DNA from: Methylosinus sp. C49
GTDB taxonomy: Bacteria; Pseudomonadota; Alphaproteobacteria; Rhizobiales; Beijerinckiaceae
Assembly (NCBI RefSeq): GCF_009936375.1
Contig: NZ_AP022332.1
Location: 3,504,501-3,568,500, forward strand
Length of the DNA stretch: 64,000 bases
Direction: 5' to 3'
Shown here: in pieces, positions 1-64,000 of the stretch
Numbering within the stretch: the stretch's first letter is position 1
Layout: each line of letters opens with the position of its first letter
Program-made: the position numbers and the translations under genes
Notes under the pieces: generated by a model
The model's database searches: none
Told to the model about the DNA's origin: nothing
Seen by the model: only the letters and a program-made list of their open reading frames with translations

Positions 1-1
1 G

Positions 2-883
2 CGCATCGGCCATGTCGTCTCGCTGGTGGCCGTCGACGACGGCGGACGATCGACCACGAATAAAATTCAGGTTCTGCGCGAGGTCGTCGGGCCGGTGGAG
101 CAGATCTTCGACCATGGCTTGCGCGTTCTAGGCCAAAGAATCGAATTCGGACGCGGCGCCAGAATCGAGAAGCCGAGCGCCTTCGCCATCGGCCAGCAGG
201 TGGCGGTGAGCGGCCTTCGCCTGCCGGATCAGACGATCGTCGCGAGCCTCGTGGAAAGAGTGGAGCCCGGCGCCGCCCAGCTCGCCGGCGTCGTCACGCG
301 CGCGTCGGATCGCCGGCTCGCGATCGGCGCGCAAACTCTGTCCGGCGTCGCGGAAGCCATGCTCGGCCAGCGCATATTGGTGCGGGGCGCGGCTGCGGAC
401 GGAACGCTGGACGTGACCTCGACGTCCAGCGACGCCTGGCTCCCGCGCGGGCCGAGCAATTTTCTCGTCGAGACCTATCTCGAGCGGCGCGGCGGAACAG
501 TGAGGACCGCGAGCGGCCTGACGCTCGGCGGCGGTCATGATCTTTCCTTCCAGGGCGTGGCGCGCGCGGTCGTCGACATTGATGCGACATCAGTGGGCGG
601 CTGGTCGATCCGCTCGCTCAGGACGAGCGAGACGCTCGGCAAGCGCGGCGCCGCCAAGGAGCAGCGCGAGAACCTCGAGCCGCCGACCCAGACGCGCCGG
701 CCGGCGGACACATCCCCCGCTGTCGGCGTCGAATTTCCCTCCACGCTGGACACTTCCGGCGCGCCCCACAGCCAAGGGGCTCCTGCGATTCCGACGGCTC
801 CGATCGGTCCGGGGCTGCCTTCTGGGCCGGGCGGCTTCGGCGGCGGCGCGCATGGTCCCGGCCTCGGACGGCCGGGGCGATAA
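2..883 (+). CDS. DUF5666-like secreted/periplasmic protein, 5' end outside window
   Basis: The frame is open from the left edge, so the first codons and any signal peptide are missing; a GTG at 26 is only an internal candidate. The visible protein has about three repeated beta-rich units of the type 'FAIGQQVAVSGLR', 'LGQRILVRGAA' and 'LTLGGGHDLSFQGVARAV', which resemble DUF5666 (small OB-like barrels repeated in exported proteins). The last 70 residues are low-complexity Pro/Gly (PGLPSGPGGFGGGAHGPG). The function of this family is unknown. It converges with the next gene across a strong palindrome. The family call rests on repeat pattern only. Confidence 0.5.
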   Translation, partial: RIGHVVSLVAVDDGGRSTTNKIQVLREVVGPVEQIFDHGLRVLGQRIEFGRGARIEKPSAFAIGQQVAVSGLRLPDQTIVASLVERVEPGAAQLAGVVTRASDRRLAIGAQTLSGVAEAMLGQRILVRGAAADGTLDVTSTSSDAWLPRGPSNFLVETYLERRGGTVRTASGLTLGGGHDLSFQGVARAVVDIDATSVGGWSIRSLRTSETLGKRGAAKEQRENLEPPTQTRRPADTSPAVGVEFPSTLDTSGAPHSQGAPAIPTAPIGPGLPSGPGGFGGGAHGPGLGRPGR

Positions 884-890
884 TCGCTAT

Positions 891-957
891 GCGCTTTCCG
901 ATGGAACGGAATCGTTCGATCGATCAGAATTCGCTTCCAACGAAAGAATCTAGAGCG
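891..957. repeat. Dispersed intergenic repeat, copy 1
   Basis: About 67 nt that recur at 54351-54417. The core at 922-953 matches 54385-54416 at 31 of 32 positions, and the flanking parts are recognisably related (gcgct-tccg...gaacgg-at-gttcga). It starts just after the DUF5666-like gene and ends in a TAGAGCG motif that runs into the palindrome. Short AGAGCG-bounded intergenic repeats are common in Hyphomicrobiales; mobility is not evident from the sequence. Confidence 0.75.
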
Positions 958-986
958 CTATCCGATCCAATTGGATCGGATAGCGC
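955..986. terminator. Perfect 32-nt palindrome between convergent genes
   Basis: The sequence from 955 to 986 is its own reverse complement (GCGCTATCCGATCC-AATT-GGATCGGATAGCGC) and could fold into a 14-bp stem. It sits between two convergent genes, so a bidirectional terminator or transcript-stabilising hairpin is plausible, but there is no T-tract. It may also be one end of the adjoining dispersed repeat. Confidence 0.55.
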
Positions 987-1056
987 CTAGCGGACGGCGG
1001 TCCCCAAAGCTCGTCTGCAAATCGGCGAGCATGGCCGAGATCAGGCCCCATCGTCC

Positions 1057-1464
1057 TCAGGCGCGGTCGGCGACGCGGGCTTGCGCGCAGCGGCGGCGGC
1101 GATAATCGGCGACGGCGCGCGCGATCGGATGCTGCCCGAATGCGAGATCGGCGATGGGCGCGACGAAGATCGCGGGGGCGCTGCCGCCGCCGATTTCGAC
1201 CTGGCACATGAGGCCGAAGACGTCGCCGCCGTCGAAGACATTGGTCACAGTGCATCGCCGATCCGAGCCGCGACGCCGCACGGCCGCGATCGACAAAGCC
1301 AATGTTCGTCCGCGCGGATGCGCCATGAGCGGCAGGCAGGGTCGGAGCGCATCGATCAATCCACGAGCGTCGGCGGCGCGCGCCCGGTCGACCTCGCCAG
1401 AATCCCTATCTCGAGCAATATTGGTCATGTCGAAATCTGCTTGCGTGAATGTCACTACGGACAT
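1057..1464 (-). CDS. Hypothetical protein downstream of mbnH-like gene
   Basis: A 135-residue protein with no recognised family. The C-terminal half (FGLMCQVEIGGGSAPAIFVAPIADLAFGQ read in pieces) looks like a folded beta domain followed by a basic tail. ATG codons at 1464 and 1428 are both possible, neither with a strong Shine-Dalgarno. It is in the same direction as the MbnH-like gene but 261 bp beyond it, across an AT-rich stretch (1590-1700), so it probably has its own promoter. Codon choice favours this strand over the plus-strand ORFs that overlap it. Confidence 0.45.
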   Translation of the reverse strand: MSVVTFTQADFDMTNIARDRDSGEVDRARAADARGLIDALRPCLPLMAHPRGRTLALSIAAVRRRGSDRRCTVTNVFDGGDVFGLMCQVEIGGGSAPAIFVAPIADLAFGQHPIARAVADYRRRRCAQARVADRA

Positions 1465-1725
1465 TTCGGTGAATGCGACGACGCTTGCGGCGATCGGACT
1501 CGGCGCTCGACGAGCATTCGCTCATCCTTCTCCAAGACGAGCCTCCTCGCCGTCGGAGCTTGCGCCCTGCTCTACCGTCTCGCACGCCGATGAACGAGGA
1601 ATATATAATAGAAATAACTTCCGGCAAGCAAAATACAGAACGTAGCCATCTATAATTTTTATCCGTATAGAAGATATACGCTCACAATACATACGGCCGC
1701 ATAGGTAAAACGCTCATCTGCGCAG

Positions 1726-2874
1726 TTATTTCCCAGCGGCCTGCGTCTTCCACGGATCGGCGAAGCGTGGCGAGGTGAGCAGCGTCTCGTCGGTGAGCGC
1801 CTTCAGAAAAGCCAGCAGATCGGCCTTCTCCTGCGGCGTCAGATCGATCTTCACGATCAGCGGGCTCTTCAACGGATTGGCCGCGCCGTCGCCGGCGTTC
1901 GGGCCGCTCGCGATCTTCCGGCCGCCGCGCGCATAGATATCGATGACCTCCTCGAGCGTCGCGACCGTTCCGTCATGCATATAAGGGCCCGTCACCGCTA
2001 TGTTGCGCAGCCCCGGCGCGCGGAACTTGCCCATATCGTCAGGGTCTTGCGTGATATCGTAGAGGCCGTGATTGGGCTCTGGATAGGCGCCCTTTCCGTC
2101 GATGTCGTAGAGCCCGGTGTTGTGGAACGGCGTCTCCGCCTCGCGCGTCTTGGCGTGCACGAATTGATCGTCGAGATTGACGCTGCCATGGCAATGATGA
2201 CATTCCGCCTTCTCGCCGAAATAGAGATCGTGCCCGCGCTGCTCCGCCTCGGTCAGCTTGATCTTGCCTTGCAGATATTGATCGTAACGGCTGTCGAAGG
2301 AAATAACGCCGCGCTGAAAGGCCGAGATCGCCTTGATGATCGTCTCGAAGGAGATTTGCTCGGCGGGCTTCTTCTCGGGAAAAGCCGCGGCGAACCATTT
2401 CTTGTAGTCGGCGTCATTGCGGAAGCGCGCGACGATCTCCGCCTTATTGGCGTCATTGACTCCCATCTCGATCGGCCGCTCGCCATAGAGCGGATTTTCC
2501 ATCTGGCGCTCGAGCGTCACCAGCGCCGGATTGGCCCAGGTGAGCGTCGCATGCCAGCCGGAATTGACGATCGACGGCGCATTGCGCGGCGTCTTGTCGC
2601 CCGTGGAGCCGACGCTGACGACGCGCCCATCGGTGAAGGCGCGCTCCTGCAAATGACAGGAGGAGCAGGAGAGCGTTCCATTGCCCGAGACGCGCTTGTC
2701 GAAGAACAAGCGCCGCCCGAGCTGAAACTTCTCCTCCGACATGGGATTGTCGGCAGGCGTGCGCGGCGGCGGAACATATTTGGGAAGCTCCCACTTCCAT
2801 TCCGTCGGCTGGGCCGTCGCGGCGCAAGCCGTCGCGACGGCGAGCGTCAATCCGAAAAGCGAACCCCGGCTCAT
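1726..2874 (-). CDS. mbnH: MbnH-like di-heme cytochrome c peroxidase/MauG family protein
   Basis: A 382-residue exported protein with signal peptide (LFGLTLAVATACAATAQ) and two c-haem sites, CSSCH near residue 70 and CHHCH near 225, in the bacterial di-haem peroxidase fold. The conserved block 'APGLRNIAVTGPYMHDGT' follows. In the methanobactin system MbnH is a MauG-like enzyme that oxidises a tryptophan of its partner MbnP through a high-valent di-haem state. The ATG at 2874 overlaps the stop of the MbnP-like gene (ATGA), so the two are translationally coupled. An in-frame upstream extension to 3021 is Arg-rich antisense-type sequence and was excluded. The exact orthology (MbnH versus another MauG-like partner) is inferred from the MbnP neighbour. 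Confidence 0.85.
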   Translation of the reverse strand: MSRGSLFGLTLAVATACAATAQPTEWKWELPKYVPPPRTPADNPMSEEKFQLGRRLFFDKRVSGNGTLSCSSCHLQERAFTDGRVVSVGSTGDKTPRNAPSIVNSGWHATLTWANPALVTLERQMENPLYGERPIEMGVNDANKAEIVARFRNDADYKKWFAAAFPEKKPAEQISFETIIKAISAFQRGVISFDSRYDQYLQGKIKLTEAEQRGHDLYFGEKAECHHCHGSVNLDDQFVHAKTREAETPFHNTGLYDIDGKGAYPEPNHGLYDITQDPDDMGKFRAPGLRNIAVTGPYMHDGTVATLEEVIDIYARGGRKIASGPNAGDGAANPLKSPLIVKIDLTPQEKADLLAFLKALTDETLLTSPRFADPWKTQAAGK

Positions 2875-3851
2875 TGCTTTGCGCCCATGACTTTCGCCGA
2901 CGTCATCGCGCCGGCTTTGAAAATCGGCGAGACGCCGGGCTTGGTCTGCTTGCCGGCGTCGCCGGCGCCCGCGGCGCTGTCGCCGAGATTGAGACCGAGC
3001 GCGGCGAAAACGGCAGGACATTCAGGATCGTCGAGCGCGCTCATGCAGCCGATCGCGCCGCCCTTGTCCGCGGCGATGTCGGAGCTCGCGAGCAGACCGG
3101 TCAAATCGAGCTCGACGCGCTGCGTCTTGGGATCGAAGCGATCGAGCGCCACAGTGAAGCGGTTCTCATGCGCGCAAGCGACGATCTCGCCGGTCGCGGG
3201 ATTGCCCTTGCAGGCGGTGGAGCCGATATGCACCATCCAGGTCCGCGCCTTGGAGCCGTCGGCCTTGACGACAGGCGTCGCCGGATCGAACTCGAAAGTC
3301 ACGAAGCGGCGGCCGGCCTGCCAGTTCCACGCCATGCCGACCACATCGAGCGGCGCCGGCGCGGTCTCGACATTGGAATGATTGATCGAAACGGGCTTGC
3401 CGTCGACGATCGTCTCTACCGGCGCGCCGACCGAGAATTCGAGGCCGACATAGGAGCCCGCCGGCGCTTTGCCGACGATTGTCGTGTTCTTGGCCGGATT
3501 GCCCGGCGTGCACGGATTATTGCCGCCGCGCGCATCTTTGAAGTCGAGCAGAGCGACGTCGCCATATTGCCATTCGCTCTGCTCCAGCGCCAAGGGGGTG
3601 CGCTTGCCCTTGGCGTCGACCAGCTTGAAGCCGTACACATAGAGACGCGCTTCATGGAGCTTGGCGGACAGATGGCCCGTCCCCAGATTGGCGAGCGGCG
3701 CGCCGCAGCCGACCTCCTTGCCATCGTCCATCAGCGCAAAGGAGATGGACACGGGCTTCGTCTCGCTGGAGGCGGCGAAAACCGGCCCGGAAACGCCGCA
3801 AAAATAGCCGGCCGCCACAGCCGCCAATCCGAGGCTTCGTAAATTCCGCAT
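2871..3851 (-). CDS. mbnP: MbnP-like metallo-mystery pair four-Cys protein
   Basis: A 326-residue exported protein of the four-Cys 'metallo-mystery pair' family (MbnP). After the signal peptide come Cys 49, 114, 214, 226, 269 and 278, and the block 'GMAWNWQAGRRFVTFEF' (Trp175/Trp177), which corresponds to the family motif containing the Trp that MbnH converts to kynurenine in Methylosinus MbnP. The protein is expected to be periplasmic and to bind copper. The start is the ATG at 3851, preceded by GGAGGAAGTCGAG; the earlier GTG at 3866 lies inside the Shine-Dalgarno region and is not credible. It lies 161 bp after the TonB receptor and overlaps mbnH by 4 bp. Confidence 0.87.
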   Translation of the reverse strand: MRNLRSLGLAAVAAGYFCGVSGPVFAASSETKPVSISFALMDDGKEVGCGAPLANLGTGHLSAKLHEARLYVYGFKLVDAKGKRTPLALEQSEWQYGDVALLDFKDARGGNNPCTPGNPAKNTTIVGKAPAGSYVGLEFSVGAPVETIVDGKPVSINHSNVETAPAPLDVVGMAWNWQAGRRFVTFEFDPATPVVKADGSKARTWMVHIGSTACKGNPATGEIVACAHENRFTVALDRFDPKTQRVELDLTGLLASSDIAADKGGAIGCMSALDDPECPAVFAALGLNLGDSAAGAGDAGKQTKPGVSPIFKAGAMTSAKVMGAKQ

Positions 3852-4012
3852 CTCGACTTCCTCCACCTATCGGCCGGGCGTCCCGCCGACCGCAAAAATT
3901 TCTCGAGGGCCTCGCCTGCCTTATAGGACGCGCAAGGCGACGAAAAAGGAACATCGGGACGGAAGATTTTTTTGCGGCGAGCGCAAATCCCCCGTCCCGC
4001 AGCGCCATACGA

Positions 4013-6544
4013 TCAGAACTCCACGCGCAACGAGCCGAGGAAAGTGCGGGGCGTTCCGGTCTGGATCGTCGTCCTGTTGCTCGACGTCGGATAATAGATC
4101 GTATCGGTGATGTTCTTGACGTTGAGCTGCGCTGTGACCGTGAAGTCTTCGATCTTGGTCGTATAGGCGACCATGCCGTTGAGCAGCGCATAGCCGGGCA
4201 GGATGAAGCTGTTGGCGTTGTCGCCGAGCGAGCTTTCGACCACGGTGACGCCGCCGCCGAGGCTCAATCCGCGGAACTGCCCATCGGCCTCGTATTTGAC
4301 CCAGAGATTGCCGTAATTGCGCGGGCTCGCCGGCAGCTTGTAGCCGGCGACGGCGACCTGAGTGGTGATGAGAGTGGCGGGATTATAGGTCGGCGCGCCT
4401 TGCACGGTGCGCACATCGTCATGTGTGTAATTGGCAATGATGCTCCAATTGTCGTCGACGCGTCCAGTCAGATCGAACTCGAGTCCCTGACTACGCGCCT
4501 TGCCGATGACGAGCGTATTGGCGGAATTATTCGGATCGGGAGTCGGCACATTGGTCTTCGTGAGGTCGTAATAGGCGAGGGTCGCAGTGATGCGCTTGTC
4601 CAAAAGTTCCGCCTTCACGCCGCCTTCCAGCTGCTCGCCCTTCTGTGGAGGCAAGGGATAGCCGAGAGTCGTCGTGTTGTTTGTGCCGAACGAGCGAGTA
4701 AAATTGCCATAGAACGACAGCCATGGCGCAGGCTGATAGACCAATCCGACACGCGGGCTGAAGGCCGCGTTGTAGACCGTCGTGTAGGTGGTGAGCGAGC
4801 CCAGATAGGTGGTGTTCTTGTTGCTGCTCGTCTCCGCCCAATCATAGCGACCTCCGAGCAGAACATGCACGGTGTCGTCGAGAAAGGAGATCAGATCCTG
4901 CCCATAGACGCCCGTCCATTTCTGAGCTTGCCCGATGAAGTTCGGCGTCGAATAGGGTTTGTCCAGGGTCCAGTAATTTGGCGCATAAATATTGATCGAG
5001 CCGATGGCGGGAGTCATGTTCCAATAGGTTGGCATCGCCGTTCGGAGATAATCGAAGCCAATGAGCGCATTGTGCTCGAAAGGTCCAGTCGAGAACTTGC
5101 CTTTCAGATCGACATTTGTCGCAAAATCGAACTCCCGAAATCCTCCCGATACCGTCGTATTGGTGAGCGACCTCGTCAGCACGCCGGTCGCTTGATTGAT
5201 GGTTCCGCCGAAAACATTCGCCTGGCTATCGTCGAAAGTCGTGTAGCTCAGCCGATTTGTGAGGCTCCAGCCGGGGAAGAAATCATAGGTCCAGTCATAG
5301 GCGATACGGCGCTTGTCATATTGATGCGGAGAGGTCGTCGTCAGCAGCGGCGCTTGCAAATAGCGAGAGATCGGGATCGGCGCGGGATAGGAGCCGATGG
5401 CGGGAAGCACCGGATAGTCATCGACCCAGGTGCGATGCTGATATTCGAAGTCGATATTGGCGCGGAACTGTTCGATCGGATGAAAGGAGAGCGTCGGAGC
5501 CAGAAACAGGTTCTGGTCCACGACGAAATCTCGATAGGAATATGTGTGATAGAATTCACCATTGAAGCGATAGAGAATGGAATGATCCGCGGTGAGCGGC
5601 CCCGTCGCGTCGAGGCTCGTTCGCGTCATGCCGTAAGAGCCGTTCTGCTGCTGCACCGAATAATAAGGCGTCTCCATCGGACGCTTGGTGACGAGATCGA
5701 TCAAGCCGCCCGGCTCGACACGGCCATAGAGTATGGCCGCCGGCCCCTTCAGCACCTCGATCGACTGTATATTGGCCGTGTCGAGATAACGCATGCGATA
5801 TTCCATCAGGCCATTCTTGTAGAAATTGCCGACATTCTGGAATCCGCGGATCTTATAAGCTTCGACGAAATTGGGCGTCGTCTGAACGCCACTGACATTG
5901 GTGACGATGGCGTCCTTTACGCTGATCGCCTGCTGATCGTCCATGAGCTGGCGCGTCACCACCTGCACCGACACCGGCGTCTTCAAGAGCGGCGTATCCA
6001 TCTTCATGGCGCTGGAAGCGTTCTCCGCCTTATAGCCGGTATATCTGTCTCCCGGCCCCGAGGCCGCGCCGGGCGCCGGCGCCCCGCGCGGGCGCTCCTT
6101 CCTCTCCGCCCCCACATCGATCGGCGGCAACGATTCCGCGCCGCTCGCGTCGTTCATCGTCCCGCGATCGTTCTCCGCCAGAATGATGAATACGTCGCGC
6201 TGATTGTCGGCGAGGCGGTAGCTCAGCCCCGTCCCCGCCAGCAGCTGGTCCAGCGCCGCGCCGAGCGTGTAGTCTCCCGTCAATCCGACGGTCTTCACAT
6301 TGCGCGTGAGCCCGGCGAGGAACACCATCTGCACGCCGTTCTGCTCGGCGATGCGCGCCAGCGCCATGCCGACCGATCCGGCCGGAATGCGGTAGGATCT
6401 CACCTCCGCGGCGATCTCGACGGCCTGCATTCGGGCATGGGCCGCCGCCGGCGCATCCGCGCCGAATGTGAAAGCCCCCATCGCCGCCGCCGCGAGAACC
6501 GCGCTCATACGCTCGTCCCTCCGACCCAAACCCTTGCGCCTCAT
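4013..6544 (-). CDS. TonB-dependent receptor with N-terminal signalling (STN) domain, MbnT-like
   Basis: An 843-residue outer-membrane receptor. After the export signal, residues about 47-120 form the secretin/TonB short N-terminal domain (YRIPAGSVGMALARIAEQNG) found in receptors that talk to a FecR anti-sigma factor. The linker 'LPPIDVGA' precedes the plug (TPVSVQVVTRQLMDDQQ, 'IEVLKGPAAILYGRVEPGG') and the beta barrel of the siderophore-receptor type, which ends in the usual terminal Phe (RVEF). It lies 138 bp after FecR and upstream of MbnP/MbnH, the order of mbnT in methanobactin operons. The ligand (methanobactin, another chalkophore or a siderophore) cannot be read from sequence. Confidence 0.9.
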   Translation of the reverse strand: MRRKGLGRRDERMSAVLAAAAMGAFTFGADAPAAAHARMQAVEIAAEVRSYRIPAGSVGMALARIAEQNGVQMVFLAGLTRNVKTVGLTGDYTLGAALDQLLAGTGLSYRLADNQRDVFIILAENDRGTMNDASGAESLPPIDVGAERKERPRGAPAPGAASGPGDRYTGYKAENASSAMKMDTPLLKTPVSVQVVTRQLMDDQQAISVKDAIVTNVSGVQTTPNFVEAYKIRGFQNVGNFYKNGLMEYRMRYLDTANIQSIEVLKGPAAILYGRVEPGGLIDLVTKRPMETPYYSVQQQNGSYGMTRTSLDATGPLTADHSILYRFNGEFYHTYSYRDFVVDQNLFLAPTLSFHPIEQFRANIDFEYQHRTWVDDYPVLPAIGSYPAPIPISRYLQAPLLTTTSPHQYDKRRIAYDWTYDFFPGWSLTNRLSYTTFDDSQANVFGGTINQATGVLTRSLTNTTVSGGFREFDFATNVDLKGKFSTGPFEHNALIGFDYLRTAMPTYWNMTPAIGSINIYAPNYWTLDKPYSTPNFIGQAQKWTGVYGQDLISFLDDTVHVLLGGRYDWAETSSNKNTTYLGSLTTYTTVYNAAFSPRVGLVYQPAPWLSFYGNFTRSFGTNNTTTLGYPLPPQKGEQLEGGVKAELLDKRITATLAYYDLTKTNVPTPDPNNSANTLVIGKARSQGLEFDLTGRVDDNWSIIANYTHDDVRTVQGAPTYNPATLITTQVAVAGYKLPASPRNYGNLWVKYEADGQFRGLSLGGGVTVVESSLGDNANSFILPGYALLNGMVAYTTKIEDFTVTAQLNVKNITDTIYYPTSSNRTTIQTGTPRTFLGSLRVEF

Positions 6545-6682
6545 CCGCCGCTTCCTCGCTCTTTGCCGGGGACGAGCGCGTCCCCATTGATCAGGACGAC
6601 CGGCGGAGGCATTTGGAAGGGTCGGGTCTGCGAATTATTTTCACTGTTCGGCGCGACCGACCGCGTCGCGCCGTTTCCTTTC

Positions 6683-7618
6683 CTATTTATAGATATAAAT
6701 CAGATATTTGCTTATGGAGAGCGTCTTCACGCCCAGCGCGGCTTCGAGAGCGCTCGCCGCGCCGATCGGATTGGCCGCATCGAAGGAGCCGGTCACGAGC
6801 AGGCCCCGCACAGAGGGAGCCGCGAACAAAAAGCCATTGTGATAGCGGCCGAGCGTCGCCAGCACATCGGCGAGCGGCTCATCCTCGAAGACGAGGCGTC
6901 CACGCCGCCAGCCGCCGATGCGAAAGAGATCGACCGGCGCCGGCTCGGTGATCGCGGCGCCGGCGCCGAAACGGCTGTGCCGGCCCTCCTCCACAATGGC
7001 GCGGGCGCCGCCGCTCGCAACCGCCACCCTATGCTCGGCGACGGCGACCTCGGCGTTGGATTTGTCCTCGAGAGCAATGTCGAAGGCCGTGCCGAGAGCG
7101 GTCACAGTCGCGCCCGCCGCCTCCACCACGAAGGGGCGCGCCGGATCGGGCGCCGCCTCGAAAAAGGCTTCTCCGGCGAGCAAGGCGAGGCGTCGCTCGC
7201 CGGCGCGGTACCGAATGGCGAGCGCCGAGCGGGCCGACAGATGCGCGCGCGAGCCATCCTCCAGCTCGACGACGCGAGTCTCGCCGGTTCCGGTGAGGAC
7301 GTCGGCGCGAAAGCGGATAGTCAGCTCATCGAAGAGCAGAAACGCCGCCAGCGAGGCGGCGAGCAGCGCCGCGACCGGCGCGATCCGCGCGGGCCGCTTC
7401 CCGGCGCTCGCCCGGCCCCGGGTCCACAGATCCCGCACCTCGCCGAAGAGATGCGCCGCCTCGTCGAAAGCCGCGCGATGGGCGGGATCGGCGGCGAGCC
7501 AAGCGTCGAAAGCCGCGCGATCGGCGGCGGAGAGCGGACCGGCGTCGCATTTGACCCACCATGCGAGCGCCGCCGCGGAGAGATCGGCGTCCTGGTTCGG
7601 CTCGTCGTCTCGGCTCAT
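6683..7618 (-). CDS. FecR-family anti-sigma/sigma regulator (MbnR-like)
   Basis: A 311-residue inner-membrane regulator. The N-terminal DUF4880-type segment (AALAWWVKCDAGPLSAADR...FDAWLAADPAH) would bind the sigma factor; one membrane span (VAALLAASLAAFLLF) is followed by the periplasmic FecR domain (LEDGSRAHLSARSALAIRY, GEAFFEAAPDPARPFVVE) and an STN-like C-terminal region. It receives the signal from the loaded TonB receptor and releases the ECF sigma factor. The ATG at 7618 was preferred over a TTG at 7654; the best upstream purine run (GGAGG) lies about 14 nt away, so the start is not certain. It is 131 bp after the sigma gene. Confidence 0.88.
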   Translation of the reverse strand: MSRDDEPNQDADLSAAALAWWVKCDAGPLSAADRAAFDAWLAADPAHRAAFDEAAHLFGEVRDLWTRGRASAGKRPARIAPVAALLAASLAAFLLFDELTIRFRADVLTGTGETRVVELEDGSRAHLSARSALAIRYRAGERRLALLAGEAFFEAAPDPARPFVVEAAGATVTALGTAFDIALEDKSNAEVAVAEHRVAVASGGARAIVEEGRHSRFGAGAAITEPAPVDLFRIGGWRRGRLVFEDEPLADVLATLGRYHNGFLFAAPSVRGLLVTGSFDAANPIGAASALEAALGVKTLSISKYLIYIYK

Positions 7619-7749
7619 CGAAAAATCATCGCCTCCGGCGCAGGATTTCGGCAAGACAGCATCGGGCGGCGCAGTCCATCGGCGGCGCGCGCCGCGGTCT
7701 CAGTTTCTTTAGACGCGCGAGAAGCTGCAATGGAAGGGTCCGCTCCCGC

Positions 7750-8250
7750 CTATTTTATCGCCATGCGGCATCGCTCCATCGCGAGACGGAAGTGCTGCTC
7801 GACCGTCTTTCGCGAAATGCCCAGCTTCGCGGCGATGTCGCGCTGCGACATGTTCTGACCGACCCGCATTTCGAAAATCTCCCGGCAGCGCGGCGGCAAA
7901 GCGGCGACGGCTGTCGCCAGTCGCGCCCTTCGCTGCGCGTCCTCGACGAGATGTTCGGCGCTCGGCTCCTGCGATGCGGCGTCGCAGGCGTCCGCTTCGG
8001 GATCGACGATTTTGCGCTCGAGCGCCCGATGTCGAGCGAAGTCCTTGGCGAGGTTTCCCGCGGTGCGACGCAGATAGGCGGGAGGATCGACGATCTCGGC
8101 CGCCGCCTCCCGCGTCAAAAGGCGCACGAAAGTCTCCTGAAGCAGATCTGGCGCATTCTCGCGACCGACGCGGCGCGTCAAAAATCGCAAGAGCGCGCGC
8201 CGATTGCTCGAGAACAGCGCGCGGAACGAAGCTGTTGTCTTGTCCACCAT
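7750..8250 (-). CDS. ECF sigma-70 factor, FecI/MbnI-like
   Basis: A 166-residue sigma factor with region 2 (ALLRFLTRRVGRENAPDLLQ, ETFVRLL) and region 4 (ALPPRCREIFEMRVGQNMSQ, 'RDIAAKLGISRKTVEQHF'). FecI-type sigmas of this size activate their linked TonB-receptor operon when the receptor signals through FecR. It is the first regulatory gene of the receptor-mbnP-mbnH set and 151 bp after a DUF2946-like gene. A paralogue sits at 28242-28787. The assignment to the MbnI type comes from gene order. Confidence 0.9.
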   Translation of the reverse strand: MVDKTTASFRALFSSNRRALLRFLTRRVGRENAPDLLQETFVRLLTREAAAEIVDPPAYLRRTAGNLAKDFARHRALERKIVDPEADACDAASQEPSAEHLVEDAQRRARLATAVAALPPRCREIFEMRVGQNMSQRDIAAKLGISRKTVEQHFRLAMERCRMAIK

Positions 8251-8401
8251 ATGCGGCTTCCGACGAAAGATCGGGCTCGACGCCGACGCACGGGAGCTTC
8301 CCGTCCATTCGGCGGTCCAGACAATGGGCAGATCGTGAAAACGAGGAATGGCCCCATTCGCCGGGGAAGCGGCCCGAGCAGGAAAAAATCGTCTCGAGCG
8401 A

Positions 8402-8824
8402 TCAGCGCGTCGGCGGCGCGCGCGACGACCAGGAGCTGATCCAGCCGGCCGGGGACGATTTCTCCACGATCTGAAAAACGTCGCTCGCGGCGATCACGTG
8501 GGCCGGGAATGAAAAACACAGTCCTTGCGGTAGGGCCGAGACGGCTCCGGCCGGACCGTCGAGCTGGCTGGTCCGACAGGGAATGCAGCAGGAGCACGAA
8601 AAATGTGACCCGGGGGAATGACGATTGTCGTCGGCGTCGCCGGGCGCCGCGCAATGGCCGAGGCTCGTCGCGACGATCCCGTGATCGACCGCGGACCAGG
8701 CCGCGGCGGCGATCCCCGGCAAGATCAGCGCCCAAGCCAAAAGGCCCGCGATCAATAGGCGGGCGGCTCCTTTCGGCCAAAGCGCGAACCTGTGCATATC
8801 GCTCACGAAACCCCCGGAGGCCAT
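8402..8824 (-). CDS. DUF2946-like small Cys-rich protein at head of the mbnP/mbnH locus
   Basis: A 140-residue (or 131-residue, from ATG 8797) protein with an N-terminal hydrophobic segment (LLIAGLLAWALILPGIAAAA), a Cys-rich motif SCSCCIPC near the middle, and a C-terminus SSRAPPTR. Small exported proteins of the DUF2946 type share this plan (signal anchor, CxxC-like cluster, terminal R-x-P-P) and often neighbour copper genes. Two further proteins of this plan occur at 27784 and 61238. Its position ahead of the sigma gene matches the second cassette, suggesting a part in metal sensing or handling. The family call is by pattern and not certain. Confidence 0.6.
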   Translation of the reverse strand: MASGGFVSDMHRFALWPKGAARLLIAGLLAWALILPGIAAAAWSAVDHGIVATSLGHCAAPGDADDNRHSPGSHFSCSCCIPCRTSQLDGPAGAVSALPQGLCFSFPAHVIAASDVFQIVEKSSPAGWISSWSSRAPPTR

Positions 8825-8920
8825 GCGGAGTCAAGCTCGGAATGGCTTCGAGCTCGGAAAGACCAAGGAGCGATCCGCGCCCGCGGGCGACGACCGCCGC
8901 CCGATCGGCTAGAAAGCGTC

Positions 8921-9379
8921 ATGACGATCAAAATCTACATCGACGGCGACGCATGCCCCGTGAAGGACGAGACGTATAAGGTCGCCTCTCGCTATGGGCT
9001 GCAGACTTTCGTCGTCGCCAACAGCTTCATGCAAATCCCACGATCGCCGCTGATCTCGCGGATCATCGTCGAGGCGGGGGCCGACGCGGCGGATGATTGG
9101 ATCGCCGAGCAGGTCGTCGCCGGAGATGTGGTCGTCACCGCCGATATTCCTCTGGCCGCGCGCGCATTGGCGAAGGAGGCGCACGCCATCGCGCCCTATG
9201 GCCGCGCCTTCACCAAGGATTCGATCGGTCTGGCGCTCGCGCAGCGCTCGCTCATGGAGCATATACGCTCGACCGGCGAGGCCACCGGCGGCCCGCCGCC
9301 GTTCTCCTCGGCCGCCCGGTCGCAGTTCCTTCAGGCCCTGGACCAGGCCATCGCCAGAGAGCGAAGACGGCGGCGATAG
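8921..9379 (+). CDS. UPF0178 (YaiI/YqxD, DUF188) family protein
   Basis: A 152-residue protein that begins with the family signature 'IYIDGDACPVKDE' and continues 'VADDWIAEQV'-like and 'GDVVVTADIPLAARAL', as in YaiI/YqxD proteins with a PIN-like fold (putative nucleases with conserved Asp residues). The biological role is unknown. The ATG at 8921 was chosen because the signature follows immediately; an upstream in-frame extension to 8792 is antisense to the DUF2946-like gene. It stands divergently from that gene. Confidence 0.9.
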   Translation: MTIKIYIDGDACPVKDETYKVASRYGLQTFVVANSFMQIPRSPLISRIIVEAGADAADDWIAEQVVAGDVVVTADIPLAARALAKEAHAIAPYGRAFTKDSIGLALAQRSLMEHIRSTGEATGGPPPFSSAARSQFLQALDQAIARERRRRR

Positions 9380-9455
9380 GCCGGCGCCCGCCCCATTTCA
9401 CCGAATCGCTCCCCTCCTATAGATTGCGGCGCTCCATTCACCGCCGGCTCTCTTC

Positions 9456-11303
9456 ATGCGCGTTCGCCGTCTCGATCCCATTCTCGTCGATCGCATCGCC
9501 GCCGGCGAGGTGATCGAGCGGCCGGCCTCCGCCGTCAAGGAGCTGGTCGAGAATGCGCTCGACGCCGGCGCCGCGCGCATCGACGTCGCCATTGAGGCGG
9601 GCGGGCGGCGGCTCATTCGCGTCATCGACGATGGATGCGGGATGAGCGCCGAGGATTTGGCGCTCGCCGTCGAGCGCCACGCCACGTCGAAAATCCCTGA
9701 TGGCGATCTGACCGCCATAGCGACGCTCGGCTTTCGCGGCGAGGCGCTGCCCTCCATCGCCGCGGTCGCCGATCTGACGATCGACGCGCGCGCCGCCGGC
9801 GCCGAGGTCGGCGCGCAGATAAGGGTGGAGGCGGGCGAGAAGCGCGGGCTCAAGCCCAGCAATTGGCCCAAGGGCGCGCGGGTGGAGGCGCGCGATCTCT
9901 TCGCGGCGACGCCGGCGCGGCTCAAATTTTTGAAAACCGAGCGGGCGGAGACGGCGGCCGTCGCCGATGTGGTCAAGCGGCTGGCCATGGCCAATCCGGC
10001 CGTGCGCTTCTCCTTCGCGGCGGATATGGGCGCTTCCTTCGATTATCCCGCCTGCGGGGCCTCCGAGGAGGGACGGGCGCGGCGCATCGCCCAGGCGCTG
10101 GGGACGGAATTCGCCGATAATGCGATTGCGCTGCATGCGGAGCGCGAGGCGTTCCGCCTCGAGGGGCTCGCCGGCCTGCCGACCTTTCATCGCGCCAATG
10201 CGCTGATGCAATATGTCTATGTGAATGGCCGTCCGGTGCGCGACAAGCTGTTCTCCGGGGCCATTCGGGCCGCCTATCTCGATTTTCTGTCGCATGACCG
10301 CCATCCGGCGCTGGCGCTGTTCCTCGAATGCGATCCGCGCGTCGTCGATGTGAACGTCCATCCGGCCAAGGCGGAGGTGCGCTTTTCCGATCCCGGCCGC
10401 GCGCGCGGCCTGGTGGTGGGCGCGCTGAAGGAGGCGCTGGCCTCGGCGCTCCATCGCAGCGCCGACACGCCGGCCCGCGCCGCGCTGGACGTGCTGGCCA
10501 CGCGGGCCAGAACGGCGCCCGGGCGGGAATGGTCGGCTCCTTCCGGCGCGGGCTTTTCTTCCTTCGGCGGGCCGCCGCGCAGCCGGCCGCTCGACTGGGA
10601 TTTGCGCAGCTCGCCCAGCGCCCCTGCCGGCTTCGCGGAGCCGCCGCAAGCGGCTTTCGACGTCGGGCCGCCTTCGGCCGATTCGCGGCCCGCCGCCGCG
10701 CCGCCCGCGGCCGCCGCCGTGGAAAACCCGCTCGGCGCGGCGCGGGCGCAGCTGCACGAGACCTATATCGTCGCGCAGACCAAGGACGGGCTCGTCATCG
10801 TCGATCAGCACGCCGCCCATGAGCGGCTCGTCTATGAGAAATTGAAAGCCCAGCGGGAGGCGGAGGGCGTCGCCCGCCAGCTGCTGCTGGTTCCGCGCGT
10901 CGTCGAGCTGGATGCGACGCGGCTCGACGCGCTGCTGTCGGCGCAGGAGGAGCTTTCCGCCCTCGGTCTGGCGCTGGAGCCTTTCGGCCCCGGCGCCGCG
11001 CTGGTGCGGGAGACGCCGGCGGCGCTCGGCGACATAGATGTCGGAAGGCTCATCGAGGATATCGCCGATCTCCTCGCCGAGGAGGGGGACGCGCGTGGGT
11101 TGACGCGGCGGCTCGATGCGCTTTTGTCGCGCGTCGCCTGTCATCATTCGGTGCGCGCCGGCCGCCGGCTGACGGCCGAGGAGATGAACGCGCTGCTGCG
11201 CGAGATGGAGAAAACGCCGGGCGCCGGCCAGTGCAATCACGGCCGGCCGACCTATGTGGAGCTGAAGCTCGCCGACATCGAAAAGCTGTTCGGCCGCGGC
11301 TGA
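9456..11303 (+). CDS. mutL: DNA mismatch repair protein MutL
   Basis: A 615-residue MutL. The N-terminal GHKL ATPase shows 'ELVENALDAGA', 'DDGCGM' and 'TLGFRGEALPSIAAV'; a Pro/Ala-rich linker spans about residues 330-430; the C-terminal dimerisation domain contains the metal-dependent nicking motif 'DQHAAHERLVYE' and the late motif 'QCNHGRPT'. It is therefore the endonuclease-type MutL found in bacteria without MutH, acting with MutS to nick the new strand. It lies 77 bp after the UPF0178 gene and appears singly transcribed. Confidence 0.97.
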   Translation: MRVRRLDPILVDRIAAGEVIERPASAVKELVENALDAGAARIDVAIEAGGRRLIRVIDDGCGMSAEDLALAVERHATSKIPDGDLTAIATLGFRGEALPSIAAVADLTIDARAAGAEVGAQIRVEAGEKRGLKPSNWPKGARVEARDLFAATPARLKFLKTERAETAAVADVVKRLAMANPAVRFSFAADMGASFDYPACGASEEGRARRIAQALGTEFADNAIALHAEREAFRLEGLAGLPTFHRANALMQYVYVNGRPVRDKLFSGAIRAAYLDFLSHDRHPALALFLECDPRVVDVNVHPAKAEVRFSDPGRARGLVVGALKEALASALHRSADTPARAALDVLATRARTAPGREWSAPSGAGFSSFGGPPRSRPLDWDLRSSPSAPAGFAEPPQAAFDVGPPSADSRPAAAPPAAAAVENPLGAARAQLHETYIVAQTKDGLVIVDQHAAHERLVYEKLKAQREAEGVARQLLLVPRVVELDATRLDALLSAQEELSALGLALEPFGPGAALVRETPAALGDIDVGRLIEDIADLLAEEGDARGLTRRLDALLSRVACHHSVRAGRRLTAEEMNALLREMEKTPGAGQCNHGRPTYVELKLADIEKLFGRG

Positions 11304-11451
11304 TCGGCGGAAGACGGGGGAAAAACCCTTAAGTCCGGGCGCGGCCGAGCGCTTTGATTTCAAGTCGGCGACGTGGCATTGTCGCGGCGCGACATTCGGC
11401 GCCCCGAAGGGAAATGACAGCGCCCGAGCCAGAGCGAAGGAACGCCGCGTC

Positions 11452-12522
11452 TTGATCGAACAAGCGATGTTTTTCGCGCTCGGGTTCCTCGCGGCCGGGC
11501 TGTTCACACTGATGTTCCTGCCCGCCTTCTGGCGGCGGGCCATGCGTCTGTCGCTGCGCCGGCTGAATATGCTGACGCCCCTCTCGATCGAGAAAATGGT
11601 GGCGGAGCGCGATCTGCTGCGCGGCGAGCTCGCCGTGCGCTATCGCCGGCTCGAGCAGCAGATGGCGACGGTCCGATCGACCAAGGCGCAGGATATGGTC
11701 GAGATCGGCCGCAACGCCGCTCGCGTCGCGCAGCTCGACGGCGAGCTGACGCAGGCTCTCGCCCGCGGCGATGAGTTCGAGCGCAAGTTCAACGAGACCA
11801 GCGGCTTCCTCGAGGAGCGCACGGCGCTGCTGCAATCGACGGAAACCGCGCTGCACGACATGACCGACCGCGTCGAGACGCTGATCTACAATCTGCGCAA
11901 TGTGGAGATGGACAAGGAGCAGCTCGCCCGCCTCAGCGAGGAGAGCCGCGCCGAGGTCGCGACCCATGAGTCGAGCATCGCCAGCCTGCATGTGCAGAAC
12001 GCCGAGCTGCGCCAGCGGCTGGACGCGCTGCAGACGGAATTCGCGACCGCCTCCGCCGTGGCGGAGCGCCTCTCCGCCGTCGATGGCGTGTTGGCGCGCA
12101 CGACGCGGGAGCTCGACGCCGCCGTGCTGGAGACGGCCGATCTGAAAAAGGATCTCGACGAGACCCGCGCGCGGCTGGCGGCTCTGGAGCACAGCTCCGC
12201 GGCCGAGATCGCGCATCTCGAGGCGGCTCTGCGCGTCGCCCGCGCCGAGGAGCGCGACCACGCCGATCGGCTGGAGACAGCGCGTTCCGACAATGCGATG
12301 CTGCAAGGGGCGATGGACGCGCTGCGCAAGGAGCATGCGAGCCTGCGCGAGACGATCGCCGCGACGGCTCCCGCGGCGGCGCCGGTCGAGGGGGCGGCCT
12401 CCGGCGACCGCGAGGTGCTGGTTCTGCGCCAGGCGATCGTCGATCTCGGCGTGCGCATGGCGGAGATGGCCGCGGCCGCCGCCGCCGAGCCGGGCGAAGC
12501 CGCGCAATCGAAGCGGGCCTGA
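11452..12522 (+). CDS. Membrane-anchored coiled-coil protein of unknown function
   Basis: A 356-residue protein with one N-terminal membrane span (MFFALGFLAAGLFTLMFLPA), a short basic stretch, then an almost continuous coiled coil from about residue 50 to 300 (many Leu/Glu/Arg heptads such as 'LDGELTQALARGDEFERKF'). The TTG at 11452 has AAGGAA 9 nt upstream; an ATG at 11467 is the alternative. Similar proteins occur across Hyphomicrobiales without an assigned role. The topology suggests a cytoplasmic coil attached to the inner membrane. It is not obviously in an operon. Confidence 0.65.
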   Translation: MIEQAMFFALGFLAAGLFTLMFLPAFWRRAMRLSLRRLNMLTPLSIEKMVAERDLLRGELAVRYRRLEQQMATVRSTKAQDMVEIGRNAARVAQLDGELTQALARGDEFERKFNETSGFLEERTALLQSTETALHDMTDRVETLIYNLRNVEMDKEQLARLSEESRAEVATHESSIASLHVQNAELRQRLDALQTEFATASAVAERLSAVDGVLARTTRELDAAVLETADLKKDLDETRARLAALEHSSAAEIAHLEAALRVARAEERDHADRLETARSDNAMLQGAMDALRKEHASLRETIAATAPAAAPVEGAASGDREVLVLRQAIVDLGVRMAEMAAAAAAEPGEAAQSKRA

Positions 12523-12576
12523 CGAAGCGAGCACGAGCGGAGCTTTAGCCCCGCCCGCCTTTCTTTCCGAGCCGTC

Positions 12577-12680
12577 AGAGCGATTCCGGTTCATGCTGAA
12601 CCGGAATCACTTTCGATCTCCTTGTTCTGTCGTGTTTTCTTCACGCGAACCGGTGTCCGCTTCGCTCGAAAACACTCTAG
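12577..12680. repeat. Interspersed repeat with internal 12-bp hairpin (MITE-like)
   Basis: About 104 nt bounded by AGAGCG on one side and CACTCTAG on the other (complementary AGAG/CTCT ends). It contains a perfect stem GATTCCGGTTCA/TGAACCGGAATC (12582-12593 and 12597-12608, loop TGC). The layout matches a widespread alphaproteobacterial intergenic repeat. Its right end supplies the stop codon (12677-12679) of the leftward YidB-family gene. No transposase is linked. Confidence 0.75.
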
Positions 12681-13015
12681 TGCTGCTGGGGCGGCAGCTT
12701 GCCTTCCGGCGTCGCCTTGTCGACGACCTTGGGCAGATATTCGGCCAGCGCCGCCGAGACCTTGTCCATCGGAATGCCGAATTTATTGCCGAGCTCCTTC
12801 ACCCGATCGGAGCCCAGCGTCTGCTGCACCTGCTCGGCGGAGATTGGCATGTTCGGACCGGTGCCGACCCAGGATTTGACCTTCTCGCCATAGCCGCTCT
12901 TCTCGAAGTCTTGGAGCACGTTCTGCAAGCCGCCGCGCTTCTCGATATAGCCATTGATCAGGGAAGCGAGCTCGACGCCGATCGCGCCGCCGATGATTCC
13001 GTCCAGCAGACCCAT
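12677..13015 (-). CDS. YidB-family protein (DUF937)
   Basis: A 112-residue protein that opens 'MGLLDGIIGG' and has 'ISAEQVQQTLGSDRVKELG', the signature of the YidB/DUF937 family of small helical proteins of unknown role. The ATG at 13015 follows AAGGAGG at ideal spacing, so the longer reading to 13054 was rejected. The TAG stop belongs to the end of the neighbouring interspersed repeat, so the C-terminus (LPPQQH) may have been changed by the repeat insertion. Confidence 0.85.
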   Translation of the reverse strand: MGLLDGIIGGAIGVELASLINGYIEKRGGLQNVLQDFEKSGYGEKVKSWVGTGPNMPISAEQVQQTLGSDRVKELGNKFGIPMDKVSAALAEYLPKVVDKATPEGKLPPQQH

Positions 13016-13224
13016 TTTCGTCCTCCTTGGCAGAAGCGGGAGCGCCATGACCACGAGGGGCCACGGCGACGCTGCTCACTTAGGGCGCGCTCTGGCCGCG
13101 TCGATGCGGCGCGACGCCGCGAAGAGGCGGTGGAGGCGACAGGCGACGAATTGACGTCGAGCCCCCGGCTCGGCTAGGGTTTCTCCTTATCTTCCGAGAC
13201 TTGCATTTCAGGGAAGGGGCGAGG

Positions 13225-13716
13225 GTGGAAAGCAAGCCGAAAGTCTTGTTTTCGCTCGACCCCGAGGACTGGCACGGCCATGCGTCGGAAACGCTCTGGG
13301 CCGAGCCGGTCGAAGGAAGCGGCTGGACGCGGTTCCGGCTGTTGAACTCCCCTTATTTCGTGACCGGCGTGTCGTTCCAGGACATTGTGATCGCCGCACC
13401 CAGGGCCGACGGCCATGTCTTCGACTTCAAGGGCTTGGCGAGGAGCGGCGGCCATTCGACCTATATGCTGCTGATCGACGGCGAGGAGGTTCTGGCCGGC
13501 TCCGACTGGCGGCTGCTCAAGGTGATGGGCTGCTCTTATGAGAGCATGCATATCGACCTGACCGTCGGGCGCAAGCTGCTGCTGAGCGTCGATATTCCAG
13601 ATTGGGTCGATATCGCCGAGGCGCATGCGATCATCGCGGAGGGCGAGTCGAAAGGCTTCTGGCTCTATCAGATCGGCTCCTCCACTTTCGAAAGCGAGTC
13701 GCCGCTGCTCTCGTGA
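13225..13716 (+). CDS. DUF4265 domain protein
   Basis: About 163 residues from a GTG at 13225 preceded by GGAAGGGGCGAGG; a TTG at 13201 would add eight residues. The sequence 'ETLWAEPVEGSGWTRFRLLN' with 'SPYFVTGVSFQDIV' is characteristic of DUF4265 proteins (small, cytoplasmic, unknown function). No membrane segment or signal peptide is visible. It stands alone ahead of the YebC-family gene, with 136 bp between. Confidence 0.7.
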   Translation: MESKPKVLFSLDPEDWHGHASETLWAEPVEGSGWTRFRLLNSPYFVTGVSFQDIVIAAPRADGHVFDFKGLARSGGHSTYMLLIDGEEVLAGSDWRLLKVMGCSYESMHIDLTVGRKLLLSVDIPDWVDIAEAHAIIAEGESKGFWLYQIGSSTFESESPLLS

Positions 13717-13852
13717 GCGGCGCCCGCGATGGTGAAAGCTCGAGGCCGCGTTTTCACGCTGCTTCGCCTTCCTTTATTTCCGCGCGGCGCCGGCGTATAT
13801 GACGCGGCGACGCCCTGCGGGGCAGGAAAGCGGAATTTCAAGGGCCGGGACG

Positions 13853-14599
13853 ATGGCGGGACATAGTCAGTTCAAGAACATCATGCATAAGAAGGGCAAG
13901 CAGGACGCGATTCGCTCCAAGCTCTTCTCCAAGCTCGCCCGCGAAATCACCGTCGCCGCCAAAATGGGCCTGCCCGACCCCAATATGAACGCCCGCCTGC
14001 GCGCCGCCGTGCTCGCGGCCCGCGCCGAGAACATGCCCAAGGACAATATCGAGCGCGCCATCAAGAAGGCCTCGGGCGCCGACGCCGAGAATTACGACGA
14101 GGTGCGCTATGAGGGCTATGCGCCGGGCGGCGTCGCCGTCATCATCGAGGCGCTGACCGACAATCGCAATCGCACCGCCGGCGAGATTCGTTCCTATTTC
14201 ACCAAGGCGGGCGGCGCGCTGGCCGAGACCGGCGCCGTCTCCTTCATGTTCGATCGCGTCGGCCTCATCGAGTTTCCACGTAAGGCGGCCTCCGAGGACG
14301 CGATCATGGAAGCGGCGATCGAGGCGGGAGCCGAAGACGTCTCCTCCGGCGAGGAGACGCATGAGATCATCACCTCGCTCGAGGGCCTGCGCGACGTCGC
14401 CAAGGCGCTGGAGGCCAAATTCGGCGAGCCGAAAAAGGCCGCGCTGGTTTGGCGGCCGCAGAATTCCGTCGCCGTCGACGATGAGGCGGGCGAGAAAATC
14501 CTGAAGCTGATCGGCGCCCTCGAGGACAATGACGACGTGCAGAACGTCTACGCCAATTTCGAGGTGTCGGACGCTCTGGTCGCCAAGCTCTCGGGCTGA
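13853..14599 (+). CDS. YebC/PmpR family probable transcriptional regulator
   Basis: A 248-residue protein that opens '[18 protein letters not shown]', the invariant start of the YebC/TACO1 family, and continues '[15 protein letters not shown]' and '[19 protein letters not shown]'. Family members act as regulators and/or as translation factors that relieve ribosome stalling. The ATG at 13853 gives the normal family length; the frame upstream to 13799 is not conserved. No partner (ruvC) follows in this window. Confidence 0.95.
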
Positions 14600-14653
14600 C
14601 AGGCGAGGGGGGCCGAAGCCCCGCTCGCATTTGCGCTTTTCCTGGAGGGGCGG

Positions 14654-14992
14654 TCAGTCCGCCTCTTCCAAATGCTCGATCGGCAGCCCGTTCACCTGCG
14701 CGATGAGCACGGGCGACGCCTTGAAGGTCAACACCTTGCGCGAGCAGATCGGCGCCTCCACGCCGGTCTTGGGATTGCGGCCGATCCGTTCGCGTTTGGC
14801 GCGAACGTTGAAGCTGCCGAAGGATCGCAGCTTCACCGATTCCCCTCGCACGAGGGCTTCGCTGATCTCCTCGAAGGTGGCGTCGAGGATTTGGCGGGCT
14901 TCGGCGCGCGACAGCGTTGGACAACAGCTGTACACGGCCTCGCGCAGGGACGCCCGCGTCAAAGTGCGCCCTGGCTCGATTTTCTTCGTCAT
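14654..14992 (-). CDS. ihfA: Integration host factor alpha subunit
   Basis: A 112-residue HU/IHF-fold DNA-bending protein with 'LTRASLREAVY', 'VKLRSFGSFNVRAKRERIG' and the DNA-minor-groove arm 'RNPKTGVEAPI'. IHF alpha pairs with IHF beta to bend DNA at specific sites in transcription and recombination. The N-terminal Lys-rich start and Cys-Cys (YSCCPTLS) are somewhat divergent from the common alphaproteobacterial form, so another IHF/HU paralogue is the alternative. Upstream (14993-15180) is a relatively AT-rich leader that probably holds the promoter. Confidence 0.85.
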   Translation of the reverse strand: MTKKIEPGRTLTRASLREAVYSCCPTLSRAEARQILDATFEEISEALVRGESVKLRSFGSFNVRAKRERIGRNPKTGVEAPICSRKVLTFKASPVLIAQVNGLPIEHLEEAD

Positions 14993-15220
14993 GCTACGGA
15001 TGCGGGCGCAAGCCTGCCCGCTTCGCGGCTCGTGGTTCGCGAGGCCATTATTTTTGCTCCCCCCTTCTGCCGGCGCCTTTTGGCGGCGCTATCCTGTTTT
15101 GATGGATTGTCGGCAGTCTAAACAATAATGTAGCCACACTTTGCCGAATCGCGCAAGAGCGCCTGGGATTTCCCCTGACGGCTCCGCTGGTTAGATCGTA
15201 AACGCAGCGCCGCCGCCCGC

Positions 15221-16045
15221 TCAGCCGGGCAGGCTCACCCTATGGCTCGCGACCGGAATCATGGCGCGGACCTTACGGATGCGGTCGCGGTCGATTCGCG
15301 TCGAGACGAGGCCGACGCCCTCCGATGCGCGGGCGACCACATGGCCCCAAGGGTCGGCGATCAGCGAATTGCCATAGCTCACGCGGGTCTCATGCCCGGC
15401 CTTATGCGCGCCGGTCTGATTCGGGGCGCAGAAATAGGCCTGGATCTCGATCGCCCGGGCGCGGGCCAGCACCTCCCAATGATCCTTGCCGGTGACGAGG
15501 GTGAAGGCGGAAGGGAGGGCGACGATATCCGCGCCCTTGTCGGCGAGCGCCTGGAAAAGATAGGGAAAGCGCAGATCGTAGCAAATGGCGCAGCCGATGG
15601 TGAGGCCCTCGCAATCATAGGTGACGACCGCTTCGCCGGGCTTGAAGGCGGCGCTCTCGCGATATTGCGCGCCATCCGGGGCGGTGATGTCGAACATGTG
15701 AATCTTGCGGTAGCGCGCCACTTCCTTGCCGCTGCGGTCGAAGGCGACCGTGGTGTTGTGGAGGCGCTCCTCGCCGGGGGCCTTCTCGAGAATGGAGCCG
15801 GCGTGGATGAAGACGCCATATTCGCGGGCGAGGGCGCTGCAGAGCGAATAGGCGGGGCCGCCGGGCAATTCCTCGGCGGCGGCGGCCTTGTCGGCGCGAT
15901 TGCCGCCGATGAAGTCGAAAACCTCCGGCAGACAGATCCAGTCCGGCCGCTCCTCGCGAACGGCCTGGTCGATGAGCGCCCGGGCGGCGGCGAGATTGGC
16001 GGCTTTGTCGCTGACCGAATTCATCTGGACCAGGGTGGCTTTCAT
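15221..16045 (-). CDS. Nitrilase-superfamily (carbon-nitrogen) hydrolase, Nit1/omega-amidase-like
   Basis: A 274-residue enzyme with the complete nitrilase-superfamily triad: Glu in 'LPEVFDF', Lys in 'YRKIHMFDI' and Cys in 'AICYDLRFP'. The last block and 'WEVLARARAIEIQAY' place it with Nit1-type deaminated-glutathione amidases and omega-amidases. The ATG at 16045 gives the family start (MKATLVQMNS); a GTG at 16060 is less likely. It is cytoplasmic and followed by ihfA on the same strand, 230 bp apart. The substrate is inferred from the subfamily. Confidence 0.88.
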   Translation of the reverse strand: MKATLVQMNSVSDKAANLAAARALIDQAVREERPDWICLPEVFDFIGGNRADKAAAAEELPGGPAYSLCSALAREYGVFIHAGSILEKAPGEERLHNTTVAFDRSGKEVARYRKIHMFDITAPDGAQYRESAAFKPGEAVVTYDCEGLTIGCAICYDLRFPYLFQALADKGADIVALPSAFTLVTGKDHWEVLARARAIEIQAYFCAPNQTGAHKAGHETRVSYGNSLIADPWGHVVARASEGVGLVSTRIDRDRIRKVRAMIPVASHRVSLPG

Positions 16046-16207
16046 CGCTTCACGTCTCACGAGCAGGAAGGGTGCGGCGCCGCCGCAATCGGAGCCGTCA
16101 TTCTAGACCGGCGCGGCGGCGACGAAACGCAGAAATTTTCGCTTCGCTTCCTGCATTTCTGCATTGCATTGGCGGGGCGATGCTTCTAGTTTCCGCCCCG
16201 CCGACGT

Positions 16208-16284
16208 GCCGCCATAGCTCAGTTGGTTAGAGCACCAGATTGTGGATCTGGGGGTCCCCCGTTCAAGTCGGGGTGGCGGTACCA
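16208..16284 (+). tRNA. tRNA-His (GTG)
   Basis: A 77-nt cloverleaf with encoded CCA: acceptor stem GCCGCCA/TGGCGGT, D arm starting GCTC, anticodon stem CCAGA/TCTGG with anticodon GTG, and T stem CCCCG/CGGGG around TTCAAGT. The base before the acceptor stem is T and the discriminator is A73, so the universal G-1:C73 pair of tRNA-His is not encoded. This is the known atypical form of many alphaproteobacteria. Confidence 0.96.
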
Positions 16285-16286
16285 TT

Positions 16287-16324
16287 AAAATCAAAAACTT
16301 GCAGCAAAATCAAAAACTCGCAGC
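16287..16324. repeat. Tandem 19-nt repeat next to tRNA-His
   Basis: Two units of 19 nt, AAAATCAAAAACTTGCAGC and AAAATCAAAAACTCGCAGC (one mismatch), follow the tRNA CCA directly. They are AT-rich compared with the surroundings. They may mark slippage or a trace of an element that once used the tRNA 3' end; no integrase is present. Confidence 0.7.
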
Positions 16325-16412
16325 AAGGCTGGGGCGTGGCGGCTCCGCGGCAAAATCGGCTCGGTCGGCCATGCGAGAGAATCGTCCAGCGTCGCTCCGG
16401 TAAGAGCAGAGA

Positions 16413-16676
16413 CTATCCGCGTGCGGGTGGGGACAGCCCCCTGGCGAGAGCCGGCTCGTCGGCGCAGGTCATAAATCGTGGATCGCGCGCCTCATGGCGA
16501 TTGGCTGGCCGGGCGAGCTGCGGGGCCGGCGGGGCGCTCGACGCGCGAGCTTTACGATCGTCGTCCGTCGGGGCGCCGATGTCGATGCTCGGAAGCGTTT
16601 CCTGCGCCGTGGCGGCGTGAGAAATTGCGAGAAGCGCGACGCCAGAGCAGGGAAGAGAGGCAAACGGCGAGCCCAT
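16413..16676 (-). pseudogene. TonB-receptor N-terminal remnant (signal peptide plus linker only)
   Basis: An 87-residue reading frame from ATG 16676: a signal peptide (VALLAISHAATAQ) followed by 'ETLPSIDIGA', almost the same linker seen in both full TonB receptors of this window (LPPIDVGA and LPPIDIGA). The plug and barrel are absent and the remainder is Ala/Pro/Arg-rich without a domain. I read it as a decayed or truncated receptor gene near tRNA-His. The alternative is a short secreted protein. No convincing Shine-Dalgarno is present. Confidence 0.4.
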
Positions 16677-16717
16677 GGGCTCGCCGTCCGAATATTCCAA
16701 TCGCGCCCTGCCCCGCC

Positions 16718-17314
16718 TCACACGGTCGGCGCCGGGACCAGCATATGGACGATCATGCCGTGCAGGAAGGACGCCGCAATGCCGAGCACCAGGGCCGCCG
16801 CCGTGTAGACGTCCGAATATTCCTCCTTGCTGCGCATCATTCGTGAGACGCCGACATAGAAGAGATAAACGGCGAAGACGCCGAGCACGTCGAGCCAGCG
16901 CAGGCCCGGGACGAGGCCGAAGATCTCGGCGAGCCAGATCGGCGTGTAGGAATAGGCGATGAGCTTCAGCGCGCGCAGATCGTCGCGCTTGCCCTCGAAG
17001 CTGGGCGCGAGCATCGAGATCACCAGCGCCACGCCATAGAGCAGCGGCAGGCCGAGCCCATACTGCAGCGCCGCGCGGATGAGTCCGGTGAAGAAGGAGT
17101 AATGCACGATATTGGAGCCGCGCGAGAAGCCGAACAGCCAGCCGCCGAGGAAATTGGCGATGGCCGGCACCGCCGCGAGATAGAGGATGTAATTGCGATA
17201 GAGATCGAGAGCGGTCGTCTGCTCCGCCTCGATCGCCGCCCACTCCGTCTTGGGCGACGATATGATGCGCCTGGCGCGCTCTAGAATGTCCCGGAGCCGC
17301 TCGTTGATGTCCAT
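16718..17314 (-). CDS. Yip1-domain integral membrane protein
   Basis: A 198-residue protein with a soluble N-terminal helix (IISSPKTEWAAIEAE) followed by about five membrane segments, e.g. 'NYILYLAAVPAIANFLGGWL', 'LLYGVALVISML' and 'LVLGIAASFLHGMIVHMLV'. The 'PKTEWAAI' start and spacing match bacterial Yip1-family proteins, whose role is unknown. It is an inner-membrane protein and is not obviously linked to its neighbours. Confidence 0.8.
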   Translation of the reverse strand: MDINERLRDILERARRIISSPKTEWAAIEAEQTTALDLYRNYILYLAAVPAIANFLGGWLFGFSRGSNIVHYSFFTGLIRAALQYGLGLPLLYGVALVISMLAPSFEGKRDDLRALKLIAYSYTPIWLAEIFGLVPGLRWLDVLGVFAVYLFYVGVSRMMRSKEEYSDVYTAAALVLGIAASFLHGMIVHMLVPAPTV

Positions 17315-17407
17315 GCTCTACTCCCCTGCCTCGCCCTGTTGCGCCGCAGCGGGAGACTGGCCCAAGGCGCGCGCCGAAACAAGCGCGCGCTGCGCCATGG
17401 CGGGGGA

Positions 17408-17926
17408 TCAGTCGACGCCTGTCCACTCCCTCGCCAGCTCCTCCGCCCCCATCAGCCGCGCGAAGCAGGAGAGGAGCGGCAGCGCCGCGGCGCTCTCCTC
17501 CTTTCCGTCCAGCGGAGAGGGTGAGGCGTCCTTCACCACGATGATCGGATGGCCGGCGAGAAATCCGTCGATCGCGGTCTCCAGAGCGAGATCGCCGAGC
17601 GCGTCGCCGAGCAGAATCAGCAGCGGGCCGCCGAGGCCCTCGAACAGCCGCAGGAAGCCGGCGTCGCGCAGCAGCGACGGCGCCTCGGCGCGCAGCGAGG
17701 TCTCGCCCGCCGCCGCGTCGGCGGAGCCCGCCCGCTCCAAAGCGAGATCGCGCTCGACGAAGACGGTCGGCAGCCCGGCCGCCTCCCACCGTCGCAGCAG
17801 TCTCGCGCCGGCCGTTTCGAGAGCGCCAGGCTTTCGCGCCGTCCGCGGCTCGCGCAGATGGCGCGTCTCGGCGATGCAAACCAATATGGCCCTTGGTCGC
17901 GGGTCGAGGGTCGGCGATCGAAACAC
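17408..17926 (-). CDS. Isochorismatase-like fold protein, active site degenerate
   Basis: A 172-residue protein read from a GTG at 17926. The layout 'RAILVCIAETRHL', 'LRRWEAAGLPTVFVERD' and 'LLILLGDALGDLALETAIDG' with 'GHPIIVVKDASPS' follows the cysteine-hydrolase (isochorismatase) fold. Where catalytic members have a Cys just before the 'TAxDA' helix, this protein reads 'DALGDLALETAIDG', with no Cys. It is therefore probably non-catalytic, or a distant relative. Function unknown. Similarity is at fold-pattern level only. Confidence 0.45.
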   Translation of the reverse strand: MFRSPTLDPRPRAILVCIAETRHLREPRTARKPGALETAGARLLRRWEAAGLPTVFVERDLALERAGSADAAAGETSLRAEAPSLLRDAGFLRLFEGLGGPLLILLGDALGDLALETAIDGFLAGHPIIVVKDASPSPLDGKEESAAALPLLSCFARLMGAEELAREWTGVD

Positions 17927-18052
17927 AGTCGGATCCGTTCCAAAATGCGGCCTCGGCCGTCCGGCGGCCGTCGCCGGTCTTTCGATGCCTGCGTGAAATC
18001 TCGAATTTTACTACCTATGCATGAAGGGTAGCAGAGCCTGCGCCTCGCCGCA

Positions 18053-18742
18053 TCATCGCTCGCCCGTCGGCTCGCCTGTCGACTGGCCCGTAGCCTCGCC
18101 GTTGGGTTCGCTCTGGCCCCCTGCCTCGCGCTCGGCCCGCGGCGCCTGCACCAGCGACATGCGCACCAGCTCCGGCAGGCTGCCGGCCTGCATCTTGGCC
18201 ATCACATTGGCGCGATGCACCTCCACTGTGCGCACGCTTATGCCGAGCTCATGGGCGATGATCTTATTGGGCTGGCCCCGCAGCAGCGCGGCGAGCACCT
18301 CGTTCTCGCGGCTCGTCAGCGTAGTGAGCCGACGCTGAATCTCCTGCGCCTGCAGATCGCGCGCGCGCTTGCCGCTGTCATAGGCGAGCGCCTGGCGCAC
18401 GGCGGAGAGCAGCGATTCGTCGGTGAAGGGCTTTTCCAGAAGATCGAGCGCGCCTTCCTTCATCGCCTGCACGGCGAGCGGCACATCGGCATGGGCGGAG
18501 ATCACCACCACCGGCAGCGACAGCCCCATGTTCTTCACCTTCAGCAGCAGCTCTATGCCGGTCATCTCCGGCATGCGAACGTCGGTGACGATGCAGCCCG
18601 TGGCCGCGCGATCGACTCCGGCGAGAAAATCGACGGCCGATCCATGCGTCGTCACCTCATGGCCTTCGGTTCGCAACAGCAAGCGCAGCGCGTCGCGGAC
18701 GGCGGCGTCGTCGTCGATGACATGCACGGTCGGCTCGCTCAC
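18053..18742 (-). CDS. FixJ-type response regulator
   Basis: A 229-residue regulator with a receiver domain (VHVIDDDAAVRDALRLLL; phospho-acceptor Asp in 'CIVTDVRMPEMTG'; Lys in 'LEKPFTDE') and a LuxR-type helix-turn-helix ('LTSRENEVLAALLRG', 'ELGISVRTVEVHRANVM'). It starts at a GTG that overlaps the kinase stop (GTGA), so it is translationally coupled to the sensor. The C-terminal tail carries a short Gly/Thr/Glu repeat (TGQSTGEPTGER). It presumably activates target genes when phosphorylated by the adjacent kinase; targets are not visible here. Confidence 0.9.
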   Translation of the reverse strand: MSEPTVHVIDDDAAVRDALRLLLRTEGHEVTTHGSAVDFLAGVDRAATGCIVTDVRMPEMTGIELLLKVKNMGLSLPVVVISAHADVPLAVQAMKEGALDLLEKPFTDESLLSAVRQALAYDSGKRARDLQAQEIQRRLTTLTSRENEVLAALLRGQPNKIIAHELGISVRTVEVHRANVMAKMQAGSLPELVRMSLVQAPRAEREAGGQSEPNGEATGQSTGEPTGER

Positions 18743-21516
18743 TCTTCCTCCTCCATCGCGGCCAGCGGCAGCGTGAAGCTGAATGTCGCGCCACCGTCGC
18801 TATTGGGACCGGCCCAGATTTTTCCGTAATGCGCCTCGACGATGGAGCGCGCGATGGTGAGGCCGACTCCGAGACCATTCGCCTTCGTCGTCGCGAAGGG
18901 CTCGAAAAGGCTCGCGCGCGCTTCCTCGGAGAGGCCGGCGCCCGTATCGGCCACATCCACCCGCACCATCGATCGGCCGCAAAGCACGGTCGAGATCGTC
19001 ATCCGACGCGTGCGCGAAGCGCTCATCGCATCGCGCGCATTGCGCATGAGATTGACCAGCACCTGCTTGATCTGCACGCGATCGGCGAGAATGCGATCGT
19101 CGGCGGCGTCGAGGCGAAAGACGACATTTATGCCCGATTGCTTGGCTTCGACGATGACGAGCTCGTACGCCTCGTCGAGAATGTCGTGCAAATTCTGCAG
19201 CGTCTTGTCCGGCTCGCCGCGCGAGATGAACTCGCGCAAATGCGCGATGATCTGGCCGGCGCGCACGATCTGCGTCGCGGCGTTGTCGAGCGCGTCCTCC
19301 ACATTGGCGGGGCGCTGCTCGACCGGCATTTGCAGCAGGCGGCGCGCCGCCTTCAGATAGATGGCCGTGGCCGAGAGCGGCTGATTGAGCTCATGCGCGA
19401 GGCCGGCCGCGAGCTCGCCCACCGCGTCCAGCCGCTCGGCGTGCAGCTTCTGCATGCGCGCCTCGATCTTGCGACGCTCGGTAAGGTCGCGGATGAAAGC
19501 GATATAGAGCCGGCATCCATGATAGGAGGCTTCGCTGACCGCGAGGTCGACGGGAAACAGCCCGCCGTCCTTGCGACGGCCCTGCGTCTCCACGACATTG
19601 CCGAGCGACTCGCGCCCTTCCATGAAGCAGGCGCCGGCGCCGGCCTTGCGACCACCGAAGAGACGCACCGGCACCAGAGTCTCGACATGCGCGCCGATCG
19701 CCTCCGCCTTCGCATATCCGAACATGCGCACGGCGGCGGAGTTGAGCGATTGGATCGCGCCTTTCTCGTCGACGGTGAGGATGGCGTCATGCGCCCCCTC
19801 CACCGTGGCGTAGAGACGCGCCTCCTTATCAACCAGCGCCTGCTCTATGCGCTTGCGCTCGGTGACGTCCTGCAGATAGCCGTGCCACAGAGTCGCGCCA
19901 TCGGGCTCGCGCGTCGGCTTCGATTGCGCGTCCACCCAAATCCAGCCCTTGCGCGGATGATTATAGCGGTAGCTCTCGCGCCATACGCTCATCGAGCGCG
20001 CCGATTCGGCGATGCTGGCGAGCACGCGCGGCAGATCGTCGGCATGGACGCGCGCGAACTTGCCGTCGACTCCCTGCCGCAATGTCTCGGCGTCCATGCC
20101 ATAAATGTCTTCCACATTGGGCGAGGCGTAGGGCATGGAGGCCTTGCCGTCGGGGCCGAGCCGATAAGAGGCGATGAGGCCGGGCACCGAGGCGGCGACG
20201 CCGGCGAGCTGATCGGCGAGCCGCGCCTTCTCGCGCAATTCGGACTCGATCGCCTTTTTCTCGGTGATGTCGCTGACGACGCCGATGAGCCGCACGGCGC
20301 GGCCGTTCTCGATCAAGGCCTGAGCGCGACACGCGATCCAGCGCAGCGCGCCGTCGCGCTTTCTGTGAATGCGAAACTCCGCCTGATAACGCCCCTCGCC
20401 GTGCGGATCGATCGCCGAGCGCACTGATTGGCGCACCGACGCGACGTCATCCTCGTGCACGATGGCGAAGATCACCTCCGGCGAGAGCGGCTGATCGGCG
20501 AGAAAGCCATAGATCTCGCGATATTTCTGATCGGCCTCGGTGACGCCCGCGGCGATGTCGTATTCCCAGCAGCCGATTGCGCCGGCCGCGAGCGCGAGAC
20601 GCAGGCGCTCATTGCTGCGCCGCAGAGAATCCTCGATCTCGCGACGATCGGTCACATCGATGGCGGCGCCGATCGCGCGCGTCGCGACGACGCCGCGCGA
20701 GGTGCGGCGGAACTCGAATTGTCCGGCGAGGGCGATCCAACGCAGAGCGCCGTCCATGCGCCTGATGCGCATCTCATGGCTCCACTCGCCATTCTTGGCG
20801 CCCGCGCACGCCTCGAGAAACTTGCGCTCGAAATCGCCTTTGTCCGCCTCGAGCAGCAGTGCGCCCGCCTCGGAGAAGCAGAGCGTCTGATCCGGCGCCA
20901 ATCCGAGAATCTCGTGCATGGTGACGGAGAAGCGGCTCGTCCCGCCGACGAGATCGACGTCGAAAGTGCCGACGCCGCCGGCGGCCACTGCGAGCCGCGA
21001 CCACTTCTCGCGCTCGCGCAACGCCTCATTGGCGGCGAAGGAGCGCTCCATCCATTTCATCTGCGTGAGATCGGTGACGATGGCGAGGCGCGGCCGCGCA
21101 TCCTCGGCCGGCGCGCCCAGCTCGACGCTCGCCGACAGCAGAGAGCCGTCGGCGCGCCGAATCTCGAACTCGCGGCTCGCCGCCTCCGTCGTCGCGAAGA
21201 AGGCGGCGAAGCGCTCGCCCTGATCGGGCGCGATATGATCGAGAATGCTGTCGCCGATCAGCTGCGCCGCCGGGCGGCCGATCATCTCGCGAAACTGGCG
21301 ATTGCAATGCAGGATGACGCCATCGGGCGAAAGCTCGATCGAGCCTTCGCGCATCTGCTCGAGAAGGCGACGGCAGAAATGCTCGGTCGCCTCGCGTGAC
21401 GCTCGGGACGCAGCCGGCGCCCTTCGCGCGCCGAGACGCTCGCCGCTCTGTCCGGCCTCGAGAAGAAGCCGCCGCAGATCCTCGAGATCTTGAAGCTGAT
21501 CGCCCTGTTCGTCCAC
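18739..21516 (-). CDS. Multi-PAS sensor histidine kinase, FixL-like
   Basis: About 925 residues from GTG 21516 (preceded by GGGGAGAGGAAG). Five PAS/PAC modules follow one another, then a HisKA domain (GLAHELNQPLSATAIYLKAA), and an HATPase ('LVNLMRNARDAM', 'VADTGAGL', 'NGLGVGLTIARSIVEAHYG'). No membrane segment is seen, so it is cytoplasmic. The last PAS and the HisKA are closest to FixL, but the region where FixL has its haem-ligand His (R-H-x-H-D type) reads 'VRLFGGRKAGAGACF', without His. A haem-based O2 sensor is therefore unlikely. It partners the FixJ-type regulator. Confidence 0.9.
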   Translation of the reverse strand: MDEQGDQLQDLEDLRRLLLEAGQSGERLGARRAPAASRASREATEHFCRRLLEQMREGSIELSPDGVILHCNRQFREMIGRPAAQLIGDSILDHIAPDQGERFAAFFATTEAASREFEIRRADGSLLSASVELGAPAEDARPRLAIVTDLTQMKWMERSFAANEALREREKWSRLAVAAGGVGTFDVDLVGGTSRFSVTMHEILGLAPDQTLCFSEAGALLLEADKGDFERKFLEACAGAKNGEWSHEMRIRRMDGALRWIALAGQFEFRRTSRGVVATRAIGAAIDVTDRREIEDSLRRSNERLRLALAAGAIGCWEYDIAAGVTEADQKYREIYGFLADQPLSPEVIFAIVHEDDVASVRQSVRSAIDPHGEGRYQAEFRIHRKRDGALRWIACRAQALIENGRAVRLIGVVSDITEKKAIESELREKARLADQLAGVAASVPGLIASYRLGPDGKASMPYASPNVEDIYGMDAETLRQGVDGKFARVHADDLPRVLASIAESARSMSVWRESYRYNHPRKGWIWVDAQSKPTREPDGATLWHGYLQDVTERKRIEQALVDKEARLYATVEGAHDAILTVDEKGAIQSLNSAAVRMFGYAKAEAIGAHVETLVPVRLFGGRKAGAGACFMEGRESLGNVVETQGRRKDGGLFPVDLAVSEASYHGCRLYIAFIRDLTERRKIEARMQKLHAERLDAVGELAAGLAHELNQPLSATAIYLKAARRLLQMPVEQRPANVEDALDNAATQIVRAGQIIAHLREFISRGEPDKTLQNLHDILDEAYELVIVEAKQSGINVVFRLDAADDRILADRVQIKQVLVNLMRNARDAMSASRTRRMTISTVLCGRSMVRVDVADTGAGLSEEARASLFEPFATTKANGLGVGLTIARSIVEAHYGKIWAGPNSDGGATFSFTLPLAAMEEEE

Positions 21517-21763
21517 CGGCTTCCTCTCCCCTTCCAAGACGCGGGCGTCATGGGGCGCCCGAGCCGGGAAGGTCCTTCCCGCCACGGCGCGGCTGCAGGC
21601 CGCGCGAATTTGCGGACGTCGCGTTCGAGCCGTCGGCGACGCGCTTCAGAGGCGAAAGCTCGCGCCTCGCTTAGGGATTCGGTGGCTTGTAAGGCAGGCG
21701 CGGCCGGCCGGCTTCCTGTGGAAACTACTTAGCGCGCTCTTTTGCTCTACTATGCCGCGCACG

Positions 21764-21799
21764 CAAAAAAATATGCGCCAGATCAATCATCTGGCGCAT
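21764..21799 (-). terminator. Rho-independent terminator of the globin-coupled chemoreceptor
   Basis: A perfect 11-bp stem (ATGCGCCAGAT/ATCTGGCGCAT, 21773-21783 with 21789-21799, loop 5 nt). Read leftward, the direction of the chemoreceptor gene, it is followed at once by a run of T's (plus-strand A's at 21765-21771). It lies 43 bp past the gene end. Confidence 0.85.
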
Positions 21800-21841
21800 A
21801 CTGTCAAGAAGCGGTCTCTAATCGATCGCGCTGCGGCGCGG

Positions 21842-23449
21842 TCAGAACTCTTCCCAGCCCTCATCCGTGGCGGAAGCCGAGGCGCCGCGCCCGCCGGCGG
21901 ATGCGACGCGCCGGCGCGCCGGCGCCGCCTCGACGCGCCGCTCGCTCGCGCGCGGAGCGGCCGCCGGACGCGCGCTCTCGCCGCGCTCGATGCGGAAAAC
22001 GGAGATGAGGCTCGCGAGCTCTTCCGCCTCATGGCTGAGGCTGTGGCTCGCCGCAGTCGTCTCCTCGACCATTGTAGCGTTCTGCTGCGTCATGCTGTCG
22101 AGCTGGCCGACGGCGCGATTGACCTCGGTGAGGCCCGTGGCCTGCTCGCGCGAGCCGGCGGCGATATCGGTGACGACGCGGCTCACCTCGCCGACCTGCG
22201 AGACGATGCGCTCCAGCGCAGCGCCTGTCTCCGTCACCAGCACCACGCCATTCTCGACCTGCGAGGTCGAGGCGGCGATCAGCGCCTTGATCTCCTTGGC
22301 CGCTTCGGCCGAGCGCTGCGCCAGCGCGCGCACTTCCGAGGCGACGACGGCGAAGCCGCGTCCCGCCTCGCCCGCGCGCGCCGCCTCGACGCCGGCGTTG
22401 AGCGCGAGGAGATTGGTCTGGAAGGCGATCTCGTCGATGACGCCGATGATCTTGCCGATGTCACGCGTCGAATTCTCGATGCGCCGCATCGCCTCCACGG
22501 CGTCGCGGACAATGGCGCCGCCCTTCTCGGCGTCGGAGCGCGTCACATCGAAGACCTCGCTCGCATGGCGCGTGCTGTCGGCGGTCTTGTTCACCGTCGC
22601 GGTGATCTCCTCGAGCGCGGCGGCCGTCTCCTCGAGATTGGCGGCCTGCGCCTCGGTGCGGCGCGCGAGATTGTCGGACGCCTTGGCGATCTCGACGCTC
22701 GACGAGCGGATCGCGCTCGCCGACGCGCCCACATCGGCGAAGGCGGCGCCGAGCTTGGCGGCCGCATTGTTGAAATCTTCCTTGATCTTGTCGAAGCCGC
22801 CGTCGAGCTTGTCGACGACGCGGCGCTGCAGATCGCCGCGCGCCAGCTCCTCGAGCGCATGCGCCATGATGTCGAGCGCATGGCGCTGATGCGCCTCGGC
22901 CTCCGCGCGCTGCGCCTCGGCGGTGCGGCGCTCCTCGCGCAGAACGTCGAGATAAACGGACACCGAGAGATTCATGTCGAGGAAGACGGCCTTGGCGAGC
23001 GCGGCGACGCAGCGGGAGGTGCGATCGACGCGCGCCTTGCCGGCGAGCATGGAGCCCGAGAGATTGTCCTCGACAATGGCCTGAATGAGACGCTCGGTGA
23101 TGAGCGCATAGGCGGAGATATAGAAGCTCGGCTCCAAGCCGATGCGGGCGTGCGCCTGGCCGACGGCCGTCACCATGCGCACATATTCCGCGCCGAACTC
23201 GGCCTCGGTGATCTGCGCCCAATGGCGCATCTGAGCGGATTTCGCCGCCGCCATATGGCGCTCGTCCGAGAAGAAGCCGCGCAACTTCGCGTCGCCGCGA
23301 ACCTTCTCGTAGAAAGCGTCGAGAGCCGGGCCGAGAGCCTTGGAGATGACGGGCTTGGCCTGGCGCAATGCGCCACGGGCCGCCTCATTCATGTCCATGA
23401 ACGCCAAACTGTCGTCCAGAGACGAGCTGCTCTTCGAAGACTCGGCCAT
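21842..23449 (-). CDS. Globin-coupled methyl-accepting chemotaxis protein (HemAT-like)
   Basis: A 535-residue soluble chemoreceptor. Residues about 15-170 form a protoglobin-type sensor domain ([18 protein letters not shown]; likely proximal haem His in '[19 protein letters not shown]'). A short linker leads to the signalling domain with the hallmark '[20 protein letters not shown]' and '[19 protein letters not shown]'. It ends in EGWEEF, a C-terminal aromatic pentapeptide of the NWETF type that tethers CheR/CheB. The ATG at 23449 (GGGAG six nt upstream) is preferred to 23476. It probably senses oxygen for taxis. No che genes are in the window. Confidence 0.92.
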
Positions 23450-23696
23450 CTTTTGCTCCCGCAATTCGTTAACCATCGGGCGCGCCGCCTCCGCGAATCA
23501 AATTCGCGCGCTCCCGTGCTTACGGATTAAGCGATATGGGAAGTTTCGGCATTACTAACATGTCACAATTCGTCATTGCATCGCACAGTCCTGTGGCGCT
23601 GAAACATTATCACATCAGTAAAATATTGGACGTCAGTTCGAGACAAGCTCGCCTCGCTAGTCGAAATCTTCGTCCCTCTGCGTCGAGGCTAGCTCG

Positions 23697-26228
23697 TTGA
23701 AATCGAAACAGCAGAAACGACATTTGGCCACCGCGCCGCGGCCCGCCGATGCGAGCGAATTGCTCGCCGATCTCATGGCCAGCCTGCGAGCGGACGATCT
23801 CGCGACCGCTGTGCGTAAAATCGACGCATCCCGCGCGCTCGTCGACGGCCACGCCTTCGCGAGCTATCTCGCCGGCCTCGTCCGCGTCTCGCTCGGACAG
23901 GATGATGCGGCAATCGACCATTTCGGCAAAGCGATCGCGATCGAGCCCGATCATGCGCAGGCGCTCTATGGCCGCGCGGTGGCGCTGCAAAAGTCTGGAC
24001 GGCCACAGGCCGCGATCGCCGATCACGCGCGATCGCTGCGGCTCGATCCCGGCAATGTCGAGGGTTGGCTGAATTACGGCGTCGCGCTGCAATTGACGGG
24101 ACGCAGCGCCGAGGCCGTCGACGCCTATGGGCAATTGCTGACGCGCGCGCCCGGCCATGCGCAGGGCTTCGCCAATCGCGGCCTCTCGCTGCATGCGATC
24201 GGCGAGGATGCGCGCGCGATCGAAGATTACGACCGCGCCATCGCGCTTCTTCCCGGCGATCCCGCGCCGCTGCGCAACAAGGCGGTCTCGCTCGCGCGCC
24301 TCGCGCGCCATGAGGAAGCGCTCGATTGCTTCGCGCGCGCCTTCGCGCTCGATCCCACATGTCTCGACGCCGCCGATGGCGCGCTCGCGGCGCTCGTCGC
24401 CTTGCGCCTCTTCGAGGAGGCCGTCTCCTTCTGCGACACGGTGCTGAGCCTTTCGCCCGACCATGTTCCGGCGCTGCTGACCAAGGCCAATGCGCTGCAC
24501 GAAACCAAGCGCTACGCCGCCGCCCTCGCAATATTCGACGCAGCCCTCTCGCGCGCGCCGCAGGACCCGAAGCTGCTGACCAATCGCGGCATGTGCCTGT
24601 TCGAGCTCGGCCGGCTCGAGGAGGCGCAGTCTTGCGCGCTCGCCGCCATCGCCGCCGATCCGACCTTCGCGCTCGCCTGGCGCTGTCGCGGCATGGTGGA
24701 GATGCGCCGCTCCGATCTCGATAACGCCCTCGCCTCCTTCGACGCGGCGCTGCGCCTCGTCGATGATGAGCCGGACGTTCATTGCGGCCGCGGCATCGTG
24801 CTGAAGGAGCTCGGCCGCTTCGACGAGGCGCACGCGCAATTTGACCGCGCGCTCGCGATCGATCCGCGCCATGCGGAGACGAAAGCCAACAAGGGCACGC
24901 TGCTGCTGCTGCGCGGCGAGTTCGCGGAGGGCCTCGATCTGTTCGAGCATCGCTGGGTGCTCGACGATCGCCCCAAGACAGAGATCGCCTATCGTTGGCC
25001 GGAATGGCGCGGCGAGCCGCTGGCCGGCAAATCCATTCTCATTCTCGACGAGGCGGGCCTCGGCGACGCGCTGCAATTCATTCGCTATGCGCCTCTGCTG
25101 GCGAAGGCCGGCGCGAAAGTCGCCTATCATTGCCGCCCTGCCCTGCTGCGCCTGATGCGCGGCCTCGGCGAGAATGTCGAGATCATCGCCGCTCCGACGC
25201 CAGATGCGGCCTATGACTATTGCGTCACTCTGTGCAGCCTGCCGCGCGCCTTCGGCACGCGCGCGGAGACGATACCGGGCGAGGCCTATCTTTCCGCGGA
25301 GCCGGAGCGCGTCGCGATGTGGCGCGAGCGTCTCGCCGGAGAAGGATTGAAGGTCGGAATCGCCTGGCAGGGGAGCGCGCATTCGCGCTCCGACCATGCG
25401 CGCGCCGCGCCGCTATCGGCCTTCGCGCCGCTCGGCGCCATCGCCGGCGTGCGGCTCTATAGTCTGCAGAAGAATTTCGGCGCCGATCAATTGCGCGACG
25501 CGCCGATGCGCGTCATGTCCTTCGGCGAGGATTTCGACTCCGGCGCCGACGCTTTCGTCGATACGGCGGCCGTCATCGAGAACCTCGATCTCGTCGTGAC
25601 GATCGACACATCCATAGCCCATCTCGCCGGCGCGCTCGGCAAGCCGGTATGGATCGCGATCAAGCATGCGCCGGAATGGCGCTGGCAATTGGAGCGCGAG
25701 GACAGCCCCTGGTATCGCAGCGCGCGGCTGTTCCGTCAGGAGAAGCGCGGCGATTGGAGCGACGTCTTCGCGCGCATGGCGCAGGAATTGGAATCGCTCG
25801 CCGCGCCGCGCCGAAAGGCGGCGGAGGCGGACGCCATTCTCATCCCGGGCTCGGTCGGCGAGCTCATCGACCGCATCACCATCCTCGAGATAAAGGCGCG
25901 CAAGATCGCCGACGCCGAAAAGCTCGCCAATGTGGCGCGCGAGCTCGCTCTGCTACAGGGACTGCGCGAGGAGCGCGGCTTTATCGGCGGCGCGCTGGAT
26001 GCGCTGGCGCGCGAGCTCGAGGAGACCAATCTCGCGCTGTGGAACATTGAAGACGATATTCGCAATTGCGAGAAGCGGGGCGATTTCGGGCCGCAATTCA
26101 TCGCGCTGGCGCGTAGCGTCTATCAGCGCAACGACCATCGCGCGGCGCTGAAGAAGCGCATCAATCTCGCCTGCGGATCTCTGATCGTGGAAGAGAAATC
26201 CTACGACGAGGCCCCGCGCGCCTCGTGA
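23697..26228 (+). CDS. TPR protein fused to a glycosyltransferase-like domain and DUF6165
   Basis: An 843-residue protein with three parts. Residues about 25-420 are tandem TPR repeats ('AIDHFGKAIAIEPDHAQALY', 'AIEDYDRAIALLPGDPAPLR'). Residues about 430-700 resemble GT9/GT41-type nucleotide-sugar folds ('LDEAGLGDALQFIRYAPLL', 'TIDTSIAHLAGALGKPVW'). Residues about 715-835 are a DUF6165-like helical domain (IPGSVGELIDRITILEIKA). Start is a TTG at 23697. It may glycosylate proteins or surface polysaccharide, but substrate and donor are unknown. It is divergent from the chemoreceptor. Confidence 0.8.
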   Translation: MKSKQQKRHLATAPRPADASELLADLMASLRADDLATAVRKIDASRALVDGHAFASYLAGLVRVSLGQDDAAIDHFGKAIAIEPDHAQALYGRAVALQKSGRPQAAIADHARSLRLDPGNVEGWLNYGVALQLTGRSAEAVDAYGQLLTRAPGHAQGFANRGLSLHAIGEDARAIEDYDRAIALLPGDPAPLRNKAVSLARLARHEEALDCFARAFALDPTCLDAADGALAALVALRLFEEAVSFCDTVLSLSPDHVPALLTKANALHETKRYAAALAIFDAALSRAPQDPKLLTNRGMCLFELGRLEEAQSCALAAIAADPTFALAWRCRGMVEMRRSDLDNALASFDAALRLVDDEPDVHCGRGIVLKELGRFDEAHAQFDRALAIDPRHAETKANKGTLLLLRGEFAEGLDLFEHRWVLDDRPKTEIAYRWPEWRGEPLAGKSILILDEAGLGDALQFIRYAPLLAKAGAKVAYHCRPALLRLMRGLGENVEIIAAPTPDAAYDYCVTLCSLPRAFGTRAETIPGEAYLSAEPERVAMWRERLAGEGLKVGIAWQGSAHSRSDHARAAPLSAFAPLGAIAGVRLYSLQKNFGADQLRDAPMRVMSFGEDFDSGADAFVDTAAVIENLDLVVTIDTSIAHLAGALGKPVWIAIKHAPEWRWQLEREDSPWYRSARLFRQEKRGDWSDVFARMAQELESLAAPRRKAAEADAILIPGSVGELIDRITILEIKARKIADAEKLANVARELALLQGLREERGFIGGALDALARELEETNLALWNIEDDIRNCEKRGDFGPQFIALARSVYQRNDHRAALKKRINLACGSLIVEEKSYDEAPRAS

Positions 26229-26246
26229 GCTTTCGCTGGCGACTGG

Positions 26247-27578
26247 TCAGATGCCGCTCGACCTCGACGAGAATTCGAAACCTTCGATCAGCATGGGCGG
26301 GGCCGAGATCGCCGCGCCGCCCATCTCGGTCTTCACGCGCTCGCTCGCGCCGATCGCCGCTATGCGCGAGAAGGCGCCGTGAAGATTCTCGTTGAAGCGC
26401 ATGTTGCGCACGGGCGCGACGATCTCGCCATTCTCGATGAGGAAATTGCCGTCGCGCGTCAGCCCGGTGAGCAGCAGGCCGCGCGGCTCCACCATATTCG
26501 TGTACCAGAAACGCGTCACCAATATGCCGCGCCGCACGCCGCGGATCATCTCCTCGAGGCTCGTCGCGCCGCCGGCGACGGTGAAATTATGCGCCGCCGG
26601 AATGGCGTCTGCGCCGGTCTTCTGCGCCCAATAGCGCGGGCGCGCGAGCGTCTTCAGCACGCCCTTGTCCACCCACAGCCGCGCCTCTTGCGCGAGCCCT
26701 TCCTCGCCGAAGGGCGCCTCCGGCGCGATCGGGTCGCGCGGATCGGAGCGCATGGAGAAATCGGCGCTGAACAGAGCGTCGCCGAGCTTGGTGCCGCCCC
26801 CGGCGCGCGAGAAGAAGCTGCGGCCCTCGTCGGCCGGGCGGGCGCGGAGCATCCATATCAGCCATTGCGCGAGCTCGCCCACCGCCGTCGGCTCCAATAT
26901 CACCGTATAGCGTCCGGGCTCGAGATCGAGCGGCTCCTCGTCGCGCGCCGCCTTCAACGCGGCGCGGCGCCCGATGTCGGCGGGATTGAGCTGCGCGACC
27001 GAAAAATGGCGAGCGCCGGCCCAGCCGGACCAGCCGTCGCTCTTTTGGCGCGCGGTGGTCGAGAGATCGACGAAGCTCTCGCGATCATAGGCGAAGAGTC
27101 CGGCGCTCGAGGCCAGCGCCGAAAAGCGGCGGCCGGCCGCCGCGCAGCCGAACATGTTCACGCCTCGCGCCGTCCCCTCGGCGACGACGCACGCGGTCGC
27201 CTCGGCGAGAAAGCGAAGATCGAGCGCTCCGGTCGCCTCGTCATAGCGGGCGCTCTCGGGATAGGTTTGCGCGCCGAGCGGCGGCAGAAATTCGGGGTCC
27301 GCCGGCAAGAGGCGCGCGATCTCCTCCGAGCGCGCCACGGCGCGGGCGAGCTCCTCCCATTCGAGCCCGCCGACCGAAACCGAGCCGACCCGCCCGCCGA
27401 TATGCGATTCTATACGCGTGCTTACGCGCGCCGTCGCGACATTGGTGGTGACGCCGCCGCCGGCGAAGCGCAGGCTCTGCGCCTCCTCGCCGTCGATACG
27501 GATCACGCAGGACTCCGCCGCGGACAGGGACCGCAAACGATCGGCGAGGGCGAGTGCGTCGTCTCGCGTCAGGAACAT
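26247..27578 (-). CDS. tldE: TldE/PmbA-family metallopeptidase subunit
   Basis: A 443-residue TldD/TldE-family protein ('DIGRRAALKAARDEEPLDLE', 'GRYTVILEPTAVGELAQWL', 'GARHFSVAQL'). It lacks the HExxxH zinc motif and so corresponds to the non-catalytic TldE/PmbA partner, which with TldD makes a heterodimeric protease acting on small peptides (microcin and CcdA processing in E. coli). Its partner tldD lies in the same direction but 5.2 kb upstream, with a complete sigma/FecR/TonB-receptor cassette between them on the opposite strand. Confidence 0.9.
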   Translation of the reverse strand: MFLTRDDALALADRLRSLSAAESCVIRIDGEEAQSLRFAGGGVTTNVATARVSTRIESHIGGRVGSVSVGGLEWEELARAVARSEEIARLLPADPEFLPPLGAQTYPESARYDEATGALDLRFLAEATACVVAEGTARGVNMFGCAAAGRRFSALASSAGLFAYDRESFVDLSTTARQKSDGWSGWAGARHFSVAQLNPADIGRRAALKAARDEEPLDLEPGRYTVILEPTAVGELAQWLIWMLRARPADEGRSFFSRAGGGTKLGDALFSADFSMRSDPRDPIAPEAPFGEEGLAQEARLWVDKGVLKTLARPRYWAQKTGADAIPAAHNFTVAGGATSLEEMIRGVRRGILVTRFWYTNMVEPRGLLLTGLTRDGNFLIENGEIVAPVRNMRFNENLHGAFSRIAAIGASERVKTEMGGAAISAPPMLIEGFEFSSRSSGI

Positions 27579-27783
27579 GGCCGGCCTTTCTCATTCGACG
27601 TGTCCGGCGGCGGCCGGCGGTCGCATGATAAGATGGTTGTCCGCCGTTCGAAAGCGTCTGGCGCGGCCGCGACTGTGGCCGCCGCGCAACAGCGGCTCGG
27701 ATATTGGGCCACGGCGGCGCCCGATCATTGACCCGGGAATTACAGCGGACCTATTTTTGCGCTCGATGAGGACATTCTCCTCC

Positions 27784-28155
27784 ATGCGCCTCCCGGCGCG
27801 CCGGCTCCTCGCCTGCGCAACGGTGATTCTCGCCCTATTGCAGGCCGTCGCCCTCTTCGGCTCGATAGCGCGCGCGCATGGCGATGTCGGCCTCTCCTCC
27901 GCTCTCTCGGCCAACACGCTCTGCGCCGCCGCCCGCGACAGCGACGGAACGCCCCTCGCCCATCACGCCGGCGAGCATCATTGCGTCCTGTGCTCGGATC
28001 GCGGCGCCGAGCCGCCCGCCCTCGCGCCCATCGCCGCGCCGCTTTCGCTGCGGCCGGACGGAGTCGCCAGCATCGGCGCGCGGGCGCTGTCGCCGCGCGC
28101 GCCGCCGCTCGGCTGGGCGAGTTCCTGGTCCTCGCGCGCGCCGCCATCGGTCTGA
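27784..28155 (+). CDS. DUF2946-family small Cys/His protein
   Basis: A 123-residue protein from ATG 27784 (TGAGGA upstream; ATG 27766 also possible). It has an N-terminal hydrophobic segment (LLACATVILALLQAVALFG), a His/Cys motif 'HHAGEHHCVLCSDRG' typical of DUF2946, and a C-terminus SSRAPPSV nearly identical to that of the protein at 8402. It heads the second sigma/FecR/receptor cassette, 86 bp before the sigma gene. DUF2946 proteins are often next to copper transport genes; a metal-binding role is inferred from the HHCxxC motif. Confidence 0.72.
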   Translation: MRLPARRLLACATVILALLQAVALFGSIARAHGDVGLSSALSANTLCAAARDSDGTPLAHHAGEHHCVLCSDRGAEPPALAPIAAPLSLRPDGVASIGARALSPRAPPLGWASSWSSRAPPSV

Positions 28156-28241
28156 AAATCGAATGCCCTCGCCCCTCGGGCGAGCGGCCGGTCTCGACTT
28201 TTCGGTTCCATCGCGCTCGCGCGCCAGCCAGGGCGTTTCCT

Positions 28242-28787
28242 TTGTCTCGATCGATCTCGTCGCGCGGCGATCGGCCTGCGGACGCCAAACCTTGGCGGTT
28301 TCGCGAGCTGTTCCTCGCCCATAAGCGTGATCTCTTCGGCTTTCTCGTGCGCAAGGTCGGCGCCGTCGACGCGCCGGATCTGCTGCAGGAGACGTTCCTG
28401 CGCATGGTCCGCCACGACCGGCCCGAGACCATCGAGGACCCGCCGGCCTTTCTCAAGCAGATCGCGGTCAATCTGGCCCGCGACTTCGCCCGCCGCCGCA
28501 AGACCGAGGAAAGCCACCTCCAATTCGGCGACTATGTGATCGACCCGCCGGCGCCGGAAGCGCCGATCGAGGAACGACTCGATTATGAGCGGCGCTCGGC
28601 TCTGCTGAGAACGGCCATCGAGACATTGCCGCCGCGCTGCCGCGAGGCCTTCGAGCTGCATATCTATAATGACGTCCCGCTCGCCGAAGTGGCGCGGCGG
28701 ATGGACATATCCGACCGCATGGCGCGCAAGCATGTCAGCCTCGCGCTGCGCGCCTGCCGCGCCGCGCTGCGGAGCGAGGCCGAGTGA
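28242..28787 (+). CDS. ECF sigma-70 factor, FecI-like (second cassette)
   Basis: About 181 residues from TTG 28242; the frame is open further upstream but overlaps the DUF2946 gene. Region 2 reads 'LFGFLVRKVGAVDAPDLLQE' and region 4 'TLPPRCREAFELHIYNDVPL' with 'AEVARRMDISDRMARKHVSL'. It is similar in plan to the sigma at 7750. It is expected to be held by the following FecR and to direct transcription of the TonB receptor. The start codon is the weakest part of the call. Confidence 0.87.
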   Translation: MSRSISSRGDRPADAKPWRFRELFLAHKRDLFGFLVRKVGAVDAPDLLQETFLRMVRHDRPETIEDPPAFLKQIAVNLARDFARRRKTEESHLQFGDYVIDPPAPEAPIEERLDYERRSALLRTAIETLPPRCREAFELHIYNDVPLAEVARRMDISDRMARKHVSLALRACRAALRSEAE

Positions 28788-28872
28788 TTTTTTCCCGTTT
28801 CGAGGTTCCGCCTCGCGCCAGGGCCGCGTCATCTATACTGTCGCGCGCGGCGCCTCGAGGACGGAAGCAGAG

Positions 28873-29817
28873 ATGACCGGGGATAAGGCGAGAGAACCCG
28901 CGCCGGACGAAGCCGGGGACGCCGCGATCGAATGGTTCGTGCGCTTGCGCGAGGGGAAGCTCTCGGCCGAGGAGACGGCCGCCTTCGCGGCCTGGCGCGC
29001 CGAGCCGGCGCATGCGGCAGCCTTCGAGGAGGTGCTGCATATGTATGGCCGCCTCGCCGGCATGAGCCCCGCCCGCCGCATGCGGCCGGCGCCGCGCGCC
29101 GCGCGCGGGATGCGGGCGGCGGCCCTCGCCTTCGCCGCGGCGGCGGCGGTCGCGGTCTTCGCCTCCTATGACGAGATCGTCATGCGGCTCGAGGCCGACC
29201 ATTTCACCGGCGTCGGCGAGAAACGGCTGGTGACGCTGGACGACGGCTCGCATGCGCTGCTCGACTCGCGCTCCGCAATCGCTTTGCGCTATTCGGCGGG
29301 CGAGCGGCGGCTCCGGCTCCTCTCGGGCGAAGCCTGGTTCGACGTGGCGCCCGACGCTTCGCGCCCCTTCGTGGTCGAGGCGGGCGACGGCCGTATCACC
29401 GCGCTCGGCACCGCCTTCGATGTGGCGCTGGAAAAATCCGGCGCGCGCATCACTGTGACGGAGCACCGCGTCGGCGTCGCCAGCGGCGGCAACACCACGA
29501 TCGTCGAGGAAGGCCAGCAGACCGCCTTCGAGCGCGACGCGCCGGCGCGCGCGCCGGAGAGCGTCGATATCGACACGGCGACCGCCTGGCGGCGCGGCAA
29601 GCTCATCGTCAATCGCCAACCGCTCGGCGATGTGCTCGCCGCGCTCGGCCGCTATCATCGCGGCTATATTTATTGCGTCGATCGCGCGATCTGCGCCCGC
29701 CGCATTTCCGGCGTCTTCGGCGCGCAGGAGGACGCCCTGCAATCCTTGGCGGAGATCGAGGCCTCGCTCGGCCTGCGCGCCATCCATGTCACCAGCTATC
29801 TGATCCTTCTGTATTGA
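28873..29817 (+). CDS. FecR-family regulator (second cassette)
   Basis: A 314-residue inner-membrane anti-sigma regulator. It has the N-terminal 'AIEWFVRLREGKLSAEETAA', 'FAAWRAEPAHAAAFEE' domain, a membrane span near residue 85 (AAALAFAAAAAVAVFASY), and the periplasmic FecR domain ('LDDGSHALLDSRSAIALRYS', 'GEAWFDVAPDASRPFVVEAG') followed by an STN-like end. The ATG at 28873 has GGAAG upstream. It is 85 bp after the sigma gene and 121 bp before the receptor, the same order as in the mbnP/mbnH locus. Confidence 0.9.
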   Translation: MTGDKAREPAPDEAGDAAIEWFVRLREGKLSAEETAAFAAWRAEPAHAAAFEEVLHMYGRLAGMSPARRMRPAPRAARGMRAAALAFAAAAAVAVFASYDEIVMRLEADHFTGVGEKRLVTLDDGSHALLDSRSAIALRYSAGERRLRLLSGEAWFDVAPDASRPFVVEAGDGRITALGTAFDVALEKSGARITVTEHRVGVASGGNTTIVEEGQQTAFERDAPARAPESVDIDTATAWRRGKLIVNRQPLGDVLAALGRYHRGYIYCVDRAICARRISGVFGAQEDALQSLAEIEASLGLRAIHVTSYLILLY

Positions 29818-29938
29818 ATTTGAACGCTTCATCTGCGCGCGAATTTTTTCGAGCGTAGGAGGTTCCGCTTTTTCCGCCTGCCGCGTCCTGTTCCCGAGAG
29901 CCCGAACTCTATGGCGGGCGTTGCGACGGCGGGACGAA

Positions 29939-32653
29939 ATGGCCATGGCGAGGAAGAAGTCGGTAGGCGAGGGCGTGAATATGAGTTCGACGGCGATCGC
30001 CTTGGCGCTGAGCGCGATGACGCTCGGCGCAGAGGCTCCGGTGACGAGCGCGCAGGCCTCCATCTCGCCGCAGGAGCGTGACGGGGCGCTGCGCGACTAT
30101 CGCATTCCCGCCGGCGCCATGGAGACGGCGCTCAACGCTTTCGCCGACCGCAGCGGCCTGCATATCGTCTTCGACGTCGGCCTCACAGAGGCGATGCGGA
30201 CGCGCGGCGTCGTCGGCGCCTATTCGGTGCGCGAAGGACTCGACCGGCTGCTCTCGGGCACCGGCCTCTCCTATCGCCTGTCGGAGAACGGCCGTTCCGT
30301 CTCCATCATTCTCGCGCAGGCCGCGCGCGGAACCATGACCGACGCCAGCGGCGAGGAGCTGCCGCCGATCGACATAGGCGCGGAGCAAAAGCGCGCGAAC
30401 GGCGTCTCCAATGCGCCGGGCTTCGACGCCGAACGCGCTAGGCAGCCGATCTATCGCGATCCGCCCGGGCAGACAGTCACGACCGTCGATCACAAATTCC
30501 TCGAAACGACGCCGATGCAGACTGTGCAGGACATGCTGCAATACAGTCCCGGCGTCTCCATCTCGCAAGGCACGATTCCGCGCGAGCTGCTGCCGTCGAT
30601 CCGCGGCTCCGGCAATCGCCTCGGCATGACCTATCCTTTCACCGTCCGCAATATCATGCTCTATGAGGACGGCTTTCCGATCGTCACCGCGGACGGCAAT
30701 GGCCGCACCGACATGCTGGACCCGCACTCCTTCTCCGGCGTCGACGTCTATCGTGGTCCCTCTTCCGCTATGTTCGGCAATTACGCCTATGGCGGCGCGA
30801 TCAATTTCCGCAGCCTGACCGGCAAGGAGATCGACGGCGTCGAGACCGGCTCGGAATTCGGCAGCTTCGGCTATTTCAACAATTATCTGCGCGCCGGAAA
30901 GAAGTTCACCGATCGCGATCTCGGCGATCTCGACATTGCGATCTTCGGCTCCGACACACGCGGCGACGGCTATCTCGCACGCGGCGCGCATGAATTCGAC
31001 CAGGGCAAGGTTCTGGCCACTTGGACGCCGGTTCCGACCGATCGGCTGACGTTCAAATTTCTCGCCAGCAGCTCCTTCGCGGAATTCATGAACCGCAGCT
31101 CGCTGACGCAATTCTACACCAATCCCTATGGCAAGAATGTCAATTGCCGCATAGCGACGCCCGCCAATCTTCCCTTCTGCAACAATCTCTATGTGCCGGC
31201 GAACGGCTCCTTCACCAGCGGCGCCTCGGGGCTCTCCAATCAGAGCGTCTGGCAGCTCGGCACGCATTGGCATGTGATGCGCGATATCGTCGGCTTACGC
31301 TATGAGCACGACTTCGACAACGCCACCACATGGCGCACGCAATTTTCCTATGATTATCTCGATTACATCAACAGCACCTGGCCGCCGCCGAAGGTCGGCC
31401 CCGCTATTTTCGGCGGCCTCGGCGGGCCGGTCGCGATCCGCGGTCCGTCCTATGGCCTCAGCGCCTCCACCGACATCACCAATCACGGCGCGATCTTCGG
31501 CCTGCCGGCGACGCATTATCTCGGCTTCTTCTATGACGGTCTCAAAAGCGTCAATCCGCTGTATTCGCAAGTTCCCAATGTGTGGGGTTACGGCGCGATC
31601 GGCGGCGCGGTCGGCAATATCGAATCCAATCACTCCAATCTGAGCATTCGCGCGCGCGAAGAGATTGCGCTGACGCCGCAACTCACCGCGGCGATCGGCT
31701 TCAGCTCCAATTGGAACAGAATCTCCGGCGTCTACACCGTCTATAATTACGCGAGCAATGGAACCATGACGCGGCCGACGGAGGTCGGCGTCGACAATGA
31801 CTATTGGAACACGGCGCCGGAGGCTTCGCTCACCTATCGTTACAGCCCGGAATGGCAATTCCGCGCGCGCTATGCGACGGGCTATGGAACGCCGAATTTC
31901 ATGTATCTCACCAATACGCCGACGGGCGCAGGCAACAACACCTCGCTGAAGGCGCAGACCAATATGGGCGTCGATCTCGGCGTCGATTGGACGCCGACGA
32001 AAAATCTGACGGCGAGCGTCACGCTCTATAATGAATGGTTCCGCAACGAGATCCTCACTCAGGCGAACGGTCTCGTCAGCTATCAGCTCAATGCGCCCTC
32101 CTCGATCCATCGCGGCGTCGAGGCGAGCGTCGATTGGCGGCCTTTCGATGGTTGGCGATTCATCGCGGCCTATGCCTATAACGACCAGTATTTCACCAAT
32201 TTCTGGGACAATCTCTCATCGACCGTCTCTTATAATCGCGCGGGAAATCGCATCCCCAATGTGCCGACGCATACTCTGACGAGCCGCGCCGGCTATGACA
32301 TTCCAGACGGCGATCTCAAAGGCCTCGGCGCTTTCGTCGAATATGTGTTCAAGAGCTCCTACACGATCGACAACGCCAATCTGACGTCGATCCCGGGCTA
32401 TGGGCTCGTCAATCTCAATGTGCATTACAGCCGCGCCATAGAGGGCAGCTATGTGAAGAACATAGAGATCTATTTCGATGTGAAGAATCTCTTCGACCGC
32501 ACCTATGTCGCCGGCGCCAATGTGCTGACCAACACGCTGATGACGGGAACCGCCGTGCAGACGCCCGCGACATTGCTCGCCAATTCGACCGGCGCGTCGA
32601 TCATCGCCGGCTCGCCGCGCGCTTTCATCGGAGGGGTGAAGTTCAAATTCTGA
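29939..32653 (+). CDS. TonB-dependent receptor with STN signalling domain (second cassette)
   Basis: About 904 residues. The N-terminal STN domain (YRIPAGAMETALNAFADRSG) is followed by the same linker as receptor 1 (LPPIDIGA), the plug ('MLQYSPGVSISQGTIP', 'VDVYRGPSSAMFGNYAYGG') and a 22-strand-type barrel ending in VKFKF. The barrel differs strongly from receptor 1, so a different ligand is likely. The plug motif 'FGNYAYGGAINFRS' recalls FecA-like and metal-complex receptors. ATG codons at 29939 and 29945 are both possible. The product is an outer-membrane importer energised by TonB. Confidence 0.9.
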   Translation: MAMARKKSVGEGVNMSSTAIALALSAMTLGAEAPVTSAQASISPQERDGALRDYRIPAGAMETALNAFADRSGLHIVFDVGLTEAMRTRGVVGAYSVREGLDRLLSGTGLSYRLSENGRSVSIILAQAARGTMTDASGEELPPIDIGAEQKRANGVSNAPGFDAERARQPIYRDPPGQTVTTVDHKFLETTPMQTVQDMLQYSPGVSISQGTIPRELLPSIRGSGNRLGMTYPFTVRNIMLYEDGFPIVTADGNGRTDMLDPHSFSGVDVYRGPSSAMFGNYAYGGAINFRSLTGKEIDGVETGSEFGSFGYFNNYLRAGKKFTDRDLGDLDIAIFGSDTRGDGYLARGAHEFDQGKVLATWTPVPTDRLTFKFLASSSFAEFMNRSSLTQFYTNPYGKNVNCRIATPANLPFCNNLYVPANGSFTSGASGLSNQSVWQLGTHWHVMRDIVGLRYEHDFDNATTWRTQFSYDYLDYINSTWPPPKVGPAIFGGLGGPVAIRGPSYGLSASTDITNHGAIFGLPATHYLGFFYDGLKSVNPLYSQVPNVWGYGAIGGAVGNIESNHSNLSIRAREEIALTPQLTAAIGFSSNWNRISGVYTVYNYASNGTMTRPTEVGVDNDYWNTAPEASLTYRYSPEWQFRARYATGYGTPNFMYLTNTPTGAGNNTSLKAQTNMGVDLGVDWTPTKNLTASVTLYNEWFRNEILTQANGLVSYQLNAPSSIHRGVEASVDWRPFDGWRFIAAYAYNDQYFTNFWDNLSSTVSYNRAGNRIPNVPTHTLTSRAGYDIPDGDLKGLGAFVEYVFKSSYTIDNANLTSIPGYGLVNLNVHYSRAIEGSYVKNIEIYFDVKNLFDRTYVAGANVLTNTLMTGTAVQTPATLLANSTGASIIAGSPRAFIGGVKFKF

Positions 32654-32692
32654 GTGTCACGCGTTCGCGTCGAAGAAGGCCAAGATGCGCGA

Positions 32693-32814
32693 GCCCCCTC
32701 CCCAGCCCTCCCCCGCTACGCGGGAGAGGGAGCAGATTGCGCGCGTCATCGGCGTTTCGCGTCGCCTCGCCGCCTTCCCTCTCCCGCGTAGCGGGGGAGG
32801 GTGAGGGAGGGGGC
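32693..32814. terminator. Long inverted repeat between convergent receptor and tldD genes
   Basis: Two arms of about 40 nt (32693-32732 and 32775-32814) are near-perfect inverted copies built of C-rich/G-rich blocks around CCCCCGCTACGCGGGAGAGGG, with a 42-nt loop. The element fills the space between the receptor stop and the tldD stop, so it can act as a bidirectional terminator. Such G/C-rich hairpins also occur as dispersed repeats in proteobacterial genomes. Confidence 0.75.
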
Positions 32815-32816
32815 CG

Positions 32817-34352
32817 TCAGTCGCGCGCCGTGCTAAGCACCGTCACGCCGCGGAAGCGCGCGGCCGGCGCGCCATGGGAGACGGGCGCGAGTTGCATCGG
32901 CTCCGCCTTGCCGCAGGTGAAAGTGCCGCAGAGCCTATAGGTGGAGGCGTCGCCGAGCCCATCGAGCGAATTCCAGAACTGTATGGTGCGGCCCTGATAG
33001 GCGGCGTCGCGCACCGGCTCGCCGAGCTTTCCATCGCGGATCTCGTAGAACATCTGCCCGCCGAATTGGAAATTGTCGCGCTGCTGATCGATGCTCCAGC
33101 TTCCCGCGCCGACGATATAGAGTCCCTTCTCGACGCCGCCGATCAGCTCCTCGAGCTTGCAGGCTTCGGGATTGGGCGCGAGCGAGATATTCGGCATTCG
33201 CTGAATGGGAAAGGCCGTCGGATCATCCGCATAGGCGCAGCCATTGGAGCGCTCGGCGCCGATGAGATGCGCCTGACCCAGCGCCATTTGGAAATTGCGG
33301 AACACGCCTTTGGAGACGATCTCGAATTCCGCGCGCTCGCGCGGCGCGCCATCATCGTCGAAGGCGACGCTGGCGAGGCCGCCCTCCTGCGAGCGATCGG
33401 CCTTGATCGTCATCAGCTCGCTGCCGAAGCGCAGATTGTTCAGCATATGCGGCTTGACGAAAGAGGTGCCGGCGAAATTCGCCTCCCAGCCGAGCGCGCG
33501 ATCGAGCTCGGTGGAATGGCCGACGGTCTCGTGAATGGTGAGCCAGAGATTGGTGGGATCGATGACCACATCCGTCACGCCCGCCTCGACAGGCTTGGCG
33601 TAGAGCTTTTGGCGCGCATCCTCGACCGCCTGACGCGCCTCACCGAGGAGATCGCAGGAGAGCGCATAATCCCAGCCGGCGGCGCGCGCCGGCGCGAGGC
33701 TCTCGCGCGACGCGAAACGGCCGGAGGCCTTGTCGATCAGCGTGACCTCGAAAGAGGGTTGCGTGCGCGTGCGCGACTGGAAGATGCGGCTGCCGCGGCT
33801 GTCGGCGAAGAGCCGCTCCTCCGTGGCGAAGGCGAAGGACGAGACGCAATAATCCGCGCCCGCCGCCAGCGCCGCCGCATTGACGGCGACGAGCCGCTCG
33901 ACCTTGGCGGGCGCATCGACCGCGAAAGGATCGACGCCGAGCGGCATGATCCATTCGGCGACATGCGGCTCGGTCTCCTCGATCTGCACGGGTGTGACGC
34001 GTATGGACGCGACGGCGCGGGCGTTGTGAATGGCGCGCTCCACCGCCGCGGCTAGAGCGGCCGGCTCCAGCGATCGTGCGCCATAAAACCCCCAGCAGCC
34101 GTCGACGAGCACGCGCAGGCCGAAGCCGGGGCTGGCGCGCTCGTAAAATTCGTCGAGCCGGTCTTCCTTGGCCTGGATGAATTGGCGGCGCGTCTCGCCG
34201 AGACGAATATCGGCATAGCTCGCTCCGCCGCTGAGCGCGGAGGCGAGCGCCCGCTCGGCGAGAGCGAAGGCGCGAGCGCGATCGAAATGAAAGCGCGGAG
34301 CCGCGCTTTGCTTCGTTAGTCGCTGCGCGTCTCGAGGGTTTTGGAGCGTCAC
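32817..34352 (-). CDS. tldD: TldD-family zinc metallopeptidase subunit
   Basis: About 511 residues from GTG 34352, which follows GGAGAGGG by seven nt; TTG 34394 would add 14 residues. The zinc motif is HETVGHSTE (HExxxH), with the family's 'GTSFVKPHMLNN' and C-terminal 'GTFTCGKAEPMQL', where the Cys residue is a usual metal ligand. With TldE it forms a heterodimeric protease for small peptides, including RiPP precursors in some systems. It is separated from tldE by the second TonB-receptor cassette. It precedes that inverted repeat and follows modA by 81 bp on the same strand. Confidence 0.93.
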   Translation of the reverse strand: MTLQNPRDAQRLTKQSAAPRFHFDRARAFALAERALASALSGGASYADIRLGETRRQFIQAKEDRLDEFYERASPGFGLRVLVDGCWGFYGARSLEPAALAAAVERAIHNARAVASIRVTPVQIEETEPHVAEWIMPLGVDPFAVDAPAKVERLVAVNAAALAAGADYCVSSFAFATEERLFADSRGSRIFQSRTRTQPSFEVTLIDKASGRFASRESLAPARAAGWDYALSCDLLGEARQAVEDARQKLYAKPVEAGVTDVVIDPTNLWLTIHETVGHSTELDRALGWEANFAGTSFVKPHMLNNLRFGSELMTIKADRSQEGGLASVAFDDDGAPRERAEFEIVSKGVFRNFQMALGQAHLIGAERSNGCAYADDPTAFPIQRMPNISLAPNPEACKLEELIGGVEKGLYIVGAGSWSIDQQRDNFQFGGQMFYEIRDGKLGEPVRDAAYQGRTIQFWNSLDGLGDASTYRLCGTFTCGKAEPMQLAPVSHGAPAARFRGVTVLSTARD

Positions 34353-34433
34353 GAGCAATCCCTCTCCGTCTGATCGGCTTGTCACTCGTGACAATAGCCT
34401 CGCGAGGACGGAGAGGGAAATGCCGGGCAGGCC

Positions 34434-35240
34434 TCAGTGGAGAATGGTGAAGCCCTGCTTGGAGAAGAGCCGCGCCGCCTCCGGCCCCTTCAGATAGCTC
34501 AGCAGCTTGGCGGCCTCTGGATTGGAGGTGCTGGCGGTCAGCGCGATCGGATAGACGATCGGCGCGTGCGACGAGGCGGGGAACGTGGCGACGACGGCGA
34601 CCTTGGGATCCGAATTGGCGTCGGTCTGATAGACGACGCCGAGCGGAGCCTCGTCGCGCGCGACGAAGGTCAGAGCGGCGCGCACATTTTCGGTCAGGGC
34701 GAAGCGGGATTCGAGGTCGTTCCAGAGATCGAGCTTCTGAAAGGCCGCTTTCGCGTATTTGCCCGCCGGAACGGAGGCGGGATCGCCGATGGCCATGCGG
34801 CCGCTCTCGCCGAGAGCATTCATGATCGAGGCCTTGTCCAGCGCCAGTTTCTTGATCCCCGCGACCTTGGGGGCAATCATCACCAGCGAGTTGCCGAGCA
34901 GATTGGTGCGCGTCTCCGCCTTCAGCAGCCCCTGCGAGGAGAGATAGTCGGCGGAGGCCGTGTCGGCGGACGCGAAAATATCCGCGGGAGCGCCGGACTC
35001 GATCTGCTTTGCGAGCGCCATCGACGAAGCGAGGCTGAGCTTGACCTCGACCCCGGTCTTTTTCTTGTACGCGGCGGCCGCCTCCTCGAGCGCGTTTTTC
35101 ATGCTCGCGGCGGCGAACACGGTGACTGTCTTGGAGCCGCTCGCGTTGTCGGCGCTCGCCGCCGGAGCTTCGGCGCGGACTTGCGGAATATTCAGCGACA
35201 GAAAAGCGGCGACCAGCGCCAGACTTGCCATTTTGACCAT
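34434..35240 (-). CDS. modA: Molybdate ABC transporter periplasmic binding protein ModA
   Basis: A 268-residue binding protein with signal peptide, then 'VTVFAAASMKNALEEAAAAY', 'LSLASSMALAKQIESGAPAD' and 'IFASADTASADYL', the ModA oxyanion-site signature. The ATG at 35240 follows CGGAGACG. Unlike usual modABC operons, no modB or modC follows; the next gene is tldD. The permease and ATPase must be elsewhere, or this is an accessory binding protein. A sequence of ModE-box architecture lies 41-58 bp upstream. Confidence 0.93.
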   Translation of the reverse strand: MVKMASLALVAAFLSLNIPQVRAEAPAASADNASGSKTVTVFAAASMKNALEEAAAAYKKKTGVEVKLSLASSMALAKQIESGAPADIFASADTASADYLSSQGLLKAETRTNLLGNSLVMIAPKVAGIKKLALDKASIMNALGESGRMAIGDPASVPAGKYAKAAFQKLDLWNDLESRFALTENVRAALTFVARDEAPLGVVYQTDANSDPKVAVVATFPASSHAPIVYPIALTASTSNPEAAKLLSYLKGPEAARLFSKQGFTILH

Positions 35241-35280
35241 GAGAACGTCTCCGATGATCGGCCCGATGTGTGAGCCTGAC

Positions 35281-35298
35281 CGTAGTTATGCATATATT
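35281..35298. promoter_or_regulatory. Candidate (weak) ModE box upstream of modA
   Basis: Read on the minus strand: AATAT-8 nt-CTACG. This matches the TATAT-N8-ATAxA layout of the two stronger boxes (40403, 39357) at 4 of 5 positions in each half. It lies 41-58 bp before the modA start, a sensible repressor position. It is weak taken alone. Confidence 0.35.
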
Positions 35299-35315
35299 CT
35301 GCCTAGCCGAGAGTC

Positions 35316-35335
35316 TTTTGCATGATTTTGCATGA
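35316..35335. promoter_or_regulatory. Perfect 10-bp tandem repeat in the modA/regulator divergent promoter
   Basis: TTTTGCATGA occurs twice head to tail, exactly one helical turn apart, in the 255-bp region between modA (leftward) and the HTH regulator (rightward). This phasing suits two protein subunits on the same DNA face. It may be the operator of the adjacent regulator. It is 160 bp before the regulator start. Confidence 0.45.
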
Positions 35336-35495
35336 AAAAGCAGCACTCGATCACGACGGCACAGACGCGTGAGCAGCGCTCGCACGCCGGCCTCTATGGT
35401 CACTAGGCACGAATCACGAGGTTGGAAGCTCGTATCGCGCGATTGTCGACGGCCGGACGCTATGCTAATTTTCCGCGTCTCGGAAAAAACGCACA

Positions 35496-36377
35496 ATGTC
35501 TGAATTTCTCACCACGCGGGAGCTCGCCGCGCTGCTGCGCGTCAAGGAGCGCAAGGTCTATGATCTCGCCGCGGAAGGCGCCTTGCCGGTGCGCCGCGTC
35601 ACCGGCAAGCTGCTGTTTCCCCGCCTAGAGATCGAGGAGTGGCTGGCCGCGGGCGCGAGCGGCCGGGCTCCGCGCGGCGAAGGCGCGGCGACGCGCCCGC
35701 TCGTCGTCGCCGGCGGCCATGATCCGCTGCTCGAATGGGCGTTGCGCGAATCGCGCTGCGGCGTCGCGGCGCTGCTCGACGGCGCGCTGGACGGGCTGGA
35801 GCGCGCCGCCGCGGGCGGCTGCATCGCGGCCGGGCTGCATATTCCAGAGCCGGGCGACGGCTGGAATATCGAGACTGTCGAGCGGCGGCTCGCGGGCGAG
35901 CCGATCGTCGTCGTGGAATGGGCCAAGCGCCGCCGCGGGCTGATGTTTCGCAAGGGTCTCGCCCGGCGCATCGACGGGCTCGCCGATGTGCGCGACCTCG
36001 CCTTTCAATCACGCCAGCCGGAAGCCGGCAGCGAGCTCGTCCTCACCCAGCTGCTCGCGCGGGCGAATATGAAGCGCGAGCATTTGCGCCTCGTTCCCGC
36101 CGTGGAGCGCTCGGAAACCGATCTCGCCTCCGCCATCGCCGCCGGCGGCGCCGACGTCGGCCTCGGCCTCGAGGCCTGCGCGCGCCAGTTCGGCCTCGAT
36201 TTCGCGCCGCAGATCGTCGAGCGCTTCGATCTCGTGGTCTGGCGCAAGGCCTATTTCGATCCGCCATGGCAAACGCTCATGCGCTTTTGCGCGAGCGAGA
36301 CGTTTCAGGATCGCGCCGCGCGGCTCGGCGGCTATGACCTCTCGCAATTCGGAGCCGTGCGCTTCAACGCGGATTAG
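35496..36377 (+). CDS. Excisionase-type HTH regulator with periplasmic-binding-like domain (PF12727-like)
   Basis: A 293-residue protein. The N-terminus is a MerR/excisionase-like helix-turn-helix ('FLTTRELAALLRVKERKVYD', 'GKLLFPRLEIEEWL'). The remainder is a cytoplasmic binding-protein-like domain ('LVVAGGHDPLLEWALRES', 'EPIVVVEWAKRRRGLMFR', 'GADVGLGLEACARQFGLDF') of the type fused to HTH or MoeA domains in molybdate genes. It is divergent from modA, so it probably senses molybdate, tungstate or a related ligand and regulates nearby genes. The ligand is inferred. Confidence 0.82.
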   Translation: MSEFLTTRELAALLRVKERKVYDLAAEGALPVRRVTGKLLFPRLEIEEWLAAGASGRAPRGEGAATRPLVVAGGHDPLLEWALRESRCGVAALLDGALDGLERAAAGGCIAAGLHIPEPGDGWNIETVERRLAGEPIVVVEWAKRRRGLMFRKGLARRIDGLADVRDLAFQSRQPEAGSELVLTQLLARANMKREHLRLVPAVERSETDLASAIAAGGADVGLGLEACARQFGLDFAPQIVERFDLVVWRKAYFDPPWQTLMRFCASETFQDRAARLGGYDLSQFGAVRFNAD

Positions 36378-36495
36378 AGCGCTTCCGGCCGAAGCGGGCG
36401 TCGGTTCGGCGTTGGAAGCGCGTCAAAACAAAGACTCTGGCCGAGCGCGCTGGCGCCCGCCTTGCTGTATCGCTGAAGGAACAGGAGGAGAGACA

Positions 36496-36912
36496 ATGTC
36501 GGCTTCCACCGAGGCGACCGCCGAGCGGACGACGCTCGAGGCCGCGATCACGACCTGCGTGCGCGCCTTCTACGACAAGGGCTTGGCCGATCCGCTGCTG
36601 GGGCCGATTTTCAGCGCGATCCCCGAGCTCGACCATCATCTCGAGATCATCGCGAATTTCTGGTCCAAGTCGCTGCTGGGCACAGATCGCTACGAGGGCC
36701 ATCCTTTCGCCGTTCACATAAACCTGCCCGTCGAGCCGGAGCATTTCGCCCGCTGGGTGGAGCTGTTCACGCAATCGGCGCGCGAGAATCTTCCCGCGGC
36801 GCAGGCCGAGGAGGCCATCGCCAAAGCGACACATATGTCACAATGCTTTCAAGGCGGGCTGTTTCCCTTCACCGGAGCGGATGGCAAGCCCTCGCGCCTG
36901 CCCCCGCGCTGA
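36496..36912 (+). CDS. Group III truncated haemoglobin
   Basis: A 138-residue globin from ATG 36496 (ACAGGAGGAGAGACA just upstream). 'FYDKGLADPLLGPIFSAIPE' followed by 'LDHHLEIIANFWSKSLLGT' and 'YEGHPFAVHINLPVEPEHFA' is the trHbP (group III) pattern; the proximal haem His is expected in 'GHPFAVHINLP' or nearby. These small cytoplasmic globins bind O2 or NO; roles are poorly known. It is 118 bp after the HTH regulator and convergent with the next gene, and its link to molybdenum is positional only. Confidence 0.9.
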   Translation: MSASTEATAERTTLEAAITTCVRAFYDKGLADPLLGPIFSAIPELDHHLEIIANFWSKSLLGTDRYEGHPFAVHINLPVEPEHFARWVELFTQSARENLPAAQAEEAIAKATHMSQCFQGGLFPFTGADGKPSRLPPR

Positions 36913-36929
36913 AGCAGTAGCGCGGCCGC

Positions 36930-37772
36930 TCAGATCGAGAGGCCGCCGCCGCCTTCCAGAAACGCGTCCCAGGAGAAGGGCGTCCAGCCTTCCGCCTGCA
37001 TCTCGATCGCGAAGGAGACGCCGCGCGCGATGAGCCGGTTGCGCGCCGTCATGCCGGCGACCTGAGCGCCGGTCGAGGCGGCGATATCGGCGAGCGGCGT
37101 GCCTTTGGCGACCGCCCGGCCCTGCTTGATGATGCCGCGAATGCGGCCGCCATAGGGGGCCGGCACGGGAGCGCCGTCGATCTCTCCAAAAGCCTCGCCC
37201 GCCTCGACGATATTGCCTATGTCCTTGCGCATTTTGAAGAGTCCGGAGACCGGAGCGCGCACCGGCTCCGCCTCCGGCGGGTCCGCCTCGCAGCTCGGGC
37301 CGGGGCCTTCGCCGGGGCGGCGTATCGCGCCCGGATCCTTGCCATAAGCGTCTATGGCGAGATCGCAATTCTCGCCCGGGATCGAGCCCGGCGCGACGCC
37401 GATGGTGAGGCCGGCGAGATTTTTGACGGAGAACGGGTCCTTGCGCGGATTCATCTCCGCATCGACGACGACTTCCCAAGGCCAACGCTCGAGAATTTCG
37501 TTGAGCGGATGCGTCAGCACCGGCACGAACATGCGGCTGCGCAGGCCGAGCATGAATTCAGCGACGAGATCGGCGCGGCGGGCCTCCACGCCCTCGAGAA
37601 CGCTGGAGCCGTCGAACCAGGCGTCCGAAAACGTCATCTTACGGCGGAGATCGGGCGGCGGCGCCGCCTCGTGGACGGCGACGATATGATCGGCGAGGAA
37701 CAGCTCACGCGCTATCGCGGACGCGGTTTCGCCGATGCCGAGAACGAGAACGCAGGAATGTCTCTCTGACAT
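36930..37772 (-). CDS. YqeB/EF2563-like molybdenum hydroxylase maturation protein, copy 1
   Basis: A 280-residue protein with an N-terminal Rossmann-type start (VLVLGIGETASAIARELFLA) and C-terminal 'APVSGLFKMRKDIGNIVEAG' plus 'GRIRGIIKQGRAVAKGTPLA' segments, as in the EF2563/YqeB family linked to selenium-dependent molybdenum hydroxylases (XdhC-related). ATG 37772 was chosen because the Rossmann motif follows it. A second family member is encoded at 39415. No xanthine dehydrogenase-type gene or selenium gene is in the window, so the partner enzyme is unknown. Confidence 0.72.
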   Translation of the reverse strand: MSERHSCVLVLGIGETASAIARELFLADHIVAVHEAAPPPDLRRKMTFSDAWFDGSSVLEGVEARRADLVAEFMLGLRSRMFVPVLTHPLNEILERWPWEVVVDAEMNPRKDPFSVKNLAGLTIGVAPGSIPGENCDLAIDAYGKDPGAIRRPGEGPGPSCEADPPEAEPVRAPVSGLFKMRKDIGNIVEAGEAFGEIDGAPVPAPYGGRIRGIIKQGRAVAKGTPLADIAASTGAQVAGMTARNRLIARGVSFAIEMQAEGWTPFSWDAFLEGGGGLSI

Positions 37773-37927
37773 GACGGGCTCACTTCGGCTGAGGTGAAGA
37801 GGGATTGAGGACCCTAGCAAGATTCTGGCCTTTGTCGCGAAATCGGCGCCAGCCGGGGCGGCGCGCGCCGCCCCGGCGCGCTGCGCCCGAATGCCGCAGG
37901 CGCGGACCGCCAGTCTGGAACTTTTGC

Positions 37928-37945
37928 AATATAGTTTGGTATACG
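37928..37945. promoter_or_regulatory. Candidate ModE box between YqeB-like copy 1 and the 38038 gene
   Basis: AATAT-8 nt-ATACG in a divergent promoter region, the same 5-8-5 layout as the boxes at 39357 and 40403, with 4 of 5 matches in each half. It could serve both genes. Confidence 0.4.
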
Positions 37946-38037
37946 GCTCGCATAGAACGAAACGTCTCGGGCGGAGACGCCGGCTCGGCCGGCCCATCGA
38001 TGGCCCGACAAATCGGAAACGCCGCGAGCCGGCGAAT

Positions 38038-38370
38038 ATGGAGGACGATGTGCAACCGAATGTTTCTTCAGAGGTCACGACCGAAGCCGGCCATGTTGTC
38101 GCGAATATTCCTGTGGCCGTCGAGCCGGTGGAAAAGGACGCCAGCGTCGCGACCGCGGTCGGCGACAGCGTCATCATCATGGTGCGCTTCCGCCCCGATA
38201 CGACCGTCTGGGAAATCAATGGCCTTCCCGCCCATCTCGACAAGCAGGCCTGGTACAAACTGCTGTGCCAGCGCGCCGGCGACAAATACGAGACGCGCGC
38301 CGGCGGCCGCGGCTATTTCCGCCTGACCCGCGAGCAATATGAGGCGATCGCCGCTCGCAATCCGAACTGA
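38038..38370 (+). CDS. Hypothetical protein within the molybdenum region
   Basis: A 110-residue protein from ATG 38038. The N-terminal 45 residues are acidic and disordered-looking; the rest (VIIMVRFRPDTTVWEINGLP, 'WYKLLCQRAGDKYETRAGGR') looks like a compact domain with conserved-type aromatic residues. I do not recognise the family. It is divergent from YqeB-like copy 1 and 137 bp before the TOBE gene; a candidate ModE box precedes it. The longer frame starting at 37891 is not supported. Confidence 0.6.
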   Translation: MEDDVQPNVSSEVTTEAGHVVANIPVAVEPVEKDASVATAVGDSVIIMVRFRPDTTVWEINGLPAHLDKQAWYKLLCQRAGDKYETRAGGRGYFRLTREQYEAIAARNPN

Positions 38371-38507
38371 GCATTTCGAAGCGGGCGCCGCCGAGCGGCG
38401 TCCGTGTCCCGACCGAAAAACCGCCGAAACGCGCCTTTTCAGCGCCAAAACAGGCGTTTTTCTCAGTAAAATGTGAGATTGGCGTATTTCTCGCTAGTTC
38501 GGCGATC

Positions 38508-38996
38508 ATGCTGGACAAGACAACGCCGCTCTTTGCGCAGACCCACCATTACGTATCGATTTTCCCGGCGCGCGTGCTGCGGCACGAGCCGGAGGCCGGC
38601 CTCTCCACGCTGTTTTTCGCCGGCGGGGAATTGCGCGTGCCTATGGTCGACGCCATCGTCGGAACCGCCATAGAGGTGGAGATCGACGCGCGCGACGTCT
38701 CCATCGCCCTTTCACGACCGATGGATGTCTCTATTCTCAATCGTCTTCCCGGCACGATCGTCGAGCTGGATTTTCTGCCGCCGCCCTTCACGCGCGCGCG
38801 CCTTTCGCTCGGCGGCGCCCGCGTGGACGCGCTGATCACGCATGAATCGGTCGAACGCCTCGCCCTGGTCGAGGGTCTCTCGGCCTGGGCGATGATCAAG
38901 ACGGTCGCAGTCAGCGGCCGGACGCTCGATCCCGACGCGGCTCCGTTTCCGCGTCAGTGGCCGACTTCTGGTAGGACCAGTCGAGCGCCCCGATGA
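38508..38996 (+). CDS. Stand-alone ModC-type C-terminal (TOBE/molbindin-like) domain protein
   Basis: A 162-residue protein that matches only the region after the ATPase in ModC: 'VSIFPARVLRHEPEAGLSTL', 'FFAGGELRVPMVDAIVGTAI', the linker 'DVSIALSRPMDVSILNRLPG' and a TOBE-type 'LSLGGARVDALITHESVERL'. No Walker A/B or ABC signature is present, and none is found upstream. It may be a molybdate-binding protein (molbindin-like) or a domain detached from ModC. Its 3' end overlaps the convergent modE gene by 86 bp, so the last 25 residues may be non-conserved. Confidence 0.72.
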   Translation: MLDKTTPLFAQTHHYVSIFPARVLRHEPEAGLSTLFFAGGELRVPMVDAIVGTAIEVEIDARDVSIALSRPMDVSILNRLPGTIVELDFLPPPFTRARLSLGGARVDALITHESVERLALVEGLSAWAMIKTVAVSGRTLDPDAAPFPRQWPTSGRTSRAPR

Positions 38997-39327
38997 TCTC
39001 GTCCAGCGTTCGCTTGGCCGAATTGGCCGCGTGACGCTCGATCGATCGATAGACGCCGACCAGCCGCTCGCCGAAAGGCGTGATCTCCGCCCCGCCCTCG
39101 CGCCGGCCGGGGAAGGTCGCCACCACCGGACTTTCGAAAGTCCGATTGAGCGCATCCACCGAAAGCCAGCATTTGCGATAGGATAGGCCGAGCGCCCGGC
39201 TCGCGCCGATGATCGAGCGTTCCTTGCGCAGCGCGTCGATCAGCTCGAGATCCGCGGGAGCGAGAACGCCGCCATTGGGCAGCTTCAAAATAACGCCGAC
39301 CTGCGGCGCATCCACTTCTGTTCGCAT
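38911..39327 (-). CDS. modE: ModE-type winged-helix molybdate regulator (N-terminal domain form)
   Basis: A 138-residue protein with the ModE winged-helix domain ('LPNGGVLAPADLELIDALRK', 'SIIGASRALGLSYRKCWLSV') and the usual 'GAEITPFGERLVGVYRSIE' end. It lacks the C-terminal TOBE pair of full ModE; the TOBE-only protein next door could supply molybdate sensing. It probably represses molybdate genes when molybdate is plentiful. A good candidate ModE box sits 30-47 bp before its start, suggesting autoregulation. Confidence 0.85.
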   Translation of the reverse strand: MRTEVDAPQVGVILKLPNGGVLAPADLELIDALRKERSIIGASRALGLSYRKCWLSVDALNRTFESPVVATFPGRREGGAEITPFGERLVGVYRSIERHAANSAKRTLDEIIGALDWSYQKSATDAETEPRRDRASGR

Positions 39328-39356
39328 CGTTCCGCGCCTCCTGCGACGCCCCGATC

Positions 39357-39374
39357 TGTATCGAACAAAATATA
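39357..39374. promoter_or_regulatory. Candidate ModE box upstream of modE
   Basis: On the minus strand: TATAT-tttgttcg-ATACA. This aligns without gaps to the E. coli modA operator core as I recall it (TATAT-tgtcgcct-ACATA), with the same 8-nt spacer. It lies 30-47 bp before the modE start. Confidence 0.6.
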
Positions 39375-39414
39375 GCTGAAAGACGACGATCCTGTCACAT
39401 TGGCAACAGGATTG

Positions 39415-40284
39415 TCAGTGGGCGACGAAAGGCCCCGCGATCGGCGTCGCCTCGCGCTTGGCGAGCTCGATGCGGATCGCCCGGCCGACGGCGCTCGCGA
39501 CCAGCCCCGATCGCTCGTCTATGCCGGTCCATTTGGCGGAGCGCCCGCGCGGATCGATCTCCAGCAGCTTGACCCCCGCCGGGATGTGGAGGCCGTCGCG
39601 GATCACCCCGCGCAGCACGCCGTCCAGCGGCGCCGTCACCGGCTCGCCATCCAAATGGCCGACGACGAAGTCCTTGAACACGCGGACGCCGATATCGATC
39701 GCCGAATGCCACAGGCCGGGCTTGGTCGAATAGGCGAAACGCTCTTCGCCGACATCGCCGAGTCGGTTCGGCACATGGTCGGCCGGCTCGGTCTCGCCCT
39801 CCTGAACGATGAGGCCCGCCTGCGAAGGCTTGGTCTCGATCGCGATGTCGCAATTGCGGCCGACGGCGAAATTCGGCCCGAGGCCGACCGCGACCTTGGC
39901 GAGATGCCGTAGATCCGGGGTCGCGCGATATTTCTGCATGCGCGCATCGACGAGCGCATGGGCCGTGCGAACCGCCGCGAGATCGTGGAACTGCAGCGGC
40001 GTCACCGCGACCTTGGTCGTGAAGTCGAGGATCTCGACCAGCTCCATGGTGGAATCGGCGCGCTCGGCCTCGACCTCCTCAAGCGTGATGCGCTCGCCAT
40101 AGAGGCAATCGTGAAAGGCCATCTGGCGGCGGATGACCGGTGGGAAGGCGTCATGGCTCAGCACGCAGGCCCAGCCGATCCGGTTCATATGCACGGCGAC
40201 CGCCGAGGCGATCTCGTTCGTTCCCAATATGACGGCCAGCGGTCGCTTCCGCCGCGGCGTCTCGAATTCGTGTCGAGGGCGCAT
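39415..40284 (-). CDS. YqeB/EF2563-like molybdenum hydroxylase maturation protein, copy 2
   Basis: A 289-residue paralogue of the protein at 36930: 'LAVILGTNEIASAVAVHMNR', 'RQMAFHDCLYGERITLEEVE' and C-terminal 'GEPVTAPLDGVLRGVIRDGL'. Both carry 'N-CDIAIE/CDLAID'-type segments (NCDIAIETKPS; NCDLAIDAYGK). The start at 40284 is followed by a basic stretch before the Rossmann motif. The best ModE-box match in the window is 119-136 bp upstream. Its substrate enzyme is unknown. Confidence 0.72.
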   Translation of the reverse strand: MRPRHEFETPRRKRPLAVILGTNEIASAVAVHMNRIGWACVLSHDAFPPVIRRQMAFHDCLYGERITLEEVEAERADSTMELVEILDFTTKVAVTPLQFHDLAAVRTAHALVDARMQKYRATPDLRHLAKVAVGLGPNFAVGRNCDIAIETKPSQAGLIVQEGETEPADHVPNRLGDVGEERFAYSTKPGLWHSAIDIGVRVFKDFVVGHLDGEPVTAPLDGVLRGVIRDGLHIPAGVKLLEIDPRGRSAKWTGIDERSGLVASAVGRAIRIELAKREATPIAGPFVAH

Positions 40285-40402
40285 CGCTCACTCCTGATCT
40301 TCACAGGAGTTAGCAAGCGGCGCGCCAGCGCTCAGGTAATTAGTTTCTGTTTTGATTTCAGCTGTATATGAAATTATGCGACACTGCGACGGGAAGCGCA
40401 CC

Positions 40403-40420
40403 TATATTGTCACGTATATA
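40403..40420. promoter_or_regulatory. ModE-box-like operator upstream of YqeB-like copy 2
   Basis: TATAT-tgtcacgt-ATATA, an inverted repeat with an 8-nt spacer. Against the recalled E. coli ModE operator (TATAT-tgtcgcct-ACATA) it matches in both halves and in most of the spacer. It lies in the AT-rich 168-bp gap between the cupin gene and YqeB-like copy 2. Confidence 0.65.
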
Positions 40421-40452
40421 ACAGTGACGGTTTTCGCCCGTTTGTCGCCGCA

Positions 40453-40788
40453 TCAGGCGCCCTCGGCGCGAAAATGGACAGCGAGCCAGACGGTCGGCAG
40501 GGTCTCATCCGTCCATTCGACCCGATGACGCCGATGCGCGGCGATCTCGAGATAGTCGCCCGGGGCGAGCGTCAGCACCTCGTCATGGCCCTCGAAACGC
40601 AGGCCGGCCGATCCGGCGAGCAGGATCACCCACTCGGCCTCCTCCTGATCGTGCCAAAATCCGGGCGGGCTCGCCTGGCCGAAGGAGACGATGCGCTCGA
40701 CGCGCATGTTCGCGCCGGCGAGCAGCGGCAGAAACTGCTCCTGCTCCGCTTTTTCCGGCAGATCGGCGAAAATATTTTCCAGTCGCAT
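40453..40788 (-). CDS. Cupin-domain protein
   Basis: A 111-residue single-domain cupin. The motif-1 region 'FWHDQEEAEWVILLAGSAGL' and motif-2 region 'LAPGDYLEIAAHRRHRVEWT' carry the His/Glu residues usual for a metal site. It is cytoplasmic. Substrate and reaction are unknown. It lies 47 bp after ccrM on the same strand, so it may be co-transcribed with it. Confidence 0.8.
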   Translation of the reverse strand: MRLENIFADLPEKAEQEQFLPLLAGANMRVERIVSFGQASPPGFWHDQEEAEWVILLAGSAGLRFEGHDEVLTLAPGDYLEIAAHRRHRVEWTDETLPTVWLAVHFRAEGA

Positions 40789-40835
40789 GCGTCTTCCCGC
40801 AGCTCGCGCCGCGCCGCGGGGCGTCGCTCTCGCGA

Positions 40836-42014
<1,179 letters not shown>

Positions 42015-42163
42015 TCACCGGCTACGCAACCAACGATGCGAACAATGCCCGATCGCGGTAAAAGCCGGGTTTAGAAAGCCCGTGCGCGGCTGTCTCTTTT
42101 CCGCACGCCTTCGTTAAGAAATTCCATTTTCACCAGATATTTACGAACGCTCATGACACGCGT

Positions 42164-42796
42164 TCACAGTGGAGCGGCCTCGCGGCGCGGGGCGCGCGGC
42201 TCACGCAGCGGCGCGAAGCTCATGCGGTGAAAGGGCGTCGGCCCATGGGCTTCGAGGGCGGCGAGATGCTCGCGCGTGCCATAGCCGGCGTTGGTCTCGA
42301 ATCCGTAATGGGGATAGAGCCGGGCGAGGCGGCGCATCTGGCGGTCGCGCGCGACCTTGGCGACGATCGACGCGGCGGCGATGGAAAGAGAGAGCGCGTC
42401 GCCTTTCACGATCGCCTCGCCCGGGCAGGCGAGCTCGGGCAGGTCGCGGCCGTCGACCAGCACGAAGCCCGGCGCGATATGAAGCGCGGCGACGGCGCGC
42501 GCCATGGCCAGCAGCGCGGCGCGGCGGATGTTCAGCCGATCGATCTCCTCGACGCTGGCGAAAGCGACCCCGACGGCTAGCGCGCTGGAGACGATTCGCT
42601 CGAAGGCGGCGTCCCGCGCCTTGGCGGACAGAGCTTTCGAATCGTCGACGCCGTCCGGCAGCCGATCTGGATCGAGAATCACCGCCGCGGCCGCGACCGG
42701 GCCGGCCAGCGGCCCGCGCCCGACCTCGTCGACGCCGGCGATGGGCCGGGCGCCGCCGCGCAGGACGCGCGTCTCGGTGAGAAAATGGGGAGGCAT
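42164..42796 (-). CDS. rnhB: Ribonuclease HII
   Basis: A 210-residue RNase HII with the catalytic block '[16 protein letters not shown]' (Asp-Glu), '[17 protein letters not shown]', '[12 protein letters not shown]' (Asp) and '[15 protein letters not shown]' (Asp). It removes ribonucleotides from RNA-DNA hybrids. It lies 78 bp after the radical SAM gene, same strand, and 155 bp before ccrM; that pairing is common in alphaproteobacteria. Length is normal. Confidence 0.95.
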
Positions 42797-42875
42797 GCTC
42801 GCTCGGCTCGTCGAAAAAGGGCGTTGAAAAAAACACAGCGGCGGGATCGGAGCAATCGATCCCTACGCGCCGCTT

Positions 42876-44057
42876 TTAAAAAAGGCTCAGCTGCTCGGCG
42901 TCGCTGCGGGGCGGCCGGAACAGATCGGCGCGCAGCCGCGTGCGGGAAAAGCCGAGACGCTGCGCGGCCAGCTCGAAGCGCCGGCCGATCATCCAGGCGT
43001 AGGGGCCGTCGCCGGTCATGCGCTTGTCGAAGGACGGGTCATAGAGCTTGCCGTCGCGCGCCGAGCGCACCAGCGAGAGCACATGCCGGGCCTTGGCCGG
43101 AAAATGGGTCACGAGCCATTCGCTGAACAATTCGCGCAGCTCGAGCGGCAGCCGCAGCATCACATAGCCGGCCTCGCGCGCGCCGGCGGCATGGGCGCGC
43201 GTCAATAGGGTCTCGATCTCGGCGTCATTGACCGCCGGAATGATCGGCGCGACCAGAACGGCGACGGGAATTCCCGCCTCGGCCAGCCGCTCGATCGTGG
43301 CGAGCCGCCGCTCCGGCGAGGCGGCGCGCGGCTCCATCGCTCGCGCCAAGGCCGGATCGAGCGTCGTCATCGAGATCGCGACCTTGACCAGGCCCTTGCG
43401 CGCCATGGGCGCGAGAATGTCGATGTCGCGAACGACCAGAGAGGACTTCGTCACTATGCCGATCGGATGATCGGCGCGGCTCGCAACCTCGAGCAGGCCG
43501 CGGGTGATGCGATAGCGCTTCTCGAGCGGCTGATAGGGGTCGGTATTGGCGCCGATGGCGATGGTCTTGGGCGAATAATTGCGCGCCGACAATTCGCGCT
43601 CGAGCAATTGCGCCGCGCCTTCCTTGACGAAAATCTCCGTCTCGAAATCGAGCCCCGGCGAGAGGCCCATATAGGCGTGGCTCGGCCGCGCATAGCAATA
43701 GACGCAGCCATGCTCGCAGCCGCGATAAGGATTGATGGAGCGGTCGAAAGAAATATCCGGCGAGTCGTTGCGCGTGATGATCGTCTTCGCCCGCTCGGCA
43801 TGGACATTGGTGCGGAACTCGCCGAGCTCCTCCAGCCCGTTCCAGCCGTCATCGGTCTCGACGCGCCGCTCGCGCTCGAAACGCCCGCTCTCATTGGAGA
43901 GCGCCCCGCGTCCGCGCCGCCGCGCCGGATCGACGATCGGACGCTCCTCGCTGGAAAAATTCACGACCGCGCCGATCGCCTCGCGGCTCAGCTGCGCCGC
44001 CCGGCGCCAGTCGCCCTTCTCCGATTTGTCGACCAGACGTTTCGCCGAGCTCGCCAT
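42876..44057 (-). CDS. PA0069-family radical SAM protein
   Basis: About 393 residues from ATG 44057, ten nt after AAGGAGAT. The iron-sulfur motif is 'RGCEHGCVYCYARPSH' (CxxxCxxC), followed by 'ARNYSPKTIAIGANTDPYQP' and 'HPIGIVTKSSLVVRDIDIL', as in the PA0069/Rv2578c family of SplB-related radical SAM proteins of unknown substrate. The frame is open upstream to 44201 but that part is Arg/Ala-rich and not family-like. Confidence 0.9.
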   Translation of the reverse strand: MASSAKRLVDKSEKGDWRRAAQLSREAIGAVVNFSSEERPIVDPARRRGRGALSNESGRFERERRVETDDGWNGLEELGEFRTNVHAERAKTIITRNDSPDISFDRSINPYRGCEHGCVYCYARPSHAYMGLSPGLDFETEIFVKEGAAQLLERELSARNYSPKTIAIGANTDPYQPLEKRYRITRGLLEVASRADHPIGIVTKSSLVVRDIDILAPMARKGLVKVAISMTTLDPALARAMEPRAASPERRLATIERLAEAGIPVAVLVAPIIPAVNDAEIETLLTRAHAAGAREAGYVMLRLPLELRELFSEWLVTHFPAKARHVLSLVRSARDGKLYDPSFDKRMTGDGPYAWMIGRRFELAAQRLGFSRTRLRADLFRPPRSDAEQLSLF

Positions 44058-44343
44058 GGCGATGATCTCCTTGCCGGCCCTGCGGCCGGCGTCTCGGCCG
44101 GCTTCTCGCCGGCGCGCCGGCCTCGCTTCGGCTCGCGGCGCGAGACGCCCATGCGCGACACTGGGGCGCCTCGCGACCGCGAGCCTCGATGCGACGCTCA
44201 CAGCTACTTACAACTCTAGGGGACTTGTTTACGCACGCTAGGAACGTTTGACGAACAAGAGAACGTATACGGAACAAACTCGATCGAGTCAAGCAGCGCC
44301 GTCGCAGTCGCCACAAAGGGCGATGGGGAGCGAGCGAAGACCC

Positions 44344-44793
44344 TCAGTCGCGCGCGTCGATGATGCGATAGGATTGGTGGCAGGAGACGCAATTGCGCAT
44401 GGTCTCGCCGAGCCGCGCGAGCGCGCGCGACTCCGGCTCGCCTTGCGCCAGACCATCGGCCAATTCGTCGAAGCCCTTGCGCATCGGCTGGCCGAAGCTC
44501 CGCCACATCTCCGGAAATTTGGCGCCGAGCGTGGCCGGCATGACGTTTTCCGCCTGGAAACGCTTGCCGCCGCGTGCAGCCGCGGCCTCCGCCGCGGTCG
44601 TTCTATCGCCGGCGGCCAGCGATGAGACGATCCGCTCTATGCTTTCAACGAAGAGGCGCATCTGACCGAGGACGAACGCCTTCTCCTCCGCGGTCAAGAC
44701 GATAGCGACGCGCCTATCGGCGTCCTCGCCACGCGTGGCGACGCTCGAAACGAATAAGCAGAGGGCGGCAAATCCCGCAACGCGCCAGCGCAT
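44344..44793 (-). CDS. Cytochrome c'-like secreted haem protein
   Basis: A 149-residue protein with signal peptide (FAALCLFVSSVATRGE) and one c-type haem motif near the C-terminus, CVSCHQSYR, in an all-helical frame ('EMWRSFGQPMRKGFDELADG'). A C-terminal CxxCH in a four-helix bundle is the cytochrome c' layout; such proteins bind NO or CO in the periplasm. Methanotrophs often carry them. The cytochrome c' class is inferred from this layout. It is transcribed divergently from the HerA-like gene. Confidence 0.8.
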   Translation of the reverse strand: MRWRVAGFAALCLFVSSVATRGEDADRRVAIVLTAEEKAFVLGQMRLFVESIERIVSSLAAGDRTTAAEAAAARGGKRFQAENVMPATLGAKFPEMWRSFGQPMRKGFDELADGLAQGEPESRALARLGETMRNCVSCHQSYRIIDARD

Positions 44794-44952
44794 CGCAACT
44801 CCTTCAGAGGCCGGGGCGGCCGCTATATAGTTTCAGCATATGTTGCGATCGTCTCGCGCGACAGACCAAAATGCAGGCGCCCGAAGCGCGCCGCTGGGCG
44901 CGCGCTTGTCCACAGGCGGCGCGGCGCAGTTGAACGCGCGGCGAGAATCGAT

Positions 44953-46518
44953 ATGACTCCGCGCCATGATCTTTCCCCCTTTCACGGCCGGAGCGGCGCC
45001 GCGATGACGGCGCCCGCCAAGGTTTCCATCGATCTCGGGACCCGCGCCGATGGCGGCGTCGCAACGCTCGATCTCGAGGAGCTGCTGGCGACCCGCCTTC
45101 TGGTGCAGGGCAATTCCGGCTCCGGCAAATCGCATCTGCTGCGGCGCCTGCTGGAGCAGAGCGCGCCCTGGGTGCAGCAGGCGATCATCGATCCCGAGGG
45201 CGATTTCGTCACGCTGGCCGAGCGCTACGGCCATGTGGTGGTGGACGCCCGCTGCGGCATCGCCGATCTCACGCGCATCGCCGCGCGCGCCCGTCAGCAC
45301 CGGGTCTCCGTGGTGCTCGATCTCGAGGGGCTGGACGCCGAGCAGCAGATGCACGCCGCCGCGGCCTTTCTCGGCGGGCTCTTCGACGCCGAGCGCGACC
45401 AATGGTATCCGCTGCTCGTCGTGGTGGACGAGGCGCAGCTCTTCGCGCCCGCCGTCGCCGGCGAAGTATCGGACGAGGCGCGCAAGGCCTCGCTCGGCGC
45501 CATGACCAATCTGATGTGCCGCGGCCGCAAGCGCGGTCTCGCCGGCGTCATCGCCACGCAGCGGCTCGCCAAGCTCGCCAAGAATGTCGCGGCGGAAGCG
45601 TCCAATTTTCTCATGGGCCGCACCTTTCTCGACATAGACATGGCGCGCGCCGCCGATCTTCTCGGCATGGAGCGGCGGCAGGCGGAAATGTTCCGCGATC
45701 TGCAGAGCGGCAATTTCGTCGCGCTCGGCCCGGCCATGGCGCGCCGCCCGCTGGCCGTGCGCATCGGCCCGGTGGAGACGTCCGCGCGCAATGTCAGCCC
45801 TAGGCTGCTGCCGCTGCCGGAGGCCGGCGCCGATGACGCGCATCTCATCTTCACGCCCGGAGCCGATGAAGCGCGCTTCGAGGCGCCGCGCCGGCCGCCG
45901 CCGCCCGCGCCCACCGCCGATGTGCTGGCGCGGCTCGCCCGCAGCGCGCCGCCGGCGCCGCCCGCCGCCGAGCCGCCGCCGAGCATTTCGCCAGAGCAAC
46001 GTCAGGCCGCCATAGACTCCGCGCTGCGCGAGATTTTGGCCGACGGCGACGCCAATTTCCGCACCATCGCCGTGCTGTATCAGGATTTTCTGGTGCGCTG
46101 CCGGATTCGCCGCATCGGCGGCGAGCCTTTGAGCCTGCCCGCCTTCCGCCGCCGGCTCGCCGTGGCCCATGCCGGCATAGAGCTCGCCGAAGCCGAGTCC
46201 GAGGATTCGCCCTGGGCCGAGGTGCTCGCAATGGCCGGCGCGCTGCCGGAGGATATGCAGGGCGTTTTTCTGTCGCTGGCGCGCGCGGCCTTCGACCATC
46301 GGCCCTGCCCTTCCGACGCCGATGTCGCCAGCGCCTATGGCACGCGCTCGCCCGGGCGGGCGCGGCGGCTCATCGCCTATATGGAGGAGCGGCAGGCGAT
46401 CGTCTGCCGGCTCGACCAGCGCGGCTGGCGCATCGTCGCCATCCCCGGCGTCGCCTGGGAGACCGAGCCCGGCGATCCGGGCGCCGCAGCGACGACGACC
46501 GAGGCGAGCCCCGGCTGA
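44953..46518 (+). CDS. HerA-like/DUF87 ATPase
   Basis: A 521-residue protein with Walker A 'VQGNSGSGKSHLL', 'AIIDPEGDFVTLAERYG', a Walker B/acidic motif 'LLVVVDEAQLFAP' and 'LMCRGRKRGLAGVIATQRLA', as in HerA/FtsK-related DUF87 ATPases. A Pro-rich linker (about residues 315-345) leads to a helical C-terminal domain. A second ATG at 45004 is possible. The domain suggests a DNA-translocating or helicase role, but no NurA-like nuclease is adjacent. Confidence 0.85.
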   Translation: MTPRHDLSPFHGRSGAAMTAPAKVSIDLGTRADGGVATLDLEELLATRLLVQGNSGSGKSHLLRRLLEQSAPWVQQAIIDPEGDFVTLAERYGHVVVDARCGIADLTRIAARARQHRVSVVLDLEGLDAEQQMHAAAAFLGGLFDAERDQWYPLLVVVDEAQLFAPAVAGEVSDEARKASLGAMTNLMCRGRKRGLAGVIATQRLAKLAKNVAAEASNFLMGRTFLDIDMARAADLLGMERRQAEMFRDLQSGNFVALGPAMARRPLAVRIGPVETSARNVSPRLLPLPEAGADDAHLIFTPGADEARFEAPRRPPPPAPTADVLARLARSAPPAPPAAEPPPSISPEQRQAAIDSALREILADGDANFRTIAVLYQDFLVRCRIRRIGGEPLSLPAFRRRLAVAHAGIELAEAESEDSPWAEVLAMAGALPEDMQGVFLSLARAAFDHRPCPSDADVASAYGTRSPGRARRLIAYMEERQAIVCRLDQRGWRIVAIPGVAWETEPGDPGAAATTTEASPG

Positions 46519-46520
46519 CA

Positions 46521-46550
46521 AAAATTCAGAGTGCGAAAATTCAGAGTGGT
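46521..46550. repeat. Tandem 15-nt repeat downstream of the HerA-like gene
   Basis: Two units, AAAATTCAGAGTGCG and AAAATTCAGAGTGGT (two mismatches), lie immediately after the stop codon and just before a hairpin. No function can be read. Confidence 0.6.
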
Positions 46551-46555
46551 AGAAT

Positions 46556-46579
46556 GATGCGAGCCTTCAGGCTCGCATC
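46556..46579. terminator. Bidirectional terminator-like hairpin
   Basis: A perfect 10-bp stem GATGCGAGCC/GGCTCGCATC with loop TTCA sits between the convergent HerA-like and methylmalonyl-CoA mutase genes. No T-run is adjacent on either strand, so Rho-independent function is uncertain. Confidence 0.6.
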
Positions 46580-46585
46580 GTGAGC

Positions 46586-48751
<2,166 letters not shown>

Positions 48752-48816
48752 TTCTTTCCTCGGAACGGCTCTGCCGACTTTTAGCGAAAAGCGGCGGGAG
48801 GCGCAAAGGCGTAAGT

Positions 48817-49719
48817 CTAGCGCGTCTCCGCCCTCCATCGCGGCCCCTCGGCCCCGAAATCCAGCTCCCAGCGAAACCGGCTCAAAATATCGAAGCCGAG
48901 GATGATCGGCGCCTCGCCGCCGAGCGCCTCGCGCAAGGGGCCGAAATCATAGGAAACGAAGACGACGTCCTTCAGCACGCGTCCCGCGCCTATGTCTATC
49001 TCCTTGGCCTTATAGACCTTGGCGTCGATCTTCTTGCCGGAGGCCTCGCTCACCTTGGCCTTTTTCTTCACCGGGACGAAGAGCGCTTTGTGCCGCTCCA
49101 AAAAACGCCGATCGACGGCGGAGATTTCCGCTCCCGTGTCGAAGAGGCCGACCACTTCCGTCTTGCCGATGCGCGCCTCGAGGCCGACGAGCTTCTGATC
49201 CGGCCAGAGCCTGCGGAAAGGCCGCCAGCCCGCGCCGTCGCTCTGCGGGAAAAAAACCATTCCGCTCTCGAGATCGAGCGAGAAGCGCGCGCCTTGGAAG
49301 AAATCGAGCCCGAGCAGATCGTCCCCGTCCGAGGTCGCGCAGCGGGTGACGCGATATTTGGCCCGGCCGATATTATTGCCCTGCGCCGCCTTCAGCTCGA
49401 CATTTGCCGCCTCCACATCCTCGCAGCGGGAAGCGACGCCCGAGGCGCTGGTGGATACGCTGGCGCCCAGCGCCGGAAAGCCGGCGTTCCAGGGCGCGAG
49501 CTTGATGCGGCTGGTGGAGGCGGCGGTGTCGAGCCGCATCGGCCCCATCACATTGCCGAAACGCATCGTGACATAGGCGCGGCCGCCGCCATCGGCGCCA
49601 TGGACCACTTCGAGAGGAACGACGGACCTTTCCATGGCGCGCTCCTGCGCGCGCGCCGGAACGGCGCAGACGAGAGCGAGCAAAGGAAAAAGCAGAAGGC
49701 GCGGAAGAGTTTTCGGCAT
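48817..49719 (-). CDS. Exported two-lobed retropepsin-like aspartic protease
   Basis: A 300-residue protein with signal peptide ([18 protein letters not shown]) and two half-domains of the retropepsin type. The second has the intact catalytic motif '[14 protein letters not shown]' and the flap-to-end '[17 protein letters not shown]'. The first has '[14 protein letters not shown]' and '[16 protein letters not shown]', where DTGA has become DTAA. Retroviral-type enzymes are homodimers of one half, so this tandem form looks like a single-chain pepsin-like arrangement. Substrate unknown. Confidence 0.72.
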
Positions 49720-49877
49720 GGCGCAGCGGCTCCGTTCCGGCGGGGAAGGCGTCTATAGCGCGGCGCGGCGCTTTCGTCTGCCGCGGAAAACCGCGCCGCC
49801 CGCGCAAAGGCCATGCTATTGCAGAGCCGCCGGTCCTCGCCGCGGGCGAGACGGCGGCAGGCTCTGGAGGTCATCTC

Positions 49878-50486
49878 ATGCGACATGCGGCGATCCGGCT
49901 GGCGACGATCGGACTATTGGCCTTGGTTTCGAGCGCGACGCTCGCGCAGCAGCATCGCCCGCGAGGCGCTCCCGGGGATGCGCCCCGCGCGGGCGGAGGC
50001 GGAGGCGGCGGCGGCCCGGACGATGTGCTCGCCACTTCGAGCGAATGGGGCGGCGCCGGCGGCGTCTACACTTGCGAGCAGTGGAAGCAATATCTCGAGC
50101 GCATGTTCCGCCTCGCCGACAAGCGCAAGCGCGGATTCATCGACGCGCAGGATTTCGAGGTCATTCCGCGCCTCAGCCCGGTGTTTCACGCCGCGACCTT
50201 CGATTATTTCGACATGGCCGGAAAAGGCCGCGTCACACGCGCGGAATTTCTGGCGTTTCCGAGCCCCTTCTTCGCACGCTATGACCGCAAGAAGAGCTGC
50301 CGCGTCTTTCAGGAAGAGCTGGCGCGGGCGCAGGGGCCGAGCGCTGCGCCGCAATCGCCGGCGCCGAACGAGGGCGGCGGCTTTCCCGGCAGGGGCGGCG
50401 GCGGTTTCGGCGGCGGCTATGGCGGGGGCGGCTTCGGCGGAGGCGGGGGCGGCTTCGGCGGAGGCGGCGGCGGCTTCGGGCGCTGA
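49878..50486 (+). CDS. Secreted EF-hand-like protein with Gly-rich tail
   Basis: A 202-residue protein with signal peptide (LATIGLLALVSSATLAQQ), two EF-hand-like helices-loops ('LADKRKRGFIDAQDFEVI' and 'FDMAGKGRVTRAEFLAF'), and a Gly-rich C-terminus of repeated GGGFGGG units (about residues 165-202). The loops have few acidic residues, so calcium binding is doubtful. It is divergent from the retropepsin gene. Function unknown. Confidence 0.65.
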   Translation: MRHAAIRLATIGLLALVSSATLAQQHRPRGAPGDAPRAGGGGGGGGPDDVLATSSEWGGAGGVYTCEQWKQYLERMFRLADKRKRGFIDAQDFEVIPRLSPVFHAATFDYFDMAGKGRVTRAEFLAFPSPFFARYDRKKSCRVFQEELARAQGPSAAPQSPAPNEGGGFPGRGGGGFGGGYGGGGFGGGGGGFGGGGGGFGR

Positions 50487-50496
50487 CGTGAAGGCT

Positions 50497-50523
50497 CCCC
50501 TCCCCTGCAAAGCAGGAGAGGGG
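50497..50523. terminator. Terminator-like hairpin between convergent genes
   Basis: A 12-bp stem with one mismatch, CCCCTCCCCTGC/GCAGGAGAGGGG, loop AAA, between the Gly-rich protein gene and the chemoreceptor gene, which converge. It resembles half of the C/G-rich inverted repeat at 32693. Confidence 0.65.
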
Positions 50524-50536
50524 CCGTAGACGGGTC

Positions 50537-52429
50537 TCAGAACTCGGCCCACTCTTCCTCTTGCGGCGCCTCCTTGCGCACGGCGGAGCCGGAGCGCGAG
50601 GTCGCGAGGCGCTTCAGCATGGGCCGCGACGGCGCGCGCGCCTCGACCTCGCCGATCTTGAAGCGCGCGACGAGCTGCACCAGCTCGGCGCTGTCCTCGG
50701 CGAGCGAGCGGGTCGCCGCATTGGTCTCCTCGGACATTGCGGCGTTCTTCTGCGTGACCTGATCGATCTCCTGCACCGCCGTGTTCACCTCGCGCAGGCT
50801 GGTCGATTGCGCCTCCGCGCTCGCCGCTATGCCGGTGACGACGACATCGATGCGATTGACCTGCTCGACGATGCGATGCAGCGAGGCGCCGGTCTCGGCC
50901 ACCAGCGCGACGCCATCCTGCACGCGCGTGTTGGAGGCGGCGATGAGATCCTTGATCTCCTTGGCGGCCTCGGCCGAGCGCTGGGCGAGCGAGCGCACTT
51001 CCGTCGCCACCACGGCGAAGCCGCGGCCGGCCTCGCCCGCACGCGCAGCCTCGACGCCGGCGTTGAGCGCGAGGAGATTGGTCTGGAAGGCGATCTCGTC
51101 GATGACGCCGATGATCTGGCCGATCTGCTCGGATGATTTTTCGATGCCGCCCATCGCCTCTATGGCGTCGCCGACGATCTTCTCGCCCTTGACCGCATCC
51201 GATTTGGCGTCGCCGACGATGACGCGCGCATGGACGACGCTCTCGGCCGCCTTGCGCACCGTGTCGGTGATCTGGCCGACGGCCGCGGCCGTCTCCGCCA
51301 GCGTCGCCGCCTGCTGCTCATTGCGCTGCGACAAATCCTCGGCGGCGCGGGCGATCTCGCGCGTGCTGGAGCCGATCGCGCCGCTCGTCGTCACAATGCC
51401 GCGCAGCGTGTGCTGCATGCGCTCCACGGCGGCGTTGAAGCGCGCGCGAAGCTTCTCGTAATCCTTGATGAACTCCTTCTCGAGCCGCACCTCGAGATCG
51501 CCCTCGGCGAGGCGCTCCATGGCCGCGGTGTATTCGGCGAAGAAGAAATCGCGGTTCTCGATATACCATTTCGCGCCGGCGGCTTTTTCTTCCAGCTTGG
51601 CGGCGGCCGCGGCGTTCTGCTCGGCGGCGCGCGTCTCGGCGAGACGCACCTCCTCGAGCTTGTCGCGGAATATGGCGATAGCGTCCCGCATTTCGCCGAT
51701 CTCGTCGCCGCGGCTCATCACGGGCGGCTTGTCCAATGTCTGGCCGCGCGCGAGCCTGGACGTGTAATTGGCGAGCGTGACGATCGGCTTCACGACATGG
51801 CGATGCGCGATCAGGCCCGCGCCGGCGAGAAGGCACAAAATCGCGATCGTGGCGGCGAGGCTCGCAATGTCGGAGCGATCGACGAGCAGAGCGGCGTCCT
51901 TCTCCGTCGAGGCGGCGAAAGCGCTCGCTGCTTCGATCTGGCGCGTCTCGAATGCGCGATAGGCGCTGAAGCTGGCGTCCAGTCGATCCATGGAGGCGGC
52001 CACGCCGGCGCCGTCGCCGCGCTCGAGCGCCGAAAGAAACGCGTCGATCTCACGCCAAAAGGCGTCGGCTGTCTCGGTCGCCGGCGCTTTGGCGAGCGTC
52101 AACAGCTCGGCCGGCAGCAGCTTCGCCTTGGACCAGAAGGCGCGGCGCTCCTCATATTGCTTGCGCAAGGAAGCGAGGCGCGTCTTCGCCTCGCGCGCGT
52201 CGATCCTGTAGGTAGCGGCGAGCTCGACGTCGAGATAGGCTTCCAAGAGAGAGAAAGGAGGCGGCAGCGCATCCGCGACGAGATCCTTGCCCGCGGCGAT
52301 CTTCTGATAAGCATGTCCGCCGATGCGCAGCTCGTCGAGAATATAGCGCCCGGCGCCGGCGGTTGCGAGGAAAGCGAGAAAAGCGACGGCGGCGAGCAGG
52401 CTCGCGGCGCGGGAAATCGACAGGCGCAT
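50537..52429 (-). CDS. Methyl-accepting chemotaxis protein, membrane type
   Basis: A 630-residue chemoreceptor with a first membrane span ([18 protein letters not shown]), a periplasmic helical ligand domain (about residues 30-185), a second span ([18 protein letters not shown]), HAMP ('[20 protein letters not shown]') and a signalling domain with '[20 protein letters not shown]'. It ends in EEEWAEF, again a CheR/CheB-tether-like pentapeptide. ATG 52429 follows CCGGAGGC. The ligand is unknown. It shares its signalling core with the globin-coupled receptor at 21842. Confidence 0.93.
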
Positions 52430-52676
52430 GAAGTGCCTCCGGGAGAAGAGCCGCTCGGAGACGATGAATGTCCTGGCGGCGAATGTCGGATGGGAGAGAG
52501 ACGGCTCGCGGAGATCTTCCGCGATCGAGCACAGCCGGATCGGCGCCGGAATGAAGAAACGGCGTCATGCCTTCGGGCGCATGTCCGCCACATGCGCTCG
52601 ATCCTCCATGCGACGAAATTACGCAGCAGCCATTAAGAAATCATGCAATGCGCCTGCATGGCGACACGCGTGGGCG

Positions 52677-53024
52677 TCACTTGCGCTGGATCGACGCAAT
52701 ATAGTCGAGCAGCGCCTCGATTTGCGCCGGCGAGAATTCGAAGCGCGGCATATCGAGCCCGCCATGGCCGACGACGATGCCTTCGGCCAGCGCCTCCTCG
52801 AGATTTTCGAGCGGATATTTCTTCGTCAGCGTGCGGAAGGGCGGCGAGGCCGGATTGGGGCTCTTGCCTCGCGTCCCGGTCGCATGACAGCGGCTGCAAT
52901 TGGCATTGGCGATCGCGCGGCCGCGCTCGATCTGCGTGTGCTGCTGCTTGTCTTGCGGCTTGTCCAGCGCGAGAGCCGCGCCGGCGGCGAGAATGGCGGC
53001 TATCGCCACGAAAATGCGAACCAT
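52677..53024 (-). CDS. Small periplasmic c-type cytochrome
   Basis: A 115-residue class I cytochrome c with signal peptide (FVAIAAILAAGAALALD), haem motif CSRCHATG and a C-terminal Met ligand candidate in 'VGHGGLDMPRFEFSPAQIEA'. ATG 53024 follows GGGGAGGCGGC. Single-domain electron carrier of the periplasm. It is 25 bp after the aminotransferase gene on the same strand, so the two may be co-transcribed; a functional link is not obvious. Confidence 0.88.
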   Translation of the reverse strand: MVRIFVAIAAILAAGAALALDKPQDKQQHTQIERGRAIANANCSRCHATGTRGKSPNPASPPFRTLTKKYPLENLEEALAEGIVVGHGGLDMPRFEFSPAQIEALLDYIASIQRK

Positions 53025-53049
53025 GCCGCCTCCCCTTCCTTCGCGCGCG

Positions 53050-54267
53050 TCAGCCGCGCGCCTGCAGCGGCACGACATTGTGCAAGGTTGTCTCCGCGCC
53101 CTCGAAGAAGCGGCGCAGATTGCGCGCCGCCTGGCGAATGCGCTGCTCATTCTCGACCAGAGCGAGACGCAGATAGCCCTCGCCATGCTCGCCGAAGCCG
53201 ACGCCCGGCGCGACCGCGACATCCGCCTTCTCGATGAGGAGCTTGGAAAACTCGAGGCTGGTCAGGCCGGAAAAGCGCTCTGGGATCGGCGCCCAGACGA
53301 ACATGGAGGCGGAAGGCGCCGGAATCGGCCAGCCGGCCTGAGCGAAGCTCTCCACCATCACGTCGCGGCGCTTCTTATAGATGGCGCGCATTTCCTTGAT
53401 GCAATCGTCCGGGCCATTGAGCGCCGCGGTCGCCGCCACCTGCACCGGCGTGAAGGCGCCATAGTCGAGATAGCTCTTCACCCGCGCCAGCGCCGCGCAG
53501 AGGCGCTCATTGCCGACCGCGAAGCCGATGCGCCAGCCGGCCATGGAGAAGGTCTTCGACAGAGACGAGAACTCGACCGCTATGTCCATCGCGCCATTGA
53601 CCTGCAGGATCGACGGCGGCGGATTATCGTCGAAATAGACCTCGGCATAGGCGATGTCGGAGAGCACGAATATGTCGTGCCGCTTCGCGAAGGCGACGAG
53701 ATCCTTGTAGAAATCAAGCGAGGCGACCGTCGCCGTCGGATTTGCCGGATAGCAGACGACGATGGCGATGGGCTTGGGAATGGAATGGGCGACCGCCTTT
53801 TCCAGCGCATGGAAGAGCTGCGGCGTCGGATCGGCAGGCACGGAGCGGATGACGCCGCCGGCCATCAGAAAGCCGAAGGCGTGAATGGGATAGGACGGAT
53901 TGGGCGCGAGGATCACATCGCCGGGCGCGGTGATCGCCTGCGCCATATTGGCGAAGCCCTCCTTGGAGCCGAGCGTCGCCACCACCTGCGTCTCGGGATC
54001 GAGCTTCACGCCGAAGCGGCGCTCGTAATAGCCGGCCTGGGCGCGGCGCAGCCCGGCGATGCCCTTGGAGGCGGAATAGCGATCGGTGCGCGGACGGCCG
54101 GCCGTCTCGACCAGCTTCTCGATCACATGGCGCGGCGCGGGCAGATCGGGATTGCCCATGCCGAGATCGATGATGTCGGCGCCGCCGGCGCGCGCCTTGG
54201 CCTTGAGCCGATTGACCTGCTCGAAAACATACGGTGGAAGCCGCTTGATGCGATAGAAGTCCGACAT
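53050..54267 (-). CDS. alaC: PLP-dependent aminotransferase, AlaC type
   Basis: A 405-residue fold-type I aminotransferase: 'IIDLGMGNPDLPAPRHVIEK', 'YSASKGIAGLRRAQAGYY', 'PNPSYPIHAFGFLMAGG' and the PLP Lys in 'SSLSKTFSMAGWRIGFAVGN'. Sequence pattern and length match AlaC (glutamate-pyruvate aminotransferase) and the similar LL-diaminopimelate-aminotransferase-like group, widespread in alphaproteobacteria. Cytoplasmic. The exact substrate cannot be fixed from sequence. Confidence 0.88.
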   Translation of the reverse strand: MSDFYRIKRLPPYVFEQVNRLKAKARAGGADIIDLGMGNPDLPAPRHVIEKLVETAGRPRTDRYSASKGIAGLRRAQAGYYERRFGVKLDPETQVVATLGSKEGFANMAQAITAPGDVILAPNPSYPIHAFGFLMAGGVIRSVPADPTPQLFHALEKAVAHSIPKPIAIVVCYPANPTATVASLDFYKDLVAFAKRHDIFVLSDIAYAEVYFDDNPPPSILQVNGAMDIAVEFSSLSKTFSMAGWRIGFAVGNERLCAALARVKSYLDYGAFTPVQVAATAALNGPDDCIKEMRAIYKKRRDVMVESFAQAGWPIPAPSASMFVWAPIPERFSGLTSLEFSKLLIEKADVAVAPGVGFGEHGEGYLRLALVENEQRIRQAARNLRRFFEGAETTLHNVVPLQARG

Positions 54268-54350
54268 CGCCTATTTCCGTTGAAAGCTCCGCCGGCGCCT
54301 ATTTCGAGGCGCGACGGACGATTGTGACGCGAAACCCTTTCGAAAGAGCT

Positions 54351-54417
54351 AGAGCGCTGTCCGCTCGAACGGGATGTTCGAAACGATCAGAATTCGCATC
54401 CAACGAAAGAATCTAGC
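54351..54417. repeat. Dispersed intergenic repeat, copy 2
   Basis: Partner of the repeat at 891-957: AGAGCGCTGTCCG at the left, then a variable middle, then a core (54385-54416) identical to copy 1 at 31 of 32 positions. It fills the gap between the AlaC start and the end of the next leftward gene, and stops a few nt before that gene's stop codon. Confidence 0.75.
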
Positions 54418-54420
54418 GCG

Positions 54421-54804
54421 CTATTGCGCGCTCTGGCGCTGTTTCGTCTCGGCGCGCCGCTCTTTCGGCGCGTCGGGAATTTTGACGCGGGCGCCGCGGG
54501 CGCGATTGGCGGCCGCGGCGGCGACGAGCTCTTTCTCGAGCTCGGCGGCGCGGGCGGCGCTCTTCTTGGCGTCCTTTTTGACGTCGGCCGCCTGAGTCGG
54601 CGCGGCGAAGGGCGTGTAGCCGGTCGCGCCATTGCGCGAGCGCTCGACGAAATCGGCCGGCGCCGGCGGCGGACGCCGCATTTCAATTCCCTCGAAGAAT
54701 TTGCCGATCGACTCGCCCGCGGTCTCCGAGCCGGCCTCCTGCGCGCGCGCGCCGCCCGTGGCGACGGCGAACAGGACCAGGCAGATCGCGAGGCGACAAA
54801 TCAT
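54421..54804 (-). CDS. Small exported hypothetical protein
   Basis: A 127-residue protein from ATG 54804 with a clear signal peptide (LAICLVLFAVATGGARAQ) and a charged helical remainder (AARAAELEKELVAAAAANRA). No known domain. The longer frame that runs on to 57522 is antisense to phaC and was rejected. It is divergent from phaC, 216 bp apart. Function unknown. Confidence 0.6.
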   Translation of the reverse strand: MICRLAICLVLFAVATGGARAQEAGSETAGESIGKFFEGIEMRRPPPAPADFVERSRNGATGYTPFAAPTQAADVKKDAKKSAARAAELEKELVAAAAANRARGARVKIPDAPKERRAETKQRQSAQ

Positions 54805-55020
54805 CGGCTTCTCCAGATGCTCGCATCCGTCATAGAGCGACAATGCGGCTTTGATAAGGGGGCCGATATGGGGGCTCCCGCCCTTCCGCGACGCATCGCC
54901 GCGCTTAAGTATTGGAGGAAGCGCTTTTCTCCGCGAGAGACGGTTTCCGAACCTTCGCGGGATATGCTCTAAGGAAGAGACGAGGCCGGCGGCGCGAAGC
55001 CGCCGAGGACAGGACAGCCC

Positions 55021-57273
55021 ATGACCGCACAAAGACGTTCGCCAGCCGGAGCCAAACGGCGGCCGCCGCTTCACGCCGCGGCCGAGCCCGAGGCCGAGCC
55101 CCGGGTCGAGCCCCGAGCCGCGCCAGCGGCGCCGAAGGGGCGCGCCGCGGCGGGCGAGCGAACGTCGACGCTCACGCTGGAGGGCCGCGCGCCCAAAGGC
55201 GAGCGAGCGGTGAAAAAGCCCGTGGTCGCGGCGCCGGCGAAACCGGCGGCGAAAGCAAAGCCGAAAAAGCCGACCCCGGCCGCAGCCGCGCCGGCGCCCC
55301 GCCCCGCCGTCGCGAAGGATGCGGAGAGCGATCGTCACGCCGCGCTCGAGGCCGCGGCCGCGCTGCTGGCCGGCGCCGTCGAGGAATTGTCCGAGGAGCA
55401 GCGCCGCCGGCTCGTCGCCCGGCTCGCGCCCCGAGCGCCGGAGCCGGAGCCCGCGCCGGCCGCCGCGCGGCCAAAGCCGCCGACGCTGTCCGCGGCGGCG
55501 CCCAATGCTCACGATATCGAGATTTTCGCGGAAAATCTGGCGCGCCTCGTCGATCAGGGCCGCAAGGCGCTGGCCGCCGCCATCGGTGGCATGGAGCCGG
55601 GCGACACGCGCAGCGAATTGGCCAGCAATGTCGCCGACGCCGTCAAGACGCTGGGCGTCGTCGCCGAGCGCTGGATGGCCAAGCCGGATCAGGCCTACGC
55701 CGCCCAGGCGACGCTCGTCGCCGGCCTCACCGATATTTGGAGCCAGACGCTGCGCCGCTTCTCCGGCGAGGACACGCCGCCGATCGTGCCGCCGGACCCC
55801 AATGACAAGCGCTTCGCCGCGCCGGAGTGGAACGACAATCCCTTCTTCGACTGGCTGCGCCAATCCTATGCGCTGACGACGCGTTGGGCCGGCGAGACGG
55901 TGGAGCGCACCGAAGGGCTCGACCCGCAGGTGAAGGCCAAGGCGGCCTTCTACACGCGGCTCGTCGCCAGCGCGCTGTCGCCTTCCAATTTCGTCGCCAC
56001 AAATCCCGAGCTGCTGCGCGCGACGCTCGACGCGCGCGGCGAGAATCTCGTGCGCGGCATGAAGATGCTGACCGAGGACCTCTCCGCCGGCCATGGCATG
56101 CTGAAGCTGCGTCAGAGCGACGAGAGCAAGTTCGAGCTCGGCGTCGATATGGCGACGACGCCCGGCAAGGTGGTCTATCGCACGCCGGTGATGGAGCTCA
56201 TCCAATATGCGCCGTCGACAGAGACGGTCTATGAGCGCCCTCTGCTGATCGTGCCGCCCTGGATCAACAAATTCTATGTGCTCGATCTCAATCGCGAGAA
56301 GAGCTTCGTGCGCTGGGCGACGGCGCAGGGCCTCACCGTCTTCGTCATCTCCTGGGTCAATCCCGACGAGAGCCAGGCGGAGAAGGGCTTCGACGCCTAT
56401 ATGAAGGAAGGCGTGCTCGCCGCGCTGGACGCGGCGCAGCAGGCGACAGGCGCGAAGCATGTGGCGGCGGCCGGCTATTGCGTCGGCGGCACAATGCTCG
56501 CCGCCACGCTCGCCTATATGGCCGAAAAGGGCGACGATCGCATCGACAGCGTGACCTTTTTGGCGACGCAGGTGGATTTCACCGACGCCGGCGACATGCA
56601 GGTCTTCATCGACGAGGCGCGCCTCGCCGCGCTCGACGAGGCCATGTCGCGCACCGGCTATCTCGAAGGCGTCAAAATGGCGACGACCTTCAATCTTCTG
56701 CGTCCGAATGAATTGTTCTGGACCTATTTCGTCAACAACTACATGAAAGGCGTCGAGCCGGCGGCTTTCGATCTCCTCACCTGGAACTCCGACTGCACGC
56801 GCATTCCGCGCGCGAACCATCTCTTCTACCTGCGCTATTGCTACATTGAGAATGCGCTGTCGCAGGGCCGCATGGTGATCGACGGCGTCACGCTCAATCT
56901 GCGCAAGGTGAAGATCCCGATCTATGAGCTGGCGGCGAAGGAAGACCATATCGCGCCGGCGCGCTCCGTCTTCACCGGCGCGAAATATTTCGGCGGCGAG
57001 GTGCGCTATGTGCTCGCCGGCGCCGGCCATATAGCGGGCGTCGTCAATCCGCCGGCCAAGAACAAATATCAATATTGGACCGGCGGCCCGCCCGTGGGCG
57101 TCTATGAGGATTGGGCGAAGACCGCCCATGAGAACAAGGGCTCCTGGTGGGGCGACTGGCTCGCCTGGATCACCGCGCAAGCGCCGCAGCGCGTGCCGGC
57201 GCGCATCCCCGGCGGCGGGAAGCTGAAGCCGCTCTGCGACGCGCCGGGGGAGTATGTGCGGGTGCGGGGGTGA
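55021..57273 (+). CDS. phaC: Class I poly(3-hydroxyalkanoate) synthase with long N-terminal extension
   Basis: A 750-residue PHA synthase. The lipase-like box is 'AAGYCVGGTMLAAT' (active-site Cys), with the catalytic Asp in 'AAKEDHIAPARSVF' and His in 'LAGAGHIAGVVNPPA'. 'VVYRTPVMELIQYAPSTETV' and 'IVPPWINKFYVLDL' are typical of class I PhaC. The first 160 residues are Ala/Pro/Lys/Arg-rich low complexity, so the protein is much longer than the usual ~590. It polymerises 3-hydroxyacyl-CoA into storage granules. No phaA, phaB or phaR is adjacent. Confidence 0.96.
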   Translation: MTAQRRSPAGAKRRPPLHAAAEPEAEPRVEPRAAPAAPKGRAAAGERTSTLTLEGRAPKGERAVKKPVVAAPAKPAAKAKPKKPTPAAAAPAPRPAVAKDAESDRHAALEAAAALLAGAVEELSEEQRRRLVARLAPRAPEPEPAPAAARPKPPTLSAAAPNAHDIEIFAENLARLVDQGRKALAAAIGGMEPGDTRSELASNVADAVKTLGVVAERWMAKPDQAYAAQATLVAGLTDIWSQTLRRFSGEDTPPIVPPDPNDKRFAAPEWNDNPFFDWLRQSYALTTRWAGETVERTEGLDPQVKAKAAFYTRLVASALSPSNFVATNPELLRATLDARGENLVRGMKMLTEDLSAGHGMLKLRQSDESKFELGVDMATTPGKVVYRTPVMELIQYAPSTETVYERPLLIVPPWINKFYVLDLNREKSFVRWATAQGLTVFVISWVNPDESQAEKGFDAYMKEGVLAALDAAQQATGAKHVAAAGYCVGGTMLAATLAYMAEKGDDRIDSVTFLATQVDFTDAGDMQVFIDEARLAALDEAMSRTGYLEGVKMATTFNLLRPNELFWTYFVNNYMKGVEPAAFDLLTWNSDCTRIPRANHLFYLRYCYIENALSQGRMVIDGVTLNLRKVKIPIYELAAKEDHIAPARSVFTGAKYFGGEVRYVLAGAGHIAGVVNPPAKNKYQYWTGGPPVGVYEDWAKTAHENKGSWWGDWLAWITAQAPQRVPARIPGGGKLKPLCDAPGEYVRVRG

Positions 57274-57482
57274 GGCGAAAGCGTCCCTTTTCGTCGCGCT
57301 GAGCCACGCCTGCGCTCGGGCCTTTTTTCGCGGAAATATCCGGTGCGCGCCGCCCGCTCGTCCCGGGACGGGAGCCCTTACCTTTCGCGCGGCACAAAAC
57401 TTCCTAACCCGGGGCGGAAATTCGCCTCCGCCTCGCTGCGACGCAACATGCGCCTCAAAACGAGACACAACCCGGGTATGAA

Positions 57483-58580
57483 ATGGCTGCCGTCGTCGAG
57501 AAAAACGCCCACCTCGTCGCAATCCAATGGCTGCGCGCCATAGCGGCCGCGATGGTCGTTCTGCATCACGCCGGCTATTACGCCAATTCGGTCCGGGAAC
57601 AATATGGCGCCGCTCACGCCGATTTTCTCGGCGTCTCCTTCTGGTGGTTCGGCATCCATATTTTTTTCGTCGTGTCCGGCTTCATCATGATCTACACGAC
57701 GCGCGATTTCGGTTCGCCGGGCGCGTGGCGCAAGTTTCTCTGGCGTCGGCTGCTGCGCATCGCGCCGCTCTACTGGATCGTCACGACGATCGCCGTCGTT
57801 CTGCTTCTCATCTTTCCGCATTCGCTCGACATAACCGGCGATCGCCTGGCCTATGTGCTGAAATCCTACGCCTTCATCCCCGTGCTGCGCTCGGAAGGCG
57901 ATCTGCGCCCGATCGTCGGCCAGGGATGGACGCTCGACACCGAAATGTTCTTCTACGCCGCCTTCGCGCTCGCGACCTTCCTGCCGCGCCGCCTCGGCGT
58001 GCTCGCGCTTTCGGGGAGCTTCTGCCTGCTGGTCGCGCTCGGCCGCAATCTCACTTCGGCCTCGCCGATCCTCTTCACATGGACCGACGGCCTGCTGCTG
58101 GAATTTCTGTTCGGCGTCTATCTCGGCCTCGCCTTCGAGCATGGCCTGCGCATTTCCAACGTCATGCGTCTGGCCGCCATCACATTCGGCCTGGGGCTGC
58201 TCGCGCTCGAAATGAAAGGGCCGACTTTCCTGACCTCGGGAATTCCCGCGGCGCTGATCGTCGGCGGCGCGACGCTCGGCCCCGCTCTGCGAGAGACTTC
58301 CGCTATGCGTTGGCTCACCTATTTGGGCGACGCCTCCTACAGCCTCTATCTCACGCATACTTTCATCGTTCGCCCGCTGCGCAACGTCTGGGTCGTGGCG
58401 ATCGGCGATCGGGCGCCGGCGGATTTCCTGATTCTCGCCGCCTTGTTCGCCTCGATCGTTTTCGCGGTCGCGGCTTATCGCTTCGTCGAAAAGCCGATCA
58501 CGACCTATCTGCATCGCCGTTTCGCCGCGTGGGCGGAGCCGCCGCGCGAATCTTCGGCGATCGCCCTGGCGTCGAAATGA
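57483..58580 (+). CDS. Acyltransferase-3 family membrane protein
   Basis: A 365-residue integral membrane protein with about ten spans. 'IQWLRAIAAAMVVLHHAGYY' and 'VSFWWFGIHIFFVVSGFIMI', then 'LYWIVTTIAVVLLLIFP', are the acyltransferase-3 hallmarks, including the essential His in the first span. Such enzymes O-acylate surface sugars or antibiotics; the substrate is unknown. It is 209 bp after phaC and appears independently transcribed. Confidence 0.9.
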   Translation: MAAVVEKNAHLVAIQWLRAIAAAMVVLHHAGYYANSVREQYGAAHADFLGVSFWWFGIHIFFVVSGFIMIYTTRDFGSPGAWRKFLWRRLLRIAPLYWIVTTIAVVLLLIFPHSLDITGDRLAYVLKSYAFIPVLRSEGDLRPIVGQGWTLDTEMFFYAAFALATFLPRRLGVLALSGSFCLLVALGRNLTSASPILFTWTDGLLLEFLFGVYLGLAFEHGLRISNVMRLAAITFGLGLLALEMKGPTFLTSGIPAALIVGGATLGPALRETSAMRWLTYLGDASYSLYLTHTFIVRPLRNVWVVAIGDRAPADFLILAALFASIVFAVAAYRFVEKPITTYLHRRFAAWAEPPRESSAIALASK

Positions 58581-58713
58581 GCGGCCGGCCGAGGCGCGCG
58601 GCCGGCCTCCGCCTGGAGAACCACCCGCGTCACTGCGCCCCTCCCCCTACCCAAAACCGCGCGGCTCCAATATAGCTGCGCGCAGCCAACCGACCGCTCG
58701 AGGGACTCCCGCC

Positions 58714-58974
58714 ATGTCGCACGATTCCACACCGCATTTCCACAATCAGCCGGGCGTCGCCAAGATCACGGTCGGCTCCAAGGAATTCATGTGCATCGGC
58801 GCGCTGCCGCCCTTCGACCATCCGCATGTCTTCATCGACATGGGCGCGGCGGACGAGGCGGTCTGCCCCTATTGCTCGACGCATTATGTGTTCGACGCCG
58901 CCCTCGGCCATGGCGCGGCCGATCCGGCCGAATGCGTCTACCATTCCGAGACCGTCCTCGACCCGACCGCCTGA
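58714..58974 (+). CDS. CHCC-type zinc-finger protein
   Basis: An 86-residue protein with the CHCC zinc finger: Cys in 'FMCIGALPPFDHPHVF', then 'HVFIDMGAADEAVCPYCSTH'. This is the NDUFS6-related zf-CHCC family, small soluble proteins common in alphaproteobacteria. The FAD monooxygenase starts ten bp downstream, so the two are co-transcribed. Role unknown. Confidence 0.88.
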   Translation: MSHDSTPHFHNQPGVAKITVGSKEFMCIGALPPFDHPHVFIDMGAADEAVCPYCSTHYVFDAALGHGAADPAECVYHSETVLDPTA

Positions 58975-58984
58975 CGCCGCGCGA

Positions 58985-60148
58985 ATGGGCGCTCCCTTCA
59001 TCGTCGTCGGCGCCGGCATAGGCGGCCTCGCGGCGGCGATCGCTCTCGCGCGCGCCGGCAAAAGGACGCTCGTCCTCGAGCAGGCCGAGCGCATAGAGGA
59101 AGTGGGCGCCGGCCTGCAAATCTCGCCCAACGCCGGGCGAATTCTGCAGGGTTTCGGCATGCGCCCGGCGCTGGACGCCGTCGCCCTCGAGCCGCGCGCC
59201 CTCAATATTCGCCGCGCCGCCGACGGCGCCGTCCTGGCGCGCCTGCCGCTCGCCGAGGCGCGCGACCGCTGGGGCGCGCCCTTCCGCGTCTTCCACCGCG
59301 CCGATCTGCAGAAGGCGCTGCTCGACGAGGCGCAGCGTCTCGGCGTCGAGACGCGCACCGCGGCGCGCTGCGAAGGCTTCACGCAGGACGAGGATGGCGT
59401 GCGGCCGACGATCGGCGACACGACTCTGGAGGGCGCGGCGCTGATCGGCGCCGACGGGCTGCGCTCGACGATTCGCGACGCGCTCGGCCTCGTCGCAGAC
59501 GACGCGCCCCGTTCGGCGCGGCTCACCGCCTGGCGGACGCTGATGCCGATCGATTCGGCGCCCGCCGCCCTGCGCGAGCGCGAGACTCACATTTGGCTCG
59601 GGCCGGGCGGACATGTCGTCCATTATCCGCTGCGAGACGCCAGCATCGTCAGCGCCGTCGCCATTATCGAGGATCGCGCCGATCACGGCCCCATCGCCGA
59701 GACGCGCACCGGCGAGGAGTTGGTCCGCGCCATGGGCTTTGGACGCTGGAGCAGCGATCTGCGCGCTCTGCTCGAGGCCGGCGGCGCCTGGCGACGCTGG
59801 CCCCTCCACACCCGGCCGGAGCTCACGCGCTGGGGCCGCGGCCGCGTGGCGCTGCTCGGCGACGCCGCGCATCCCATGGTTCCCTTCCTCGCCCAAGGCG
59901 CGGCGCAGGCGATAGAGGACGCAGTAGCGCTCGGCCGAGCCTTCTCGGATGCGCGCGCGGAAGTAGAGACGGCGCTCCACGCCTATCAATCGGCGCGAAT
60001 CGAGCGGGCGACCCGCGTTCAGCGCGCCTCGCTGCGCCAGGGCGCCAATTGCCATTTCTCCGGGCCGATGGCGCTCGCACGCGATGCCGCCGTGCGGCTG
60101 ATGGGCGGCGAGGGCGTGCTGTCCCGCAACGCCTGGATCTATCGCTGA
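58985..60148 (+). CDS. FAD-dependent monooxygenase (UbiH/salicylate-hydroxylase-like)
   Basis: A 387-residue flavoprotein with the Rossmann GxGxxG 'IVVGAGIGGLAAAIALARAG', 'EVGAGLQISPNAGRILQGFG', the DG motif 'LIGADGLRSTIRDAL' and the GD motif 'RVALLGDAAHPMVPFLAQGA'. It belongs to the class A aromatic hydroxylase group. ATG 58985 is ten bp after the zinc-finger stop. Substrate is unknown; salicylate or ubiquinone-pathway hydroxylation are family possibilities. Confidence 0.88.
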   Translation: MGAPFIVVGAGIGGLAAAIALARAGKRTLVLEQAERIEEVGAGLQISPNAGRILQGFGMRPALDAVALEPRALNIRRAADGAVLARLPLAEARDRWGAPFRVFHRADLQKALLDEAQRLGVETRTAARCEGFTQDEDGVRPTIGDTTLEGAALIGADGLRSTIRDALGLVADDAPRSARLTAWRTLMPIDSAPAALRERETHIWLGPGGHVVHYPLRDASIVSAVAIIEDRADHGPIAETRTGEELVRAMGFGRWSSDLRALLEAGGAWRRWPLHTRPELTRWGRGRVALLGDAAHPMVPFLAQGAAQAIEDAVALGRAFSDARAEVETALHAYQSARIERATRVQRASLRQGANCHFSGPMALARDAAVRLMGGEGVLSRNAWIYR

Positions 60149-60305
60149 ATCGGATCCGCGGCGCGCCCTCCCTGCCCGGTGCGCGTCATCCCTGCCCGGT
60201 GGATGCATGGCGGCGAAAAAAAGGCCGCGCCTCCACGGACTTGGCGCCTTCGCCCGCCGGCTGATAATGATGACGAAATGATTACGCTGCAAGGAGGGTT
60301 CCGCC

Positions 60306-61199
60306 ATGCCTCGCGCCCACGCCGCGATGATCGGCCTTCTCGCCTGTGTCGGCCTCGCCGGCGCGGCCCCTTTTGCGCATGCGGACGAGCAGCGCGCGCA
60401 AGGCTCGAGCGCACAAGACATACAGGCGCAAGACCTGCGCATGCAGGAGCCTCCTGCGCGGACGCCCATATTCGCCTCGGCGGATCAGGGTTGGATCGTG
60501 ACGGTGGGCGTCATGGGCGCGCTGACCCCGAGCTTTCCGGGCTCTGGCACGCTGCGTCCCTATCCGTTTCCCTCGATCAGCTTCCGACGCATCGGCGAGC
60601 CGGAGCTGTTCTCGACGCCCGACGATGGATTCGGCTTCGCCATTCTCGACTACAACGGCTTTCGCGCCGGTCCCGTGGCGAATTTCGTGTTCAAGCGCGG
60701 ACAGCGCGACGGGCTCGCCGGCGTGCACACTGTCGAGCTCACGCATGAGATCGGCGGCTTCGCCGAATATCAGGGCGAGCATTTCCGCACGCGCGCCGAG
60801 CTGCGGCAGGGCATAGACGGGCACAAGGGCTTCGTCGCCTCGCTGGGGGCCGATCTCTATGGCGGCGATGGCCGCGCGACGCTCTCCATCGGACCGCGCC
60901 TCAGCCTCGGCGACAACCGATACGCCAACGCCTATTTCTCGGTGACGCCGTTCGAATCTCTGGCCAATGGCCGCATCGAGCCCTATGAGGCCAATGGCGG
61001 ATTCACCGCCGCCGGCGGGCTCGCCACCTTCCGCTATAATTTCACCAAGGACACCAACGCCACCATTTACGGCGGCCTGCAGCGGCTGACCGGCAGCGTC
61101 GGCGCGAGCCCGATTCCCAATGAGATCGGCTCCCGCAATCAATTCACCGCCGGCCTCTCCATCGCCCGCTCCTTCGAGCTGCGCGGCTTTTCTTGGTGA
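60306..61199 (+). CDS. MipA/OmpV family outer-membrane protein
   Basis: A 297-residue protein with signal peptide and the MipA/OmpV features 'TVGVMGALTPSFPGSGTLRP', 'YPFPSISFRR', 'SIGPRLSLGDNRYANAYFSV' and a C-terminal beta-strand ending in GFSW. ATG 60306 follows AAGGAGGG. These barrels occur with scaffold or metal-response systems. The next gene is a DUF2946-like protein, the same kind as precedes both sigma/FecR cassettes. Confidence 0.88.
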   Translation: MPRAHAAMIGLLACVGLAGAAPFAHADEQRAQGSSAQDIQAQDLRMQEPPARTPIFASADQGWIVTVGVMGALTPSFPGSGTLRPYPFPSISFRRIGEPELFSTPDDGFGFAILDYNGFRAGPVANFVFKRGQRDGLAGVHTVELTHEIGGFAEYQGEHFRTRAELRQGIDGHKGFVASLGADLYGGDGRATLSIGPRLSLGDNRYANAYFSVTPFESLANGRIEPYEANGGFTAAGGLATFRYNFTKDTNATIYGGLQRLTGSVGASPIPNEIGSRNQFTAGLSIARSFELRGFSW

Positions 61200-61237
61200 A
61201 GCGCCGCTCGCGCTGTCCTTGACTCTGACAAAGATGA

Positions 61238-61624
61238 ATGCAACTCTCATTCGTCATGGCCGATAGACTACGCTCGACCTTTTTCCAGCGACTGGCGCTG
61301 GGGCTCTATACGCTGACGATCATCGTCGGCGCGCTGGGCTTCGCGTCGCATCGCGGCCATGGTGGAGCGGGCGTCAGCGTCTTCGAGGACCGCGCCGCTT
61401 TCTGCCAGGACTTCCAAAAGGCCCATGGCGCGCCCGAGACGCCCTTCGTCGTCTGCTGCGACGCCTGCGTCTCCAGCACACCGCCGACATTGCCGGCGAC
61501 CATCACGCATATCGTTTATCGTTTCGAGATTTCCACACGCTTCGATTTCGCCTCTCGCCTCGGTCGGGACCTCGATGAGAGCCCGGACAATCTCCGCTCG
61601 CGAGCGCCGCCTGCCTTCGTCTGA
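61238..61624 (+). CDS. DUF2946-like Cys-rich small protein (third copy)
   Basis: A 128-residue protein (ATG 61238; ATG 61256 is equally possible) with an N-terminal hydrophobic segment (LALGLYTLTIIVGALGFASH), a Cys motif 'FVVCCDACVSS' and a C-terminus LRSRAPPAFV. The hydrophobic start, Cys cluster and terminal R-A-P-P match the proteins at 8402 and 27784. It lacks adjacent sigma/FecR/receptor genes and follows MipA/OmpV by 38 bp. A metal-related envelope role is inferred. Confidence 0.5.
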   Translation: MQLSFVMADRLRSTFFQRLALGLYTLTIIVGALGFASHRGHGGAGVSVFEDRAAFCQDFQKAHGAPETPFVVCCDACVSSTPPTLPATITHIVYRFEISTRFDFASRLGRDLDESPDNLRSRAPPAFV

Positions 61625-62066
61625 CGTCGATGCGGCCTTCCCGGACGTTCTGCGTCCGGCTTGTCTCCTAAGATTCGTTCCTCGTTTCGCTCGCATCTGA
61701 ACGCGCGGGCGTCACGCAGGCCACAGGAACAAGAAACACGAATTGTCGCGCTTCTCTCCCCAGAGTCGTGACGATTCGAGCGGACTTCCGCGAGCGCTCG
61801 CCGTCTCAGATGGCGGACCCCGCAACGCCGTCACCCATGTCTCATCCTCGACGCGCCTTTCCCCGAGGCGTGGAATCTCCCCCCGATGCGAGGCGGGCCA
61901 TGGCGACGGAAAAGCGGTTCAGGGCCGGCGAGGCTCGCGGAATCTGTCGACCGACTTGACGGGCGAAGATCGGACCTCCCTCCGATCGGCTGCGCCTCTC
62001 GAGCGAGCGCTGAGCGGACCACTCCGGTCCTTGCCGCCTCGCTCCTCTCGTCGGCCGCCACTGCGC
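61625..62066. other. Gene-free stretch
   Basis: About 440 bp between the third DUF2946-like gene and the tyrosine-catabolic operon. ORFs exist on both strands, but none has a family motif, a good start signal or a consistent composition. No RNA gene or promoter could be recognised with confidence. Confidence 0.5.
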
Positions 62067-62109
62067 GGCGCTCCCTTCTCCCCCGGAGGGAGCGCCGCCC
62101 TTGGGCGGC
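62067..62109 (-). terminator. Double hairpin after the fumarylacetoacetase-family/hmgA operon
   Basis: Two adjacent stems, GGCGCTCCCT/AGGGAGCGCC (62067-62076 with 62087-62096) and GCCGCCC/GGGCGGC (62094-62100 with 62103-62109), just past the leftward operon end. They overlap by three bases, so they may be alternative folds. No clear T-tract follows. Confidence 0.5.
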
Positions 62110-62124
62110 CTCTCCCCTCGCTTC

Positions 62125-63141
62125 CTAATTCTCGCTGGCCGCGACCACCTCCTGCTCGATCGCTCCGAAGATCGAATGGCCGGCGGAATCACGCATCTCG
62201 ATGCGGATGCGGTCGCCCGGCTGCAAAAATCGCGTGCGCGCCGCGCCGCCGAGCAGGCTCTCGACGACGCGCTGCTCGGCGAGGCAGGAATAGCCCACCC
62301 CGCCCTCGGCGATCGGCCTGCCCGGCCCGCCATCGGCCGCGCGATTTGACACTGTGCCGGAGCCGATGATGGCGCCGGCGCAAAGCGCGCGCGTGCGCGC
62401 CGCATGGGCGATGAGGCGGCCGAAATCGAAGGTCATGTCGACGCCGGCGTCGGGCCGGCCGAGCGGCGCGCCATTGATGAAGGAGAGCAGCGGCGCGGAG
62501 AGCGTCGCGCCGTCCCATGCAGCGCCGAGCTCGTCCGGCGTCACGGCGACGGGAGAAAAGGCCGAGGCGGGCTTGGATTGGAAAAAGCCGAACCCCTTGG
62601 CCAGCTCGCTGGCCGTGAGGCCGCGCAAGGTCACGTCATTGGCCAGCATGACGAGCGCGACGCGCGCCCGCGCCGCTTCGGCGTCCAGGCCGAGCGGAAC
62701 ATCGTCGGTTACGACGGCGACCTCCGCCTCGAGATCGAGGCCGAATATCTCGTCGAGAAAAGGGATGGGATCGCGCGGCCCCAGAAACCCGTCCGAGCCG
62801 CCCTGATAGATGAGCGGATCGCTCCAAAAGGAGGGCGGCATCTCCACGCCGCGCGCCTTTCGCACCAGAGCGACGTGATTCACATAGGCCGAGCCGTCGG
62901 CCCATTGATAGGCGCGCGGCAGCGGCGAAGCGCACTCATGCTCGCGAAAGCGAAAGGAGGGGATCAGCCCCGCCTCCAGCCGCTCGGCCAGCTCGGCGAG
63001 CGGCGGCGCGGCGCGCGGCCAATCATCCAGCGCCGCCTGCAGAGTGGGCGCGACCTCCGTCGCCTCCGCAGCGCGCGTCAAATCCCGCGAGACGACGACG
63101 AGCCTGCCATCGCGTCCGCCTTTCAAAGAAGCGAGCTTCAT
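62125..63141 (-). CDS. Fumarylacetoacetate hydrolase-family protein
   Basis: A 338-residue FAH-family hydrolase ('DLEAEVAVVTDDVPLGLDAE', 'ARVALVMLANDVTLRGLTAS', 'GFGFFQSKPASAFSPVAVTP', 'ALCAGAIIGSGTVSN'). The acidic residues of the metal site (Glu in 'FGLDLEAEVAVV') are present. It starts nine bp after homogentisate dioxygenase, so it most probably cleaves fumarylacetoacetate, the last step of tyrosine/phenylalanine breakdown. Length matches the short bacterial FahA-type form. Confidence 0.88.
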   Translation of the reverse strand: MKLASLKGGRDGRLVVVSRDLTRAAEATEVAPTLQAALDDWPRAAPPLAELAERLEAGLIPSFRFREHECASPLPRAYQWADGSAYVNHVALVRKARGVEMPPSFWSDPLIYQGGSDGFLGPRDPIPFLDEIFGLDLEAEVAVVTDDVPLGLDAEAARARVALVMLANDVTLRGLTASELAKGFGFFQSKPASAFSPVAVTPDELGAAWDGATLSAPLLSFINGAPLGRPDAGVDMTFDFGRLIAHAARTRALCAGAIIGSGTVSNRAADGGPGRPIAEGGVGYSCLAEQRVVESLLGGAARTRFLQPGDRIRIEMRDSAGHSIFGAIEQEVVAASEN

Positions 63142-63150
63142 CGCTTGTCC

Positions 63151-64000
63151 TCACGGCGTCCCGTCGAAGCGGCGCGCGAGCCCCGCCCAGCAATCGGCAT
63201 AGTCATTCTGATATGTCTCGAGCCGCGCGGCGTAGCGCGTCAAATGTTGCGGCAGCCGCGTCTCCAGCATGAAGGCGAGCGTGCCCTCGAGCTTTTGCGG
63301 GGCCAGCGCCTCCGCGCTCGCCTGCGCGAAGCTCTGCGCATCCGGCCCATGCGGCAGCATGCTGTTGTGCAGCGAGACGCCGCCGGGCGCGAACCCCTCC
63401 GCCTTGGCGTCATAGCGCCCGTAGATCAGCCCCATGAATTCGCTCATAACATTCATATGGAACCAGGGCGGACGAAACGTATGCTCGGCGACCAGCCAAC
63501 GCTCGGGGAAAATCAGAAAATCGATATTGGCCGTTCCCTCCCGCTCCGAGGGCGCCGTCAGCACGCAGAAGATCGATGGATCGGGATGGTCGAAGAGCAG
63601 CGCGCCGACCGGCGCGAAACGCCGAAGATCATATTTGTAGGGCGCGTAATCGCCGTGCCAGGCGACGACGTCGAGCGGCGAATGATCGAGCCCGCAGATG
63701 AAGAATTTGCCGCCCCATTTCACCGTGAGCCGGCACGGCCGCTCGGCGTCCCCGAAAGCCGCGACGGGCGTCTCGAAATCGCGGGCGTTGGCGAGGCAAT
63801 TGGCGCCGATCGGCCCGCGATTCGGCAGAGTGAAAGGCGCGCCGTAATTTTCGCACAGATAGCCGCGCGCCGGCCCTGTGACCAGCTCCGCCTTGAATTT
63901 CACGCCGCGCGGTAGGACGCCGATCTCGCCGGGCGCGATTTCCATCACGCCGAACTCGGTGACGAGGCGCAGCGCGCCCTTCTGCGGCAGCAGCAGCAAT
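63151..64000 (-). CDS. hmgA: Homogentisate 1,2-dioxygenase, N-terminal part outside window
   Basis: The C-terminal ~282 residues of HmgA, continuing past the right edge. '[20 protein letters not shown]', '[20 protein letters not shown]' and '[19 protein letters not shown]', '[20 protein letters not shown]' are signatures; the iron-binding His/Glu/His lie in '[11 protein letters not shown]' and 'SMLPHGPD'. The enzyme opens homogentisate to maleylacetoacetate in tyrosine breakdown. It is followed nine bp later by the FAH-family gene. Confidence 0.95.

Follow-up and report, generated by a model that had tools for sequence, protein, structure and literature searches.

A 64,000-nucleotide stretch of a Methylosinus genome (here, the window) contains a small leading ORF followed by mbnI, mbnR, mbnT, mbnP, and mbnH, all on the minus strand (Table 1), which probably make up an auxiliary, self-sensing uptake locus for foreign copper-methanobactin in a strain that encodes two other methanobactins. 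Its sigma factor, FecR-type anti-sigma factor, and STN receptor are adjacent, the receptor is homologous to the MbnT proteins borne on biosynthetic operons, and mbnABC occur only elsewhere in the genome. Copper sets the choice of methane monooxygenase in methanotrophs, and the sharing and theft of methanobactin shape their competition over this metal.

The type of locus is itself already in print (PMC3621798, PMC9601215), auxiliary methanobactin uptake loci in producers having been reported in 2013 (PMC3621798). Like the mbnI2-mbnR2-mbnT2 system of strain OB3b, for which uptake of the heterologous MB-SB2 is described (PMC9601215), the window locus combines a sigma factor, an anti-sigma factor, and an STN receptor apart from the biosynthesis operon of a producer; unlike that system, it has a receptor of another plug/barrel type with a mosaic STN domain. 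The window MbnT is at most 64% identical to the OB3b receptors found and is thus no clear orthologue of MbnT2.

A probable auxiliary uptake locus in a methanobactin producer

The gene order proposed by the first-pass annotation for the sigma factor, FecR protein, receptor, MbnP, and MbnH is borne out by ORF positions and family matches: sigma-70 regions 2 and 4 of MbnI, the FecR domain of MbnR, and the STN, Plug, and barrel domains of MbnT all exceed their Pfam cutoffs. The mbnR frame is open from 7654, with the ATG at 7618 as its likely start. Provided that mbnP begins at the ATG at 3851, 161 nt separate it from mbnT, as that annotation had stated, and mbnP and mbnH overlap in an ATGA.

Table 1. 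Features of the uptake locus, in window coordinates
Feature	Position	Strand	Remarks
Leading ORF, CruR/DUF2946-like, 140 aa	8402..8824	-	CIPC (CxxC), C-terminal RAPP
Leading ORF-mbnI spacer, 151 nt	8251..8401	-	Candidate Rho-termination zone
mbnI, ECF sigma factor	7750..8250	-	94% identity to M. sporium locus L121
mbnR, FecR-type anti-sigma factor	6683..7618	-	93.8% identity to L121
mbnT, TonB-dependent receptor with STN signaling domain, 843 aa	4013..6544	-	
mbnT STN domain (aa 40-118 as used)	6191..6427	-	
mbnT plug and barrel (aa 166-843)	4016..6049	-	
mbnP, ATG 3851, stop overlapping mbnH start	2871..3851	-	MAWNW present
mbnH, MauG-like dihaem enzyme	1726..2874	-	Two CxxCH

The same annotation saw no mbnA, mbnB, or mbnC in the window, and this observation stands. 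A pattern search for mbnA-type leader peptides, which recovers 13 of 14 control regions (missing L145), finds none in the 64 kb, and matches to MbnB and MbnC remain at chance level (E values of 0.64 and 0.45), ruling out an overlooked copy of any of the three. A weak MbnF-like match occurs at 59306-59932 of the window (27% over 227 residues).

Two complete mbn operons lie elsewhere in the same genome, at C1:451840 and C4:27316, with the MbnA cores CSSCPMCGPLCP and CGTACWG. Both carry their own receptors (64% and 46% identity to the window MbnT), and the chromosomal operon also encodes a separate sigma/anti-sigma pair (46% and 42% identity to that of the window), so that, by sequence, mbnABC are not placed under the same sigma factor, an arrangement that the first-pass annotation had named as counting against its reading. 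That reading, of a receiver-only locus, survives in part: the locus is devoid of biosynthesis genes, but the presence of two full operons rejects a receiver-only organism, and the window locus is therefore best read as one for auxiliary uptake, in a strain that is itself a producer. Within the genus, 7 of 10 genomes encode MbnB; across 99 genomes drawn evenly from the family (just two others from the genus), it was found in this genome alone. When the C4 operon was compared with plasmid records, 53 gave short matches and none covered 80%.

From Methylosinus strains LW3, LW4, and OB3b, mbnPH pairs have been reported that stand apart next to an MbnT-like receptor and MbnI/MbnR (PMC3621798); these loci equal that of the window in gene content and are likewise separate from mbnABC, and the passages of that article consulted make no mention of a mosaic receptor, a CruR-like head, or an mbnH remnant for them. 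The present strain may be LW3-like, in that LW3 too is reported to have two mbnA genes, one with a Trp after the second Cys; yet the second LW3 operon reportedly has no TonB receptor nearby (PMC3621798), whereas the C4 operon described here has one.

Proposed receptor modules and the predicted ligand

The window MbnT is a mosaic, apparently assembled, to judge from its domain-by-domain identities, from exchangeable parts. Its STN domain is 96% identical to that of the M. sporium L121 receptor and 46% identical to those of the mbn-operon receptors of two other Methylosinus genomes (G099 and G103), whereas its plug and barrel are 88 to 89% and 79% identical to the G099/G103 receptors and 70% and 64% identical to the L121 receptor. 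Together, the STN domain and mbnI/mbnR match the M. sporium locus at 94 to 96%. A receptor tree, the check suggested by the first-pass annotation, groups the window MbnT with operon-borne MbnT proteins: its plug/barrel joins the G099/G103 operon receptors with a support of 94, and of 96 in a reduced tree from which 11 of 44 receptors (one truncated, the others divergent or near-duplicates) had been dropped. Forcing the window receptor together with that of M. sporium is rejected (p-AU of 2.3e-8, the clades for the AU tests having been picked after the identities were known). A search of the open-licence literature, supplements aside, returned no report of mosaicism or swapping in receptors for methanobactin or siderophores, and the mosaic receptor seems to be new.

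Across 31 loci, the STN domain follows the anti-sigma factor far better than it follows the plug. The Spearman coefficient for STN with MbnR is 0.49 (31 rows) or 0.69 (26 rows), and on tree distances STN correlates at 0.41 with MbnR and at 0.24 with plug/barrel, while plug/barrel and MbnR correlate at 0.01; these values are all less favorable than the Pearson ones. The loci are selected receptors per genome, not all, and are related, hence not independent. This comparison covers 31 of the 33 STN-bearing receptors, excluding a second set in the window (see below) and OB3b_553k, whose anti-sigma match falls in two pieces. The OB3b_553k receptor is 80% identical to that of the window in the STN domain and 44% in plug and barrel, so its inclusion would have favored a modular reading.

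We hold as evenly balanced the broader proposal that the methanobactin receptors of Methylosinus consist of two modules, as follows: (i) a regulatory cassette (the RAPP end of a CruR-like sensor, the spacer, mbnI, mbnR, and STN) that would be co-inherited and (ii) a ligand cassette (plug and barrel) that would be swapped between loci. Each locus would then be a gate with two inputs, switched on only by copper scarcity together with the presence of its particular foreign copper-methanobactin. Swapping plug and barrel while the regulatory cassette is co-inherited would allow uptake of a new foreign chalkophore with matched signaling kept, and the split could thus be a way to change cargo without breaking signaling. 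Under the main reading of the window locus, upon binding of foreign copper-methanobactin to the MbnT plug/barrel, the STN domain would signal to MbnR, MbnI would be freed, and transcription would increase, with the complex imported by MbnT; for MbnT2 of OB3b, this STN-MbnR-MbnI signaling model is reported to have genetic support (PMC9601215).

The MbnA core at the G099/G103 operons is CACNPPWCGTC, which differs from both cores of the window genome and is absent from it, and a methanobactin of this type is the predicted ligand of the window MbnT. Among eight operon receptors used for calibration, three same-core pairs share 88 to 98% identity in the plug and 76 to 99% in the barrel, as against 50 to 68% and 42 to 68% for 25 different-core pairs; the window receptor and that of the G099 operon share 88% and 79%, although the calibration is thin, since a single same-core pair is near this distance (88/76) and the other two are near-identical. 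Orphan receptors that nearly equal the operon receptor of a producer are found at other loci as well: one example, M. sporium C22, matches G100op closely (plug, 96%; barrel, 97%), and its genome has no MbnB match at an E value of 1e-80. If plug/barrel type matches MbnA core, the ligands of many orphan receptors become predictable and testable.

It is unlikely that the locus instead adds a further receptor for the methanobactins that the strain itself makes, importing one of these two forms as redundancy or as an extra sensor. Both mbn operons do reside in the same genome, and mbnT2 of OB3b is reported to be inducible by MB-OB3b upon loss of MbnT1, without serving in its uptake (PMC9601215), but each of the strain's operons has a receptor of its own, and the window plug/barrel is far closer to receptors from operons that encode a third MbnA.

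MbnP and MbnH

MbnP and MbnH look intact. MbnP scores 282 bits against TIGR04052 (cutoff, 140) and 87 bits against Pfam MbnP (cutoff, 27), MbnH scores 483 bits against TIGR04039 (cutoff, 362.85), and the two adjacent genes retain the MbnP Trp motif (WxW, within MAWNW) and the two MbnH haem sites (CxxCH) that the first-pass annotation had noted. Searches matched both to PDB entries 7L6G and 6E1C, the MbnP and MbnH of the OB3b operon; identity to this M. trichosporium OB3b pair is 77% and 78%, with the haem and Trp motifs kept, but, unlike it, the window genes are unlinked to mbnABC. MbnH would convert the MbnP Trp to kynurenine, and MbnP would then handle periplasmic copper.

The window mbnH is the only one in the genome above the family cutoff. 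In the chromosomal mbn operon, an intact mbnP (dN/dS of 0.23 versus the G100 copy) stands beside an mbnH remnant that is common to G100, a genome that keeps a P-H pair equivalent to that of the window (MbnH, 96.3% identical; dN/dS of 0.13) next to a receptor that is a remnant. The combination of a sole above-cutoff mbnH with an operon mbnH remnant seems to be new. These observations speak for a copper locus in which MbnP and MbnH are the main components, MbnH serves the chromosomal-operon mbnP in trans, and the receptor is secondary. We consider such a locus quite improbable, however: the window receptor, sigma factor, and anti-sigma factor are intact, six other mapped intact Methylosinus P-H pairs (L123, L124, L128, L129, L131, and L133) adjoin a receptor, and a MauG-like paralogue at C1:2376965, which falls below the cutoff (263.6 versus 362.85 bits) and has counterparts in 8 of the 9 other genus genomes, might act instead.

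The CruR-like leading ORF

An auxiliary locus for foreign copper-methanobactin may also respond to copper itself through its leading ORF, which encodes a hydrophobic N-terminal stretch (judged by eye) upstream of the mbnI-to-mbnH genes. CruR, a DUF2946 protein of Bordetella pertussis, is described as the copper-sensing arrest peptide of a TonB-receptor operon (PMC9426467). As with CruR, the leading ORF is first in a putative operon and has a CxxC and a RAPP, the latter lying two residues before the C terminus (three in B. pertussis), and the spacer that follows is 151 nt, compared with 162 nt at cruR (PMC9973294). Unlike with CruR, the next gene encodes an ECF sigma factor rather than the receptor, there is no Pfam DUF2946 match, and the CxxC-RAPP spacing is 51 (54 from its other CxxC), outside the value given for DUF2946, which is 45 with a tolerance of one or two residues (PMC9426467).

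Having missed the Pfam score, the leading ORF is not filed as a DUF2946 member, yet by analogy it may be CruR-like in its working. Its earlier designation as DUF2946-like is right in kind: 3 of 10 positional equivalents reach the Pfam cutoff and a fourth is short of it by 0.4 bits, although the leading ORFs of L121 and L137, like that of the window locus, do not reach it. At 30 of the 33 loci examined, an ORF ahead of mbnI ends in RAPP; 24 of these 30 ORFs also contain a CxxC, at a spacing of 45 to 54 (51 in 17 of the 24). RAPP-type arrest peptides of another protein type are reported before ECF sigma genes in Streptomyces lividans (PMC12992588); we found no report in the open-licence literature linking DUF2946 or CruR to methanobactin or to an ECF sigma factor, and a CruR-like head before mbnI seems to be new.

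When copper is scarce, ribosomes would arrest at the terminal RAPP of the leading ORF and transcription would continue into mbnI-mbnR-mbnT-mbnP-mbnH; copper on the CxxC would relieve the arrest and, as in CruR, lead to Rho termination in the spacer. From the CxxC-RAPP layout shared with CruR, we predict two-input control by scarce copper and bound foreign copper-methanobactin, and a CruR-type sensor heading sigma/anti-sigma/receptor loci would give methanobactin uptake a concrete mechanism of copper control. The C-over-G excess, a hint of Rho action, is modest at the window locus (maximum of 17, versus 14 inside mbnI), and at 3 of 30 loci the excess is greater within mbnI than upstream of it.

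A receptor for ferric siderophores or xenosiderophores with FecIR-type regulators, beside mbnPH by chance, is highly improbable: MbnT matches the generic TIGR01783 (338.6 bits; cutoff, 223.5) and, judged by sequence, the solved structures closest to it are those of FoxA/CntO and FhuA, but it misses the NCBIfam equivalog cutoffs for FhuA (260.6 of 803 bits) and FoxA (199 of 1300 bits), the locus bears a CruR-like copper head, and, where the first-pass annotation had allowed for clustering with ferric-siderophore receptors, MbnT clusters with mbn-operon receptors, in trees that included no characterized ferric-siderophore receptor.

The regulatory kit alone is no proof of a methanobactin ligand, given two further occurrences in the window. 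A frame with the same RAPP-type ending, at 61238-61624, precedes ORFs without a Pfam match, and a second sigma/anti-sigma/receptor set, at 27754-32653, has a barrel unlike that of MbnT (21 to 22% identity to its best operon MbnT) behind the same RAPP-type head, which scores 20.6 against the DUF2946 cutoff of 23.7.

An additional uptake locus in a methanobactin producer

The genome of Methylosinus sp. C49 (4.70 Mb in 5 contigs; completeness, 100%) carries in the window, at C1:3504501-3568500, a sigma factor, a FecR-type anti-sigma factor, an STN-bearing receptor, MbnP, and MbnH, a gene set proposed in the first-pass annotation and borne out by the mapped ORFs and family cutoffs. By receptor, the closest named records are Methylosinus sp. 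Sm6 and Methylosinus sporium DSM 17706, very near records possibly having been excluded from the comparison. Window MbnH scores 483 bits against TIGR04039 (cutoff, 362.85) and MbnP 282 bits against TIGR04052 (cutoff, 140); their genes are joined by an ATGA overlap, the proteins are 78% (MbnH) and 77% (MbnP) identical to the operon pair of M. trichosporium OB3b, and both have relatives of solved structure (6E1C and 7L6G, respectively). MbnH enzymes form kynurenine in MbnP proteins, as the window pair may do. The MAWNW motif is kept in 11/11 aligned MbnP proteins and window MbnH contains two CxxCH motifs, in agreement with the earlier statement that the Trp motif and both heme sites are retained.

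Features of the window and of related loci
Feature	Sequence	Position	Strand
CruR-like leading ORF	Window	8824-8402	minus
mbnI	Window	8250-7750	minus
mbnR	Window	about 7618-6683	minus
mbnT	Window	6544-4013	minus
mbnP	Window	3851-2871	minus
mbnH	Window	2874-1726	minus
mutL	Window	9456-11303	
Second set, CruR-like ORF	Window	27754-28155	plus
Second set, ECF sigma	Window	28281-28772	plus
Second set, FecR	Window	28888-29793	plus
Second set, STN receptor	Window	29921-32653	plus
Third small ORF	Window	61238-61624	plus
Repeat copies	Window	891-997; 54349-54424	
Repeat copies	L124 (OB3b cluster)	2940-3030; 12167-12274	
mbnH remnant	L009 (own chromosomal mbn operon)	11293-11415	
Receptor remnant	L150 (G100:C8)	8532-8846	
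mbnB match with TAG	G104:C66 (L088, Sm6)	116267-117046	
mbnP without mbnH	G103:C5 (L151)	1110869-1111768	

The claim that the window lacks mbnABC also held: a leader-pattern scan, which detected mbnA in 13/14 control regions, found no mbnA in the 64 kb, and MbnB and MbnC queries gave only chance-level matches there. Outside the window, however, the genome holds two MbnB copies over cutoff and two mbn operons. The chromosomal operon is ordered sigma, anti-sigma, STN receptor, mbnP, mbnH remnant, mbnA, mbnB, mbnC, mbnM, mbnF, with the MbnA core CSSCPMCGPLCP; the operon on contig C4 (L010) comprises a receptor without STN, mbnA, mbnB, mbnC, mbnM, and mbnF, with the core CGTACWG. Two further sigma/anti-sigma/receptor loci (C1:2133k and 2150k) have no mbnPH within the 16-kb stretches examined. 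The locus is thus an additional uptake system in a methanobactin producer; its description as an import locus without its own mbnABC stands, and the receiver-only reading falls at the organism level, since the same genome is a producer. In the Sm6 genome, the mbnB match contains one in-frame TAG.

Loci of this kind are already known, as isolated mbnPH pairs of Methylosinus strains LW3, LW4, and OB3b were described in the vicinity of MbnT-like receptors accompanied by MbnI and MbnR, along with two mbnA genes in LW3 (Kenney and Rosenzweig 2013, PMC3621798), and OB3b MbnT2, which has a signaling domain and mbnI2R2, was shown to serve MB-SB2 uptake, alternative receptors with such regulators being stated for other producers (Peng et al. 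2022, PMC9601215). Literature searches found no published report of three features, namely the mosaic structure of the receptor, a copper gate like that of CruR, and the possibly shared mbnH; these are the parts worth experiments.

Receptor modules and ligand calibration

Judged by its sequence, the window receptor is a mosaic. Its identity to the M. sporium receptor (locus L121) is 100% in the signal region, 96% in STN, 71% in the linker, 70% in the plug, and 64% in the barrel, versus 46% (STN), 88% (plug), and 79% (barrel) to the operon receptor of another Methylosinus, G099. DNA identity to L121 is 91 to 98% over 8500 to 6301, falls to 88% in the next 200 bases, and is then 57 to 82% down to 4101; it is 48% in 4100 to 3901, an interval extending beyond the gene end, and 72 to 77% in 8900 to 8501, where the leading ORF has its 5′ portion. 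The long L121 alignment spans 4015 to 8840 only, with short patches and the second window set outside it. Plug/barrel trees place the window receptor with the operon-borne receptors of G099 and G103 (support, 94 and 96); a clade uniting it with its M. sporium counterpart is rejected (p-AU, 2.3e-8). The STN plus anti-sigma tree gives the opposite result, grouping the window locus with that of M. sporium (support, 100) and rejecting the G099/G103 alternative (p-AU, 1.1e-4), the clades for both AU tests having been picked after the identities were seen.

Pairwise identities among 31 receptors (26 of them Methylosinus) follow the same partition. Pearson correlations (31 and 26 receptors, respectively) are 0.87 and 0.93 for STN versus the separate MbnR gene and 0.93 in both sets for plug versus barrel, but only 0.36 and 0.28 for STN versus plug and 0.28 and 0.22 for plug versus MbnR; Spearman values are lower (STN versus MbnR, 0.49 and 0.69; STN versus plug, 0.26 and 0.22). 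The STN and MbnR nearest neighbors coincide in 24/31 cases, those for STN and plug in 9/31. Thirteen pairs have STN identity of at least 85% yet barrel identity below 70%, and 17 have barrel identity of at least 75% yet STN identity below 60%. Module exchange is not total, since the weak correlations were reached by only 0 to 3 of 500 permutations.

Eight operon receptors served as calibration for predicting the ligand. The three same-MbnA-core pairs have plug/barrel identities of 88/76% (own genome-G100), 98/99% (G099-G103), and 97/96% (Methylocystis G130-G116), against 50 to 68% (plug) and 42 to 68% (barrel) for the 25 different-core pairs; the window receptor stands at 88/79% to that of G099. 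The G099 operon, on a single strand, comprises sigma, anti-sigma, receptor, second sigma, an ORF with no NCBIfam match, a HisC-like transaminase, mbnA, mbnB, mbnC, and mbnM, and its MbnA core is CACNPPWCGTC. Barrel identities of 97% and 96% to the G100 operon receptor mark M. sporium C22 and G103_C5c as clear cases of foreign receptors; MbnB had no match in M. sporium at the threshold applied.

A CruR-like head

In Bordetella pertussis, the DUF2946 protein CruR senses copper through CxxC, and copper lifts its translation arrest at a C-terminal RAPP, leading to Rho termination ahead of a TonB-receptor gene; MbnPH-like genes are mentioned for CruR-type operons (PMC9426467). "FecI" and "FecR" occur 0 times in that paper and "sigma" once. 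CruR arrest in vitro has been reported, as have RAPP-type arrest peptides of another protein type ahead of ECF sigma genes in Streptomyces lividans (PMC12992588). At 30/33 of our loci, an ORF ending in RAPP plus 2 to 4 residues precedes the mbnI-type gene, lying 73 to 199 nt upstream of where the sigma match begins; 24/30 contain CxxC, spaced 51 residues from RAPP in 17/24 (range, 45 to 54). Such endings occur in 3/379 stop-to-stop window frames of at least 90 codons, 2 of the 3 preceding the two sigma genes. The Pfam DUF2946 cutoff is reached by 3/10 positional homologues (L128, L135, and L136), but not by the window leading ORF, L121, L137, or the second window set, and the maximal C-over-G excess is greater upstream than within mbnI at 27/30 loci, with a small margin in the window (17 versus 14). 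We therefore regard the leading ORF as working, by analogy, like CruR, its membership in the family being unproven.

The receptor of the second set has a barrel unlike MbnT (21 to 22%), its best NCBIfam match being the PQQ receptor PqqU, well below cutoff. The third small ORF contains CCDAC and has RAPP at its C terminus; it lies with a MipA-like gene on one side and two ORFs lacking Pfam matches on the other and is possibly another copper-responsive leader.

MbnP and MbnH numbers, remnants, and rearrangement

A genome-wide check for other MbnP/MbnH pairs, as earlier suggested, returned two MbnP and one MbnH over cutoff, a MauG-like paralogue remaining below it at 263.6 bits. MbnP/MbnH counts are likewise 2/1 in G100, G103, and G101 (whose second MbnP is at a contig end), 3/3 in OB3b, and 1/1 each in G099, Sm6, and M. 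sporium. The mbnH remnant of the chromosomal operon, between mbnP and mbnA, consists of matches of 41 and 32 residues and is common to G100 (L127), the two regions being 93.9% identical over 660 bases; the adjoining mbnP is under constraint (dN/dS, 0.23). The G100 pair closest to that of the window is intact (MbnH, 96.3% identical, dN/dS 0.13; MbnP, 93.3%, 0.24) and directly follows a receptor remnant of ~105 codons matching residues 720 to 843. Accordingly, a single MbnH may serve two or more MbnP proteins, and a P-H pair can outlast its receptor.

The OB3b cluster, similar to that of the window, also adjoins mutL, in the opposite orientation. Copies of a repeat of ~60 to 110 bases (85 to 92% identical) flank the OB3b cluster on both sides and occur near the cluster in the window; the repeat might have mediated an inversion beside mutL. 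G103 carries an mbnP, 41% identical to that of the window, without an adjoining mbnH.
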